Source: Lineus longissimus
Lineage: Eukaryota; Nemertea; Pilidiophora; Heteronemertea; Lineidae
Direction of reading: 5' to 3'
DNA length: 64,000 nucleotides
Assembly (NCBI RefSeq): GCF_910592395.1
Contig: NC_088317.1
Span: 7,938,001 to 8,002,000, forward strand
Position 1 is the first letter of the stretch; the number at the start of each line of letters is the position of its first letter. The notes under the pieces are model-generated. The model was not told where the DNA came from. It ran no database searches and saw nothing but the letters and a program-made list of their open reading frames with translations. This document shows positions 1 through 64,000 of the stretch, in pieces. Position numbers and translations under genes: made by a program.

Positions 1-842
1 CGACCTGTCACTCTAATATGACACCCTTGAAAAATTAGTATACATGATACTGACGATGACAATTTTGCAGCCCACATACAAAGTATTATGTTGAATGTAT
101 TGCTTTCATAACTGTCTGTCTCTTCGTCTAGTTTCCAGAGAAATAAAATAAAATAGTACAAATTGACCGTCATTGGTTTTGGAGCATATCTCCAGTGGTG
201 GACTCTGAGGATTACGCATTAAGTACAAGTTCCACCCCCCCCCCTCAGACCAACAATTTAAAGTGCTTCATTCCAAGTTTACCAGGTGCCAGAGATAGCC
301 GGAAGAACAAATATTTTACACTTATATATGAAATTATTTCTTGGTCAGGCCCTCATACCAACTTGGTTTCCAATATAGCACCTTCACTGATCCCCACCCC
401 TTCTAAAGATTTCTGAAATCGCTACTGTCAAAAGGTTTTAATTCGATTGCATGATATATCACCCCTACATGTATGGAATTTTGAAATGTCATAAAACAGC
501 ATGTAGGATTTCACTCTCCTACCAAGGGCAAAATAGATATTTCACAGACTGAGAATGCATCATCCTAGCATGCGGTAGACCAATACTTCGTCTCCAAAAT
601 GGATGAAGTGCGAGGTGCCTATTGCGAAAATGATTGGTTGACGAAACAATGGCCTGATTGTTTGCGTAGCCTTGTGACGTGGTTTTCCGGTTTTTCATCA
701 GGGCTTAAGCTTAAATGCGTTTGGGCTGGAATTCCTGGCTTTTTTTTGAGTTAGCACATGTGCTCGATGTACAGTGAAGCGGATCGAGGCTATATCTGAT
801 GACTTAATTTATTATAACTTAATGTAGTTTTTCTCAATGATT
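1..842. other. Non-coding, AT-rich, no gene seen
   Basis: No convincing coding region. It contains a short C-run near 234-245 and short AT-rich stretches. The frame at 195-416 reads through the C-run and has no domain, so I treat it as chance. The right edge is set by the TAA-rich tail of the LINE fragment that follows. Confidence 0.6.
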
Positions 843-1323
843 ATAATATAATAATAATAATAATTGGTATCTATTACTCCCTTGAAAACTTGCATAATCA
901 TCAGGTTTGACAGTAATAAACAAGGCATATCAAAAATTAATTTAAAATACATCACACGTGAAATAATCTAACATTTAGGTTGAGTACAATATACAATAAT
1001 AAATGGCCGAATTCCTATCAGACCTATCGAATTTCTAAAATCTTTCTGAAAAACCTCCCAACAGTATGTACAATGGTTTCATCTGATGCCAGGAAGCAAT
1101 ATCTAAATTTATCTCTGGCACTTAGAAGTGCAAAACTAGGAGTGACTGCATCTATCTCATCCATGGCTACCTTCCTAATTTGTACAACATTATTATTGAT
1201 ACATTTAAATAACACATGAAATTCATCCCCAACATTCTGAGTGTTACATAAGGAACAATATCGCAAGGACCGCTGTATATTTTTCTGTCGTCCAGTTTCA
1301 ATATCAAAATTATGTGCTGACAA
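843..1323 (-). pseudogene. LINE (non-LTR retrotransposon) 3' end fragment
   Basis: On the minus strand an open frame (1323 down to a stop at 1024) matches the C-terminal tail of LINE reverse-transcriptase proteins. It contains SAHNFDIETGR followed by a Cys/His cluster of the form C-x2-C-x9-H-x4-C (CSLC, FH, KC). This cluster is typical of the segment after the RT thumb. RT and endonuclease are absent, so this is a 5'-truncated copy, as is usual for target-primed insertion. Downstream on the minus strand lies a TAA/TTA-rich microsatellite (about 843-866), consistent with the simple-repeat tail of CR1/RTE-like LINEs. Seen: the motif and tail. Inferred: the family, which I cannot narrow further. 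Confidence 0.7.
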
Positions 1324-2343
1324 TCGGATTTTCGTGATTGCCTTCCGAGCTGCAACGTTTGAAATGAGCGATAAATATATAATAGGCTAAGAGTGCAGTA
1401 ACCGAAGCATCACGACTATAATGGACGTAGAGGTGGAATAGTTTGTGATCTAACTCCTCGGTCAGTTTAGATTGTCAGTATCTGTCTCTTACTACTTACA
1501 AGCATAGATTATACATGGTACTTGTTTGGGCGCAGCTATAATTGACCTCCCATACACTATGGCGATGTGAGGACTGTACCTATAAAGTACTAAAATGTCA
1601 CAAACTTACCACAGCCTGGTTTCTTCAATTCTCTATGAGTCCACTTGCTCTCGATCCTGGCTTGGCGAGCTCCACATTTAAGATATGATTGAACAGATCC
1701 TTCCAGAATCCATTCACGTGGTTTAGAATAATACGAATATACACGATTCCGAACACGACAACAAATGTACACGAACCAAGTTCACAAAATCTCATCGGCC
1801 TATCCGAATCCAAATAAATCAATGAATAAAATGTTATTCACGTTCTCCGTATTGGAATAAAACGATCTAAATAATCGCGGGCGGGAGGCCTCCCTTCATG
1901 AGCCACGGCGCGAGAAAATAGTGACGGCAAACACGGCACAAATACGTCCGTTTATGCTCCCTACAAAACGATGTCTCTACCCAATGTCAATATCTCCAGA
2001 ATATACAATATCCACTCTTTCCGCTCATCCAATCCAAGCCTCCTCCCTATCCACAACGACCTGCCAAAAATGCCAGATTTAAAAGTCCAAAAAAAAGTAG
2101 AAATTAGAGAAATCCCTCGTTGTTATCGTCTCTCCTCCTAAAATTATGTGACCTTTTCCCCGTCAGCCGCAACCGGCTGATCGGTCTCCGCGGCGGGGTC
2201 CTGCGCCCCAACAGTACTAATATAATATAAAGCAGGCAGACAGAACAGTTGTGTTACTACTCTATTTGTTGTTGTCGTCTGCAAGCACTAGGGTAACCGC
2301 AGTGTCCACACTGTCCAAATCGAATCGTTTATGCTGAAAAGGC
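1324..2343. other. Non-coding, includes a GC-richer segment
   Basis: No gene recognised. About 1870-2230 is richer in CpG than its surroundings. It contains a small inverted repeat near 2165-2180 and a TATA-like AT stretch at about 2219-2231 before a possible leader. That layout resembles an LTR or a promoter, but I find no partner copy. Minus-strand frames at 1590-1822 show no domain. Confidence 0.4.
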
Positions 2344-2751
2344 ATGAAAGCACCCAGGCGACCACAACTACCAGCAATCCGTCCTCAAAACACAATGTCA
2401 ACTAAAGCTATTAATAAGAAAGGTCAGAAAACAGTAGTGACCTCAGAGACCACCACCGCCCGACTGACCCAGCTGGCCTATTCCATGATCCTTGTTTCCC
2501 CAGAACTCCTTTGCCTAGGAGCCAAAACAGCCCATGAGAACCGTGCTTTCTCAACTTCATGGGCCGAGTACAAGGGAGTGACTTTGAATGAGATGCTGGT
2601 GGTAGCTCAACCTTCTCCCAACATTATATGCGCGATTATTCCGTTACGACAGACGGTACGCTGTCTATTGGCCCAATCGCTCCTCCCAGCACGTGGTCTT
2701 GGTCCTTCCCTTCCCAGCCAACTCGTTGGGTTTCTCTTTCCGGTTGTCTGA
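2344..2751 (+). CDS. Unassigned open frame, 135 codons
   Basis: A plus-strand frame beginning with a lysine/arginine- and proline-containing N-terminus. I see no domain, signal peptide or membrane segment. It follows the GC-richer, TATA-containing stretch and ends about 50 bp before the decayed LTR element, so it could be the start of an older, unrelated retroelement leader or chance. The opposite strand also stays open over 2665-2856. I would not treat this as a gene without transcript evidence. Confidence 0.15.
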   Translation: MKAPRRPQLPAIRPQNTMSTKAINKKGQKTVVTSETTTARLTQLAYSMILVSPELLCLGAKTAHENRAFSTSWAEYKGVTLNEMLVVAQPSPNIICAIIPLRQTVRCLLAQSLLPARGLGPSLPSQLVGFLFPVV

Positions 2752-2801
2752 GACAGATATCTTAGGTTGAGATGCCTTGGACACTTTAGAGTTTCCCATC
2801 G

Positions 2802-2806
2802 CTCTC
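2802..2806. repeat. 5-bp target-site duplication (left), CTCTC
   Basis: CTCTC directly precedes the left LTR terminus. The same five bases directly follow the right LTR at 8429-8433. Five-base duplications are normal for Ty3/gypsy integrases. Confidence 0.8.
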
Positions 2807-2953
2807 TGTAATTTCCCTTTGGTCCATAGCCGATATGTATTAATCAAGGAATACATGATATAATATTACACATTTAATATACGACTTTGTTGGTGTCCTC
2901 CGATACATCCAGGTTACTTAATTAACATATCAATATATATACAGGACGTCACA
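2807..2953 (-). repeat. 3' LTR of the decayed gypsy element
   Basis: Direct repeat of 8303-8428 with scattered mismatches and about 20 extra bases near 2888-2913. On the element strand it begins TGTGACGTC and ends AAATTACA, giving the usual TG...CA ends. An LTR of about 130-150 bp is short for the family. Confidence 0.8.
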
Positions 2954-3128
2954 TCACCTTCCTTATAGATAAAACATAACATAAACTGGTAAACTTTGAA
3001 TTAAGATATTTTTTGGTTTTGTATATAATGTAAACTAATGAATGATATATGACTGTAATATTAATAACTATAAACTGATAAAATTGTATCTTGATTCATA
3101 AACTCTCAATTGTCTCTGATTCATAAAC

Positions 3129-3200
3129 TCATTTATATGTCAGCCTTTTGATAGGGTTTCTGTCTCGGTTTGACCTGCGGAGTTGTTGTTGTGGTTTTGG
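3129..3200 (-). pseudogene. Pol C-terminal remnant
   Basis: On the minus strand a short frame ending in TGA (3129-3131) carries the basic signature LRRSNRDRNPIKRL. That pattern is typical of the extreme C-terminus of Ty3/gypsy pol, after integrase. It shows that the 3' part of pol was once present before the 3' LTR. Only a few tens of codons survive. Confidence 0.5.
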
Positions 3201-3832
3201 TTCATTGACCGCGACTGACTATTATTAGGATTTACTTCAGGTCCTTGTAATGAAATTGATTTGTCAACACTCAGTTCATTTTCTTTCTTGTCAGACACTA
3301 TTGAAGCAGCGGGTATGTTTACATCTGGTGTATTTGCAATGGACTTCTGGTGTATTTACAATGGACCTCAGCTCCTGGTGCAATTGGCACTTGGCCCTTG
3401 GCCTCACTGTTGATGCCGGTTCTGTCAGCATCCGATTCTAATAGCTCTGATTTGTCTCTGAACAGTAGTTTCTTAAAGAATGATGAGTGTCGGGTCCATA
3501 GCAGCCGTGGCTATTGTTATCACCATGCCCTCTCGTTCCCAGACAAAAGAGACTCACACCCAGTTGATATATACAACATATATTGGTCCTTTAATGATGT
3601 GGTTCAATCTGAAATACATACAATATGAACTAATAAGTTCTAGTTGTCAGAAATACCCTAAATTCCTGCAGTACCAACATTACAATGTTTACCAGTATAA
3701 TTGAGGGACCGAAATAAAGAGGGCGGCAGTACAATGCAAACCATGTGCTCACAGCACCCAAGGTGGGCTTATCAAAACAAATGAGTCACAATGCAACTAT
3801 ACACAAGGCATAGCCTAACAGTATGCTACATG

Positions 3833-4428
3833 TAATAATAATAATAATTTATTGTAAAAAACCTCCAAATAAGGAGCAGACAACACAAATATGCAATAAA
3901 AATCATACCAGAGAACAAATAAAAAAAATGCGATCAAAAGGGTGAAAGCTTCAATAGTTTATGGTTTTTCCGGTTTAGATTGGCACATAAGGTTTTTACC
4001 GAATCGACAATTCCATTCTCCCCCCTGGTGATACGTCTAGGCCTACATGTTGGATTTACAAACAGGACATTGGTGGCAGAGAGGCCCGATGAACTAAACA
4101 CTCGGTTACACAGGGTACCCTTAATTTTTTTCGTGCCAATGACGACGTCTCGTGCTTTACAATCGATGGAGAGAATCCTTCTTAAAAGTCCAATTTGCTT
4201 CTGTTCGATTAATTTCCGCGGGTTGTCAATATTTAATGCCTCTAATAGAGGGCTATGATGACAAAATTTCGATAAACCAAAGCATCGTTTGATCAGGGAA
4301 CCCTGCAACTTTTCCAGTTTCCGAAAATTGCCCCAACTCAGATCAATTGTGTGCATACCATAAAATAGTGACGGAGAGCACACGCTCTCCCAAAGTATGT
4401 AGCATGTATACAGATGAAACTTGACCAA
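3833..4428 (-). pseudogene. LINE 3' end fragment inside the gypsy element
   Basis: A minus-strand frame of 164 codons (4428 to 3934) resembles the region after the RT domain of LINE ORF2: an SLFYG segment, then an RKLEKLQGSLIKRCFGL-type segment, then a leucine/histidine-containing stretch. It is followed by about 75 bp of untranslated DNA and a TAA/TTA microsatellite tail at about 3833-3856, where the copy ends. RT catalytic motifs are missing, so it is 5'-truncated. It sits between the RT and C-terminal remnants of the LTR element and probably inserted into it. Family not determined. Confidence 0.6.
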
Positions 4429-5936
4429 GTTTACACAACAACTGCATCAAAGTGAAAGCATAAAACCCTACACAAACACAATATGTACTTAGCAAATGAC
4501 TTAAAGATTCAAGCTAGGTGACTCTAAACACACGTTTTTCCTGAGAAAAGCTACTATTTAGCATGAAAGTCCAACTGATACCTAATTGAGTCTGGAGCCA
4601 GCATTCAGCACACCTGATAGCCAAAGCATGGTAAAGAACTGCCTACTTATCAAGGCCTGGCCAATCTTAAAAAACATTAAACTGTTCCAGAGTAACTGAA
4701 GTTATTAAGACATATGTTAATGGTACTTACAACGCTGGGGGCATTCAACAACTCGAATAAATGCTGTTTTATTCGGAACATCTAAATATATATGTGTAAA
4801 GGCATGGTAGCCATCTTAGTTTCTCCCTCACCCTGGGGCTTAGTAAGTGACCCCCTTATAAATTAACTCTAGGACATGGAAGTTTAAGAGGAGGGAGATT
4901 TGAATGTAACAATGAGTTTCTAGTAACATTTCTCCCATCTGCATTTGTTGTTATCATGCTACCTTTCTTTGCTAAGACAGTTATGTACGAGTCTCTCAAT
5001 TTCATATACACAATCAAATTACCCTTTAAGAATCACCATCGGACAAGCTTGTAAAACCTGTAAGCGTAATAGCCAAACAACTTCTATCTCCAAACCATTC
5101 CTAATTTTAGCCAAAAGCCAATGTCAAAACCTGGTCATCTTGCCATAGTCAGATAGTTCGTAGTTCGTAGTGCAATTGTTGGAGCTAACGTAGCCCACAC
5201 TCTCTCTAAAACATCGTAAACACCTGTGTAAGCTGATGGTACAAGATAGATAACATCTCGAGCATGAACTTCCAGACCACAATAACCTTGGAAAACCCTA
5301 ACTATTTAGAATTGCAGGAAATGCAATGACACACACTCTACGGGTTTGAATATCTGTTCGTTCGGTATTTATTGATTTTGATACCTAATTAAGGGTACTT
5401 TTTTAGAACGAACAGCTCTCAATGCAGTAGCAGCAAAAGTCTTAACTCCGCTCCCGAGCATAACAATCAGCTTCCGAGCAGAGCTTATCATCTAGCCTCG
5501 GGGCAATAGTTTCAACTCCGCTCCGCCCGAGCGTAACAATCAGTCAGCTTCAGAGCAGTGACTATAATCTAACTTCAGGGCTAAACATTTTATCAATTCG
5601 TCGAGGAAGTAAGCTCACACCAGTATTGTGATATCATTTGTTATAAAATCTGCGAAACTGAATATTCTTGTGTGGACATCAGTGGCTAGTATGACCTAAC
5701 TATTCGTTTCTTGTTTGCGTTGTTATCAACTTACATTCAACGACTTCCTCTCGTCTCGGCATATCTGATTCCCGACTTCTTGATTAGCCCTTCGAGTGTC
5801 CCTACCATTTGCTACAGTCTCGAACAACATCTTACGGAGGACAGGAGGACACGCTCCGGCTCCACGCTTTGCGACCCGTGACAGTTGGCTTTTCGGGATC
5901 AAAGTAACTTAGCGTAGTCTTTTCAGACAGAGCTGA
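4429..5936. other. Non-coding remains of the element interior
   Basis: RNase H and integrase would be expected here in the LTR element, but no frame on either strand shows them. A diverged tandem duplication of about 78 bp is visible (about 5432-5507 and 5512-5590), each copy with an AACTCCGCTC start and a CTTC(A/C)GAGCAG core. Confidence 0.5.
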
Positions 5937-6818
5937 TTACAGTTTGTTCAGTGACGCTAGTTCCTGCTCTCCCCATTGCCATGGGACGTCTTTGCACGTC
6001 AGGCGTCGCATTGGTTTCGTTATGGTTGCGAAGTCCTTGATGAATCGACTGCATAATGATGTGGTACCTAACAAACTTCTGACTTCAGTGACGTTTGTCA
6101 GAGCTTTTATCACCTGAAGATCCGCAACCTTTTTCAGATCCGGAGATATCCCTTTTGCGCTGAACTTGTGTCCGAAGAATATCATGCTAGCAACTCTGAA
6201 TAGACACTTTGGTAGATTGACGGTTAGATTGTTTTCGGATAGTCGTTGTAACACTAGGCGAAGCCGTTCATCGTGTTCCTTTGTGTTTTTATCGCCAATA
6301 TATATAGATATCGTCACTTATGTTGCTTACTCCGGGGATTCCTTTGATCACATCGCTGATTTTTTTCTGAAAGATCTCTGCCGAACAGGACATACCGAAA
6401 GTCAGCCTCTTATTGCGCCATAATCCGATATGCGATGAAAAAGTTGTGAAATGACGTGATGCTGGATCAAGTAAAATTTGATGATATCCCTGCTTAAGAT
6501 CGCGTTTACTGAACACAGTGCAGTGCAGCCATTGAGGTCTGCAGTTATGTCATCCATAGTTGGAATCACATGACGTTCACGAATGATCGCACGATCAACA
6601 CAGCGCATATCCACGCACGTTCGGATTTCGTCTGGATTATGAGGTTTGGGTACGACTACAATAGGCGATTCCCAATGAGTAGGTCCTTCTGGGCGTTCGA
6701 GGATATCGGAATCTGCCAAGTCCAAAATTTTGTCTTTGACTCGTTTTCTAACATTGAACGGTAACTTCCGATGAGGTTGTGCGACTGGAATGACGCTTGG
6801 GTCAACGTGGATTTTCAC
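5937..6818 (-). pseudogene. Ty3/gypsy reverse transcriptase, broken into frames
   Basis: Three minus-strand frames (6818-6402, 6516-6289, 6317-5937) together cover an RT domain. The first has the N-terminal fingers with LERPEGPTHWESPIVVVPKP and RTCVDMR. The second carries the palm with KRDLKQGYHQI and a degenerate catalytic box, SDDIYIY, where YxDD is expected. The third is the thumb with NLPKCLFR and RSLLGT. Shifts between frames, stops and an altered catalytic box show long inactivity. It continues the protease frame after a stop near 6837. RNase H does not follow. Confidence 0.85.
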
Positions 6819-6836
6819 AGGATCTCCTTTGCAGGC

Positions 6837-7367
6837 TCAGATACCTTTGGTGACGTTAGGGAAATCTACAAGACAATCAGGAATTTTGGTTTCCTTGGTG
6901 ACGACGTTAGCTATCCTGATTAGGTTGAGCTTTTGAGATGTTTTCCAACTGATTAGCGAACTGCTTGGTCCTTCCACGACGTAGAATGTTTCTTGACATT
7001 GACGATTGTCACTGCGGAGTTCTGCTCCAAATTGTCTGCGCAAATTTAAGGGAGTATCAGACATATATGGAAAAATACTCGTTTTCGATGGGGTTAGCCG
7101 TGGTAGACGTACGATATAACGATAGTCTTTCGTATTCAGAATATTCACTGTTGCACCAGAGTCAGCCATTACTCGTGTGCGGGTGCTGCATATTGTAACG
7201 TTGAAGACTGTTTTTTCACCGATGGACGTGGTGATGATGTGGAATGAATATTTATCATCGCTCATCCGAGTTGGTGTTGTGACTAAGGCTCTGGGTGTCC
7301 TCATCACGTTTAGACTCAATAGCTCTAGCTCGGTGGTTGCCATTTTGATGACGTCTTTGGTTGCCAT
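6837..7367 (-). pseudogene. Ty3/gypsy aspartic protease region
   Basis: A 176-codon minus-strand frame with the retropepsin-type active-site signature ADSGATVN (DSG in place of the commoner DTG) roughly at residues 66-75. It is followed by the hydrophobic strand pattern expected of a pepsin fold. It lies between the zinc-knuckle end of gag and the RT, the usual pol order. It carries no start codon of its own significance; in an intact element it would be part of a polyprotein. Confidence 0.75.
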
Positions 7368-7409
7368 GGTTACTCGGTCTCGGATGAGATTTGGTAGACC
7401 TGCTGGTAT

Positions 7410-8198
7410 CGGTACGCCATACTTTCCCGAAATGATTTAAACGACTGCAATGATCGCACTCCTTGCCCTTTGCAGGACAGTCACCTCTTTGTGGGTTTGA
7501 TCCACCACATAGACCGCATACGTTATTACAATCACGTTGATTGCGATTGCTATTGCCAGGGTTTCGAAACTACGGTTTGCCTTTCGATGATTTCCTATGC
7601 AATGCGTTAGACTGGTGCGCATCACGGTGATTTTAAAAGTCCACTGTTTGACTGTCTGCTACTTCCATAGATCTAGCCGTTTTCAGCAGATTGTCTTAAG
7701 TCAATGATTGTTCAATTGATTTCCGGCGTTGTCGATTATTGTGCGTCCCTTGTAATTTGGCATTTGATTTCAAGATTAACATCTGTGAACTCACACCGTT
7801 TTGCCAAAATTACAAGTCGTGTGTAGAATTCACCTACATTCTCAGTGTTCAACTGTTTCTCTCTCCGGAATGAGTAGACCAAATTATCGATACATTTCTG
7901 AGGTTCTATGTACTCACTAAAGGCTTTTACCACGCATTTATAGACATTGTCAATCGAGATGTCTGACGCATTGACATCAGGCACAACCAATGAATGTCTC
8001 GAATATGTCGCTTGCACAGTCACCCACATAGTGCAGTAGCATTGCCTTCTTTTGTTTGGCTTCTTTGATAGCCATTGCATCAAACATGATTTGGATGCGT
8101 CTGATATATTGGGCGAATTGTATCGGAGCAGTTTCTCTTGGGACAAGGTCGAATTCTGGGAAGTTGGGTGGAATGATCGCCGCCATCTTTGATTTCAA
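7410..8198 (-). pseudogene. Ty3/gypsy gag with zinc knuckles, frameshifted
   Basis: Minus-strand pieces form a Gag. The start is at 8198 (MAAIIPPNFPEF), then an alpha-helical capsid-like part with ENVGEFYTRL about 7820-7850. Near 7420-7520 there are two zinc-knuckle-like clusters, CGLCGG...DC followed by CDHCSRLNHFGKVW. In the second the last cysteine of the C-x2-C-x4-H-x4-C pattern is tryptophan, so it could not bind zinc normally. Frames change at about 7980 and again before 7740. Gag would package element RNA; this copy is dead. Confidence 0.75.
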
Positions 8199-8283
8199 GA
8201 TTTGAAAAAGTTTATGCGAATAAAAGTTTGTTTCCTACTGTTTTCCAAACACTTTTTGATAACATTGATAGTTCATTTGATAA

Positions 8284-8301
8284 TACGGTTCCTCGTCGCC
8301 A
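8284..8301 (-). other. Primer-binding site of the gypsy element
   Basis: One base inside the 5' LTR end, the element strand reads TGGCGACGAGGAACCG. Its position and TGG start fit a tRNA 3'-end primer-binding site. The tRNA is not identified. Confidence 0.5.
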
Positions 8302-8302
8302 T

Positions 8303-8428
8303 TGTAATGTCCCTTTGGTCCATAGCCGAAATGTATTAATCAAGGAATACAAGATATAATATGACACATTTAATATACGAATTCCAGGTAACTTAATTAA
8401 TATATCAATATATAAACAAGACATCACA
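8303..8428 (-). repeat. 5' LTR of the decayed gypsy element
   Basis: 126-bp direct repeat of 2807-2953. It begins TGTGATGTC and ends GACATTACA on the element strand. The AT-rich centre could hold the promoter. Confidence 0.8.
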
Positions 8429-8433
8429 CTCTC
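8429..8433. repeat. 5-bp target-site duplication (right), CTCTC
   Basis: Partner of 2802-2806. The exact match places both element boundaries. Confidence 0.8.
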
Positions 8434-9076
8434 CTTCAAATATCCTTCTTATTTGCTGCGACATTTCTCTTGAAGCACACATATATGAGGCATAATGAAA
8501 TTTACTGAGCAGGTACCATCTACGTGTTTACCTTGCTCTCGGAAGGTTTTTGGTTCCTAAGTAGGCCTATGCTATATGTAAAGTGTATGCCCGACAACCG
8601 TAGCCAGTGGTAGCTTCCCAAGATTTATCTACCTAACCCCCTCAGGGGGCCACCCAATGGGTTCTGCTGGGCAGTTCTGGAGACAATTCATGTCACTAGA
8701 AGTTAAGTCATCGTTTCTCCACCATCCTGGATTGTTGGTATGCGACGCAAAAGTTTGACCTGGGTAATGTAAGAATGACCTAATGTGATTTTATTAGTTC
8801 ATACCTACCCAGGTCAGACTGCCCGCCCTGCCATTCCCGCAGCAATAGAACTTACTTTTTGGTACTTGAGTAAAAAGAACTGGTGAACGGCAGCCTCCAT
8901 GACGCAGAGGCTGCATTTAGGGATTTTTCAATCACCAATCACCCACACATACTGCCATACATTTCCAAAGAAACGTTCCTCCATCCCTCTACCCCATCTC
9001 TGCCCACTGCAGTTGCTGTTGCTGACTAATATGCTTGTTGAAATTTGGGTATAGCCTTGACCTTTCATATTTTCAG
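8434..9076. other. Non-coding
   Basis: No gene or clear repeat seen. The last bases form a pyrimidine-rich splice-acceptor-like tract ending TTTTCAG at 9076. Confidence 0.5.
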
Positions 9077-9289
9077 GTGAAGGACAGTGAGGAGATCAAG
9101 GACAGAGACGAAAAGAAACAAAATGGTGGCGTTGATAAGGAAAAGGATGGTGAAACTGCGACCGAGAAGAATGAGGGAAAAGGAGAAGAAAAGAAAGAAG
9201 AAATAATAAATGAGGAGAACAAGAAAGAAGAAATCGAGGAGAAAAAAGATGAAGAAAAAGAAGGAGAGAAAAAGGATGAAGAAAAATAG
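9077..9289 (+). CDS. Candidate terminal exon, Lys/Glu-rich tail
   Basis: After a good acceptor (CATATTTTCAG) the frame stays open for 70 codons and ends in TAG. The peptide is almost wholly K, E and D (repeats such as EEKKEE and EEKKDEEKE) after VKDSEEIKDRDEKKQ, predicting a charged helix or disordered tail. The same frame is open back to 9035, so it could also be read from ATG there. A possible polyadenylation signal AATAAA lies at 9752-9757. No upstream exon is identified and low complexity makes chance opening likely. Could be the last exon of a host gene whose other exons are outside the window. Confidence 0.3.
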   Translation: MKDSEEIKDRDEKKQNGGVDKEKDGETATEKNEGKGEEKKEEIINEENKKEEIEEKKDEEKEGEKKDEEK

Positions 9290-10017
9290 AAAATTACCTT
9301 TCTCGTGTGAAAAATGGACTAATCTGTTTTACGAGGAATGTGTAAAATGGATGCTCTTATTTTGGTATAGAAGGAATTCAGGTTGGACTTTGAAAGTCAA
9401 TGTAGGATTTTCAAAGTTGGATTTCGAATTTTAATCATAGAATGAAATGGGATATTGAAAGACTTAAATAACATTTTGAAATTCACAAAATGTCAATTTG
9501 AAAATTATTTTAAAGTGAAGATTGATTGAGTCTTTCATCCAGACCCATGATGAATCAATGGAGATACATGTAGGTCACCAATCATTCAAGTCATTAGTGT
9601 TGGTTTATTCATTTTACCTTGAATATGTTTTGAAGATAACAAGTCTCATCTATTTAACTTTTGGTTTCATTTTAGGAGATTTGTGAAAATCCAAACTGAA
9701 AATATTTGTGCAAAGTCGTGCGCTTTCTTGCAGTTTGATTGTCCATTGTCAAATAAACTTTTTTGTACTCATGGTGGTTCCTATTGTATGCTTTCACTAA
9801 CTAATGAGATGTCTAGCGCAATGCTTGCTAATTCTTTGCCAGCCAAACAAGATCTGCAACAACCACAAATGTGCATCCCCTTCCTGCCAAACTCTTTCTG
9901 AAAAACATTTCACTAACACACCAGATGTTGTGGCGTACTGTAATAGGAAAGTTAATACTGGTAGTAATGCATGCTGGGCTTTGAAACGGACTGGCGTTTT
10001 GACTAGCTAGTGACATT
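9290..10017. other. Non-coding, possible 3' UTR of the preceding exon
   Basis: AT-rich with no domain-bearing frame. AATAAA at 9752-9757 is the only candidate processing signal I noticed. Confidence 0.35.
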
Positions 10018-10420
10018 TTTTTATTAGCTCAGGAGACGGAAGTTAGCAGAGCTGGTAGAATAACTGTTCAAATTCTGTCTGTCCATCCATCCGTCATCAT
10101 GGGGTGCACGTTTTGTAACCATAAGACCTAGGGATTGCAACTTGATGTCTAAGTTTAGGGAATAGTTTTCTCTGATCATTTCTGATTTGACCTACATGTC
10201 AAAGTTTAGGGAATAGTTTTCTCTGATCATTTCTGATTTGACCTACATTGAGACAGCTTTGTTTATAAAGGCTTATCTCACTTACTTGAGAAAGAATAGT
10301 GTTCAGTTTTTAAAATGTTTGCTTAAATTCACTTCAGCACATGGGTTAACATTTTTTTACGACCAGGGCAATTTATATTTTGTAATTTATGTAATTTTTT
10401 ATTTGGTATAGTGGATTTTC
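10018..10420 (+). repeat. Repeat family 2 copy (AGCTNA start, CACGTTTTGTAACC core)
   Basis: Starts near TTATTAGCTCAGGAG and contains TCCATCCATCCGTC, then CACGTTTTGTAACC and CATAAGACCTAGG, as do copies at 27035, 32293 and (reverse) 43222. Inside it a 51-bp unit is duplicated in tandem (10151-10201 and 10202-10250). No coding capacity; a non-autonomous dispersed element. Confidence 0.6.
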
Positions 10421-13400
10421 GCAGAGAAATCTGATCAATTCCGTTGACCTGGCTTGTTGGTATCCATATGCGTAGATGGGGACGGGGTTATGACAAGAGC
10501 GGAGAAGGTGTGTACAGGGGGAGGGTGGGAAAATGAGGGGTTAGGTGCATATGAACAAAACAGATGGTGCCTTATAGAGAAGGAAAACCAACACAAAATG
10601 TAGATGCAATAACCTCATTTACTGGCTTCAAATGCGCATGCGTGAACTGAGTAAGCCGAGTTATAACCCGAGTTAACTGTTTTATATGAGAATGCTAACA
10701 CTCGGATTGAACTGTTGCAGGCAGATGTGGCAACCGGAGGTTTTATGATTTGATATACAAGATATTTTTAAAATCGACCCGGTGCCAAAAAATTTACCCG
10801 GCCGACTATGACAACTATTTTCGGACAAGTTGAAATAAGAAAACAAGCACCACAATGTAATATAATCTGTCCGACGTTTCGGTATATTGAACCTTCTACT
10901 GGGAATGAACAGCGGGTACAAGTTGTCAGTTTGCAAAGGTGTGTTTACAGGAAGTTTTCCCTTTGTACAGGAAAAACAAAAACAAAATGATCACCCAATG
11001 AATTAAATTGATTGACATTGAAATTTGTTTGTTTTATTTCATAAACAAATTGGAGTGGATAGGAGCACTTGTCCATACTGTAAGTTAGACCTTCCTTGGT
11101 TTGCCGCCATGATAGACACAGAAAGCTGAAGGACTTAATGTTCAGTCTGTGAAACTTCTCTCTAATTTGCATTTGGTATCATTCCAAACCGGTCATTTTA
11201 TAGGCTGATTTATATTGATGCTGTACCTGGGGAAGTGTCTCCATGGAATCAGTTGCATGAATGTTCCTTCAGATTTCTTTCTGGATGAGCACATATTATA
11301 TCTGGTGGACCTTGTGCTATAGGCATCATATATGGTATGGACAAAATGTCAGCTGAGCGCCAGGGCCTGGGGCCTCCTGTTAGTGTTGGGATTAGATAAT
11401 TTTGCCCCACATTTGCCGATTATGGCCATTTTTATTAAAAGGCAGAGAAATGTTGTCTTATGGAGGATACTGCAGAATATTGTTCACAGCAACCCATTAT
11501 TTTGTCTTTTTTTAAGGCCAGTGAAGAATGAGTTCTAGACAGAATAAAGTGAATTCGATAATATTGATCGGTAAAAAGTGTTCGTGTTTGGCAAGAATCG
11601 GTGATAAAGATAAAAAAGCATTGGCAGGGAAAGAGATAATTGATGTTAGGAGGGCATATTTCATCAACACTTGATAGTATGCTTATCCTTGACCTATGAA
11701 TAGCTGTTTTGCCGTTTAGGTTTTGCTGACTGTGTAGTGGCTGTGCGTATATTGTATGCAATGCATGTGTCTGGTGTAAACAGCACATAAAATGCATGAC
11801 ATATCTATGTTCATTCTTCAAAAAAATGTAATACACAGCATAGAAGTGAATTATATTATTGTCTTGATATAGTATGTATAGAAAATAGGGCCAATTGTAT
11901 TATTGATTAATTTGGTGGCCGATCCTTTTGACTTGTTGATACTTGCTTTATGTTGGTGCTTTTGTGTAAGTTGTTACTTTAGTGCAATTATTGAGGGCAC
12001 AAACCGTTAAATTTCTTAAAATTGAATTGGAAATGTATCCATTCATGTAAATAATGGAGTTTCAAGAGCAATGAAGTTATAAATTTCATCTAAGTAAATG
12101 GGAGTGATGATCACCGTGGAGAATCAATTCCTCAGACTGCCAAGAATCAGGCTGGCTTTTCAGTTTGACATGCTGGCCTATCCTGGGAAAGGAAACATTT
12201 ATTCAATGAAGTTTGGAAGACTGTGTTATTGGAGTCGTTCAATGAAATATCGTTGTCTTCATCTGGTAATAAGGTTCTTAGGGCATGATATGATACAAAT
12301 ATGGAGAAAAATGCAACCCTGGTTTGTGCTATGAATAGCGAACTATTTGAAAAATATGCATGGAATAATTTTGTGCGTGCTAGACTTGTTGGTTAATTTA
12401 CTTTGAAATTCAGTTTATATGATGTCATATTTCCATGTAACCAGATGGATATAGTTTATTTTAGAAAATTGAAAATGGGTGCACATGTTGGCTCTTTTCC
12501 TTGCGAGGCAGCCACTCTCTCAGGGCTCCAAGTAGCACTATCCAGGATAGTCTCCTCGGTAAGTTGAAAGGTAAAATACGATTCTCGGCAATCTGGGTAA
12601 TGTGGTTTCTCCAGAGTGGTGATTCATCCCCTGAATATAATGGATGCTACAGTGTGTGGTACTTTGAATACAATCTGTCTATATCGGAAGTTTAGAAAAC
12701 AGTTGTGGCATCCATCTATTAGCCACAAATGACATAGATGTATATATTACAAAATGATACCATGTAAAGTACTTGTCAACATCCTCACGTAGGCCCACAT
12801 AATGATTGAAAGAAAAGTTTTCCAAATCTTTGAATTACACTGTGCTGCGAAATAATGAACTACTTTGTGACGTCACTAGTTTCATATAAGTAAACTCATT
12901 CACATAACCTTACAACTTTGTTAACTAGGAGTTAAAAGTCAGCGAGCAGCACATATATTCCCCTGGCCCGAGTGATGTAAGCTGTTTCCCATTTATGGGT
13001 TACATAATCCGCTAAAAAGAGGCCATTGTTCTGGTATATTCATAGTGTTTGCGATGATGATAGCGGGAGGCTATTAGGATATGTCAGGATATGTTACGCC
13101 GTCAATATAAATTATGTTTAGCAAAGAAAAGTTGTAGAATGCAGAGAATATTTATTTGGTATGGGTGAGACGGGCTGCAATGTGGTAAATGAGTCAGAAG
13201 AATTAACCTGGAAAAAAACAACCTTAGGAAACTAGACCTAACACAATAAAAACCCGTTAAATGGCGATACCAGACAAAATGCTGTGTAGATTTTGAACAG
13301 AGTTATGTTTGATATAGGATATCCTACACATACATGCAGGCGGCGCAAAGTTGCCAATGTAGCTGTAGGCCTTCAGGATCCCCAAGAAGAAACTTAACCA

Positions 13401-15101
13401 AGTGTTCATCAAACTTCATACAATCCTTTCTTCTTTGATTCCAACGCTTGAAAGTAACAGCAGTGAACGGTATTCATTTCATATCCCCATGCAAAGCAAC
13501 TGGACAAGGCAGTTTTTCTCAAAACATCTAAATATCCACAAGGGGCGTGTAAGGGCAACCTTTTTTATACCCTGGCGCTCGGATCCGCAGTCAATTTGTC
13601 GGATCGCTGACGTACAGATGAACGAAAATGGAAAGAATTTTTTTTTCAGAATTTTTTTGCCCGCTGTCTTTTGGATCTCAACTCAAAAATTTTTTTTTTG
13701 TTTTTGCCGGAGTCGGCTGAGATGTTCTGGTATATTTCTTCTCTGTGCACATCCATCATGGTAGACATGGTGGATCTTGACATGCTGTAATATTACCCAT
13801 GGTTTAAGATTGTTTATGATAATATCCTTTGTTTTGCCTATCCAGTTTAAGTAAAAAAAATGGGTGGCATTACCGATAATGTTGTGAAAGCAATGTCAAA
13901 AATCAATTGCGTGATCGTAAATATTGTCATATATCTCAAGATAAGAGCATGTAAATGATACATAAACGTTAAACAATGAACGACCAGTATTCCTTGAAAC
14001 TAACAAATGATTTTGGAGTCCTCGATACTCTTTAGTTTTACAAAGAAAGTTTATTCCCGCCTTAGGTTTTTGCCGGGCCAATAAAATCTCCCCAGTTTAT
14101 GAGACTTTTCCAAGCGACCCTCCATTTAAAGAATAAGATGATAATTTGCTAGGCGAGTCTTTGCGAAGCAAGTTAGAGGGGGGGTGGGATATCTAATCTC
14201 ATCAGCAATGGTCACTAGGAATTCAAATTCATGTAGCATGGTTGTAAAGCTGTGGCATTGTGGATTCAATATTCTGTTACTGGTTGATTGAATATTACTG
14301 GTGTATATGGAGGAGTTAACACCTCAGGGTCCAAGGCTAGACATTTTTAACTAGTTTGTAAAAAAGAATTGGAATTCGACACATTATGAGGTATGTGAAT
14401 TTGTTAATGGAGATATTTAGGGTGATTATGTTGTAAACCTTGTTCTACCAAATGCTGATAGCCATAGTGGTCATAATTGATAGTCATAGTGGTATATCTT
14501 GATATTCTTAGTACTATCATCCATCATTGGGGATCATAGTTTACCAGCATTTAGCATTTTTAATTTCAGCTTACATGAATTTTAACAATCGATTTCTTGA
14601 TTTATTAAATGGAAAGCTTGCTAACTATCTAACTGTTTATGCTACAAATAAAATGTTGAAAATTAAATGTTGATTGATATTCCTTAATCTAGTTCGGTAA
14701 AAAAAGTGTCAGTCCTTTACATTGAATCTAAGTGTCAACTTATGAATATTCATTGCAAAAGGCGCAGTCCTTGTAAATTATTGTCATGCATTTTGTAATC
14801 AGTATACATGTTTGTTCATCTGCCAGGGCATTTACTGTTTCTTGTTTTTGGAGTTCAGTGTGAAACATTGAACACTTTAAGATGAAGCTTGTCCAGCATG
14901 ACACCATAGTGAGTATGGAAAATCATAGTCCTCCTCTTTCAAGATGGTGAAGATTTAAAGTGCCCTCGCTAGATAATTGTGTGTCTAATATAAAATAATA
15001 ATATATAGCTTTGTTAACCGTCTATACCAAAGATTAAAACCGTTTATATTGCAAAGGTTATTTTGTAAGAAATCTAATTTCGAAATTATATCACCTGTTT
15101 T
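10421..15101. other. Long non-coding stretch
   Basis: About 4.7 kb with no protein I can support on either strand. Frames at 11435-11836 (minus) and 13402-13764 (plus, running through T-tracts) lack any domain and have poor composition. No RNA gene recognised. It may be intronic or intergenic. Confidence 0.45.
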
Positions 15102-15963
15102 AGCTCACCTGGGGGAGCTTATGTCATCATGTCTTTTCCGTCGTCCGTCCGTCAACAATGGTGGCACGTTTGCTCGCTGTTGAGTCTAGAAAGTTGAAAC
15201 TTGGTGTGAGGATGTCTTATGACAACATGACTTGACACACAAAAAATCACTGCCATTTGACCAACTTTCTGGGCTCAAGGTGGCCATATTTGAAAACTTC
15301 ATTTGTCAATATCTAATGAACGCTGATAGCTAGAACCATGAAATGTTTACTGTCAATACCTCTGATGAGACTACATGACAATGTGTACAGGTTTTTGATT
15401 TGACCAACTTTTGAAGGTCACTGAGGTCAAACTCTAACATTTCAGCGAAGCTGGCACGTTTCATCATGAATTGTCCTAGACTCTTCAAACTTGATATATA
15501 GATACCTTGGCATCTGTACATATTAACAAAAACTCTGATCGATGTGACCTACTTTTCAGGTGTAAGTAGATCAGGTCTTAAAACTCAATGTTGGTCCTAT
15601 ATCAAGAAACTTTCAGTGTGTGATCCTCAAATGTGCAATCAAGCTTAACATTGTGCTTATAACATTTTGACCTAGACCTAGTTTCCAAGGTCTGAAAGGT
15701 CAAACTTTAACATTTCACTGAAGGTGAAACGTTTCACCACTATTTGTCAAAAATTCTTCAAATTTTATATGAAGACACCTGTAGGGCATCTGTACAAGTT
15801 GGCCCAATGTAGGTCAATTGCAACTTTATTTTGACCTAGTAATCAAGTTCACAAAGGTCAAACTCTAAAAGTATCATTGATAGTGCCACATTTTGTCATA
15901 CTAAAAAGTCAATTTAACCTCAATATATCATTTCATCTACCACTAAATCATTCCCAGGTGAGC
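15102..15963 (+). repeat. Repeat family 1, complete copy with inverted ends
   Basis: Begins AGCTCACCTGGG and ends CCCAGGTGAGC, so its ends are inverted repeats. It contains a CCGTCGTCCGTCCGTC tract, then GTGGCACGTTTG, then repeated modules with TTTGACC and AAGGTCA. No open frame of note. Related copies are at 17276, 21595, 22400, 28040, 28905 and 33749. A non-autonomous element of roughly 0.5-1.1 kb. Confidence 0.65.
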
Positions 15964-16309
15964 AATATGCCCCCAAGGACATTTCATTTGTTTTATCGCA
16001 CATTTTTGTATTTAATACGCTTTGTTGAAATGTCATCGGCAATTCTTTTGGAGTTTTTAACATTTTAAGCTTCATTGTAAAGTTGTCTGTAAGTTTAATG
16101 TTTATGCATTGTGTGACAAATCGAATTCATGATTTATGATTAAATGCTATTTGTTTGTCATGTGATACAACTTTTAAAATTAATCTAAAATTCTAATACG
16201 TTGATCCTGATTTGAGGTAATCATGTGCCCCCCAAAAAATGTTATTGAATCTCATTCAGACCCAATTGTGCTGCACATTGTGATATGCTCCTAAGTGCTT
16301 TCATATTGC
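15964..16309. other. Non-coding
   Basis: No gene or repeat recognised between two repeat-family-1 copies. Confidence 0.45.
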
Positions 16310-16551
16310 ATTTTGTTGGCTAACTGTACGGGAGTCTGCACATTACTACTGTGTCCGTCGTCGTACGTCTGTGTCTTCTTTCAAAAACGTTTGATTGTAA
16401 CTATGGCACGTTTCATAACCGCTAGAGCTATGAAAGCTATTAACTTGAAACTTTGTACACAGGACCCCCCCCCCCCCCCCCCCTCCCATGCCAGGTGACC
16501 TCTTACACTAAGTTTTAGTCCAATCTGATTCTTGACTTGGCCACCACGGGT
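16310..16551 (+). repeat. Repeat family 1 copy, left half (split by the integrase transposon)
   Basis: Contains GTCCGTCGTCGTACGTC, then TATGGCACGTTTC and TTGGCCACCACGGG. The text resumes at 21099 with GGGCCAAA. In uninterrupted copies the same module reads TTGGCCACCAGGGGGCCAAA, so the two halves flank the transposon. A C-run of about 18 bases lies at 16465-16482. Confidence 0.6.
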
Positions 16552-16552
16552 A

Positions 16553-16590
16553 TGGCAAGCCGTTTGCTTCAAAAAGTCGAAGTGATTTTT
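16553..16590 (+). repeat. Left TIR of the integrase transposon
   Basis: TGGCAAGCCGTTTGCTTCAA, then AAAGTCGA and a T-rich stretch. The reverse complement is found at about 21062-21096 with very few differences. Confidence 0.8.
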
Positions 16591-16969
16591 TTTCTAGTCG
16601 AAATGATTTTTTTCTAGTCAAGATATTTTTTTTTAAGTCAAGAAAAAAAATTTGAAATTAAATTTTTTTTTCAAGTCGAGATATTTATTTTTCTTCTCAT
16701 TTAACTTATTGAAGTTGAATCAATTAATAAAAATTTCACTGCGAGAAAAAAATGATTATAAAAATAAAAATAGTGTTTGTAAAATATAATAATGATACAT
16801 AATAAATACCGAAATAGTGTCGAAAGTAAAAATTTCATACTCGAGTAAAAATTTCATACTCGAGAAAATAATCAGTCGAGCGCTACAAAAATAAAATCGA
16901 ACATATGACGTCATCAGTTTTTGTGTACATTGCGCGCGCCGCCTAGCAGGACCGCCGGTATTAAAAAAA

Positions 16970-17131
16970 ATGGTGGAGAACATGGATAAGTCGGACCTGG
17001 AAAATATTGTAAACACTGTCGTTACCCGCTTAATAGAATCACCAGATTTGCCACGTGTGCTCCAGGCACAAACACCGCCGTGTTCGACAGCCACGACGTT
17101 TGTTGTTAGTAGTGTAAATGGTGAATTGTAG
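16970..17131 (+). CDS. Small open frame, 53 aa, inside the transposon
   Basis: ATG at 16970 after A-rich DNA, ending TAG at 17129-17131. The peptide starts MVENMDKSDLENIVNTVV and has an amphipathic, protein-like first half with no low complexity. It lies just inside the left TIR, oriented opposite to the transposase. A CpG-containing stretch (about 16930-16960) sits directly upstream. It could be a first exon of a second transposon gene or a fragment of a captured gene. No family recognised. Confidence 0.25.
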   Translation: MVENMDKSDLENIVNTVVTRLIESPDLPRVLQAQTPPCSTATTFVVSSVNGEL

Positions 17132-17275
17132 CGATTATTCGGGCGCGGACGCGGGCGTGGATATGCCCCGCATTTGAATGCACAGCCATTGTGTTTCTTA
17201 CCTATCTTAAGTACCATAACCTAAGCAAATGATGTGAAAGCGAGTAAAATATGTTGCAGTATTTTTACTATTTTT

Positions 17276-18400
17276 AGCTCACCTCTTAGCAGAGGTGAGC
17301 TTATCCCATACCGTGGCGTCCGTCGTCCGTCGTCGTCGTCGTCGTCGTCGTCGTCCGTCGTCCTTTAGCAGGGCACGTTTCGTAACTGTTAGAGCTATTG
17401 AGTTGAAACTTGGTACACATGTACCCTTATGTAATGACACCGTGGAGAATAAGTTTCGGTCCGATTCGTTTCATGGTTAGGCCACCAGGGGGCCAAACGT
17501 TAAAAGTGAAAATATGCAATATCTCCCTTAATAGTAGTCAGGAAATTTTGAAAAAAATATGGTAGGTACTTCTAGCAAAGGTGCATCAGATATCCTCCGT
17601 GTTTTTGATTTGACCTCCTTTTCAAGGTCACAGAGGTCAAATGGTGTAAATTGGCCGTTAGGATGTAACGATGGCATGTTTTTAAACTGCAATGACTGTT
17701 GATCCCAAATTTGGTACACATTTACCCCTTAGTCAGGTAATCTCAGGGACCAAAGTTTGGTCCAATATGATTCACCACTTGACCACCAGGGGGCAAAATC
17801 CAAAAACCTTAAAAATGTGATTATTCCTTAACTTCTTGCCCGATTGCCACCAATTTGATATCATGGGTACATCTAACCACCATACAGTATATGTCACACA
17901 GGTTTTTAATTTGACCTTCTTGTCAAGGTCACAGAGGTCAAATGGCGTAAATTGGCCGTCAGGCTGTAACTATGGCACGTTTCTTAACTGCAATGACTAT
18001 TGATCACAAATTAAGTACACATGTACCCCTTGGTCAGGTGGTCTCAGGTACCGAAGTTTGGTGCGATCTGATTTGCCGTTTGGCCTCCAGGGAGGGGGCC
18101 AAATCCTAAATTCTTCAAAATGCCATTATTCCTAGTATTACTTGTCCGATTGGCACCAATTTTATATCATAGGTACATCTAATTCTAACAACCATTCAAT
18201 GTGTCACCCGGGTCTTCTTTGATTTGACCTACTTTTCAAGGTCACAGAGGTCGAATGTACTGTAAATTGGCCATTTTGGGGAAATTGTAATTGCTTGGAC
18301 CTACACCAAACCTAACACTACATGACACAATACCATGCTCTTTATCCATCTTTCCTCCACATGAGGTGAACACAATGGCCCTGGCCATTTCATTAACTAT
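17276..18400 (+). repeat. Repeat family 1 copy nested in the transposon
   Basis: Begins AGCTCACCTCTTAGC and has a CGTCGTCGTC tract at about 17312-17362, so frames here code arginine runs by chance. It then has three modules with ATGGCACGTTT, ACACATGTACCCCTT and AAGGTCACAGAGGTCA, and ends near GAGGTGAACACAATGGCC. Non-coding. Confidence 0.6.
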
Positions 18401-18659
18401 GCATATTAAAGAAGCGTATATTAACAAGGATAAGTTTTAAAAAGATACTTGAGATATTTCTAGTACATAAAACTAAATGATTTAAATTTGCTTTCACCCC
18501 CTTCTTGTGAATGAATTAAGTAACTGAACTGGAGATGCAACAGTTCTTATGGACATAAACTGCTAGTGCTAGGGCACACTGAGATACCAGTTACATTTTA
18601 CAGTGTACAGTGACCAAAAGCATATTTCATGTTAAAACATGTCTAACACTGGAAGAGCA

Positions 18660-20797
18660 TCAGGAAAGAAACCAGTTCAATGCAGCACGATATATATCGA
18701 CCCCAAAATCATCAAATGGAGCCATAGGATCCACCAATCTCCTAAACTCTTCAAAGAGCTCATCTTCTACCAAAATTGTTGAGTCTGGCACTTGGACATC
18801 ATTTTCTGTTTGCAAATCAGGTGTTGGTCCATCGAAGTCAATGCCAAAAGCACCCGTATCGAGATCAAGTACACCAGTGTCGTCAAGAAAACCAGTTAGA
18901 AAGAGTTGTGTTGGTGATTTGTTATGCTCTGTTCTTACTGGATGCTCATTCCATTGCAACTGAAATTCTTTTAATGAGTTGTTGATTCTAGGGAGAAACA
19001 CATAGTGAAGACAATACATATGCTCTTCATTCAATGGATCCAATAAGTTATTCTGTTCCAAGAAATAAAACACATTGCTGTAGTGGTCAACCACTACCCT
19101 TCTAACGTCCCTCCACAGCCTCTAAATCCTTTGGTTATGAACCGAACTTCCAGTGATCATGCTTCCCCGTCCAAGACCTCGTGATTCAAGCACGAGTCGA
19201 GCAATTTCCACATTTTCAGTGCCATGATCAGCCCGCACACGCTGAGGCAAACCATATTCTCGGACAGCCTGAGTAAAGAGTGTCGTCACTGTTGATGCCC
19301 TGTTGTTCGCTGAACAATGCAAATAGACAGTTAATCTGCTAAAGCCATCTATACCAGCATGAATGACAAACCTCCATCTGATAAGTTTACGGTGTCCATC
19401 TATATGCCTGGAAAGAAATGTGAATGACATTAATGATTACCATTAATATAATAACAATCTTACCATAAAAGAACAACTCTCAGATTGGACGTAGTGTGAT
19501 TTTTTTTAAATTCTCAAAAATAGTGCTTTGACAACAAGAAAAATTGTTATGAACATGTTCTCAAAATAAAGCCATTGACTTTCTCTAAAAAAATATGTCA
19601 ATTGCATTGGATCCTTTGAGTAGTTTTTGTTCCTCCTGTGTTCAAAATAGTCACAATTTTTTTACTGAAAGTGTGGAATATTTAAAAAGCCTCATTACTT
19701 TTTTATACTATAGCCATGCCATATTTGATGTCTGATCAAAACGATAGGGGCCTATTTGTGGACATGGTTGAGGGTACCCAGTAGGCCAGTTACATGTTTA
19801 ACTTGTTTAAGATATGTTAGAATATTCTAGCTCAAATAGTAATGGAGTTATGATGAGACAAAGTTGAATTTTCAAACCTGTGTAATATGTAATGTATCCT
19901 CACTAAATATACATAACATATCATACACCATAAAAATCTATCATTATTCAAGGAGTTAAAGCACTTTTTGTATTTTCGGTTTTAGCTCGGCCGGCCCTTG
20001 GCCAAAATGAGTCATCTTTGACCGAAAATTGTTGCAAGTCATTTTAGTTCAGTACTACCGGACTCACCATAGAGCATTTGGCCCTGGCACACTGTATTTT
20101 CTCCGCACCACAGCACGAGACCTCCTCAAGTTGCGGCTTACTGGATCCACTCGATTGATCGACTCGCGTACTCGTTCTCGCTGGATCTGAAGACCACGAG
20201 ATCTCAAAGCTCCACGTACCAACGTCTCCCCAGAATATGGAGTAGCTGTGAGGACATCCACAACTGTCCAGTCCAAATTTTCATCATTAATGTCGTGATA
20301 TTTGGAACCAGCCACAGTTGGCATGCCAAACTCATGTCGCCTTCGTAAGAGGGTTGATCGAGATACCATGAGAATGTGGGATATTGCCTCCCATGAAAAA
20401 TTTTCTCTTGCAAATATTCAATTATCTGGCGAGGGATCACTAGCCTTGGTCTACCTCTACTGGACAAACGTTCCAATTCAACACCTGGCTAGCCGCGATC
20501 AGGCCCGTGTGTCGTGTTATTCTGCAAACCCTCTATCGCGTGCAATACCTGATCGTTAGTGCTGTGCATATGCACCAAGACCTCCGCAAAATCTTCTGCC
20601 AAAACGGAACCGGCACCGAAGTGATCGCATGCACGTATATACAGCGCACTCAGAATTCCTAGAATGTCATCTAGTAGCCTGGAACAGTTCTCTAGTTTGT
20701 TTTGATCTAATTATTGTCTGGCCCTTTCAGATCGCCGGACCATAGCGGGACACTGACGCAGACACTCGGCAATGTCAACAACATCGCCTCCCGCCAT
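18660..20797 (-). pseudogene. Transposase with retroviral-type integrase core (inactivated)
   Basis: Reading on the minus strand from ATG 20797: a helical N-terminal part, then RGRPRLVIPRQIIEYL at the start of a helix-turn-helix, VSRSTLLRRRHEFGMP, VRESINRVDP and GPNALW. An intron follows (20067 to 19408, GTGAGT...TTTCCAG), which joins in frame to [13 protein letters not shown]. The first catalytic Asp is in HIDG, the second in RADHGTEN. The expected Glu in NQRI-x-RLWRD is replaced by TAG (19122-19124). The C-terminal part runs on to a stop at 18660. Further lesions: in-frame TAA and TAG in exon 1 (about 20730 and 20500) and a frameshift near 20370-20400. DDE integrases cut and join transposon ends in the nucleus; this copy cannot. 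Confidence 0.8.
19408..20067 (-). other. Intron of the integrase-like transposase
   Basis: GT donor (GTGAGT at 20067-20062) and AG acceptor (TTTCTTTCCAG ending 19408) on the minus strand. Removing it joins the two frames across a Trp codon in the conserved LWHIDG motif. Confidence 0.7.
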
Positions 20798-21061
20798 CTT
20801 GCATACTGTATAGACTGGTCCCCTGCTTTGTATATATGTGGGCATTTGAATGCGAAGTCAGCAAGAGAACGGCTGGGGATGAGTCTACATACTGTACAGG
20901 AAAAGTGATGACGTCATAATGTTTGACTTATTTTTTCTGTCTCGAATGTGTTTTTTTTTTTGTTGAATAGGAAATTTGTCATTTACAATAAATTTTTATC
21001 GACTTGAAAAAAAAATTAAAAGAATTAGAAAAATAATCAACTGATCAGTTGTGTATAAAAA

Positions 21062-21096
21062 ATCATCTCGACTTTTTGAAGCAAACGGCTTGCCAC
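21062..21096 (-). repeat. Right TIR of the integrase transposon
   Basis: Inverted partner of 16553-16590, ending GGCTTGCCA just before the resumed family-1 repeat. Confidence 0.8.
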
Positions 21097-21098
21097 AC

Positions 21099-21590
21099 AC
21101 GGGGCCAAAAGAGGAAGCCTAAAAGTGGATTTGCCCTAAATTTCAAGGTCACAGAGGTCAAATGGCGTAAATTGGCCGTTCGAGTGTAAACATGGCACGT
21201 TTCTTAACCGCTAAAGCAATGAACTTGAAATGTGATACACACGACTCCCTATGTCGTATAACCTCTGACACTAGGTTGGATCTGATTCTCAACTTGGCCA
21301 CCAGGTGCCCAAAACTAAGGTTAAAAGTGCAATATCTCGCTTTAAATATAAGTGCCTTGTTTTTGATAATATTTTTAGAGGCCAATTTGCATAAATTGGC
21401 AATTTGAGTGTGGCACTTTTCTTAACCACTTAAACTATGAACTTAAATTTTCATTCAAATGATCCTCTATGTCAGATTACCCCTGACCCTGAAATTAGGT
21501 GGATCTGATTCTCGATTTGGCCACCCGGGGGCCAACACTAAAAATGTTAAAAGTGCATCACACTCTATCACCAGTCTCCTCCATTCACTC
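21099..21590 (+). repeat. Repeat family 1 copy, right half
   Basis: Continues the module cut at 16551: GGGGCCAAAAG, AAGGTCACAGAGGTCA, ATGGCACGTTTCTTAACC. Frames here are repeat-derived. Confidence 0.55.
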
Positions 21591-21594
21591 ATTG

Positions 21595-23280
21595 GCTCAC
21601 TCACCTGTGCAGTTGAGTTATAGCGATCGTGTGTCGTCCGTCGTCTGTTAAACAATGGTGGCACGTTTCTTAACCGCTGGACCTAGAAACTTTTAACTTA
21701 GTGTGTGGGTCTCTTGGGGCAACAATAACTTGTGTACCGAAATTCAGCGCGATTCAATTATTGTTCTGTCATATAGGGGGCACTTTGTGAAAACCTTCTT
21801 TTCGCCATTTTGGCCTGAACGCTGCAAGCTAGTATGAAGAAACTTTGATTGTGTGTTCATCTGGTGATGGTGCATCACATATAGTACGGGTTTTTGATTT
21901 GACGTACTTTTCACAGAGTTCAAAGTTGGAAAAAAAAGTGGCATGTTTTGTCATTGTTTTACATAGCAACTTCAAAACCTGGAAAAACGTAGTGACAGGA
22001 CGACCTTCTCCCGCAAAATTTCAGCCCGTTCCAACTTCAGATATGACCACCCGTTCCAACTTCAGATATGACCTAAAACGGATCCAAGTGCTAGAATAAC
22101 TCAAAAGCAATGTGTCGTTGTCCTTGCCCCAATACCCTAGTGGATGCCGTGTCTTCCTAACCCTAACCCTAACCCACCTAAGCCTACTTTTCAAGGTCAC
22201 AAAATAGCGTATGTTGTCTGATGTCTTCAGGTGAGTACAACGGCCCTGGCTGCTTCATTACAGAGACTGGTACTTAACGTCAATTCACTCGTCATGAACT
22301 TGATTTGGGGATGTATGCTTCCGGTGCCCGATCACCTGTTTTCTGTTGAATGGGATCAAGGTTACCTGGAATAAAAGTGCAATATCTCACTCATTAGTGC
22401 CTTTTTTAAATAATATTTTCAGATGTCAATTTGCATAAATTGGCCGTTGGAGAGTAACTATGGCACGTTTCTTAACCACTTCGGCTATGACCTTGAATTA
22501 CCGTACACATGATCCCCGATATTATTATCGATATCCTCTGACGCTGAAATTCGGTTGGATCTGATTCTCGACTCGGCCACCAGGGGGCAAAAACTAAAAA
22601 GCTTAAAAGTGCAATATCTTGCTAATTAGTGCCTTGTTTTCGATGATATGTTTAGAGGTCAATTCGCATAAATTGGCTGTTTGAGTGTAACTATGACACG
22701 TTTCTTAACCACTTAAGCTATGCACTTGAATTTTCTTACACAAGATCCCCTATGTCAGATAACCTCTGACGCTAAATTCAGTTGGATCTGATTCTCGACT
22801 TGGCCACTAGGGGGTCCAAAACTGATAGGTAAAAAGTGCAAAATCTTGCCAATTAGTGACTTGTACTTTTTATGGAAGGTACTCCAAGCAAGGATACCGT
22901 ATGTGTTTTTGATTTGACCTGGTTTTCAAGGTCAAATAGGTCAAATGGCTAAAATTTGCTGTTCGAGGGTAACAATGGCACGTTTTTAACCACTAAAGCT
23001 AGAACTTGAAACCTAGTACACATGACCCTCTATGTCAGATAACTTCTGACGCCAAATTTCACTCCAATATGATTCGCAACTTAGCCACCAGGGTGTCAAA
23101 GCTGAAAAAGTAAAAAAGTGTTTTTAAGTTAGGTACTCCAAGCAAGGATACATGACATGTCATACCGACTTTGATTTGACCTATATGCTATACATAGCCC
23201 GTTTCTTAACCAGGATGAATTCCTAACAATTAAATATCTATACGGTGAGCACAATGGCCCCTGATTTTTTCGTTATGAAA
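21595..23280 (+). repeat. Array of repeat family 1 copies or fragments
   Basis: A copy from GGCTCACTCACCTGTGC (21595) to TTCAGGTGAGTACAACGGCC (about 22250), followed by further modules (22360-23280) with TAACTATGGCACGTTTCTTA and TGGCCACCAGGGGG and a final GGTGAGCACAATGGCC. A short CCCTAA run (three units) is at about 22157-22176. No genes. Confidence 0.55.
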
Positions 23281-26200
23281 ATGGTGACATTATGTTGATA
23301 CATTGTAGTCCACAGCTTATCTCTTTATACCTTATTGTGGTTTTTTATTTTATTTTTTCTAGACTGCAATGGTGATAAAAATGATGCTGCGAGTCTATGA
23401 ATTTTTATAGTAACTTTTCTAATTCTGATACAAACAGTGATTAACTTAGCTGGCTGATGCCGCTGACCAGGTGAACTCGTTTGGCCATTCAGTCCCATGT
23501 GACCTAGACTGGGTTTAATTGGTAAAGGTCGCACCTTTTAGCATGAATGGCGCTGACCAGGTAAACTCGTTTGGCCATTCAGTCCCATGTGACCTAGACT
23601 GGGTTTAATTGGTAAAGGTCGCACCTTTTAGCACGAATGGTCACACGTTGACATTTATTTTGAAATTAATCAAGCCCAATCGGACATCATCACTGAATAC
23701 TGGTAATGATTCAGTTAGTATGTTTCATTGGGGTTAGGGGCTGCAATTGACATGATATATAGCAGTTGGAGCGTCTTTGGGCAGATGATAAGAAAATATG
23801 GCCATTACTCTCAGTCCTTTGGTGAATTGCTACATTGACCAATCAACATGGTTGTGGTATGCAATTGACCAGTCATTTATTGACATAGTTACAAGTGGAC
23901 TTGTATGAAGAAATTGTTGAAGTGTTTTGTTACGGTACATGGTGTGGTGCCGACTGCTTAAATAAGTTTGGTGCATTAAATTTGTTTAAAAACATGGTGC
24001 TTTTACCCAAGTGAGTTAACCCTTTGAACCATATAGGAGCATGAAGCCTATATGAGCCCAACCCTAGTTGCCTCTATTGCAAGCCGGCTGCCTTGAGGGG
24101 CTTACAACTTCCTGAGCATAGCATTGGTTATTTTGGTTTTGCTGTGATATGGTCAATGTCACCCATGTTACAACCGATCATTTGAAATTGTTACATAATG
24201 TCAAAAGTTTTCATTGTCGCATAGAATCCAACTTCCATTTTTCATGGCCAAAACAATGTCGAAATCAACATATAATGTCGAAGTATTTGCCATTGTGTAA
24301 TGTGCAACTTTTTAACACATCATGTCCAAACCTTCACCCCATTGCATACTGTCCAAACTTTGGAATGGGCTAATTGGGAGTGTTTAAAATTGAATGAAGA
24401 CATACGATTGCTGGAGAGAAATCCTTGTGGTTCAGCCAGAAGCAGGGGGTGCTGCGATTGGTCCAGCAGTTAGGTAAACGCTGCTGTGATTGGCAGCTCA
24501 GCAGGGAATTTCAAAAACAGCCTCGTATCATGAGGACATGCCATGGGAGACTTGCTCTTCATGAAGAAGGGGAATACAAAAACAGGGGATCAGTCTTTAG
24601 TCCCTAGAGGGTCAGGCATGTGTTTTTTCTGAGAAAGAAATATGCTTATTGATCGTTTTGGACATCATGTGTTGATGAAAATGTTCAACATTATGCTTCG
24701 GTTTTGACATCGTCAGTTTTATAATAGAAACACTTTGTGATTGTTAGCATCAATCACTGATGTATATTTGGCTCTTGTCTTGTTTCCTTAGTTGAGGATT
24801 TGTTGAGTTTTCAGAAAAAAATCCGAAAAAGTAAGGGTTTCTTTTTGGCAATGTAATAGGAAAACGGCATGAATGTCTGATCCGAGTCACCATACCGCAC
24901 GAGAATTCAAGACCGCAGGTCGAGAGGTTTTAGGTCAGAGAAAATCATTGAGTGCGATATGAATGATGAGGAGTAGCCACGAGTGCAGTTTTCTATTTAT
25001 CTTATACATCACATCCCCAGAAATATCGTGAAAATGACGATTATAAGGCGATTTTTATATGGTTTTGTGCCAAGTCAGTTAAAAATGGGTCACTATTTCC
25101 AGGACGTCCTTTTTTCGAAGACGGTCCCTAAATTTTGGAACTCAACATGTTCCTGTAAAGTAGAACAGTGGCATACACACGTTATTTCATTTGTAATATT
25201 TTGTGTTTTGCTGAACACACTGAGGTATAAGCAAGGCTAAGCTTGTGGTATGTTTATAGGAGTTACTGTTAGTCAACGAGATCACGGTTATGTTTAGATA
25301 TAGATACAGTCATGGATTTGGTTTTAAACAGAAATCCATATGCATCCTTTGTTTCGCTAAGTGCAAGGATTAAACTCTATAACATATCCATGAATTTTTC
25401 ATAGAAGTAGTGATTGTGTATGAATGGGTCATTTACTGTGACCTAATTGTGATATACAAGTAGACATCTTCAAGCAACTATTGTGCTGTGGTTTTAAGAG
25501 GGTTATTAGTCAGTAAACAATATCAGTTTTCCTAATGTTCCAAAGGGAGTTCCCACCTTTTGATGAACGAATAATACATGCACATATATTATCAGAATGC
25601 ATAGACAAACACTTACAAAATGTAGTTGAAAGGTAACAAGTAATACAGAATCGTCCAGTAAAGTAGTTAAAAATTGAATAATGGGGCATTTCACGCACAC
25701 TCCATTAAATTTCCCATCGATGTCTGAAATGTTGTACATGGGAATTCCTATCACTTCCTCATATTCACATCCAACCTGGCCACTTGTTGGCATAAACTGG
25801 ACACATGTAATAGACAAGAAATGTGTAAAATGGTCTGTTTTATCTGATTTATTGATGTGAAATTAGATGTGATGTATTTACACTTTACTGGACACTGTAG
25901 GCGTATCAACTGCAACCAAGAGTCTTCTTGCTGATTCACGTTTTCTGAATCAATAGACAATAATTTTAAAATTAGGTAAAAATTCTGAAATTGCAATGTA
26001 CTTTCCTGGATATCATGATGAACTGATCTGATACTTGTAGTTTGCTCAATATAACATCTTCATTTCTGCTGTAAGTAGTGCCAATGTTTTACTTCAGTAT
26101 TTATTTTTCTAGTGCCAAGTGAATGTGATATTTTGTACTCCTAATGCTTCCTATTTTGAATTGAATTAGCACTCCATGAATATTGTGCCTCATGAGTTGT

Positions 26201-27034
26201 TCACCTCCCTGTATCACTGTTTGTGTGTGTGACTACTTTGCACTATTTTAGAGATATTTCCACATCCCTCGGGAGCAACTTCATTGCCGATGATTTTGGA
26301 TATATTTTGTTCTGATTTTAGCTCTTACATGTAGCACTCTGCACATGGCACATGTGAGATTTCAACAATGGTATACTTGTCACCATAGTTGCTGTAGTTA
26401 GTGTAGACAAGTTTGCGGTGGAATTGTCAAGTAAGATCAGACATAGAGTTCTAGAAATGAACCACCATTCAAGTTAAAAATGGAGAATGTCACTATGTAT
26501 AGATGCATAGCCCCATTCGCCCCTATGCAGCAGTCAACATAAACCCTTCAAATCGTTTACCAATAGGTATCAGATTTGAATTGACTGCTACACTGGCATG
26601 TTGTAGGTATCATGCATGACTGCCTTTAAGGAACATTCTTGACGTGTTTTGTCTACTGTGTAACTAGGTGCAATATCTCTGGAGCTCACATTTTTGTTTC
26701 AGTTTTGGCCATGTTTTTTCAAAGGCTGTGCTCTGTTCCACGGAATAACTTAATTGCCAAACTGCCGGTGTGCTTTCTCCTCTAATAGTTTAGCGGTTGG
26801 GACAACACCGACCGGTATGACTATCACCGAAATAGTAGAAATGGAGTGTTTGACAAGTTATGGCTCACTGTCAAACATGTCAAAGGGGCCAGCCAATCTG
26901 TAGCCTGTTATTGGATAGTTTCCATTTCGTCTTTTATCCTGGCCAAAAGGGTTGAGAACAGTCATGTATTAAACATGTTGAAAAGAGTACCATTATGATG
27001 TGAAAACTTATCCATGCTGCTATTACAAAAATGT
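23281..27034. other. Long non-coding stretch
   Basis: No supported gene on either strand apart from the tandem repeat listed separately. Minus-strand frames at 25506-25996 are AT-rich and lack domains. Confidence 0.45.
23461..23640. repeat. 90-bp tandem duplication
   Basis: CGCTGACCAGGTRAACTCG opens each copy at 23461 and 23551. The two 90-bp copies differ at only a few positions, so the duplication is young. Confidence 0.85.
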
Positions 27035-27500
27035 TTTTTTTAGAGCTGGTTAAATAACTTTTCAGAATTGCGTCTGCCCCTCCATCAGTCAAGACGGGGC
27101 ACGTTTTGTAACCGTATTACGAAGAGATTTCTACTTAATATCAAATATTGGGTATATTTTTCACTGATCAGAAACCAAAAATCAGCGTGATTTGACCTAC
27201 ATTCAGTGTGAGAAACAGCTTTGTTTAAAAAGGCTTATCTCGCTTATTGGAGGCAGACAAGAGTTCAATTTGGGTCTGCGAATTAGCTCAAATTATAAAA
27301 TTTCAGGGAAAATATGCGTTAGTTCAATATTTCCACTAGGGGGTGTTATTGGCCCCAAAAATTTAGAATTATTTTAATAAACCCGCACTTTGACGTCATA
27401 GTTGCTCAGTCATATTCTGCTCTCCTGATTGGATAGACCAGTCTTGACATTAGAGGCGGCGATTTCATTCCTTACAACGCCTCTACTACTAGGTGGTTGC
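27035..27500 (+). repeat. Repeat family 2 copy
   Basis: Begins near TTTAGAGCTGGTTAAATAAC and contains GGGGCACGTTTTGTAACCG and GACCTACATTCAG. It ends around TTTGACGTCATAGTTGC, like the 32293 copy. Non-coding. Confidence 0.55.
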
Positions 27501-28039
27501 CACCATTTTGAAAAGGAGTACCGCGGATGTTGAAAAGGGAAGAACTTTTCGATTTGCAAAGAGGCTATCGCATCACCACCTAGCCCGTGAGAATGATCGC
27601 TGCCCTACGCAGCATTGATAGTTCTCTTTGAAATCACCTGAAAAGACACCTAAAAGTGTCAGGTTAGGATTTTCAAAAACCTGAATCTCAGGATGCCGAC
27701 CTCCAACTAGGCATCTTGACCCTCAAGCCTGTGATCCGCCCTGCTGACCCGGACACCGTTCCACCAAGGGAAGGTAACCCTAAAGTCCCTCAGGAGCCAC
27801 TCAATTTCAAATGCTAATTTCCTGATACAGGTGGGCATTTAATTCCAATTCCAGAACAATTCCAGCTCCTCGAGGAATGGTGAACCACGATTCAAGACGG
27901 AAAAAACTACTGTTGGCTATATCTCTTGAATTAATCATTATTGCACTGCCCACCATGTCCCCATTCACAATTTAGGATAAACTTGTTCAGGCGGGGTAGG
28001 GTTCTTGTGTTTAACGAGCAATTGTCTTAGAGTGTTACC
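27501..28039. other. Non-coding
   Basis: No gene or repeat that I can define. Confidence 0.4.
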
Positions 28040-28560
28040 AGGTTTGAGGTGAAAAGTGATGATATAACCTCTGAATATGTAGCCGAGACCTTCTTACAGT
28101 TTAATAACGTACGGGTACATCACCGTCCACTGGACTTAGATTGGTCGGTGGTGGCATCTACCCACCAAATTCTGGGCCGATTTTATTATCGACTTGGCCA
28201 CCAGGGGGCTAAAACGGAAAAAGTAAGAAGTGCAATATCTCGCTTGTTAGTGACTTGTTTTCAATGACATTTTTCCGATAGGTGCTCCCAGCCATGATAC
28301 TTCACATCCATACAGCCTTTGATTTGACCTACTTTTCAAGGTCACGGAGGTCGAATGGCGTAAATTAACCGCTACAGCTATGAACATTGAAACATGGTAC
28401 ACAAGATCCCCTGCATCAAATATCGTCTGACGCCAAATTTATTTTCATGGTAGGTACTACAAGCAAGGATACGTCACATGTTATAGGCCCACCGATCTCG
28501 ATTTTCCATACCTTTCAAGGTCACAGAGGTCAATTGGTTTAAATTGGTAGTTAGGCTTTA
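28040..28560 (+). repeat. Repeat family 1 fragment
   Basis: Modules GACTTGGCCACCAGGGGG, GTGCAATATCTCGC and CAAGGTCACGGAGGTCGA, diverged from other copies. The frame 28049-28267 is repeat-derived. Confidence 0.5.
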
Positions 28561-28904
28561 ATATATGTGTTTATTTCATACTCTACGGTATACAAAAGAA
28601 TAGTGCAGAATTAGTAACATAATTGGTGCAATGATTTAGTACTGCATGAATGCAGTGTGTTTACAGGTATACAGAAAGTAGTTTAAGAATTTAGTTTGTA
28701 CAAAGATACTCGAAAATTTCGGTGACCTCTTGCCGGTCGGTGTATAATTCGTCCCTTAAAATTATGAATTCTGAGATTGCTCGGCTTCTCTGCAGTACCT
28801 GTTGGTCTACCCCAGGTTTGGGATTGGCCTGCTTATGCATTATATGACGGTGGCTAATGGCCAGAGATGACATCCCGCCATTAGCTGCAATTCTTATGCA
28901 CATC

Positions 28905-29130
28905 TTAACATACAGGTTATCACTTTTAGCATAAGTGTATTAATTGCAGTGACCATTGATCGCACATTTGGTAAACATGTACGGTATCCTATAGTCAGGT
29001 GATCACAGGGACCAAAGTTCGGTTCTATCTGATTCACAGCTTGGCCAGTCCAGCTGGCCAAATCTGAAAACCTTAAATGTGCGATGATAGCTTAACTACT
29101 TGCCCGATTGCCACCAATTTCCATTTAGCT
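28905..29130 (+). repeat. Repeat family 1 fragment
   Basis: Contains GCAGTGACCATTGATC, AACATGTACGGTATCC and TTGCCCGATTGCCACCAAT, matching modules at 17700-17850. No ends visible. Confidence 0.45.
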
Positions 29131-29678
29131 ATATACTGCAGGGTGTCTCCAAAAAAAGTATACCCACCTTGAATCATCGATTATATGTAAACTGCTAAAT
29201 TTTATTCCAAGTGCAGTATGTCATTAGAAAGAAATGGATTTACTCTTTTGAATGATACCCTAAGCATGCATTTGTTTTCACGGGTGAGTCAGTCACAATG
29301 CAATGATTGGCAGCAGTTTAATTCCACACTGTGACAAATCAACAAGCGACATGGTCAGACGATGCCACCTGTGCATTGATAGGGAGGGGTCATGTGGAGG
29401 GATCAATGCCATAATTTCACACTGTGTAACATTTTAACCGATGGGTAATCAGTCTCTTTGTTTGTGATTTCATTTTCCCACAGTTACGAAGAACAGAACA
29501 CGTGTCACAGCAAGGATACGGGTGCCATTCAAAAATGCATTATTACTGACTCACTCAAAAAAATAAATGCATGTTTAGATGCATATTGCTTTGGTTTAGG
29601 TAGTGGTTGTCTGAACGTACCGTAGAGAAATAATGGTTTATGTACTAATACCGTTATTGACGTATGGTATTCTTGCAG
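29131..29678. other. Non-coding, with a mariner-like TIR at 29144
   Basis: CAGGGTGTCTCCAAAAAAAG at about 29147 has the look of a mariner-type terminus. I could not find its inverted partner. The stretch ends in a splice-acceptor-like tract (TATTCTTGCAG). Confidence 0.3.
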
Positions 29679-29777
29679 AGACTTGCCTATCACTCCACCC
29701 TGGATAATCTCAATCCTGATCTCCGGGCATTTCGTTCCGAGTCATTTGGTATTCCTGAATGGCGAGTCCCCCGATAG
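29679..29777 (+). CDS. Candidate terminal exon, 32 codons plus stop
   Basis: After a good acceptor (GTATTCTTGCAG) a short frame runs to TAG at 29775-29777. It has mixed, non-repetitive composition (ending SFGIPEWRVPR) and higher GC than the flanks. A possible polyadenylation signal is in CAAAATAAAATTAATG near 29955. No homology recognised and no upstream exon seen; it may be chance. Confidence 0.2.
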   Translation, partial: RLAYHSTLDNLNPDLRAFRSESFGIPEWRVPR

Positions 29778-30109
29778 TTCCCTTGCGAAAGTGGCTCTCC
29801 CATGACATTCCTTAATGGTAGCACATCTCTGCTAAGGTTGCGTGACGGAGCAAAATATCACGTTTCACTGCTCGTAGCCTCATTTAAGGGTTGACCACAG
29901 GTTCCATCATTTCGGCTAGTACTTAAAAAACCAGAAGCATTTAGAACTCCTTCAAAATAAAATTAATGCACATTTAAAACATAGGAGGCTGTTTTCTTGA
30001 AAACAAAGAACATACCTAAACCATTTAAATTGGCATTTACATGATTCTGAAAGAGTTCTAAATGATTAAGGATGTCAAGTTTTAGCCAAAATATATTGTG
30101 TCTCCCTAG
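29778..30109. other. Non-coding
   Basis: Nothing recognised. It could be the untranslated tail of the preceding candidate exon. Confidence 0.35.
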
Positions 30110-30287
30110 ATATCCAGATCCGAATGAACAAGTTGAATTGGAACTTCATCGCGTCTTTGAAGAAGGCTGCGCTGTTTTCATAGACGCCCAATCGAGGGAC
30201 TCAAATTTCAGGAATATAGGACGACTTGGAACCTGGATTTGGCACACAGTGTGCGGGGTTCAGATTGTTGAGGGTAAAACCCCATGA
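30110..30287 (+). CDS. Candidate coding exon, 59 codons
   Basis: After TGTCTCCCTAG the frame reads DPNEQVELELHRVFEEGCAV and on to a TGA at 30285-30287, with a charged helix followed by a Trp-containing tail. The frame is also open upstream to ATG 30072. Composition looks protein-like and is unlike the surrounding AT-rich DNA, but I recognise no domain and no partner exon. Confidence 0.25.
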
Positions 30288-30541
30288 TAGTTGAGACCAT
30301 CAACATGGGCGAGAGAATGTACAGCTTAGAAATCAATAAAAACGTGCACCATGTTCCTCTGCTAATGTGCTTATATTTGACAATCTCCTAGTTGTGTTGC
30401 GACCAATCCACATTTCACTGGTTGACTCTATTTGTCTATGACATTGGCCTGATTAAGTGACCAAAAATGGAAAATGTGCATAAGTGAGTATTCACAACTC
30501 CATGAGTCATTTTAGCCATTTGACCAATTCTTCCACCCAGC

Positions 30542-30820
30542 CAAAGTCTTTCAAATAAAGAGTTTTGGCAACTAGGGAACATATATGGTTTCAACATCAA
30601 AGCCACCGCCCGTTTCAAATGACGTGCGTTGGGATAGAGCTCTCTCAGGTCACGCCTTGACTCATGCCTTTACTCTTTCAAATAAAATAGTCGGGTCACG
30701 GCAACTTTCCTTTCACCCGAGAGAGCTTTATCTCAGTGTGCATCTTTCGAAATGTGCGGTGGCTTTGATGTTGAAACCATAAGCTCCCTAGTTGCCTGAC
30801 TCTTGTTTTGAAAGACTCTG
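30542..30820. mobile_element. Foldback/MITE-like element
   Basis: Two inverted arms of about 75 bp (30542-30619 and 30749-30820) share GGCAACTAGGGA and TATGGTTTCAACATCAAAGC with few differences. About 130 bp of spacer separates them. No coding capacity. Superfamily not assigned. Confidence 0.7.
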
Positions 30821-32292
30821 CCCAAGCCAGGTCCGCACAACTGGAACTTTTCACAAATTATTGGATCCGCTGAACATAGCCTGTTCTAAAGCAAACGCTA
30901 GCTTCAAATTCACTGATTTCTATAAAATATTTATAGACACTTTGATATGAAAAACGACTTGTTTCGACTCTTACCTGTCGAAGTTTTGCAAAGTAGTGAT
31001 TGTGTTGATTTAATAATAATTTTCGAAATGCGTTTTTCTTCTCCATATTTTCACCTATTTTTGTCGTTAGCAGTTTAGTATGTCATCGGTGCTTAATGGA
31101 CAATCTAAGGGTATCATGTTTCCATAATGTTGTCATCAAATGAGATATTCATATCTCATCAATTTTGACCCATTACAACGAGTTTTATAGCAACTTTAAA
31201 ATTTCGCGTTCGTGGTAAAAAACGAAAAAAATCTGAAAAACTGCAAAATGTCTTAATTTGTGTGGTCAAGCGTTAGCATTTCTATGAACCATATTTTACT
31301 CAGATTGAAAGTTTTCAATTTGATGTAACTGTTCAGTGGGCTCTTTTAACATTTATGTCAATTGCGTCTGTTTTGTGCATTTGTACCAGACAATGGGATC
31401 AAATCCCGTACTGCGTCTTCCTTGATTTTGAAGCTATGCTGGGTTTTGATTTAGTTTTTGGGTCTTCAGTGTATTGAATAGCATGATATATTTTGTAAGG
31501 ACCTGTATATTTTTACATTCCGGTAGTACTAGTGTTCAGTTTGTCTGATAGGAGACCCTCCAGCTTATGTCTTTGAACTGGAAATGCGGTATATAAATTT
31601 CGCGGGACAAGTTTTACTCAACCCGAGAATTTTCCTGGTAGCCTCAGATTGTGTTTTGATCACTCCTGCATTTCGACCTGCAGTCTCGAAAAATTGGTTT
31701 AATGGCTCTAACAGATTACTACAGCAGCCAGAAAGTTGTCATAGTTTGAAATCTGTCTTTTAACGTTGGTTTCCTGATATCAGACCAAGCAACCACCCCT
31801 ACAAACTGCAACTTTAAAATCTAGATCAGTAATCACCCTCTAACCCGAGAATCTAAGACCACCATTGATAATTATTTGCTGTTTATAACAAGTCCTCGGC
31901 CTTCCCCTATAGTAGAGTGTATGTCGCCTAACCCTTTTCTCATTGCACAGTATCGTGTACACAGTTTGTGATTATATACAATAATAAAATGTTGTCAATG
32001 CAAAATGTATTTCTTGTTTCAGTTGAACTTATTGAAACTTGGAGCCTACACCTAAAGGATACCCTCTTTGAATCTAAAAAAAAACTTTACATCAAAGAAA
32101 CCTGTGTAGTGAAGACGACAGCCCTGCTACAATCATATATGTTAGGGGCAATTCTTAAAGGACTTACGCTCAGAAGGAGATAGTAGCAGCAGTGCTAAAA
32201 GTAAAAGATTATGATTGTTTTCATGTGAATAATGTGGATCTTTTTCTGCAGTGCTTTGCTAAATATCTTCAAGCAAATGCGTTAAGAGCCAG
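30821..32292. other. Non-coding
   Basis: About 1.5 kb with no supported gene. A T-arm-like stretch near 31400 is not part of a foldable tRNA. Confidence 0.45.
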
Positions 32293-32720
32293 TTTTTAGC
32301 TCGACTGACAAATTTAGTGAAGCTGGTAATATTACTAAGGGAATGGTGTCTGTCCTTCCTTCCGTGTCACTTTTGGGCATTTTGTAACCGTAAGACCTAG
32401 GCACTTTGTTGACGCTGCTAAATTAGGCGTAACCCAAGATGATGAACTCAGAAACCAAAAATCAGCGCGATCCGACCTACATTAAGCGAATGAGGTAATC
32501 GGGAACTTCATTCCTTTATACCTCGGTCCACAGAGGAAATATTGTTTTCACATCTGGCCGAATATTTTTTGATATTTTTTCATTTTTACTTGTAATGGAA
32601 TTAGTTTAGTTTTCATCGCCAGTTGGCGCTACAGGCACATTAAACTTAATTTTTGACGATTCAAAAGCCCGGGCTATGACGTATAGTTGCACAGTTTTAT
32701 TCTGCGCATGGAATTGGCCA
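32293..32720 (+). repeat. Repeat family 2 copy
   Basis: Starts at TTTAGCTCGACTGAC and contains GGCATTTTGTAACCGTAAGA and GATCCGACCTACATT. It ends near CTATGACGTATAGTTGC, parallel to the 27035 copy. Confidence 0.55.
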
Positions 32721-33748
32721 AGGAACCAGGCTATATTTCAGCATACCCACTGTGACCAGTCGAAAGATGGAAAGTTGACTTTGCAACACGGTAACCAATT
32801 TTCTGCGAAAAAGAAGTCAAGTAGGCGATATTATCACTAGTTCCTTTCAGTGGGTAGTCATAAGGTCTTTAGGGACTACTTTCAGAAATTAGTTCTTGAA
32901 AATTTGGCCACAATTCTGTGAAAACGATATTAGAAGTGCACGCTCTGTTCGCGAATTATTTTGAAGTGGAGAATTCCGACAGTATGTGCAGTGAATCGGC
33001 ATGATTCTGTTTGCATTTTAGTTTTTAGTACTACGATTCTTACATGAGTAAAAAGGAGACACAATAGTAAATGTTACTCCCATAAAAATTGATTCAAAAT
33101 TGATGGAGCTACGGCATTCTGTTCGGCAATTGGCAGCGCTGATAAAATACATTGCATGTTAATGCATGCCAAATGGCACACTTTAAAAAGTGCTCATTAG
33201 ACAACGTTGGGAATCACCAGAAATGACGTCATCGCTGGGTAAATCTATATAATAATACTGGAAGGGGGACGAATAAAGTCACACTTCGAGGCGTTGGATC
33301 GCCTTGAAATTGTGCATGAATGGTGGTGACACCTTACCCTGATGCAACGTCTTAGTTGTGTTCAAAATTTTACTTCAGTGGAGCAGTAATGAGGGATTTT
33401 TAATCGGACACTGTCAATTCTACTTACCACTCACAGAAGCCAAGCCATTGATGTTAAGTTACCAGGGGCTTAATCAATTACCTGCACTCCCTGTGGGGTG
33501 AATAACATTACCTTTTGAACAGCTGGCTGTAGGGGATGTACGGTGGCTCATAGAGGACATGCGTTTATTTTCAATATAATAGAAAATTTTTATTTTTACA
33601 ATGAGTTTTTTTCTCTCGAATTACAACCGCCGTCGGATTTATTTCTCACCGCCGAAAAAATAATTTCCACCGCCGGGTAAAAAATAATAATTCCCACCAT
33701 CGCGGTGGAAATTAATATTGGCCCAGTCTAAATCTGATCAGGCTTTTT
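32721..33748. other. Non-coding
   Basis: No gene. 33620-33715 holds short CCACCGCCG-type motifs alternating with AT-rich DNA. Confidence 0.4.
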
Positions 33749-34275
33749 AGCTCACCTGTCAAGTGAGCTAATACGATACCGCGGCGTCTAGCGTCCGTCG
33801 TCGTCCGTCGTCGTCGTCGTCGTCGTCCGTCGTTAACTTTTGACAAAATCGTGGCACGTTTCTTAATCGCTTGACCCAGAAAGTTCATACTTGGTGTGTG
33901 GGTACCCCTAGGCAAGACCTTCCTTCAGAATGAAAATCAGCGCAATTTGACTGCTGGTCTGCCATATAGGGGGTGCTCTTTGAAAACCTATTTTTGTCAT
34001 TTTGAAGCTTATGGTTAAAGCTAGAGCGATGAAAATTTTATGGTGGGTGTATCTAATAAAGATACATCACATATCACACGGGTTTTTGATTTGACCTTCA
34101 TTTCAAGGTCACAGAGGTCGAACTCTAAAATTTCTTTGATCATGGCACGTTTTTTTTATATTGGTCATAGACTCTCTAAATTTGATATGTAGACACCTAT
34201 TGGGCATCTCTACATGTTGACACAGATTTAGGTCAGTGTGACCTACTACTCAGGTATAAGTAGGTCAAGGTTAAA
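33749..34275 (+). repeat. Repeat family 1 copy
   Basis: Begins AGCTCACCTGTCAAGTGAGC and has a CGTCGTCCGTCGTCGTC tract (about 33795-33832), then GTGGCACGTTTCTTAATCGC. It ends near TACTCAGGTATAAG. The minus-strand arginine-run frame across it is a repeat artefact. Confidence 0.6.
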
Positions 34276-34969
34276 AAAGCCCATTTTCTTTATTCCAGCA
34301 GATTGAAGTTTGAAATGAAGTTTTAGAGGTCGGCCTGATATAGAGGTTTCCATATTAAATAGATTAATTTCTTTTCATATCACTAGGTGGCGGTATTGTG
34401 CAAAAATGTCAGTTGGCACATTGCCAGCAGTTTTGAATTTCGCGGTTCGAGGCAATCCGTCGGGGTATCCCAGATGCGCAGTGTTGTACTGCGCCACTAG
34501 ATCTGCATACTACAAGTATGGAAGACAGCCATTTTATGAATTTGAAGCAAGACGAAGAAGGAACTAAATCACCTTGAATCAATGCTGAAACTTAATCATC
34601 CGCTCTTCGGATGAGGTCGTATGTGTTGATTACATTCTTGTGATTGGTTTGAGATGATTAGTTTGTCCTCATTGCCGGTTGTTTTAGAAAATTTTGACTG
34701 TGATTGGAAGGCAGTACAGAGGAGAAAATGTCAAAATCAATACACTACGTCAATGTACACCAATACATACAAAATAAATTATTTCGTAACCATGGTTACT
34801 GAAATATGAAAATCCCGAAATTAGATTCAAGAAAAACCAAAGTTTGAAGAAATCGGCCCAGTAGTTTTTGCGCAGCGGCCCAAAAGGGCAGTGACATTTA
34901 CTTATGAATCCGACTATAGGGCTGTCTTGTAACCATGTTATTGTCTCAAAAATGAATACAAACTGCTAC
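34276..34969. other. Non-coding
   Basis: No gene. The left end of pogo-like element A should fall here, but I could not find an inverted match to its right end. Confidence 0.4.
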
Positions 34970-36407
34970 CTAATCATGAAACACAATATCCTCTTCCACA
35001 TCAGACAGTTCATCTTCATCAAGGGGAAGACCTCCTTCCGCCTGAGCATCGGCGTATTGTCCATTTTCACGTGGAATGAGTCCAGCTACTTGGAATCCCC
35101 GAATTGCTGCATTGGGACTTACATCAGCCCATGCATGACTTAGAATTCCTAGAACTGATAGGAGAGGGATTTTGTCACACTGTCCATCTGCATTAGTATG
35201 CTGGGTTTTCCATTCCTTCCAGTACTTACGGACCAAGGTTTTAAACCCCCTCATGACGGTTAGGTCTAGAGGCTGGGCGAGAGATGTACATCTGGCAGGG
35301 ATGTCATCAAGTAAAATACCAGCTTCAACCAGAGGCTGGCAGAATTGTTCGGCCTGATGTGGGCGAAATCTGTCTACCAAAAGCAAAATTTCATTTGGAT
35401 TTAAAGTCTCCAACAAAGGGAAAACAGATTTCTTCCTGCCAGTGCTGCAGTGTTCCTGCATTCTCCCACCCAGACCTTGAAGACGTTACCCTTACATTTT
35501 CTGGTATGTCATGCAGGGCTCTGATTTCCCTAACAAAACCGGGTTCCCTGAAAACGACATGAGCTGGAGCTTTCTCTCCATTTGACCCAATTGTAAGTCC
35601 AACCGTACAACCCAGTTTTGGGTTCCCCCTCGATGTCCGCACATCAATGTTCTTTGACCCCTTTGTTGCAGTAGTATACATTGGCGGAAAATCAAGTTGG
35701 GTAAAAGTTTCATTAAAGTTAAAAATAGTGTGGACGTTATTTTCCTGAACAGTAGTCCGTACCTCCTCTTGAAATCTAGCCACCCTCTCCTCAGCATCAC
35801 GTGGTAATGTGGCAGTATCCTTGGTCTTACGACGAAACGTGATGCACTTTCTGGCCATGAACCTTGACAACCACCCATCACTAGCAACAAAGTTCACTCT
35901 TTCAGGGCGCTGGTGCCTCATTTCATCCTGTCTTTCGACAGGAAGCTCACCCCACCAATTTTCAAAGGCTACAACAGCATCCTGGCGAAGATCAGACCTG
36001 GATACAGGCAGAGCTCTCTGCCTCCTCTCAAGAAATGACTGGTGCACGGCATCTTCAACCTCAGGCCATAATCCATCATGATCAATGCGCACCCTTCGAC
36101 TGTGAGCATTGTGTTCTGCCTGGTCCATGAGGTGGTCAATGTCCTGAATCCATCCGCGCAAAGTTGAATTGGCCAATCTATGCCTCCTTGCATACTCTGC
36201 GACATTCAAAACCTGACCATGTTCAATAGCATGCTGACAGTCCAATGCATGCCGTAGACGTGCCTCCACAGGGTAGCCATGGAGTCGCCTAGACGTACCA
36301 GGACGATGACCTTCCATATCACTCTCACCATCATTAGGCATATCCATGCAGACAACCAAACGTACAAACAACACGAAAAGGTGGATAAAAGTTGTAATCA
36401 TTGTCAC
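34970..36407 (-). pseudogene. Pogo-like transposase A (frameshifted)
   Basis: Two overlapping minus-strand frames (36407-35391, 338 codons; 35461-34970, 163 codons) make one DDE_1-type transposase, with the shift at about 35391-35410. An N-terminal helix-turn-helix (YPVEARLRHALDC...STLRGWIQDI) is followed by a second DNA-binding part ending FRRKTKDTATLP. The catalytic core follows. The first catalytic position is Asn (FNET, residue 232, codon AAT at 35712-35714), where B, D and E have Asp. The second is in LLLVDRF and the third in LAQPLDL. The preferred start is probably MDMPND at 36347; the preceding 20 codons read as a hydrophobic leader. Closest to C. Its right element end is CATTTACTG at 36694. 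Confidence 0.8.
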
Positions 36408-36694
36408 TGGTCAGAGGTCTGCGTATTGAATGACTGAAACCAATTTCACTAAAAAACAAGAAAGGGTTAATTCTTTTTCTCCTACAATAGTATGAAATAG
36501 ACCCAGGCCTTGGCAAAGGACACGTCTCATTCAAGTCCTCTTTCAGAAAACGAATCAACCATAGGCCTGTACACTTCTATTCACTAAAAAATCAGTGTCA
36601 CATTTTACATGAATACCCTCTCTGGGCCCCATTTTATACCAAAAACTAAGTTGATCTGAAGTAGGCCTATCCCGAGGTAACTGAGCATTTACTG
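36408..36694. other. Upstream flank and right terminus of element A
   Basis: Non-coding. It ends with CCCGAGGTAACTGAGCATTT followed by ACTG at 36694. Read inward the terminus is CAGTAAATGCTCAGTTACC, which resembles the CAGTGAGTACTTAGTTAAC end of element C. The 29 bases at 36670-36698 recur exactly at 52471-52499. Confidence 0.6.
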
Positions 36695-36698
36695 TATA

Positions 36699-36726
36699 CT
36701 GTAGTTTCATGAAAATAACACCACTT
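36699..36726 (+). repeat. Left TIR of element B
   Basis: Exact reverse complement of 39321-39348. Confidence 0.9.
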
Positions 36727-37289
36727 CGGAATATTCAAGGCCCGGCCTCTTCTCTCGAGTCTATTCACCAGAGGTAACCAATGAGTGACTTCGCTGGCCC
36801 TTGTGATGGCTCAGTCGAGCTGTCACGGTTACGCTAAACCACTTATTACCGCAGCCCTATTGATTCGAAGTGTTGTGGGCCTGCTGGTGGATGAGTGCGC
36901 ATGTGGAAAGACGTATGGTAAGGCCACTCGCCGACCTTTTATACAGGTTGTCTCATAAAACTGAAGCACCTTTTAGATTCATCCAAACCCCCCAAAACAA
37001 AAAAAGTCCTTATTGAAACTCTGAAGAAAAATCTACGAATGCTTGCATTAGTAAAGCAAAGTGAGATTCAGGCAATGATAGTAGTCACGAAATTCCGAAG
37101 AAAAACGAGGAGCTCATCCTCTGTTTTTCTAAAACCTTCTTTTTTGATTTAGACTCCCTAGGCCTACGTGAGAGAAAACAGAATCGAAGTTTCTAGGATT
37201 TGTGGTTTTCATGTGTAATTCTAGGGCCTCTTAGGCCTATGAATGAAGCCCCACTGAGGGTACCCACATTGCAGGCAACCTGTGCGACA

Positions 37290-38642
37290 ATGGATGCTGT
37301 AGAGCTGCTGAGAAAACGACGCCGGCGCTACACCGTGACAGAAAAACTTGCCTACCTGAGAGACCAGGAGGCACTGGTGAACGGTACGGTGCGCAGTATG
37401 AGAGAGTTCGCCGCCCACTATAACATCCCCTGGGAGACGTTTAGAAGGTGGAATCACGAGGACCTCGAGCAGAAGCAAGAACAAGGGCATGGCCGGAAGA
37501 AGACGGTGATGGAGCCCCGTGATCCGTTATGGCCACAGGTTGAGGACCAGCTTTACCAACAGCTGCAGCAGATGAGAGAGCGTCGCCTCGCAGTCTCCGT
37601 TCTCGACATTCAAGATAAGGCGTCGGTAGTGTGGCAAAGCTGGTGGAATGAGTAAGCCCAAGATGTCAGAGAAGGGATTCAGCATTGTCGCCCTCAGTTA
37701 TGGGATTTCAACGCATCCATAGGCTGGGCGGAGTGCTTGATGAAGAGATGCCACGTGTCCCTACGGAAGGTGACCAAGAATACAACGACCGTCCCCGCTG
37801 ATGCTGCTGCAAGGATCCAGACCTTCCGAGATGCGGTTACTGGGAGCATCGATCGTCTTGATATACAGATGCGGTTCTTCTTTAACATGGACCAAACCTT
37901 TGTCCTGTTTGATATGAGAACCATGTACACGGCCAACACCACGGGGGAGAAGGCCATAGACGTCCGATCATCCAGGTCCAATACCAAGCTGGGATACACC
38001 GTCACCCTCTGCATCGCAGCCTCTGGAGCAAAGTTGCCGGCGGACATCACCTTCCCCAGAAGAGGTTTTGTCCGGGTGTTTGCAGCCCTCCAAGACAACC
38101 CACCAGCAGATGTAAAGATTACCCAATTGGAAACTGGTTGGATGAGGGAGGAAACGGCGCACCACTGGTTAGATGAAGTCCTATCACCCTACGTCACCGA
38201 CAACGAGACCGACCAGTTCCTGTTAATCGTCGATCATTATCAGGTCCACCGGACAGAGAACTTCCGGACGAGAGTCCGAGACATGAGAGGCAGCCTGGAT
38301 TATGTACCTGCTGGTTGCACATTCCTCGTACAACCGTTAGACGTTGCAGTCATGAAGTCCTTCAAATGTCACGTACGGCGACAATGGAAATCGTGGAAGA
38401 AGGACCACACGGAAAAACGAGAAGACTGCCCTCACATCTGCCTGAGAGACGTGACCAACATCATCAGAGATGCCTGGGATGGTGTTGATGAGGACGTTAT
38501 CGTCAACTGATTTGAAGCATCGTTTCGACCAAGGCCAATCGAAGCTGGACCACATGCTATCTTAGAGGAAGAAGAGGAGACTGCCGTGGATGGACCAGAG
38601 TTCGTGAATGTAGTCGAGGACATTGTGATGGACTTGAATTGA
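37290..38642 (+). pseudogene. Pogo-like transposase B (two in-frame stops)
   Basis: Start chosen at ATG 37290 because MDAVELLRKRRRRYTV aligns with the start of D. One frame runs to 38642 but is broken by TAA at 37653-37655 and TGA at 38508-38510; no frameshift is needed. Order: HTH (KLAYLRDQEA...WETFRRWNHE), second DNA-binding part with WPQVEDQL and the FNASIGWAECLMKR segment, then the DDE_1 core with FNMDQTF (first Asp), LLIVDHYQVHR (second) and LVQPLDVAVM (third), and an acidic tail. The full length, about 450 codons, fits E and C. The catalytic residues are intact, so inactivation may be recent. Confidence 0.85.
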
Positions 38643-39320
38643 CTGTGGGTGTTGTGAATGATTGTGGGTACGATTCTGAAAGCTGGACAATCTAATAATG
38701 TGTATCTTTAGCTTTGAAAAAAAATTGAATCGGGATATGCATCGTCTCTTTTTTGTTCCTTCACTGATCACTTCGGACAAGACTGTACATTCAGAGGGAT
38801 GTTCGGTTTTGTCTCCAGATATGTGACGGACAACTTCTCATTCTTTAATACCAATTTCGCACTGCAAAGTATCTTTGAAAGCCCGAAGCAGGTAAGGGAT
38901 GATAAGACCCGAAGACATGCTCCATTACCTCCCTGAGCAGTGCCTCACTTTGAAAGGGCAGGTCAGTCCCTAAAACCAGCAGAAGCCAATATGTCAGTTG
39001 GACTTTTTTCATAGACACCCTGTACACTATCAGCCATTAGCACTGGGACACCCTTTACACTACCAATGACGATTAGTTGAAAATGTTCTGGGACACTCAG
39101 TACAATGGCCGAAGGCCCGATCCCATTATCCCATTCACAGGAGACCCACGGATCGGTTTCAACAACCCAAACAATAAGGATTGGACTCGAAACTGAAGTA
39201 CAATGTATATTGGATATGAGGCCTGGACAACCCTCTCTGGAATCCCAGCCAATGATCGGCCTTCTCAACAGCTCTGTTCGCCACCCTATGAGTCAGGGGC
39301 GGCGACACCGGCTGTTAATG
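38643..39320. other. Non-coding 3' part of element B
   Basis: No gene. The stretch near 39008-39030 (CATAGACACCCTGTACAC) looks like a mariner-type terminus in reverse but has no partner nearby. Confidence 0.5.
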
Positions 39321-39348
39321 AAGTGGTGTTATTTTCATGAAACTACAG
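39321..39348 (-). repeat. Right TIR of element B
   Basis: Exact reverse complement of 36699-36726, followed by TA. Confidence 0.9.
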
Positions 39349-39354
39349 TATATA

Positions 39355-39400
39355 CAGTGAGTACTTAGTTAACTGGTGCTGGTCTAAAATTTTCTAAGTC
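39355..39400 (+). repeat. Left TIR of element C
   Basis: Starts CAGTGAGTACTTAGTTAACT. Its partner is at 41530-41576. Confidence 0.8.
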
Positions 39401-39940
39401 CATAATAGGTCATTATAATATGCATTTTAGGCCCAGATGGGTTGTGCAGGGCCTACATTCCTTTTGAGAAGCATGAATGGGCTAATAATGACAACTTGAG
39501 CCTACTGCACATGTCGGCATTGATACCTATTGACTATGATCACTTTCATCAAGTACTCAGAAAGTTTTAATAGCTTGAAATCCGACATGCAGAAAGTCCA
39601 TCCAAGACTACGATCACTGGCCAGTGCTTTTCATGGAAAAAGAATGTCGTTACAAGCTTTTTACAGGGTAAACCCTTAAAAAAGTGGCATTTGAATCAGG
39701 GAGGGGATGTGAGATTTTTGCCCAAAAGTTTAACTTGGGGGTAAAGTAACTAACACTTACATAACCGATGCCATTAACAACATTTACTTATTCACTACTT
39801 TGCACTACAACTGTTTTACAATTCCAAGTTGTCGTCAAAATTTAAGTTATCATCATCATTATCGGAGTCTGACAATTCGTTTTCACCAAGCAACAAATCA
39901 TCTGCAACATCATCACGATAATGACCATCTGGTTGAGGTG

Positions 39941-41293
39941 TTAAGCCAGCCACTTGAAATGACTAGCCGCAGACTCAGGAGCTACATCATTCCATGCTCT
40001 ACTTATAATGCCGAGTACATCCTGTAATGTAATTTTGCGGCAATTTCCGTCAGCCTCAGTTGCATCACATTTCCATAACTTCCAATACTTTCGCATTATA
40101 GCTTTAAATCCCCTCATAATAGTGAGATCTAACGGCTGAGCCAGCGATGTACACCTAGCAGGAATATTGTCTAACAGTATGCCTGCTTCAACCATTGGGT
40201 AACAGAAATCCTCTGCTTGATGCGGTCGGAATCTGTCAAAAAGCAGAAGGATGTCATTAAAGTCAAAATCGCCAATGTAAGGGAAAAGAACATCGTCCAA
40301 CCAATGTTGCAGTGTCTCTCCATTCTCCCAACCAGACCTCGAGGATGTGACCCGTACGTTATCTGGAATGTTGTTCAAATCTCTAATCTGACGCACGAAG
40401 CCCGGCTGCCTGAAAACAACATGAGCAGGCGGTTTTTCTCCGTTGGAGCCAACTGTCAATCCAACGGTGCACCCGAGTTTGGCATTTCCTCGCGATGTTT
40501 TCACATTTACATCTACTGTACCTCTGGTCTCAGCTGTATACATCGGAGGGAAGTCCAACTGAGCAAACGTTTCGTTAAAGTTCAAGAGCGTGTGGACATG
40601 GTTGTCAGCTACAGTTTGCCTAACGCCAGTCTGAAATTCTCTCACTCTCTGTGGTGCATCAGCCGGTACAGTGGTGGAATCTTTCGTTTTACGGCGGAAA
40701 ACAATCTTTTTCCGTTTCATAAAATTTGTAACCCAACCCACTGATGCAGAAAACTGGGACCTTTCAGGGCGACGTGCTGCAATGTCCTCAAGTTCATTGT
40801 GTGGGAGTTGGCCCCACCAGTTCTGAAATTCAATCGTTGCATCATTAACAATGTCCGACCGAGAAACGGGCAGGGCAATATTCCTCCGTTCTTGAAAATG
40901 CTGGTGCACGATATTCTCAACTTCCGGCCAACAACCATCATGGTCGGTTCTGACTCGCCGGCGTTCTGCATTTTCCTCCACTTGATCCGTCATTTCATCG
41001 ATGTTCTGTATCCATCTCCTGAGCGTTGTTGGGGATAGTCGATAGCGCCTAGCATACTCATTGACATTTAGAATGCGGCCATGTTCAATTGCTGTTTGGC
41101 AATCCAAGGCATGTCGCAGCCTGGCTTCAACAGTGTAACTGTTACATCGTCGAGGGAGACCAACTGCTGCAGCACCATTCTGCTGATCGGCATCATCATC
41201 ATCATCATCGTCATCATTGCCAGCATCCATCATTGACTGACACATGACAAAGAGCGAAAGCATCAGCAGTAACAACAACGTTGTGTTCCTCAT
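39941..41293 (-). CDS. Pogo-like transposase C (late C-terminal frameshift)
   Basis: A 450-codon minus-strand frame covering a whole DDE_1 transposase. Order: residues 1-20 a hydrophobic leader; then an Asp run; HTH about 51-100; second DNA-binding part about 115-210; catalytic core about 230-400. The first catalytic position is Asn240 (NFNET, codon AAC at 40574-40576). The second, Asp353, is in LLFDRF, and the third, Asp389, in LAQPLDL. The last residues (KWLA) arise from a one-base shift. In the shifted frame an acidic tail similar to that of A runs to TAA at 39816-39818. The likely true start is MMDAGN at 41233. Whether the Asn variant is active is unknown. Confidence 0.8.
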   Translation of the reverse strand: MRNTTLLLLLMLSLFVMCQSMMDAGNDDDDDDDDADQQNGAAAVGLPRRCNSYTVEARLRHALDCQTAIEHGRILNVNEYARRYRLSPTTLRRWIQNIDEMTDQVEENAERRRVRTDHDGCWPEVENIVHQHFQERRNIALPVSRSDIVNDATIEFQNWWGQLPHNELEDIAARRPERSQFSASVGWVTNFMKRKKIVFRRKTKDSTTVPADAPQRVREFQTGVRQTVADNHVHTLLNFNETFAQLDFPPMYTAETRGTVDVNVKTSRGNAKLGCTVGLTVGSNGEKPPAHVVFRQPGFVRQIRDLNNIPDNVRVTSSRSGWENGETLQHWLDDVLFPYIGDFDFNDILLLFDRFRPHQAEDFCYPMVEAGILLDNIPARCTSLAQPLDLTIMRGFKAIMRKYWKLWKCDATEADGNCRKITLQDVLGIISRAWNDVAPESAASHFKWLA

Positions 41294-41529
41294 GATTTGA
41301 ACTTTCTACAGGAATGACCAATATGATTGTTAGGGTAAAGGGCCTAGGAAATTACACAACTGCAATTGCCTTTCATACCAACCATTGATTGATAAAATTG
41401 GCCACAGAAGACCAGATCAAGAAATGAACATGTAATCAAAACTCTGTCATTTTCTTCATTAAAATGTGATTAGTAATAGGCCCTACATGGTCGTAAATCG
41501 ACAATATCCCATTCTGGGCCTCTATTAGT

Positions 41530-41576
41530 GACTTAGAAAATTTTAGACCAAGCACCAGTTAACTAAGTAGTCACTG
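41530..41576 (-). repeat. Right TIR of element C
   Basis: Reverse complement begins CAGTGACTACTTAGTTAACT and is followed on the plus strand by TA. Confidence 0.8.
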
Positions 41577-42130
41577 TATATATATATAATGTGAGTCGAA
41601 TTTTGTTTATGACTTCTTCGCCCCAAAGATGAAGAAACTTGGCTACCAAGGCGTATACAAGAAGCGGACACATGAGAAGGTAAATGGCCAAACAGTAATT
41701 TGTTTGAGGCCCACGAGCATTTCTGCGGTTAATGCTATGTAAAAGTGTGTTCTCTTTTCCATTAATATATATCACTTATCATAGTCGCCATCATCATTAA
41801 TCACCTCGTCACTCACTCGTCATTATTGCCATATTATCATATTGTTGCACTACCTGCAATCTTATTCACTGACCTGACTCACGCCAACCTTTATTAAACT
41901 AAATTTCGGAACCTTTATTAAACTAAATTTCGGGAGAAATTTCTATAAGTAGGGGGTGTATGTGGGAGAATGGGTTAATGTCTTTAATAGTTGTGCTGCC
42001 CATTCCAGATGGCAGCACAAGCTGGTCTTGCCTTTTTCAATACACTAGTTTTAATGCTCTTTAATACCTTTAATCATTACATAATATATATACTTATACC
42101 TATTTAAGTGAATGTTTGGTGTGGCCCAGT
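41577..42130. other. Non-coding
   Basis: AT-rich, no supported gene. A 19-bp direct duplication (CCTTTATTAAACTAAATTTC) occurs near 41890-41930. Confidence 0.45.
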
Positions 42131-42202
42131 GCCATTCCTTGAGTTTATCACTCTACTATAACATTATTCCTTGCTTATCCTTAATTCTATGTGCTTGCAG
42201 GT
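42131..42202 (+). repeat. 72-bp direct repeat, left copy
   Basis: GCCATTCCTTGAGTTTATCA to CTTGCAGGT. Identical to 43151-43222. It ends exactly where the foldback element begins. Confidence 0.9.
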
Positions 42203-42203
42203 A

Positions 42204-43100
42204 TGTTCACTCATGGTCAAAAGTAAATGGACACCAGTTTTTCTTGAATTTCTCAAAAACTAGGCTAAGCAGAAACATTCACCTAACACCGATTGTAGCA
42301 AATGATCTTGGCTATTGAATAATGCTAAAATTTTAAAAATCTGTTTAGTTTTGCCTTTGATAGGAGAAATTTGGTAAATGTCTCTTTTTCACTACTTCTT
42401 TATTAGCAGGAATTCACCAATAAAAATTACATCCTCGTGTTCGACTCATGACGGCCTTTCACATCTACGACATGGTCCCTCGTTATCTATTGAACATACC
42501 TTTTGAGTGAATGAGTGGGCATTGTGTTTTTCATGTCACTTGAATAATTGTGTTGGGATTCCCAGATTAGTAATCTGACCAGTTAACTAAAATGACAACC
42601 ATGTAACGCAATTGGTAATAGACCTGACCATAATCGTTGGGCCTGTGCCTAGTCATTGTGAAACAGACAGATCACAATACAAGACAATTGGCATTCATTC
42701 ACAACCACTTCACTTCATTTGGAGTTGACAATGGTTTAATGGGACTATGTCAAAGGTGTCTCCAGTGGGGTAAAAATCATTACCGTAAAAGTGGCCAAAA
42801 ACCACATTTCTAGTTTGAATTATTTCAAAAACTGGATATATTATGAAAGGCCTTCATGAGTCGAACATGAGGATGTAATTTTTATTGGTGAATTCCTGCT
42901 AATAAAGAAGTAGTGAAAAAGAGACATTTACCAAATTTCTCCTATCAAAGGCAAAACTAAACAGATTTTTAAAATTTTAGCATTATTCAATAGCCAAGAT
43001 CATTTGCTACAATCGGTGTAAGGTTAATGTTTCTGCTTAGCCTAGTTTTTGAGAAATTCAAGAAAACTGGTGTCCATTTACTTTTGACCATGAGTGTACA
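42204..43100. mobile_element. Tc1-like non-autonomous foldback element
   Basis: Inverted arms of about 258 bp (42204-42462 and 42843-43100) nearly identical over their length, with outer ends TGTTCACTCATGGTCAAAAG and TGTACACTCATGGTCAAAAG. TA flanks both ends. The CATGGTCAAAAGTAAATGG end resembles Tc1-type termini. About 380 bp of centre, no coding capacity. Flanked by perfect 72-bp direct repeats, far longer than a TA duplication. Confidence 0.85.
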
Positions 43101-43150
43101 TATTCGTGTTCTGTAAATTGTAAATATATTCCGTCATTCCGTCATTAAAA

Positions 43151-43222
43151 GCCATTCCTTGAGTTTATCACTCTACTATAACATTATTCCTTGCTTATCC
43201 TTAATTCTATGTGCTTGCAGGT
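43151..43222 (+). repeat. 72-bp direct repeat, right copy
   Basis: Exact copy of 42131-42202, about 50 bp beyond the right arm of the foldback element. Confidence 0.9.
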
Positions 43223-43492
43223 GCCTGTATGCCTGCTAATTTGGCCACTGGCCGGAAATATCGGCCACACGCTGAATGTAGGTCAAATGGCGACAAATTT
43301 TGTTTTGAAAGTAGAGTTTGACCAGAAGTATCCAGAAATGCAAAATTGAAGTCTCTAGGCCTTACGGTTACAAAATGTGCACCATGGGTTTAACGGATCG
43401 ACGGACGGACGTCCGGACGGACGGACGGACAGCGAACGCCACTAAGCAGCTTATTTGACAATCTCAGCTGACTTTGTCAGCTGAGCTAAAAA
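43223..43492 (-). repeat. Repeat family 2 copy, reverse orientation
   Basis: Ends TCAGCTGAGCTAAAA on the plus strand. It contains a GGACGGACGGACGG tract (about 43399-43432) and, in reverse, CATTTTGTAACCGTAAGG and GACCTACATTCAGC. Confidence 0.55.
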
Positions 43493-44967
43493 TACTATCA
43501 CGCCATCCTTAAAATGTTTTTTTTTATCGAAACATAACAGGAAGACTTTTCAATCGATGTTACAAGCAGCTCACTATACATACTGGATCAGTGTGTGGAC
43601 GATCAAACTGTGGCAGATGGACTCTGTGACAATTTCAACGGGTGTATGTAAATTGGACATTTTGGCCCGGCGACCGGGAGATTGCTATCATGCATCAACT
43701 AGCTTGAGATGTTGAGGGCGCAGTCCAGGGATGTCTGAAATACATGGGTCATTTGAGAAAAAAAGTACTGTTTTGCATGATGCCTGAAATACATGGGTCA
43801 TTTGAGAAAAAAAAAGCACTGTTTTGCAGCGCCCTCAACTACCCACGGAAACTTTTCAATTTTCTGCAGCTCCTTCCATCATAGACCGACAGTTGGGCAG
43901 TTACTGGCGCAATGAGATATTTCAACTTCAAAAGGAATTTGATTAAGAAGTCCAATTTTGACCCTCAAAACAGTGACCGTTCAGAGGCCCTAGAAAAAAA
44001 GCTGTTAGTTTTAGGGACCTGGAATTTCGAGATTTTCCTATCTACCCATAGGCCTTTCACCATAAAATGTTAGGCAAATCTGAGACGGTCATATGACATC
44101 CACTGGCTTAATCTCATAACAAGAGGCCCACGGGCCTGGCGCTAAGCTAATAGAAATAGCATAGGACTGAGGGTGTAAAGTAGTAAATATCGACTTTTCA
44201 CCCATTTAAGCTAAACAATATTGTCTAGGACAAGTCCAGCAACTCGCCTGAACGTGAACGTCCACTTCACTCTCTTTTAATGACATCACTCCCTGTCATC
44301 ACAGACTGGACAATGGCGCGTTATTTACTTCAGCATTTCGAAGATCGGTGTAACTCTGGATTAATCATCCGCTTCGGCAAAGATCAATCAAATCTCACTG
44401 CCACGATCATTAATTAAATACTGCGTGCCCGAACAAACTCTAGGGACCGGTCAACATTTTATCAAAAACGGTTCGTTTCAAATTAACGAGACCGTCCGAT
44501 TTACAAGTTATATAAATTCTTAAGTTCGCGTCTGGGCACGACAGGGTCCAGCCAAAAATGTTCCTTTTCCAACCGTCCAAACGTTGAGGGTCACAGGATG
44601 TCGTTTGTGGTTCGAGCATTTTGATTGGCTCCGGGCATGATCTAGGCCTGCTTTATAACATCTTGACCCAGGCGGAATCGTCAGCTCATGCTGCAGGAGA
44701 CCAATTAAACTGCGTCTAACCATAATTAACATTCTTGTCTCCTTTTCTACAGGTAAGCGAACTTTTTACTACAATTTTCATCAGTTATATTTCACCACAC
44801 CTTTAGCTCTCATGACGCGTCATACATGTACTTAATTTAAGTCCAGAAACTATATGCCTGCTGGCCAAAGACTTCTCAGGTTGTATTTAGCTTATCTAAT
44901 ATTGACATGTACAATCTGTAGCTAGCTTTTATATCACCATGTGAATCCGTTACTGCAATTATATATA
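43493..44967. other. Non-coding, with a short tandem duplication
   Basis: No supported gene. A unit of about 52 bp around GAAATACATGGGTCATTTGA is duplicated at about 43735-43830. Near 44124, AAGAGGCCCACGGGCC looks like another dispersed-repeat start. Confidence 0.45.
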
Positions 44968-44993
44968 CTCTAAAACCTTGTTTTTATGGGTAC
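44968..44993 (+). repeat. Left TIR of element D
   Basis: Exact reverse complement of 47409-47434. Confidence 0.9.
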
Positions 44994-45745
44994 AAGTGTC
45001 CACCTCATTAAAATCTTGCGTGACCGGCCCACTCATATCACATGCATGGTGTCTTTACAATGGGACCTTACCATGATTGGCTGAGGTCGGGTTCTCGATG
45101 AATGTCTGAAGGAACTTCGCTCAGTCGCTTGTCGGGTCGTGAAATCGACATGTAGTCTTGATTTGAAATTGATCCGATTGGGTGAGAAGGCCTATTGCAA
45201 CCCGCGGTTTTATACAGGGTGGCTCCAAAAATTAATCGGTGAATTGATTTATTGGGATTGGAAGGTTTGGGGCGAGATCTGGGATAAATGCGAGTTTTAG
45301 GAAATCCTAAGACTAACGTTACCGTTAGCGCTTGTAGTATGGACTTTTCATGTAAGAGTGCTTTCACGAGAGGTTAAGAACTAGCTCCGATAACACAATC
45401 CCTAGCGTTAACACCACCTTTTACACTAAAAATGCACATGGAAACCTGTGTTTACGTTAGCGAATGCTAGGCTTACGGTGCCAGTTCCGAACATAAGAAT
45501 TACTCTGGAGTTCCACAGGTTTTGGATAGGGTAATTGTCGAAAAATCAAGTAAACAGGATTCTCCTTTCATAGTCATTTATTCTACTTGAATACTTACTT
45601 ATCACAATTAAGATTGCTGTTTCCACTATTTATCCATAGATTACGAGAACAATTCTTTAGGACTCCTACAGTAGTTACCCCCAAATCCTGAACGGACTCT
45701 TTAAGTTTTACATGTCATAATGCTCAACGTCCAAATGATAAGAGT
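44994..45745. other. Non-coding 3' part of element D
   Basis: No gene. The minus-strand frame at 45068-45367 has no domain. ACAGGGTGGCTCCAAAAATT near 45216 resembles a mariner terminus without a partner. Confidence 0.45.
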
Positions 45746-47101
45746 TCAGTCCATATTAATTTCGTCCCTTTCAACCTGTACGAATTCCAGACCCGGTTCC
45801 TCCTCTTCCTCATCCTCCTCAAGGTTGGGGAATGGCCCAGCTTCAATAGGGACCGGTCGAAATGCCATCTCAAAACCTTTTACAATCACGGCCCCATCAA
45901 CAGCAGCCCAAGCCTCACTTACAATGGTGACAACATCCATCAGCTGAATTGGTTCGCATCGGCCCTCTCTATCCGTGTGGTTCTTTTTCCATGCTTTCCA
46001 CCTCTTGCGCATATGGTTCTTGAGGGATCTCATGACAGTCAGGTCCAGGGGTTGGACAAGTGATGTACAACTGGCGGGAATGAAATCGAGGATTCCCCCA
46101 AGGTTCATAGTTTGCACACCGAAATTTTCCGTTCGATGAACCCGGTACCGATCTACCAGTAACAAAAACTGTTCAGCCTCTTCTGCGGTTAGATACGGTT
46201 GGAAGGCGTGTTCAAACCAGTGTTCGGCTGTCTCCTCCTTCATCCAACCTGTTGCTGATGAAGTTATGACCACGTTTTATGGTAGCTCTTGGTCCGCCAA
46301 GGCTGCAAGCTGCCTGACGAATCCTTTATTTGGGAAAGTCACGTGAGCCGCCACTTTTCCGCCGGTTGCAGTGATTGCAAGAGTAACTGTACATCCAAAT
46401 TTGGTGTTGGACCTTGAGGTGCGGATGTCCACGGACTTTGCTCCCTTTATGCTGCATGTGTACGTTGGTCGTAGCTCAAACAAGGCAAACGTTTGATCCA
46501 TGTTAAAGAGAAGTCTCATCGGAATTTCAAATCGGTCGATCGTGTCCGTGACGTTGTCTCTGAACACTTGCACACGATTGGCGGCATCAGCTGGGAGGGT
46601 GGTCGTATTTTTGTTAGCTTTCCGGAATGAAATTTTCTTCCGGTCCATAAAGTTCGCCACCCAGCCGTTCGAAGCGTGGAATTCGTGCATGACTGGTTGA
46701 GTCCGGATGAAATCTTGTCTATCGTCAGCGGGTAACGCGTGCCACCAGTCTTCGAAAATTGACATAGCTTTCTCTTGGACGTCTTCGACGGCGACAGGCA
46801 GCCTTTTTTCTCTGACCCCTCTAAACCCGACGATTAGCCTCTCTTCAACATCAGGCCAAAGACCAACGTTCCCCTCTTTTACGTGTCGGACTTTGCCTTT
46901 TCCTTCACCAGCTTTTTCTTCTAGTTCTTCCAAATTCCATTTCTGCATTGTTTGGACTGAGATTTCATAGTGTTCTGCAAATTCACGCATGTTGTTGACG
47001 GTTCCGTCCAACAGCGCAGCCTCAAGGTCCTGCAAGTAGGCTATTTTCTCTCTAACTGTATAACTTCTCCGGCGTTTTCGCAATGGCTCTTGACCATCCA
47101 T
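45746..47101 (-). pseudogene. Pogo-like transposase D (one in-frame stop)
   Basis: Start placed at ATG 47101 (MDGQEPLRKRRRSYTV); seven more codons upstream are open to 47125. One frame runs to 45746, interrupted only by TAA at 46277-46279, directly before NVVITSS, where E has LPDNVVVTSS. Domains: HTH (KIAYLQDLEA...VQTMQKWNLE), second DNA-binding part with WPDVEERL and ASNGWVANFMDRK, then the core with NMDQTF, LLLVDRYRVHR and LVQPLDLTVM, so all three catalytic Asp are kept. An acidic C-terminal tail is present (runs of Glu at about 45800). Confidence 0.85.
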
Positions 47102-47408
47102 CTTCACAATTGGCAAAGTGAGCAACTGAAACTAGCTTATATAGGCCTAGGATGACCTTGAGGACATATAGGAAAGAAGACACGATATCCGTCTGCCACT
47201 CTTGCGCAATTGGTGACAAAACCTATCAGTCGAAACGATCGTCGTAATCGGCTGCGGACACCTTGAAATTGACCATACTGAAGTCGGCCAGATGTCATTC
47301 TGCCTCGGTGGTAGGCCCATTAGCCATGCCTTTGAATAGATCTTAGTAGCCCTTTTATAGTGTGATTTGGGGGGCGTGATCTATTCCATCGACTGGAATA
47401 TTGGATGT

Positions 47409-47434
47409 GTACCCATAAAAACAAGGTTTTAGAG
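47409..47434 (-). repeat. Right TIR of element D
   Basis: Exact reverse complement of 44968-44993, followed by TA. Confidence 0.9.
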
Positions 47435-47840
47435 TATATACACCATAATCCCAGATATAAGGTCTGGTAGGCATGGCCTGGCCTAAGTCATAGCTCCTCC
47501 CAGAAATGCCATTCAAATGATAATACTACACTAATTCACCATGGGTAGCCAAGTTGAATGCCTTGTCAAAATTTGAACATGTCAATGACCAGTTTTACTT
47601 CATGAATGATTGACACGCTCTTCAGGCTACCGTATCCTATTGATTAGGCAATAGGTGGTGATCACTATACAATGATTTCATTCCTCATTCTTTGATTTAT
47701 TGCTTTGCGTTAACTTTAAAGCAACATGCTTTGGAAAATTAATGCTTCCATTTCATTGGTAAAAAACGTTTAGTTAGGAAGGGCTTAAAACAACATCTAC
47801 ATGGAAGGAGACGTACAGATCAGTACAAATCGAAGACTCA
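47435..47840. other. Non-coding between elements D and E
   Basis: No gene. A small palindrome CCTATTGATTAGGCAATAGG lies at about 47636-47655. Confidence 0.5.
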
Positions 47841-49241
47841 ATGATGGCGGAAGGTGGGTTACCTGCCCGCCGCCGAAGCTATACAGTCAAAGAAAAACGT
47901 CAACATCCAACTGACTTCGAAAATGTCCTGGCTGCTGGAACGGTACAGACTGCTCGTGAATATGCCGAACACTACCGGATACCATTCGATACATTCCGAA
48001 AGTGGGAACCGCAACGAGCAAAGTTTGAAGAAACTGCAACGGACCACAAGAAAGCTCGCCGCAGACTACGGGATGATCATGATGGTTACTGGCCCGAAAT
48101 TGAACACATGCTACACGGGTGGTTTCTTGTCGAAAGGGCCAAAGGACTAACAGTTTCATGTTTAGAGATACAGGAGAAAGCTACCCATCTCTTTAACGAA
48201 TGGTGGGATGATCTGCCACAGGAAGAAAGGGACCGTCTCATCCAGACAAGATCAGAACACGTGCGCTTTCAAGCGTCGGTGGGATGGTGTGATCGCTTCA
48301 AGGAGAGGAAAAGGATTTCCTTTCGTAAGAAGAATAAAAACAGCACGCTTATCCCAGCCGATGCTCAAGCTCGCATCACCGTTCTACGAGATGAATTAAA
48401 CGCTCTTGTTGTTGTATATCACCTAAGGCCAGAGGAGCTATTCAATATGGACCAGACCTTTGTATTGTTTGATTGTCCTTGCCTCTACACCTGTAGCACG
48501 CGTGGTGAAATGAACATTGATGTACGTACTTCCAGAACAAACGTCAAATTAGGATGTACAGTCACGTTATGCATCTCGAGAGCGGGAGACAAGCTCAAGG
48601 CCCACATAACATTTCCTCGCAGAGGGTTTGTCGGACAGCTGGCAGAGCTAGAAGCAATGGACCTTCCAGATAATGTTGTTGTTACCTCATCTCAAACTGG
48701 ATGGATGCGCCTTGAAACTGCTCTGCACTGGATGACAGAAATCTTTGAACCACACGTTGAAGTGAATAGACAGAATGAGAACGTTGTACTTCTTGTCGAC
48801 AGATACCGGGTGCATCGGTCAGAGGACTTCGGTGTGGCAGTAACAAACCTTGGGGGTATCCTGCAATTCGTCCCTGCAGGCTGCACGTCACTGGCTCAGC
48901 CTTTGGATATCGCCGTCATGTACTCCTTCAAGTCAAAGATTAGAAGGCATTGGAAAAGGTGGAAAAAGGAGAGGACGGGCATGGATGGCCAATGCGATCC
49001 TATCAGACTACGAGATGTAGTAGCGATCATCAGCAACGCTTGCACTGATGTTTCACCGGATCGACCACGCCGTGGATTTGAGGTCCTGTTGGATCGCGAC
49101 GGGGCAGCAGAGGAAGCAGAGCCAGTGGACGCTGATCACCACGACGCTGATGAGAATAACAATGATGGGGATGCAGTGTTGTTAACGTTTGTGGACATGT
49201 CAGCCCACAGTGACAGTGAGGAGAATGGTAACGATGAGTAA
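47841..49241 (+). CDS. Pogo-like transposase E, intact frame
   Basis: A 466-codon uninterrupted frame from ATGATG at 47841. N-terminal HTH about residues 12-55 (RRSYTVKEKR...FDTFRKWE). Second DNA-binding part about 75-170 with DHDGYWPEIEHML and ASVGWCDRFKERKRISFRKK. DDE_1 core with Asp204 (FNMDQTF), Asp320 (LLVDRYRVHR) and Asp356 (LAQPLDIAVM). The C-terminus is an Asp/Glu/Asn-rich tail. All catalytic residues and full length are present, in contrast to its four broken neighbours. It should bind transposon ends and cut and rejoin DNA in the nucleus. I could not find TIRs around it, so it is either a transposon with degraded ends or a retained gene. Orientation is opposite to D. Confidence 0.85.
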   Translation: MMAEGGLPARRRSYTVKEKRQHPTDFENVLAAGTVQTAREYAEHYRIPFDTFRKWEPQRAKFEETATDHKKARRRLRDDHDGYWPEIEHMLHGWFLVERAKGLTVSCLEIQEKATHLFNEWWDDLPQEERDRLIQTRSEHVRFQASVGWCDRFKERKRISFRKKNKNSTLIPADAQARITVLRDELNALVVVYHLRPEELFNMDQTFVLFDCPCLYTCSTRGEMNIDVRTSRTNVKLGCTVTLCISRAGDKLKAHITFPRRGFVGQLAELEAMDLPDNVVVTSSQTGWMRLETALHWMTEIFEPHVEVNRQNENVVLLVDRYRVHRSEDFGVAVTNLGGILQFVPAGCTSLAQPLDIAVMYSFKSKIRRHWKRWKKERTGMDGQCDPIRLRDVVAIISNACTDVSPDRPRRGFEVLLDRDGAAEEAEPVDADHHDADENNNDGDAVLLTFVDMSAHSDSEENGNDE

Positions 49242-49271
49242 CTGATCATGTGAACGTTCCTATTGAAACCA

Positions 49272-49495
49272 TGAGGATTACGCACTTCTGTTTGACTGCA
49301 GTAGCTTTAAGGATTTTAAGAGCGCCGCAACTAGTGTTTCAGTGGAGTCTTGAGGATTACTCACTTCTGTTTGACTGCAGTAGCTTTAAGGATTTTAAGA
49401 GCGCCGCAACTAGTGTTTCAGTGGAGTCTTGAGGATTACTCACTTCTGTTTGACTGCAGTAGCTTAGGATTTTAAGAGCGCAACTATTGTTTTTG
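49272..49495. repeat. 79-bp tandem repeat, about 2.8 copies
   Basis: Units start TGAGGATTAC at 49272, 49351 and 49430 and include TGTTTGACTGCAGTAGC. The first two are nearly identical; the third is shortened. It starts 30 bp after the stop of transposase E. Open frames through it are repeat artefacts. Confidence 0.85.
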
Positions 49496-50874
49496 TTTAA
49501 GAAAGACAGGGCACAGTGGGGTGTTGTCGATTTGAACCATTTTCTATTCAACATGTTTATGTACATGACAGGGATAGCCATTTATGTTTTAAGATTTATG
49601 GAAGACGAGAATGTTAGTGGAGCATTGACGATTAACCGCTTTCTACTTGGTTAGGATGCCTCAAGGATTTTAAGAGTTGTTTCTTGAAAGTCAAGATGCT
49701 AGATATTGCTAAATGCTGACTGTATAACTTTAAGGTTTATGCACATAAATGTACAGTATAACTAGACGTTTCAGAGTGCATCTAAATGTACCTCGGCTAA
49801 TTCATGCTGCTGAAGCCTATTGTTATTGAGTGCGATTTAACTCAAGAGTTAATTTATGCTGCATTAAGGCAGTCATGTAACAATCAAAGGTGAAATGACA
49901 TGTCTCTTACAAATTGTTTTAATGTACATGTATCTGGTCTCTAAGACTTAGAACCTATACTTTTATTTAAAATCTTATTTCTAATTATTTAGCTTTGTAA
50001 TCCAATTGCACTCTGTTATTGGTTTACAGACAATGGGTGATATGAATAAAGACTAGCAAATGCTATTACTCCGGTTTTGTACAGGAAAAAAAAACTTTAC
50101 CTTCACTTCACATCCTCTCCCTGGAAGGGGTTAAGTTTAGAAACTTTTATCGCATAAAGTATGATACAGGTAACTGTGAAGAAAAGAAACTGGCACCAGA
50201 AGAAGTGTGAACTAGGAGCTGAAGCATTTGTGTTGGTAATGCCCCCCCCCCCCCCCCACCCAGTAACATAGGCTATCCTTTTGCTTGGGAGGTACATGGT
50301 GTACAACCTTTACCAACAGGAAATTCAGCTCAAAGTTGTAAAGTTCCATTCATTTGCATCTTATCAGTTCTTACACAAGATCAATTTTGGAGGAGACCCC
50401 TTACAGTCACTTGATGAGACTGAGACATGCGTAGCCGGCAATGGATCTTTCCCTACCCTTCCCCTTGGTGCAATGGATCACTCTAAGTCTGTTCAGAGGG
50501 GCGTAGTTAGAGGGGGTGGGGATGGCAAATCCCTCTCCAAAAAAACTAACTAATACACTCCCTGTTTATGGATGTGCAGCCCTTAAGATGTGGAAGCTAG
50601 TGGAAGTGGAACCTAGTGGAAGTCGCAGCGGATGTGGATTTACACACTCACTCAGCAGCTAAGCACTTGTTCTAGGAGAAAGGGACTCTAACAGGAATGT
50701 GGCAGGAGATAGTTACTGGCGAGTCCCTCAAGTCATCATGACCACGAAGTTAACTTTCAGGGTGAAATGTGTGCCTAGGTTTTATTGTCCCTATATGTCT
50801 CTGACAACATCAGATAATTAAAATCCACTTGACTACCACGATTCATCAACATTGTGGTCACGGTTGTACTGTAA
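49496..50874. other. Non-coding
   Basis: No gene recognised. A C-run of about 17 bases is at 50241-50257. Confidence 0.45.
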
Positions 50875-51464
50875 GGCTGATGTTACATAGGAATGAGCTA
50901 CTCACGCCACATTTTTCATCGACTCACGGCTCATTTTCACGTGTCACTCCTCATTTTTCGCTCGTTCATTTGTCACTTGGATTTTCTCGGCGACGCACAT
51001 GGACTCAGAAGAAGAAGAGATGGCAGCCATGCTGCTCCTGATGGAGAATAGAAAACGAAAGCGGAGGCGACGGACGAGAACAATGTGGTACATAAAAGTG
51101 CTGCATTTTTGCATTTTTTGTTTCTAATTTCCAATCGAAATTAGCTATTGTATTAATGTGTAAACTAATGAAAATGCCGAAAAGTAGCTATACTCACAGT
51201 TTCGAAGGCGATATCACTACAAATGCACATGGACGTCCACTTTCTTTGCCAGCTCATTTCACAAAGAATGAACATGTCCATTCATCGCCTCACTCGTGAA
51301 ATGACATGAAATGACGTGAGACGACGAATGCGGGCAAAACTTACAAAATTCACTTCAATGAGAACAGGTCAATAGGTTTTCCAATGTCCATTCATCAGCT
51401 CACGAATGACAAGTGACAAATGAGTCGTGAGTCGATGAAACGTGAGGTCTATATAACTTCAGCC
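50875..51464 (+). mobile_element. PIF/Harbinger-type deletion derivative (MITE)
   Basis: A 590-bp element with inverted ends: left GGCTGATGTTACATAGG at 50875, right reading GGCTGAAGTTATATAGACC in reverse, ending 51464. A second shared block, TTTCATCGACTCACGRCTCA, lies further in. Flanking triplets are TAA and TTA. It retains a short transposase-like N-terminus (see next). The assignment rests on that peptide and the 3-bp flanks. Confidence 0.5.
50999..51127 (+). pseudogene. Harbinger-like transposase N-terminal remnant
   Basis: ATG at 50999 opens 42 codons: an acidic start MDSEEEEMAA, a leucine/methionine stretch, then a dense basic run (KRKRRRRTR) ending in MW. That order (acidic, Leu-rich, Arg-rich, Trp) is typical of first exons of HARBI1-like nucleases. 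A GT after the Trp region (about 51087) may be a splice donor. The nuclease domain is absent. Confidence 0.4.
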
Positions 51465-52577
51465 TTATGCCTTAGGCCTATTACGTCCAACGATCTAAGA
51501 CAACTCATTACCGATCACAAAAGTGTTTACCAGTACGGGCAGCGCTATTCAAAGACAGCAGCTCCCCTTTGTATTCTGCAATTTGGACAATATGACAGCG
51601 CGTGAATGAAATGAAATGGCCAGGGCCATTGTGCTCACCTGTCGATATGAAAGGGAGAGTATGAGGAAGAACTTGTCATTGTTAGGGGTTAATCATGCAA
51701 TAGTTGTGGGATGGTGTGGTTTGTCTTGAAAAAGTGGAGTTAGTCGTATTGTTTTCCGCGTGCACATGTTACTGACGTTGGAATAAGTGAATCGTTATTT
51801 GTGGGAGAAGCTGAGAGATGTTTTCTGGCCAAATAAGACGGGTTTACATGTGTCTTAGCTATTCAGTGACTATTGAAAATAAACAGCGCATTTACATTTT
51901 GTAAAACCTGCTGTCATTGGCCGAAATTTCAAATGAACGGGATGTACCTGTGGAATTGCGTGTGATTACGCTATCTTGAAAGGAGTATTTATCATCGGCT
52001 TGCGATTAGAGAGAAATGTTGAAAAATATGATACAAGAACAATTGAAGCAAGGAATGCACAGTATAGAATATGATGTACTGAGTAACTACAATGAAGACA
52101 GTGACTGACTTGTAACAGAAGTCTGAATTTGTCATAAAGTGTTGACTTTTCGGCTCATGAGACTCATTCCACCAATCAATGTTGAAATTTGGTCTTTTTT
52201 AGTGTTGTAATGAGTTGTCTAATGCTGACTGATTTTGACTTTTCATTCAGTGTTAGGATACACTCCAATGCAGACAAGAGCGACCTATTCACTTTTATTC
52301 TATTACTCAATGAACTCCCAAGGGGTCTGACTTGAATAAACGAAATGAGCATGATGTTCTGACTTCATGTTAATTTAAACACCTATTGAAACAGCTGTCA
52401 CCATAAATAAGTGGTCAACTTTCTCTCCCCCATAAAGGCCTCATATTATGTGTTTGCAAAAATTGGCTGATCCCGAGGTAACTGAGCATTTACTGTATAT
52501 ACGCTCAACCATTGTAAACAATACAAAATCACACAAATGTATTGCCAGTAAGCACTGTAGCATCCAACAATATAGTA
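51465..52577. other. Non-coding, with two repeat ends
   Basis: 51604-51650 carries the reversed tail of repeat family 1 (GGCCATTGTGCTCACCTG). At 52471-52499 there is an exact 29-base match to the right terminus of pogo-like element A plus TATA, suggesting a solo end or MITE whose left end I cannot place. No gene. Confidence 0.5.
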
Positions 52578-54938
52578 TTACACTGGAGACATAATCCGGA
52601 TAGCAGCCTCCAAAGCAGAGGGATGTCTCTGGAACCTGCTATCCCCAAGAAGCTCAGTGATCAATAACACCTTCTGGCGCCATTCCGGAACAGGACCAAC
52701 ATGCTGTGAAAAAACATACTGTCCATCCGGACGCAGCCAGTCCGGTGGCCGACGTCGTCGACTTGATCGACGAAGAGTCTCCGATTGCGCACTCTCTGAA
52801 TCTGAGTTCGACAGCGCGTCAGAATCCAGAGATGGCCCATCGGAAACCAAAGTTGACGGAATCGTCGCTGTGTCAGGAACATCCCTCAAACTAGCGGATT
52901 CTTCCTTAGTTGCCCCCTCCAACTTTTTCAAAGACCTTCTTGGCCTAGGAATAGGACGGGCCAACTGAGAGTCACCGCTAGGCCGACATAAAGGATGGTC
53001 GGACTGGCACGAAATCGGGAGCAGCATATTTCGGTGTAGACATTTGCGGGAACCGGACTCGGCCTCTACCACAAACACCGGAATATCTGGATTTGACTGA
53101 CAGGACACAGTATAAAACTCATCTTCCCACTTGTTGGCAAGCTTGTGTTTGCCACGGTCCCCAACACGGCGAACCAACACCTTGTCGCCGATATTAAGTG
53201 TAGCACCACGTACCCTAAGATCATAATGCTCCTTCTGCTTGATTCTGGAAGCTTCCAATTGCTTCTGAGCAAGGTCATATGCAATGGCTAGACGTGAACG
53301 TAAATCGTCAACAAAGGCGACCTTTGAACGTCGCTGAGCAGACGGGAGCAAAGTACCAAAATGAACATCAATGGGAAGACGAGGTTCCCTGCCAAACAGG
53401 AGAAAGTAAGGTGAAAACCCTGAAGAATCATGACAAGAAGAGTTGTACGCATGAACAAGACTAGGAACAAAGCGTTTCCAATCCTTCTTCTTATCCGTGG
53501 GGAGTGTGCCAAGCATATTTAATAAAGTGCGGTTAAAACGTTCACAAACTCCATTCCCCATAGGGTGATAAGGTGTTGTGCGCGACTTGGAAATATTCAT
53601 GAGCTTGCACAGCTCTGAAATGACCTTCCCAACAAAATTCTGACCCTGATCACTATGAAGACGCTCAGGGATACCATAATGGACGATATAATTGTCGAAG
53701 AGAACACGCGCTGTTGTAGCCGCGGTCTGACTTTTGGTAGGTATAGCCTGAGCATATTTAGAAAAATGGTCAGTGATGACTAGAATATTTTCATAACCAT
53801 GAGACGGTTCCAGAGATAAAAAGTCCATGCACACCAACTGCATGGGCTGAGTAGTGCAAATGCTGACAAGTGGAGCACGCTCCTGAAGCTGCGGTTGCTT
53901 CCTCTTAATACATGGAAGGCAATTCCGAACCCACTTGTCAACTTGAACTGACATTCCGGGCCAAAAAAACCGACGTTTAATAAAATCGAGAGTCCTATCT
54001 CGTCCAAGATGGCCTAAGTGATTGTGGAACCCTTCAATCACTTGGGGACGGAGACAGGATGGGACCAAGATCTGTTGAAAGCATTGACCATTGAACGTTA
54101 ACCTTTTACAGAGTAAACCGTCCAGTAAAATCAAGCTGTCCCAATATGAGCATAATTTTAAAAGTTCCTTGTCCTTGTCCTTCAATAAATCCCTACTCGG
54201 ACGCTGCTGGAATTTGACCCAATGATAAAGCTGAGAAATAACATGATCAGCCTGCTGTCCTGCCCTGATATCAACCTTAGGCCAAGGGGAATCAACAAGC
54301 AAAACCTCGGCCGATGACAAATCATTCGACACAGACATACATAATGATTCAACCAAACCATCTCCACCCTGTGCCGCCTGGCAAATGGCCTGAACACTCT
54401 CAATTCCAACTGTGGACCAAGGGAACCGTGACAAGGCATCTGCATCCACATTAGAAGCACCTGGCACATAAGATATGTCAAAATGAAAGGCAGAGAGGTC
54501 AGCCAACCAACGATGCCCTGTGGCATCTAGTTTAGCAGACGTAAGAACATAGGTTAGAGGGTTATTGTCAGTCTTGACATGAAAATAGTTGCCATACAAG
54601 TAATCAAAGAACTTCTCCGTCACAGCCCACTTCAATGCGAGAAATTCTAACTTGTGAGCTGGATAATTACGCTCCGCTTTGTTTAAACTCCGACTTGCAT
54701 AAGCAACAACCCGACGTTGGTTATTCTGATTTTGATACAAAATAGCTCCGAGACCTGAAGTGCTGGCATCAATGTGGAGTTCAAATGGAAGCGAAAAATC
54801 AGCAAAGCATAAGACAGGAGGACTGGACAACTCCTTTACTAGTGAGACAAAAGCAGACTCTTGCTTTTCTCCCCATGTCCAGGAAGAAGTGTTGGCAACT
54901 TTTGGTCTGCCCTTCTTGGGCGTAGTAGCCGGTAACAA
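52578..54938 (-). pseudogene. Pol part 2: RNase H and integrase
   Basis: 786 codons from the frameshift to a TAA. RNase H about residues 50-170 with Asp57 (HIDAST), Glu98, Asp124 (KTDNNPL) and Asp165. The integrase zinc domain is about 305-343 (HLGHLGRDRTLDF...CLPCIKRK). The integrase core has Asp372 (MDFLSLEPS), Asp430 (HSDQGQNF) and Glu467 (CERFNR). A C-terminal part follows with DKVLVRRVGDRGKHKLANKW, like a GPY-type module, then a Ser/Arg-rich tail. All catalytic residues are present. It is separated from RT only by a one-base deletion near 54945-54960. Confidence 0.85.
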
Positions 54939-54955
54939 CTCATTTAAAGGACGGG

Positions 54956-56800
54956 CTAACGTCGAAAGTTTCTTACAAACTTTCGGTAATAGCCTGCAAA
55001 CCCTAAAAATTTACGAACATCTTCAGCATTCTGAGGGGTGGGCCATGATCGAATGATTTTGACTTTATCAGGATCAGCCTCAACGCCCTTCGCTGAAACC
55101 AAGTGACCTAGATACTTTAATTTCTCCTTCAAGAATATACATTTACTGGGTTTTAACTTCAAACCACAGTCTCGCAGCCTCTGAAACACATTTTCCAACC
55201 TTTGAAGGTGTTCCTCCACCGTTGCCGAGAAAATAATGATATCATCTAGATACACAAGACACTCTTTTAAGTGCAAATCCTGTAAACAGCGCTCCATTAA
55301 CCTTTGAAAAGTACTGGGAGCATTTGTGAGGCCAAAAGGCATTAAATTCCACTCATAGAAACCAAGATTCCCAGCAGTAAAAGCTGTGCGACTTTTATGT
55401 TCCTCCTCCAACTCAACCTGCCAATATCCTGACCGTAAGTCTAACGACGAGAAGTATTTGGCCCCAGCAAGGCTGTCAAGAGTTTCATCTATCCGAGGCA
55501 TGGCATAAAAATCTCGGATAGTCCTTTTATTTAGCTGACGCATGTCACAACATAAACGCAAACTTCCATCCTTTTTCCGAACCAGAACCATGTTGGAGGC
55601 CCAAGGGCTTTTCGAATGACGGATAACCCCAGCCTGCAACATTTCCTCTAAGTGTTGTCTAACTTCTTCAAACATGGCGGGAGGAATCCGCCGATGACGC
55701 TGTTTGAAGGGAATGGGATCGTTTAACTCAATCCGGTGTTTGACTAGACTAGTTTTGCCAATTTCCAGATTGGATAGAGAAAATATGTCGTCATAACGAC
55801 CAAACAGACCTTCAAGCTTGGAGACGTCACTGCTCCCCAAATGAGACAAGTCAATTTCCTCGAGCACTTTCCTTCTATGAGCAGAGTCGCAAGCTGAACC
55901 TGGACCCAAACGATCCGACATAAGATTCATGGAATATAAGGTGGAAGATTCAGGAGTCATAGTACAATCAGACAACAGATCCTCTTTGTGGCAAACTGTA
56001 TTGCCCTGAGACAGCCTACAAAACACAGAACGACTAGGGAGAGTAACAGATTTCCTCACAGGGTTATATACACAAACTGCAACCCTCTCCTTCCGTTGCC
56101 CATGCATTTTGACCAGACTTGGAACAACTATAACATCGCCGGGCAATGAAATACCAGGAATACCTTCGGCAATAGCCGATGTAATTTTTCCAGTTGAAGT
56201 ACCATGACACATACCATGTACAGTTACCCTCGAATCTGGACCAATAACAATCGGCTTTGTTGTCTGAACTTGGCCTATAATTGGTTCAGCCTGTGACACC
56301 AAAGTTGAGAAAGCTAGTTTCCATTGCTTTGGCACAGTACCTACAGGTTGAAAGCGGGATAAAAGATTGGTTCCCACTAAGACAGGCACCCTGAGATTAT
56401 ACTTGGTATTGGGAACCACAAGTATAGGAACCAAGAGCTCATCATCCGAGAACGGACAGGTTACGGACGCTTCAACATAACCCAAGTACGGCAATGGGCT
56501 ACCATTGGCGCTTGAAATGTACAGAAGATCAGAAATAGGAAGAATAGGCAAAAGTGAGGCGAAGTGCTATTGGTAACAATGCTCAGAGATGGTACTTACC
56601 ATCGAGCCAGTATCCAATAGACATGACAAAATCTCGCCCTCCAATTTGATGAACGACTCGTTCGACTTGCCAACTAACCCCTTAGGCAAAGAAGAGGGTG
56701 CTAAACACTTGGAGCTCACAACAGGTCGGACCTTAGGAGGTTCTGGAGGTGGGGACCTCCTCCGATTACGATTAGGATTAGAACGAGCATGACAGCGACT
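54956..56800 (-). pseudogene. Pol part 1: protease and reverse transcriptase
   Basis: The Pol frame opens in -1 relative to Gag, carries the protease signature LLDTGSMVSTI (about 56600-56630), then is cut by TAG at 56567-56569. It continues in the same frame for 531 codons to a stop at 54956. RT motifs: NMVLVRKKDGSLRLCCDMR about residues 320-338, SSLDLRSGYWQ with Asp371, LMPFGLTNAPSTFQ, and the catalytic YLDDIIIF at 434-441, followed by thumb motifs and FLGFAGYYRKF. Shortly after, a one-base deletion shifts into the RNase H frame. RT copies element RNA into DNA in cytoplasmic particles. Confidence 0.85.
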
Positions 56801-56832
56801 AAGGTGCTCCTTGGGACTAATAGGCTCGCTTC

Positions 56833-58509
56833 TCAGTGTCTGTCCCCCGACACTGGAGCATTGTCTTTTAAATCCTTCCCATTTGACTTAGGGCACCTTC
56901 GACTGAAATGACCCTTCTCGCCACAGTTGAAACAAACAACATTTTGCTGTCGTTTCTGTTTATGTGCCTCAATGGCAGTCAACTTGCCCTGCAATCGCTG
57001 AACTTGGTCAGTGAGAGACTTGACGACATCAGACTCAGGACCAGAACCGACAGTGACTTGACTAACATGTACTTGAGAAGAACTATTAGCTGACAAAGAC
57101 ACTGGTAGAGCTGGAGCAGCGAACTCCTGCTCCAAAACCCGAGCCTGCAACAACAAGGAGTGATATGGCATAAAAGAATCATAAAGATGGCGGAGACCAA
57201 GCCGAACCCTCTCATCCCTCAATCCAGACCAGAATTTACTACGCAGCATCTCTGGCCCGGTGACAGGGACGGCATCTCCTAGCAGATTCAATATATCCTC
57301 AAGACGACAACCCCAAGAGGCGACTGATTCGCCAACCCCTTGGGCTGCAACATAAAATTTCTCCAACAGCTTCTCCGCTGGCAGGACATTACCAAACATG
57401 ATATCAAATTTATGGAGGATTTCCTCGACAGTGACATCTTCACCCATGTGCAAGAGAACATCCGATGCAGGATACTTCAACGATTGACGAATGGCCTGCA
57501 GCACAACGCGTGGCTGCTCAGCCTTTTGCAAGCATTTCACCTCATATCGCCACTGATTGAAAGACACAGAATTCTTAACATCCTTTGAGCCGGAGAATGT
57601 AGCAATACGCGGCTTACCATATGTAGAAACTTGAATCGGCTGAGAATTGTACCAAGGCTGAGATAAAGGCAAGCCTGGGGAATTGACTGGTTGTGCCTGG
57701 TAACCCGACCAAGGTTGCGACTTGGGCAGAGTTGAAGTCTGCCCTTAAGACACAGGAAAGACAGGAGCTGACCACTGCTGAGGAAGATAAGAAGTTCTCT
57801 TATGCGAAGAAATGCCAGGTTGTGACAAAGACCGTGGCTGTGAGGCAGGATGCCCTGGATTTACCATCGAGTATGCTATGTCAGGCAGAGAAGACACAGG
57901 TTGTGACGCAAATGCATGCTCCTCGTAGCAAGAAACGACAGGCTGTGAGCACGCTGGTTGTGACAAAGACCGTGGTGAAGAATACTGGTTGTGACTAGTA
58001 GTCAAGGGAGGTTGAGATAGAACATTTTGATGACCAACAGGCTGCGACCAAGACAAAGGATTACGAAGGATATGTTGTGACGAAGAAGAATGATGAAACG
58101 TTGATGGAACAGGTTGTGAACTAACTCTGTCCTGAGGCAATAGCGATGTTGGATAGGGCTTAATGAAAAGTTTACGATGGGGGAGACCATGTGAAGGACC
58201 ACCCGAGCCCACTGGACCATGAGATTCCGAGGGGCCATCAGCAAATGAAACCCTTCTCCTTGACCCACCGGAACCATCACGGTCAAACACCCCACAACCT
58301 TCCATGGAATCGCCTCTTGGTGTACTATAAATGGAACCTTCTTCGGCATCTTCTAACGTAAGGTCTTGTAGTAATGACGGAGTGTCTTCTTGCATTAATG
58401 TAGTCATAATTTTGTTTTTTATAGCTGGGGATAACAAACGAAGGTCCCTAAGTACCATCAGGGCCCTCCTTTCATCTCCCCCTTCCGATTTGATTGATGG
58501 TGATTCCAT
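56833..58509 (-). pseudogene. Gag with PNMA-like capsid and zinc knuckle (one stop)
   Basis: One minus-strand frame from ATG 58509 to a stop at 56833, interrupted by TAA at 57745-57747. The first part (254 codons) is an N-terminal helical segment (ALMVLRDLRLLSPAIKNKI) and a long disordered linker with many SQP motifs. The second part has a capsid-like domain (ATFSGSKDVKNSVSFNQW...RQSLKYPASDVLLHMG), similar in style to PNMA/ZCCHC12-type Gag proteins. A CCHC knuckle CFNCGEKGHFSRRC lies about 30 residues before the end. The same frame is kept on both sides of the stop, so a single substitution explains it. Confidence 0.75.
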
Positions 58510-59103
58510 TCCGATGATGTATGAAATTTATTTGGGATGGTTGAATTTTTTTTTTTTTTTTAATTTACTTTGACCTGTAATAAAAAGGGAATTTGAAATA
58601 GACTAAGAATATATGTATTGTGGTGGTAGGAATCTAGGTAATTCTCAGCTATTTTAACAAAAGCCCTTACAGGCCTTTTTGTCTCAAATTAGCTTAGAAA
58701 CCCCTAAGAACCAGACACCACAATACATATATTCTATCATTCATTAGATTCCCAGTGAAGCGTTGCAATGAAATGGTCAGTGAAATGGTAAGGGAATACT
58801 AGAGTTCAATGGATTAATGTAATCATGACTTACTGTATTCCAACAGAAAGTACACGTCAATAGCTTTCCAAGGATACATCATTGCAAATATCCATTGAGA
58901 AATGGCAGAGAAATGAACCCTTGAAGTTCGCACATCTTGACAGTCCCAGCGTATTCCAATAAATGCTGTAGGCCTACAAGACAGCTGTTACAGTGATTAA
59001 TCATTGTTGCTTGAATCTATTGAAAATATTGTTGACAGAGTCTGCATGTACATGGTAACATATGTTACCAAACAATACTCACGTCCCAAAGTATTACAAG
59101 GGT
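58510..59103. other. Non-coding, with a small hairpin element
   Basis: Upstream side of gypsy element 2; no LTR or primer-binding site identified. A T-run is at about 58547-58561. See the hairpin at 58606-58735. Confidence 0.45.
58606..58735. repeat. Hairpin element, 20-bp inverted arms
   Basis: AGAATATATGTATTGTGGTG at 58606-58625 is exactly reverse-complemented at 58716-58735, with 90 bp between. MITE-like, or a remnant of an LTR boundary. No coding. Confidence 0.75.
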
Positions 59104-59231
59104 CTATTGTTCGTTAATGCGTTTATCCGACAGAATTTCGAGACATTATTTTAACGACGCAAAAATAATTTTCAGCGCTGAAAATATTTTCCGAAAATTC
59201 TGTCGGATAAACGCATTAAGACACAATAGGC
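59104..59231. mobile_element. Small MITE-like hairpin
   Basis: Arms around TTAATGCGTTTATCCGACAG (59114-59133) and its reverse complement ending 59219, with CTATTGT/ACAATAG extending outward and further short inverted repeats inside. About 125 bp. Confidence 0.75.
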
Positions 59232-59248
59232 CTTTTCATGTCTTTGAC

Positions 59249-59343
59249 AAGCAAAAATAATTAATGACTGCAACATCTGATATGGCCATTGTAATTTGCA
59301 AGCACAAATAATTAATGACTGCAACATCTGATATGGCCATTGT
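59249..59343. repeat. 51-bp tandem duplication
   Basis: ATTAATGACTGCAACATCTG and ATATGGCCATTGTA repeat with a 51-bp period (about 1.8 copies), between the MITE-like hairpin and the gene cassette. Confidence 0.8.
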
Positions 59344-59507
59344 ACAACTGAATATCACTATGGTTTAAAGGCAAATGTTATTCTGTCCATGGAGACATGA
59401 TGTTAACGTCACACTTCCTCCATCTGGTGAGATTATTCCATTAAAATAAATGGCCTTTTTACTGTCTTCATTAACCAAAATTCAAGGAAAAAATTCAAGT
59501 AAATTAA
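59344..59507. other. AT-rich leader before the gene cassette
   Basis: No gene. A purine/AT-rich stretch precedes the ATG at 59508. No promoter can be named with confidence. Confidence 0.4.
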
Positions 59508-60899
59508 ATGTATTATCCAATAGCAAATCAACATAAAAGTAAATTCACCTATGACTTCTTTAATTTAGAAGTAACTGTTAATACTAATAACTTCTTCCGC
59601 CTACAAGAAACTAAGATAACACCTGGGTTTTTGAGCCTGAAAAATAAGAAAGACTGTCTGCTACTGGAAAAGAATCCATTATCGTTTTATCAGAACCAAT
59701 TTAACATGGCTGTTTGGTTTGCTACAACAGGTTGTGGTATTTCAATAGACGATCACTTGAATCACAGTGACCCATTGTTAAGGTCAATTTACAGGTTTCA
59801 TGTTTACTATCAAATATTGAAGATCATGAAGAATCTAGAGATACCAATTCCAGGTGAAAGTGATTTTAATGAGACAAACAATAACATTAACCGTAGGAAA
59901 CTAGGAGGGTTATTGAGTGAATTTGGTTTAAAAGACGAGTACGATTTCTCGGTGTTTGAAAATAACGGTGGTTGGAGGTCATGGAGTGTACCGGATTACA
60001 ACCCGAACATAACTGATCCCGGATATTACATCAATGATTCTAAAATCAATTTCTTCCTCATGCAAGTTCATGAAAATAGAATGCCACCGATGTTCAGTAA
60101 AGACTGGGATGCTGGAATGGCTAATTTCAAATATCCAGATATTTTCATCAAGGATCATGTCAGGAGACACAAGAATGTATTTGATGTAATTACACAAAAT
60201 GAATGTCAAACCTATCAACAATTCATGATATTTAAATCAAATGGTTTCTCTAATCCTGGAATAGAGAGGTTAAATGATACAATAAGAACATATGTTTACT
60301 GTATTCTGGGTGCTCAGGCGTTGACCAGAACACCAATAATTGGAGTACCGGGTACAGAATTGGATGCACAGAAGGAATTTAACAAACTATTAAAGGACTC
60401 GATTAATCAACATCCTGATATTCCCACTTCAATTCAAAGATACCAAAAAGCAGTGAGTGACACTCATACAAGACTAGATTATGTAATAGCACCAGGATTG
60501 TATGTCATAGGATCAAATATGGTACTCGTTATTGGTAAGCTGGATAACTACAATAATAACATTTTAATAGCACCAAAAAATGCTAAACCCGGTAAGAATG
60601 ACATTAACCACAAAAAGACCTTACCACCACCACTGATGGAAGGAAATAGTTCTAAGAAAATAAGAGTTAAGAGTAGTGTTGGTACATCAATGACGGACTT
60701 CGTCCTGAGAGCAAAGCTCGAGACCAGTCATAAACCAAATAGTAATGTTGATACACCAAAAACAACTGAAACCTCAAAGAATACTCCTACTACTACTAAA
60801 CTTGACACCAAAGTTGAGAAGGTGGATGATACTCATGAAACAATTAAATTCATGCTTTACTCAGTTGTTGGTACATTGATTGTTTTTATGGTTAGATAA
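59508..60899 (+). CDS. Cassette protein 1: 463 aa, C-terminal membrane anchor, unknown family
   Basis: An intact plus-strand frame, first ATG after AT-rich DNA. The main body (about 1-375) is hydrophilic and globular-looking, rich in Asn, Tyr and Phe, with well-spaced Trp and Cys (for example MAVWFATTGCGISIDDHLNH about 67-86). No catalytic motif is recognised. Residues about 396-405 (TDFVLRAKLE) are encoded by a copy of the double-hairpin repeat. A Thr/Lys-rich disordered stretch follows. The last 17 or so residues (FMLYSVVGTLIVFMVR) form one transmembrane segment, so a tail-anchored membrane protein is predicted. The next gene starts 10 bp after the stop, suggesting joint transcription. It could be a structural protein of an integrated virus-like element; that is inference. 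Confidence 0.8.
   Translation: MYYPIANQHKSKFTYDFFNLEVTVNTNNFFRLQETKITPGFLSLKNKKDCLLLEKNPLSFYQNQFNMAVWFATTGCGISIDDHLNHSDPLLRSIYRFHVYYQILKIMKNLEIPIPGESDFNETNNNINRRKLGGLLSEFGLKDEYDFSVFENNGGWRSWSVPDYNPNITDPGYYINDSKINFFLMQVHENRMPPMFSKDWDAGMANFKYPDIFIKDHVRRHKNVFDVITQNECQTYQQFMIFKSNGFSNPGIERLNDTIRTYVYCILGAQALTRTPIIGVPGTELDAQKEFNKLLKDSINQHPDIPTSIQRYQKAVSDTHTRLDYVIAPGLYVIGSNMVLVIGKLDNYNNNILIAPKNAKPGKNDINHKKTLPPPLMEGNSSKKIRVKSSVGTSMTDFVLRAKLETSHKPNSNVDTPKTTETSKNTPTTTKLDTKVEKVDDTHETIKFMLYSVVGTLIVFMVR
60695..60722 (+). repeat. Double-hairpin repeat, copy 1
   Basis: GGAC-TTC-GTCC then TGA and GAGC-AAA-GCTC then GAG. It lies in frame inside gene 1 and adds DFVLRAKLE. Confidence 0.85.
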
Positions 60900-60909
60900 A
60901 TAAGTAATT

Positions 60910-60955
60910 ATGGCTGAAGGAGGTGAAAATTATGAAATGGATGATTACGATTCAC

Positions 60956-60987
<32 letters not shown>

Positions 60988-62400
60988 GGAACTTTTGAAC
61001 AAATTCTAGAAATGAGAAAGAATCTCCCTTATCCAGATGACGGCACAACATACAACACAGGAGGTGGAAATCTTACTGATGAAACTTCATTCAGTACACC
61101 AGAAAGAGTAAGAGGTATTGTCCCTGAATTGATGGAAAAGGAGTTAAGTTACGATACAATAGAGGATAAACTTGATACAGCATTGGGAGGATCAAACTGG
61201 AATTATGACAAGAAAAAATTGAGTAATCTTTCACCACACATTAGTTACAATGGAAACAAACTTTATTACAATCCGAGAAATTCTGAATTTGATTTGATAA
61301 AAGATAAACGAGGAAACAAAAATTTATTTGAATATACTGATAAAAATGGAGAAAAGATAAAGTTAATTCCTTTAACTAAGGATAATGGAAGCTTCTATGC
61401 TGAAGGCACATTAAAGACTAAGTTTGGTACTAGATTTGCTGACATGATTAAAGATATGATTGCACCTGACCCACCTGTAAGTCAACCTACATTAGTAACC
61501 CCTGAAACACAGGCAGTAATTAATGAGGTAAACAGTTCAAACCAACCAATAGATAAACTGATAGATTCTAATGATGATGTACTTAAAACACTGGGTTTTA
61601 CTGAATCTGCCTTGAGAGAACTTAGAGGGTTAAAACAGGCTGGTGATGATCTAGCTGCAGTAAAGAGGGATAAGGACATGCAAATAGAGGAATTAGAAAA
61701 TAAACTTCATAATTTAACAAGAGACTATGTAAAGTCTGTAGAAGAAGATGCTAAAGATACGGGGGAGTTGAAAAAGCAAATAGATGAACTAAATGACAAA
61801 TTGTATGAGGAACAGTCAAAGGTATTGAGGTTAGACAATGACAGGGAGTCACAAACTAGAAGAATTAAACGTTTAATTGTTGATGTTCTAAAGAAACCAG
61901 ATTCAACTATTCCTCTGAAGGACAGAATAAAGTTACTTTTTAAGACATATGGTGTAACCATTAGCGCCATAATAACAGCTGTTGTAATGACATTTACAAC
62001 TCTAGGTCTTAGTATCAGTAGTGCTTTAAGTGGTGCCACTAAATCTGTAAAACCAACTCCAGGACCAGGACCATCTCCAGGACCAGACCCAACTCCAGGA
62101 CCTACACCAGAACCAGGACCAAAACCAAAACCATCAATACCAGATAAAGTAAAAGAAGGTCTCAAGAAGTTTGCTGAATGGCTAAAAGAACTAGCCAAGA
62201 AATCAGCTGCGGCTTTACCGGGAATCATCGGTTCTATCGTATCATTTCTCCTGAAAACAATTGGTGCAGTTGTTGGCTTTCTAGCCGAACATCTGATCAT
62301 AGCAGTTATTGCTATTGTGAGCTCCATAATTTATGGTTTAATTGGGGGTGTTAAAGCCTTAAAATCACGTAAAACAGTAAAATCACGTAAAAGGTCTTAG
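60910..62400 (+). CDS. Cassette protein 2: 496 aa, coiled coil, Pro-rich, multi-span membrane protein
   Basis: An intact frame starting 10 bp after gene 1. Order: acidic start with a Ser run coded by a TCA microsatellite (residues about 17-27); a folded-looking part to about 190; a long coiled coil about 235-315 (LRGLKQAGDDLAAVKRDKDM onward); a hydrophobic span about 348-372; a Gly/Pro repeat (PGPGPSPGPDPTPGPTPEPG) about 381-410; two further hydrophobic stretches about 433-477; and a basic tail ending KSRKRS. This suggests a membrane-bound fibre or anchor protein, with parts on both sides of a membrane. No homologue recognised. Sharing an AT-rich composition and tight spacing with gene 1, it probably belongs to the same unit. 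Confidence 0.8.
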
Positions 62401-62448
62401 GTGACCTTCTATCAAAACAATGTTTAAAAAAATAATTATTATGTAAAT

Positions 62449-62895
62449 ATGAATAAATACATCTCATTAAAAGACTATTATTCTAGTGAGTCGGACTTCG
62501 TCCTGAGAGCAGAGCTCGAGTGGAACAATGAGAATCTTAAAGGATACATTCGTCCTAGGGTTATGGATCGAGCAGAGCTCTCTGGACGAAGTCCGACTAG
62601 GACAAGGTCCAGAGAGCAAAGCTCGACTCGAGCAGAGCTCTCAGGACGAAGTCTGACTGAGACACACAAAGTAGTCCTGCCAAGAATGAAAGAATATGAC
62701 GTCAGTACCAACACTAATGCTCAATTCTGCCGTAATTGTAAAAGGTGGACACTTTTTGAGTATCAAAAAAACTTGAATTCAGCAAGGTACGCAGCTAAAA
62801 CTGTGAAGTATCAATTCTGCACCAATTGCAATTCGACTACTTACGACGATGATTTTAAAACTCTTGAGATCAATATTGACAACAAGACACGTTAA
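62449..62895 (+). CDS. Cassette protein 3: 148 aa with Cys4 zinc ribbon
   Basis: ATG at 62449, 48 bp after gene 2. Residues about 15-66 are largely made of double-hairpin repeats (SDFVLRAELE, then RAELSGRSPTR and RAELSGRSL). The C-terminal half has two CxxC pairs, Cys94/Cys97 (FCRNCKRWT) and Cys124/Cys127 (FCTNCNST), about 26 residues apart, predicting a zinc ribbon. Such ribbons occur in transcription-related and late-gene factors of DNA viruses, but this alone does not give the function. It ends with TAA at 62893-62895; the next frame continues in the same phase immediately after the stop. Confidence 0.65.
   Translation: MNKYISLKDYYSSESDFVLRAELEWNNENLKGYIRPRVMDRAELSGRSPTRTRSREQSSTRAELSGRSLTETHKVVLPRMKEYDVSTNTNAQFCRNCKRWTLFEYQKNLNSARYAAKTVKYQFCTNCNSTTYDDDFKTLEINIDNKTR
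62493..62520 (+). repeat. Double-hairpin repeat, copy 2
   Basis: GGAC-TTC-GTCC / GAGC-AGA-GCTC, in frame at the start of gene 3. Confidence 0.85.
62568..62594 (-). repeat. Double-hairpin repeat, copy 3 (inverted)
   Basis: Reverse orientation (GGACGAAGTCC on the plus strand), but the second hairpin keeps GAGC-AGA-GCTC on the plus strand instead of the expected GAGC-TCT-GCTC. The second hairpin is therefore flipped relative to the first. Confidence 0.8.
62600..62625 (+). repeat. Double-hairpin repeat, copy 4 (variant loop)
   Basis: GGAC-AAG-GTCC then GAGC-AAA-GCTC. Stems are retained; the first loop is changed. Confidence 0.7.
62627..62653 (-). repeat. Double-hairpin repeat, copy 5 (inverted)
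   Basis: Like copy 3: CTCGAGCAGAGCTCTCAGGA then CGAAGTC. The second hairpin is flipped, and the outer base of the first stem is mutated. Confidence 0.75.
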
Positions 62896-63483
62896 TTTGA
62901 CAGTATTCTAAGGAAACTTGGATGGAGTCGGCTGTCCGAATCGGCAGTTAAGTATTTAAAGGACTTTGTGGAGGGGTATTTACAGTGCTACTTTTCAAGT
63001 CACAGAAAATGTCTTAGTAAGCAGAGATATGAAAGTACTCTTCAGTCAGCCCTAAAAATGGGTATTAACACTCTCCCCTCTAAGTTATGTAACCAAGGGT
63101 TACATGGTGAAGCCATGCTTTTTAAATTTCACTGTGGGGAATATGATTGGTTTCTTGCCATTGAATTTATTAACAGGGCAATTGGTAAACCGCAATTAAC
63201 CGATGAGAATATCACTGACCTTAGACTAGTGTACTATGCTTTCCTTAGATTTCTGCATTACTGTGGTGTCAAGGTCACCATTAACTACAAGGTATTTTTA
63301 CACCAAGCCTTTAAAACGCTGAAAATTGATTATGTAATATTTACACCTTTTTTAACCAACAAGGAGCGAGTAAATGATTTGGAGAGATTATGGTATGATT
63401 TCACTCAAAGTATTTTCTTCCAGAATTACAAGGTTGAGAGGAATATGACCAGGATATTGACAAGCAGTTTGACGTTTTACTGA
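62896..63483 (+). pseudogene. Cassette protein 4: unknown, no clear start, frame lesions
   Basis: Open directly after the stop of gene 3 in the same phase. The first in-frame ATG is only at 63058; a GTG is at 62968. Yet the sequence from 62896 on already looks coding (ILRKLGWSRLSESAVKYLKD). It reads as a compact alpha/beta-like protein with LHGEAMLFKFHCGEYDW and LRLVYYAFLRFLHYCGV, no family recognised. The frame stops at 63483. The -1 frame from 63438 to 63677 has a more protein-like composition and runs through the repeat array. So either two lesions affect this gene, or readthrough and frameshifting are used. Confidence 0.5.
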
Positions 63484-63677
63484 GTGCCAGTGCAGGTCGA
63501 GACATTAACTGCATCAGTAATATTAAGTTTACACCAGCCGGACTTCGTCCTGAGAGCACAGCTCGAGCCGGACTTCGTCCTGAGAGCACAGCTCGAGCCG
63601 GACTTCGTCCTGAGAGCATAGCTCGAGCCGGACTTCGTCCTGAGAGCACAGCTCGAGCTAGTGTTAAGATGCAATAA
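63438..63677 (+). CDS. Frame continuing cassette gene 4 through the repeat array
   Basis: Open in the -1 phase relative to the end of gene 4, from just after a TGA to TAA at 63675-63677. It begins EEYDQDIDKQFDVLLSASAG. It has no start codon, so it probably is the displaced C-terminus of gene 4. The array is read here as four repeats of GLRPESTARA (third copy GLRPESIARA). Confidence 0.4.
   Translation, partial: EEYDQDIDKQFDVLLSASAGRDINCISNIKFTPAGLRPESTARAGLRPESTARAGLRPESIARAGLRPESTARASVKMQ
63540..63657 (+). repeat. Tandem array of four double-hairpin repeats
   Basis: Units at 63540, 63570, 63600 and 63630 with an exact 30-bp period, 28 bp of unit plus CC. All have GGAC-TTC-GTCC and GAGC-ANA-GCTC. 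The second loop is ACA in three and ATA in the third. There are no spacers, so it is not a CRISPR array. Confidence 0.95.
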
Positions 63678-63728
63678 AGTTGTGAAAACAGCATTTTGCA
63701 CTTAACAGTCATTTTTCCATAATTTTAA

Positions 63729-64000
63729 ATGAATAATCAGCAAATGAATAGTCAGACATCTGCAGTGATTGAACAACAGATGAAACAGATTGGTGTTATG
63801 AGTCCTGAGAGCTTAGCTCGAGTTGGGGCTTCTAACCAACAGAACACTGGTAGTTACCAACAAAACAGAACTAACTTTCAACAGAACTGCTCTACAAATC
63901 AACAAGTTTCAAACAAGCAGTTGAATAGTTCAAATTTTGTTAATCCTAGTCAAGGAATAGTTAATCCCAGTCAAGGAATAGTCAATTCTAGTTGCCAACT
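63729..64000 (+). CDS. Cassette protein 5: Gln/Asn-rich, runs off the window
   Basis: ATG at 63729, open to the end of the window (90 codons seen). It is very rich in Gln, Asn and Ser and contains a short repeat NPSQGIV about residues 74-87, a prion-like or disordered composition. Residues about 25-30 (PESLAR) come from a partial double-hairpin repeat in a different reading frame from that used in gene 1. The gap after the preceding frame is about 50 bp. Start chosen as the first ATG; the true length is unknown. Confidence 0.6.
   Translation, partial: MNNQQMNSQTSAVIEQQMKQIGVMSPESLARVGASNQQNTGSYQQNRTNFQQNCSTNQQVSNKQLNSSNFVNPSQGIVNPSQGIVNSSCQ
63802..63822 (+). repeat. Double-hairpin repeat, copy 10 (partial)
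   Basis: GTCCTGAGAGCTTAGCTCGA. The first arm of hairpin 1 is lost; hairpin 2 is intact with a TTA loop. Confidence 0.75.

What the first reader, a model, noticed from the sequence alone, without database searches (positions are those of the whole stretch)
59508..64000. Compact cassette of unfamiliar genes, virus- or plasmid-like, next to animal transposons
At least five same-strand genes without introns are spaced by 10, 48, 0, about 50 bases, in AT-rich DNA unlike the rest of the window. Two are long and intact (463 and 496 codons) and have membrane anchors, one is a zinc ribbon, one is Q/N-rich. I recognise no family. A Maverick/Polinton-type or other integrated DNA virus, or a linear plasmid-like element, would give this layout, but no polymerase, integrase, ATPase or capsid gene is in view.
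Basis: partly seen in the sequence, partly recalled or inferred. Interest (0 to 1): 0.88.

Follow-up and report, generated by a model that had tools for sequence, protein, structure and literature searches.

The report
Animal virus-transposon riddled with 27-base inserts
The odd gene cassette is the left part of a large virus-like animal transposon (a Polinton, or Maverick), and several of its genes carry copies of a tiny 27-base double-hairpin sequence that appears to jump into them while keeping the protein readable.

Summary
The cassette is real and is the left part of a 24,854-bp Polinton/Maverick (adintovirus-like) provirus (C10:7996606-8021459). It has ~260-bp inverted ends, a 6-bp target duplication, PolB, rve integrase with chromodomain, A32 ATPase and weakly supported capsid genes. 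At least 92 ORF1 copies lie in the genome. This copy is decayed: PolB is interrupted, and ORF3+ORF4 are one gene in 12 of 17 comparable copies.

The surprise lies inside the genes. A 27-bp double hairpin with a 3-bp ANN duplication sits at about 30 places in this element; 16 of 29 site clusters have both filled and empty copies. Net gain is usually 30 bp, so frames survive. Of 372 units in 24 pieces, 230 lie inside genes, in all six phases. In the one phase where the central TGA would stop translation 0 of 49 keep it, against 153 of 181 elsewhere. Integrase frames cluster at 373, 383-384 and 393-394 aa. The 89 exact copies placed (of 766) all lie in this element. Analogues: Rickettsia palindromic elements, yeast mitochondrial GC clusters. 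How the units move is unknown.

The parts
58600..58605 (.). 6-bp target-site duplication AGACTA (left copy; right copy follows C10:8021459)
58606..58867 (+). left terminal inverted repeat of the Polinton (partner L011:1200-1459); 258 identities, 2 mismatches, 2 gaps
59508..60899 (+). ORF1, 463 aa, mostly helical with a C-terminal hydrophobic helix; conserved family, no Pfam domain or convincing fold match
60691..60723 (+). 27-bp double-hairpin unit (60694-60720) with flanking triplets, inside ORF1, in frame (peptide DFVLRAKLE)
60910..62400 (+). ORF2, 496 aa, coiled coil plus C-terminal hydrophobic helices; relatives in Ptychodera, Mytilus and Oculina records
62449..62895 (+). ORF3, 148 aa with a zinc-ribbon-like CxxC/CxxC pair; carries four units; one stretch with ORF4 in 12 of 17 comparable copies
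62492..62518 (+). double-hairpin unit, in frame in ORF3 (DFVLRAELE); TSD AGT; 9 pieces filled and 8 empty at this site
62567..62655 (.). block of three units (- + -) in ORF3 (RAELSGRSP / RSREQSS / RAELSGRS)
62896..63483 (+). ORF4, same frame as ORF3 after its stop; downstream part of the same gene
63539..63657 (+). tandem array of four units at 30-bp period between ORF4 and ORF5; one to ten units in other copies
63729..64000 (+). ORF5, Q/N-rich, 273 aa in all (runs past the window), carries a unit (SPESLARVG)
63794..63820 (+). diverged double-hairpin unit inside ORF5 (21/28 over the 29-bp scan)

Best explanation
Shown: the cassette is the left part of an integrated Polinton/Maverick, present in at least 92 similar copies in its host genome. 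The element carries a 27-bp double hairpin at about 30 places. Comparison with empty copies shows that it was inserted with duplication of a 3-bp target (ANN, mostly AGT/AGC/ATT/ACT), so that each insertion adds 30 bp = 10 codons and keeps the frame. Well supported but indirect: the units inside genes are translated, not skipped, because the one phase that would meet a stop has lost it; and the units are mobile. Inferred: units move while the viral DNA is replicating. Hairpins exposed in single-stranded replication intermediates are probably copied into a new place, either at a 3-nt staggered break or by template switching on a 3-nt match, because the units placed so far lie in element copies and not in host DNA. 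ORF1 and ORF2 are probably virion or membrane proteins of these viruses, judged only from their hydrophobic helices and their place away from the replication genes. That the host is an animal is inferred from the named relatives of ORF2. Confidence: about 0.97 for a Polinton, 0.9 for mobile frame-keeping units, 0.35 for the replication-linked route.
For: Polinton: TIRs, 6-bp TSD, PolB_2, rve+Chromo, Pox_A32; 92 ORF1 matches scored of 757 first-look candidates, 81 without a stop. Units: 32 in the element at 18/28 (31 places, one matched on both strands) against 0.5 expected and 0 in the other 58.6 kb of the window. 632 filled/empty pairs: 356 differ by 30 bp, 80 by 60, 617 by a multiple of 3. 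231 of 372 units have identical 3-bp flanks for a 27-bp core, against a mean of 59.5 (max 83) when right flanks are dealt anew; cores of 25, 26, 28 or 29 give 0-16. Stems co-vary: the 17/23 pair is GC in 306 and AT in 63 of 372; 24 exact double hairpins of this geometry in the element against 0.6 expected. Coding: 0 of 230 in-gene units bring a stop; TGA kept in 0 of 49 in the stop phase and 153 of 181 in the other five, Fisher 2e-30. Integrase frames 373 / 383-384 / 393-394 aa in 29 / 65 / 6 of 107 scored matches, 7 other lengths; one allele read carries 10 extra residues within the rve core. 89 of 89 exact units in 23 fetched loci lie in element copies or fragments.
Against: No jump was observed and no mobilising enzyme is identified. 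Copies share ancestry, so 372 units are not independent; the independent number is nearer 29 site clusters, 13 of which had no empty partner. 141 of 372 units lack a perfect 3-bp duplication, and with a 27-bp core shifted by 1-2 bases 37-133 still match. 15 of 632 pairs differ by a length that is not a multiple of 3. Only 89 of 766 exact units in the genome were placed, chosen because they head the listing (C1-C3 and part of C4), so confinement to the element is sampled. Units sharing a flank triplet are more alike (0.872 against 0.798, 0 of 500 shuffles), which fits template switching but also plain descent. Stop-less units also occur in other phases (28 of 181) and outside genes (36 of 142), so part of the TGA pattern may come from a stop-less subfamily. 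The tool scored only part of the candidates, so genome copy numbers are lower bounds.
Confidence: 0.85

Rival explanations
1. The repeats do not move by themselves; they are shuffled among element copies by gene conversion or unequal recombination, as ordinary dispersed repeats.
For: Copies are much alike (ORF1 88-100% aa identity), so recombination between them is likely; tandem arrays of 1-10 units look like unequal exchange.
Against: Filled and empty sites differ by exactly 30 or 60 bp in 436 of 632 pairs; the unit sits at 29 site clusters, in both orientations and all six phases; the 3-bp duplication is specific to a 27-bp core.
Confidence: 0.1
2. The units are bypassed by the ribosome, like the short inserts in Magnusiomyces mitochondrial genes, so they cost nothing at the protein level.
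For: Similar kind of small insert in coding genes (PMC5009743, passages); phase-0 insertion, where the duplicated triplet is a codon, is over-represented (17 of 27 site/phase classes, p 0.002).
Against: The central TGA is kept in 0 of 49 units in the phase where it would be read as a stop but in 153 of 181 elsewhere, which bypassing would not require; the other five phases read open.
Confidence: 0.05
3. The units are functional parts of the virus (for example packaging signals or RNA structures) multiplied by selection, not selfish DNA.
For: Stems are kept by paired changes and the double-hairpin geometry is specific.
Against: Number and place vary between copies (4-31 units in 20 loci of 8-10 kb). 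ORF2, matched in 18 pieces, holds no unit, as expected of tolerated insertions. 42 of 43 ORF1 homologues show no unit peptide by motif search, the exception being a 99% identical copy. ATPase and capsid genes were seen in one copy only, so they say little.
Confidence: 0.15
4. A host transposase (3-bp duplications are recalled for several DNA transposon groups) moves the units as extremely short MITEs.
For: 3-bp duplication; Tc5-like DDE_1 transposases lie in the same window.
Against: 89 of 89 placed units lie in the element rather than in host DNA; 27 bp is, by general knowledge, too short for two transposase-bound ends; the two hairpins are not a terminal inverted repeat.
Confidence: 0.1
5. 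The segment is a linear plasmid or contaminant joined to the host contig by mistake.
Against: TIRs, 6-bp TSD and at least 92 ORF1 copies on many contigs.
Confidence: 0.01

Closest known systems
Polintons/Mavericks (adintoviruses)
   Same: PolB, rve integrase with C-terminal chromodomain, A32 ATPase, TIRs and 6-bp TSD; the adintovirus definition in PMC11071296 (passages) names an rve integrase with chromodomain
   Different: ORF1, ORF2 and ORF3-4 match no Pfam model above cut-off; no maturation protease was found; genes carry 27-bp mobile units
Rickettsia palindromic elements (RPE)
   Same: small palindromic repeat found fused in frame inside protein genes and translated (PMC2229807, passages)
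   Different: RPEs are 105-146 bp in bacteria with TSD unknown (PMC2229807); here 27 bp plus a 3-bp TSD, in a Polinton of a eukaryote
GC clusters of yeast mitochondrial DNA
   Same: short hairpin-forming mobile units flanked by AG or ACT direct repeats, presence/absence polymorphic, mechanism unsettled (PMC4478555, passages and section 10)
   Different: mitochondrial, 42 nt for GC42, in introns and intergenic DNA in that survey; here nuclear, inside genes and frame-keeping
Double-hairpin / repetitive hairpin elements of Allomyces and sponge mtDNA
   Same: double hairpins are among them, some inside rns, rnl, nad5 (PMC2800124, passages)
   Different: Allomyces elements lack flanking duplications (PMC2800124); mitochondrial, not in a virus
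Bypassed inserts (byps) of Magnusiomyces mitochondria
   Same: 81 short inserts in protein genes (PMC5009743, passages); the 27-55 nt size is recalled
   Different: those disrupt frames and are skipped by the ribosome; here in frame and, by the TGA test, translated

Membership tests
Polinton/Maverick | protein-primed-type family-B DNA polymerase | tested here: met
   DNA_pol_B_2 26.1 bits (cut-off 25.8) in L009:4829-5482; protein priming itself not tested
Polinton/Maverick | retroviral-type (rve) integrase | tested here: met
   rve 45.3 bits and Chromo 32.8 bits, both above cut-off
Polinton/Maverick | A32/FtsK-type ATPase | tested here: met
   Pox_A32 55.6 bits, cut-off 22.8
Polinton/Maverick | terminal inverted repeats and 6-bp target-site duplication | tested here: met
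Polinton/Maverick | double jelly-roll major capsid and minor capsid proteins | tested here: inconclusive
   Capsid_N 16.8 bits, below cut-off 24; no PDB sequence match; not folded
Polinton/Maverick | adenovirus-type maturation protease | tested here: inconclusive
   no protease among the ORFs scanned with Pfam; shorter ORFs were not scanned
Rickettsia palindromic element | palindromic repeat fused in frame in protein genes | tested here: met
Rickettsia palindromic element | 105-146 bp, Rickettsia genome | tested here: not met
   27 bp, 391-Mb eukaryote assembly; exact 27-mer pattern not found in GTDB genomes
Yeast mitochondrial GC cluster | hairpin unit flanked by AG/ACT direct repeats | tested here: met
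   AGT and ACT are among the six duplicated triplets
Yeast mitochondrial GC cluster | location in mitochondrial DNA | tested here: not met
   units lie on contigs of 19-29 Mb
Byp (translationally bypassed insert) | insert skipped by the ribosome | tested here: inconclusive
   indirect sequence test speaks against it; no proteome data

The most novel reading that the evidence does not exclude
A 27-bp double hairpin is a hyperparasite of an animal DNA virus/transposon. It would be among the smallest mobile DNAs with target-site duplications, it moves only inside viral DNA, and its size plus duplication (30 bp) together with five open phases make it nearly harmless to reading frames. It adds ten-residue peptides to the virus's own enzymes, even within the integrase core, and it moves by a hairpin-dependent route without transposase-type ends.
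Probability: 0.6. Interest if true: 0.9.

Novelty: new variant of a known kind. Interest (0 to 1): 0.82.

Why it matters
Protein-coding mobile palindromes are known from Rickettsia and Wolbachia, and hairpin mobile units from mitochondria; how such tiny units move is an open question. Here the same behaviour appears in a nuclear Polinton with at least 92 copies, 16 site clusters with both filled and empty alleles, and a natural reading-frame test. That makes gain, loss, target choice and protein tolerance directly measurable. It also suggests a way by which viral proteins gain short extra segments. Separately, ORF1 and ORF2 define protein families, likely of animal Polintons, whose folds could not be matched.

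Tried and rejected

No paper describing short mobile palindromes in Polinton genes was seen in the listings; subscription papers are not held. Papers seen as passages: PMC4478555 (also section 10), PMC2800124, PMC2229807, PMC5009743, PMC4028283, PMC11071296, PMC2635572. PMC6649704: listing only.
Full report
What was claimed and what is there. ORF1 (59508-60899), ORF2 (60910-62400), ORF3 (62449-62895), an open frame to 63483 and a Q/N-rich frame from 63729 are all present. To the left lie a Ty3/gypsy-type retrotransposon (RT, RNase H, integrase) and Tc5-like DDE_1 transposases.

The rest of the element. The window is G000:C10:7938001-8002000 of a 391-Mb, 30-contig assembly. Downstream DNA was read in three overlapping 10-kb pieces. 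It holds a PolB split in this copy by a change of frame and a stop (L009:3184-7069). It also holds an rve integrase with chromodomain (L010:2847-4001, minus), an A32-type ATPase (L010:4006-4626), a capsid-like ORF (L010:6240-7280, minus; Capsid_N 16.8 bits, below its cut-off of 24) and several unassigned ORFs. The left end at 58606 is repeated inverted at L011:1200-1459 (258 identities, 2 mismatches, 2 gaps), and both ends are flanked by AGACTA. The element is thus 24,854 bp with a 6-bp target duplication, as in Polintons/Mavericks (that six is their rule is recalled, not from a call).

Copy number and decay. A search of the genome with ORF1 scored 92 of 757 candidates: 97-100% identical and full length or nearly so, 81 without an internal stop (counted by hand from the listing). 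With the integrase, 107 of 1264 candidates were scored, 96 without a stop (counted by hand). Among the 23 loci, PolB pieces a and b read on in one frame without a stop in 12 of the 17 where both were matched, pieces b and c in 13 of 15, and ORF3 and ORF4 in 12 of 17. So intact versions of these stretches exist, and ORF3 plus ORF4 are one gene. ORF1 differences between 7 full-length, ungapped copies and the window copy give a crude pN/pS of 0.43.

ORF1 and ORF2. ORF1 has 43 homologues; the 35 aligned are 27-67% identical, with invariant residues. Its model (pLDDT 80) matches nothing convincing. ORF2 has 130 homologues, including proteins named from Ptychodera flava, Mytilus edulis and Oculina patagonica, from which I infer an animal host; its model is a long coiled coil with C-terminal helices. 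They are not obviously PY or PX, which Krupovic and colleagues identify as major capsid and penton (PMC4028283, passages); no direct comparison was made. A virion or membrane role is inference only.

The repeat. CGGACTTCGTCCTGAGAGCANAGCTCGAG-like copies give 32 matches in the element at 18/28 or better, 31 places (expected 0.5, Markov; 0 in the other 58.6 kb of the window). The exact 18-mer core occurs 380+386 times in the genome, against 0+0 for the pattern read backwards. I fetched 20 loci at clusters of the core and 3 at single copies on C1-C4. All 23 are copies or fragments of this element, and 89 of 89 exact cores in them lie within 1.5 kb of an element gene match. The other ~677 cores, apart from those in the window's own copy, were not placed.

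The repeat is an insertion. In 24 sequence pieces there are 372 units (19/28 or better) in 254 blocks. For 176 blocks another piece has an empty site. Of 632 filled/empty pairs, 356 differ by 30 bp and 80 by 60 bp; 617 by a multiple of 3, while 15 do not. Example: TGAGTGGAA becomes TG-AGT-[27 bp]-AGT-GGAA. A 27-bp core gives identical 3-bp flanks in 231 of 372 units, against 59.5 on average (at most 83 in 1000) when right flanks are dealt anew. Cores of 25, 26, 28 and 29 bp give 0-16, and a 27-bp core shifted by 1 or 2 bases 37-133. The duplicated triplets, read with the unit, all begin with A: AGT 79, AGC 47, ATT 38, ACT 34, AGA 26, AAT 7. The base after the unit is A in 370 of 372 but the third base before it in 307 of 372, so the last A may belong to a 28-bp unit with a 2-bp duplication. 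Blocks fall into 29 site clusters, 16 with both filled and empty pieces, e.g. 9 filled/8 empty in ORF3, 7/10 and 1/10 in PolB; some clusters merge neighbouring sites.

Structure. Each unit folds as two 4-bp stems with 3-nt loops, 3 nt apart, on both strands for two of the three variants tried (for the third the reverse strand folds otherwise). Stem positions change together: the 17/23 pair is GC in 306 and AT in 63 of 372; the 1/11 pair is paired in 317 of 372. Exact double hairpins of this geometry number 24 in the element against 0.6 expected; seven neighbouring geometries give 0-3, and one with a 5-nt spacer gives 9, which is the distance between neighbouring units of an array; the first 58.6 kb of the window has 2.

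Frame. 230 of 372 units lie inside a gene match that holds at least 120 nt outside units: PolB 82, ORF3 47, L009:1600-2166 43, ORF5 27, L009:8244-9023 16, ORF1 14, integrase 1. All six phases occur. Only one phase reads the central TGA as a stop; there 0 of 49 units keep it (CGA 28, AGA 14, GGA 6, AGC 1), against 153 of 181 in the other five phases; no in-gene unit brings a stop (Fisher 2e-30). The units are related by descent, so the p-value overstates; at site level the stop phase has 9 of 27 site/phase classes, all without TGA. Stop-less units also occur in other phases (28 of 181) and outside gene matches (36 of 142), so a stop-less subfamily may have been favoured rather than each copy mutated in place. 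Phase 0 is over-represented (17 of 27, p 0.002), unexplained. ORF2, matched in 18 pieces, holds no unit; ATPase and capsid-like genes were seen in one copy only.

Integrase alleles. Open frames of the 107 scored integrase matches are 373 aa in 29, 383-384 in 65, 393-394 in 6 and other lengths in 7 (counted by hand). One 373 and one 393 copy were read. From 373 to 383 exactly 30 bp are added: a diverged double hairpin (CAAC-TTC-GTTG, TTA, GGGAC-AAA-GTCCC) nested in an older unit. From 383 to 393, ten residues NRAMLSGQSP are added within the rve core. For the other copies only lengths are known.

Relatives. Of 43 homologous proteins of ORF1, 42 show no unit peptide by motif search (some are partial), and the one with it is the 99% identical P0001; the 120 listed ORF2 relatives have none either, but ORF2 has no unit here. 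The ORF3 homologue P0164 lacks the unit at the matching place. The unit is absent, by exact pattern, from IMG/VR and GTDB genomes. So it looks recent and confined to this lineage, as far as these collections show; other animal genomes were not searched.

How it may work. Shown: insertion of 27 bp plus a 3-bp duplication, in both orientations and all phases, kept structure, kept reading. Inferred: movement in replicating viral DNA. Reasons: sampled confinement to the element, hairpins likely to form in displaced single strands, and arrays built by insertion beside an existing unit. Units that share a triplet resemble each other more (0.872 against 0.798), as template switching on a 3-nt match predicts, but shared descent predicts it too. 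A staggered-cut route with an unknown enzyme is equally open. The Endonuclease_7-like stretch in PolB (below cut-off) is only a lead.

Known kinds. Rickettsia palindromic elements are protein-coding palindromes of 105-146 bp (PMC2229807); yeast GC clusters are hairpin units flanked by AG or ACT (PMC4478555); sponge and Allomyces hairpin elements (PMC2800124) and bypassed Magnusiomyces inserts (PMC5009743) are further analogues. It works like the first two but fails their defining size or location, so it is filed as a new variant. The Polinton itself is a new member of a known kind.

Noticed in passing
window 52581-57744 (-): Ty3/gypsy-type retrotransposon with RT, RNase H and integrase, and a PNMA/CCHC gag-like ORF, whose ORFs end about 0.9 kb from the Polinton's left end.
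   Followed up: partly
window 37656-38507, 39944-41305, 45749-46276, 47778-49238: Several DDE_1 (two with Tc5 HTH) transposase ORFs in both orientations; one (47778-49238) is open over 487 aa stop to stop.
   Followed up: partly
window 59087-59246: A 66-bp imperfect inverted repeat with a 28-bp gap between the left TIR and ORF1.
   Followed up: no
window 59239-59340: A 51-bp tandem duplication, 90% identical, upstream of ORF1.
   Followed up: no
L031:8545-8815: The ORF4/ORF5 spacer array has ten tandem units at 30-bp period in this copy, against four in the window copy.
   Followed up: partly
P0044, P0164, P0165: The nearest ORF2 and both ORF3 homologues are filed under Bartonella sp. assemblies, probably animal DNA contamination; they may show another host with a close relative of this Polinton.
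   Followed up: no
L010:5104-5135 and L009:2241-2269: The last residues of the mCP-like ORF and of the 318-aa ORF are unit-encoded, so units also form new protein ends.
   Followed up: no
phase table: In-gene units prefer phase 0 (17 of 27 site/phase classes), including the phase that needs loss of the stop; the reason is unknown.
   Followed up: partly
L010 2473-2823 (-): 116-aa ORF with a five-residue (VNQYP-type) repeat and CxxC pairs; no Pfam match, identity unknown.
   Followed up: no
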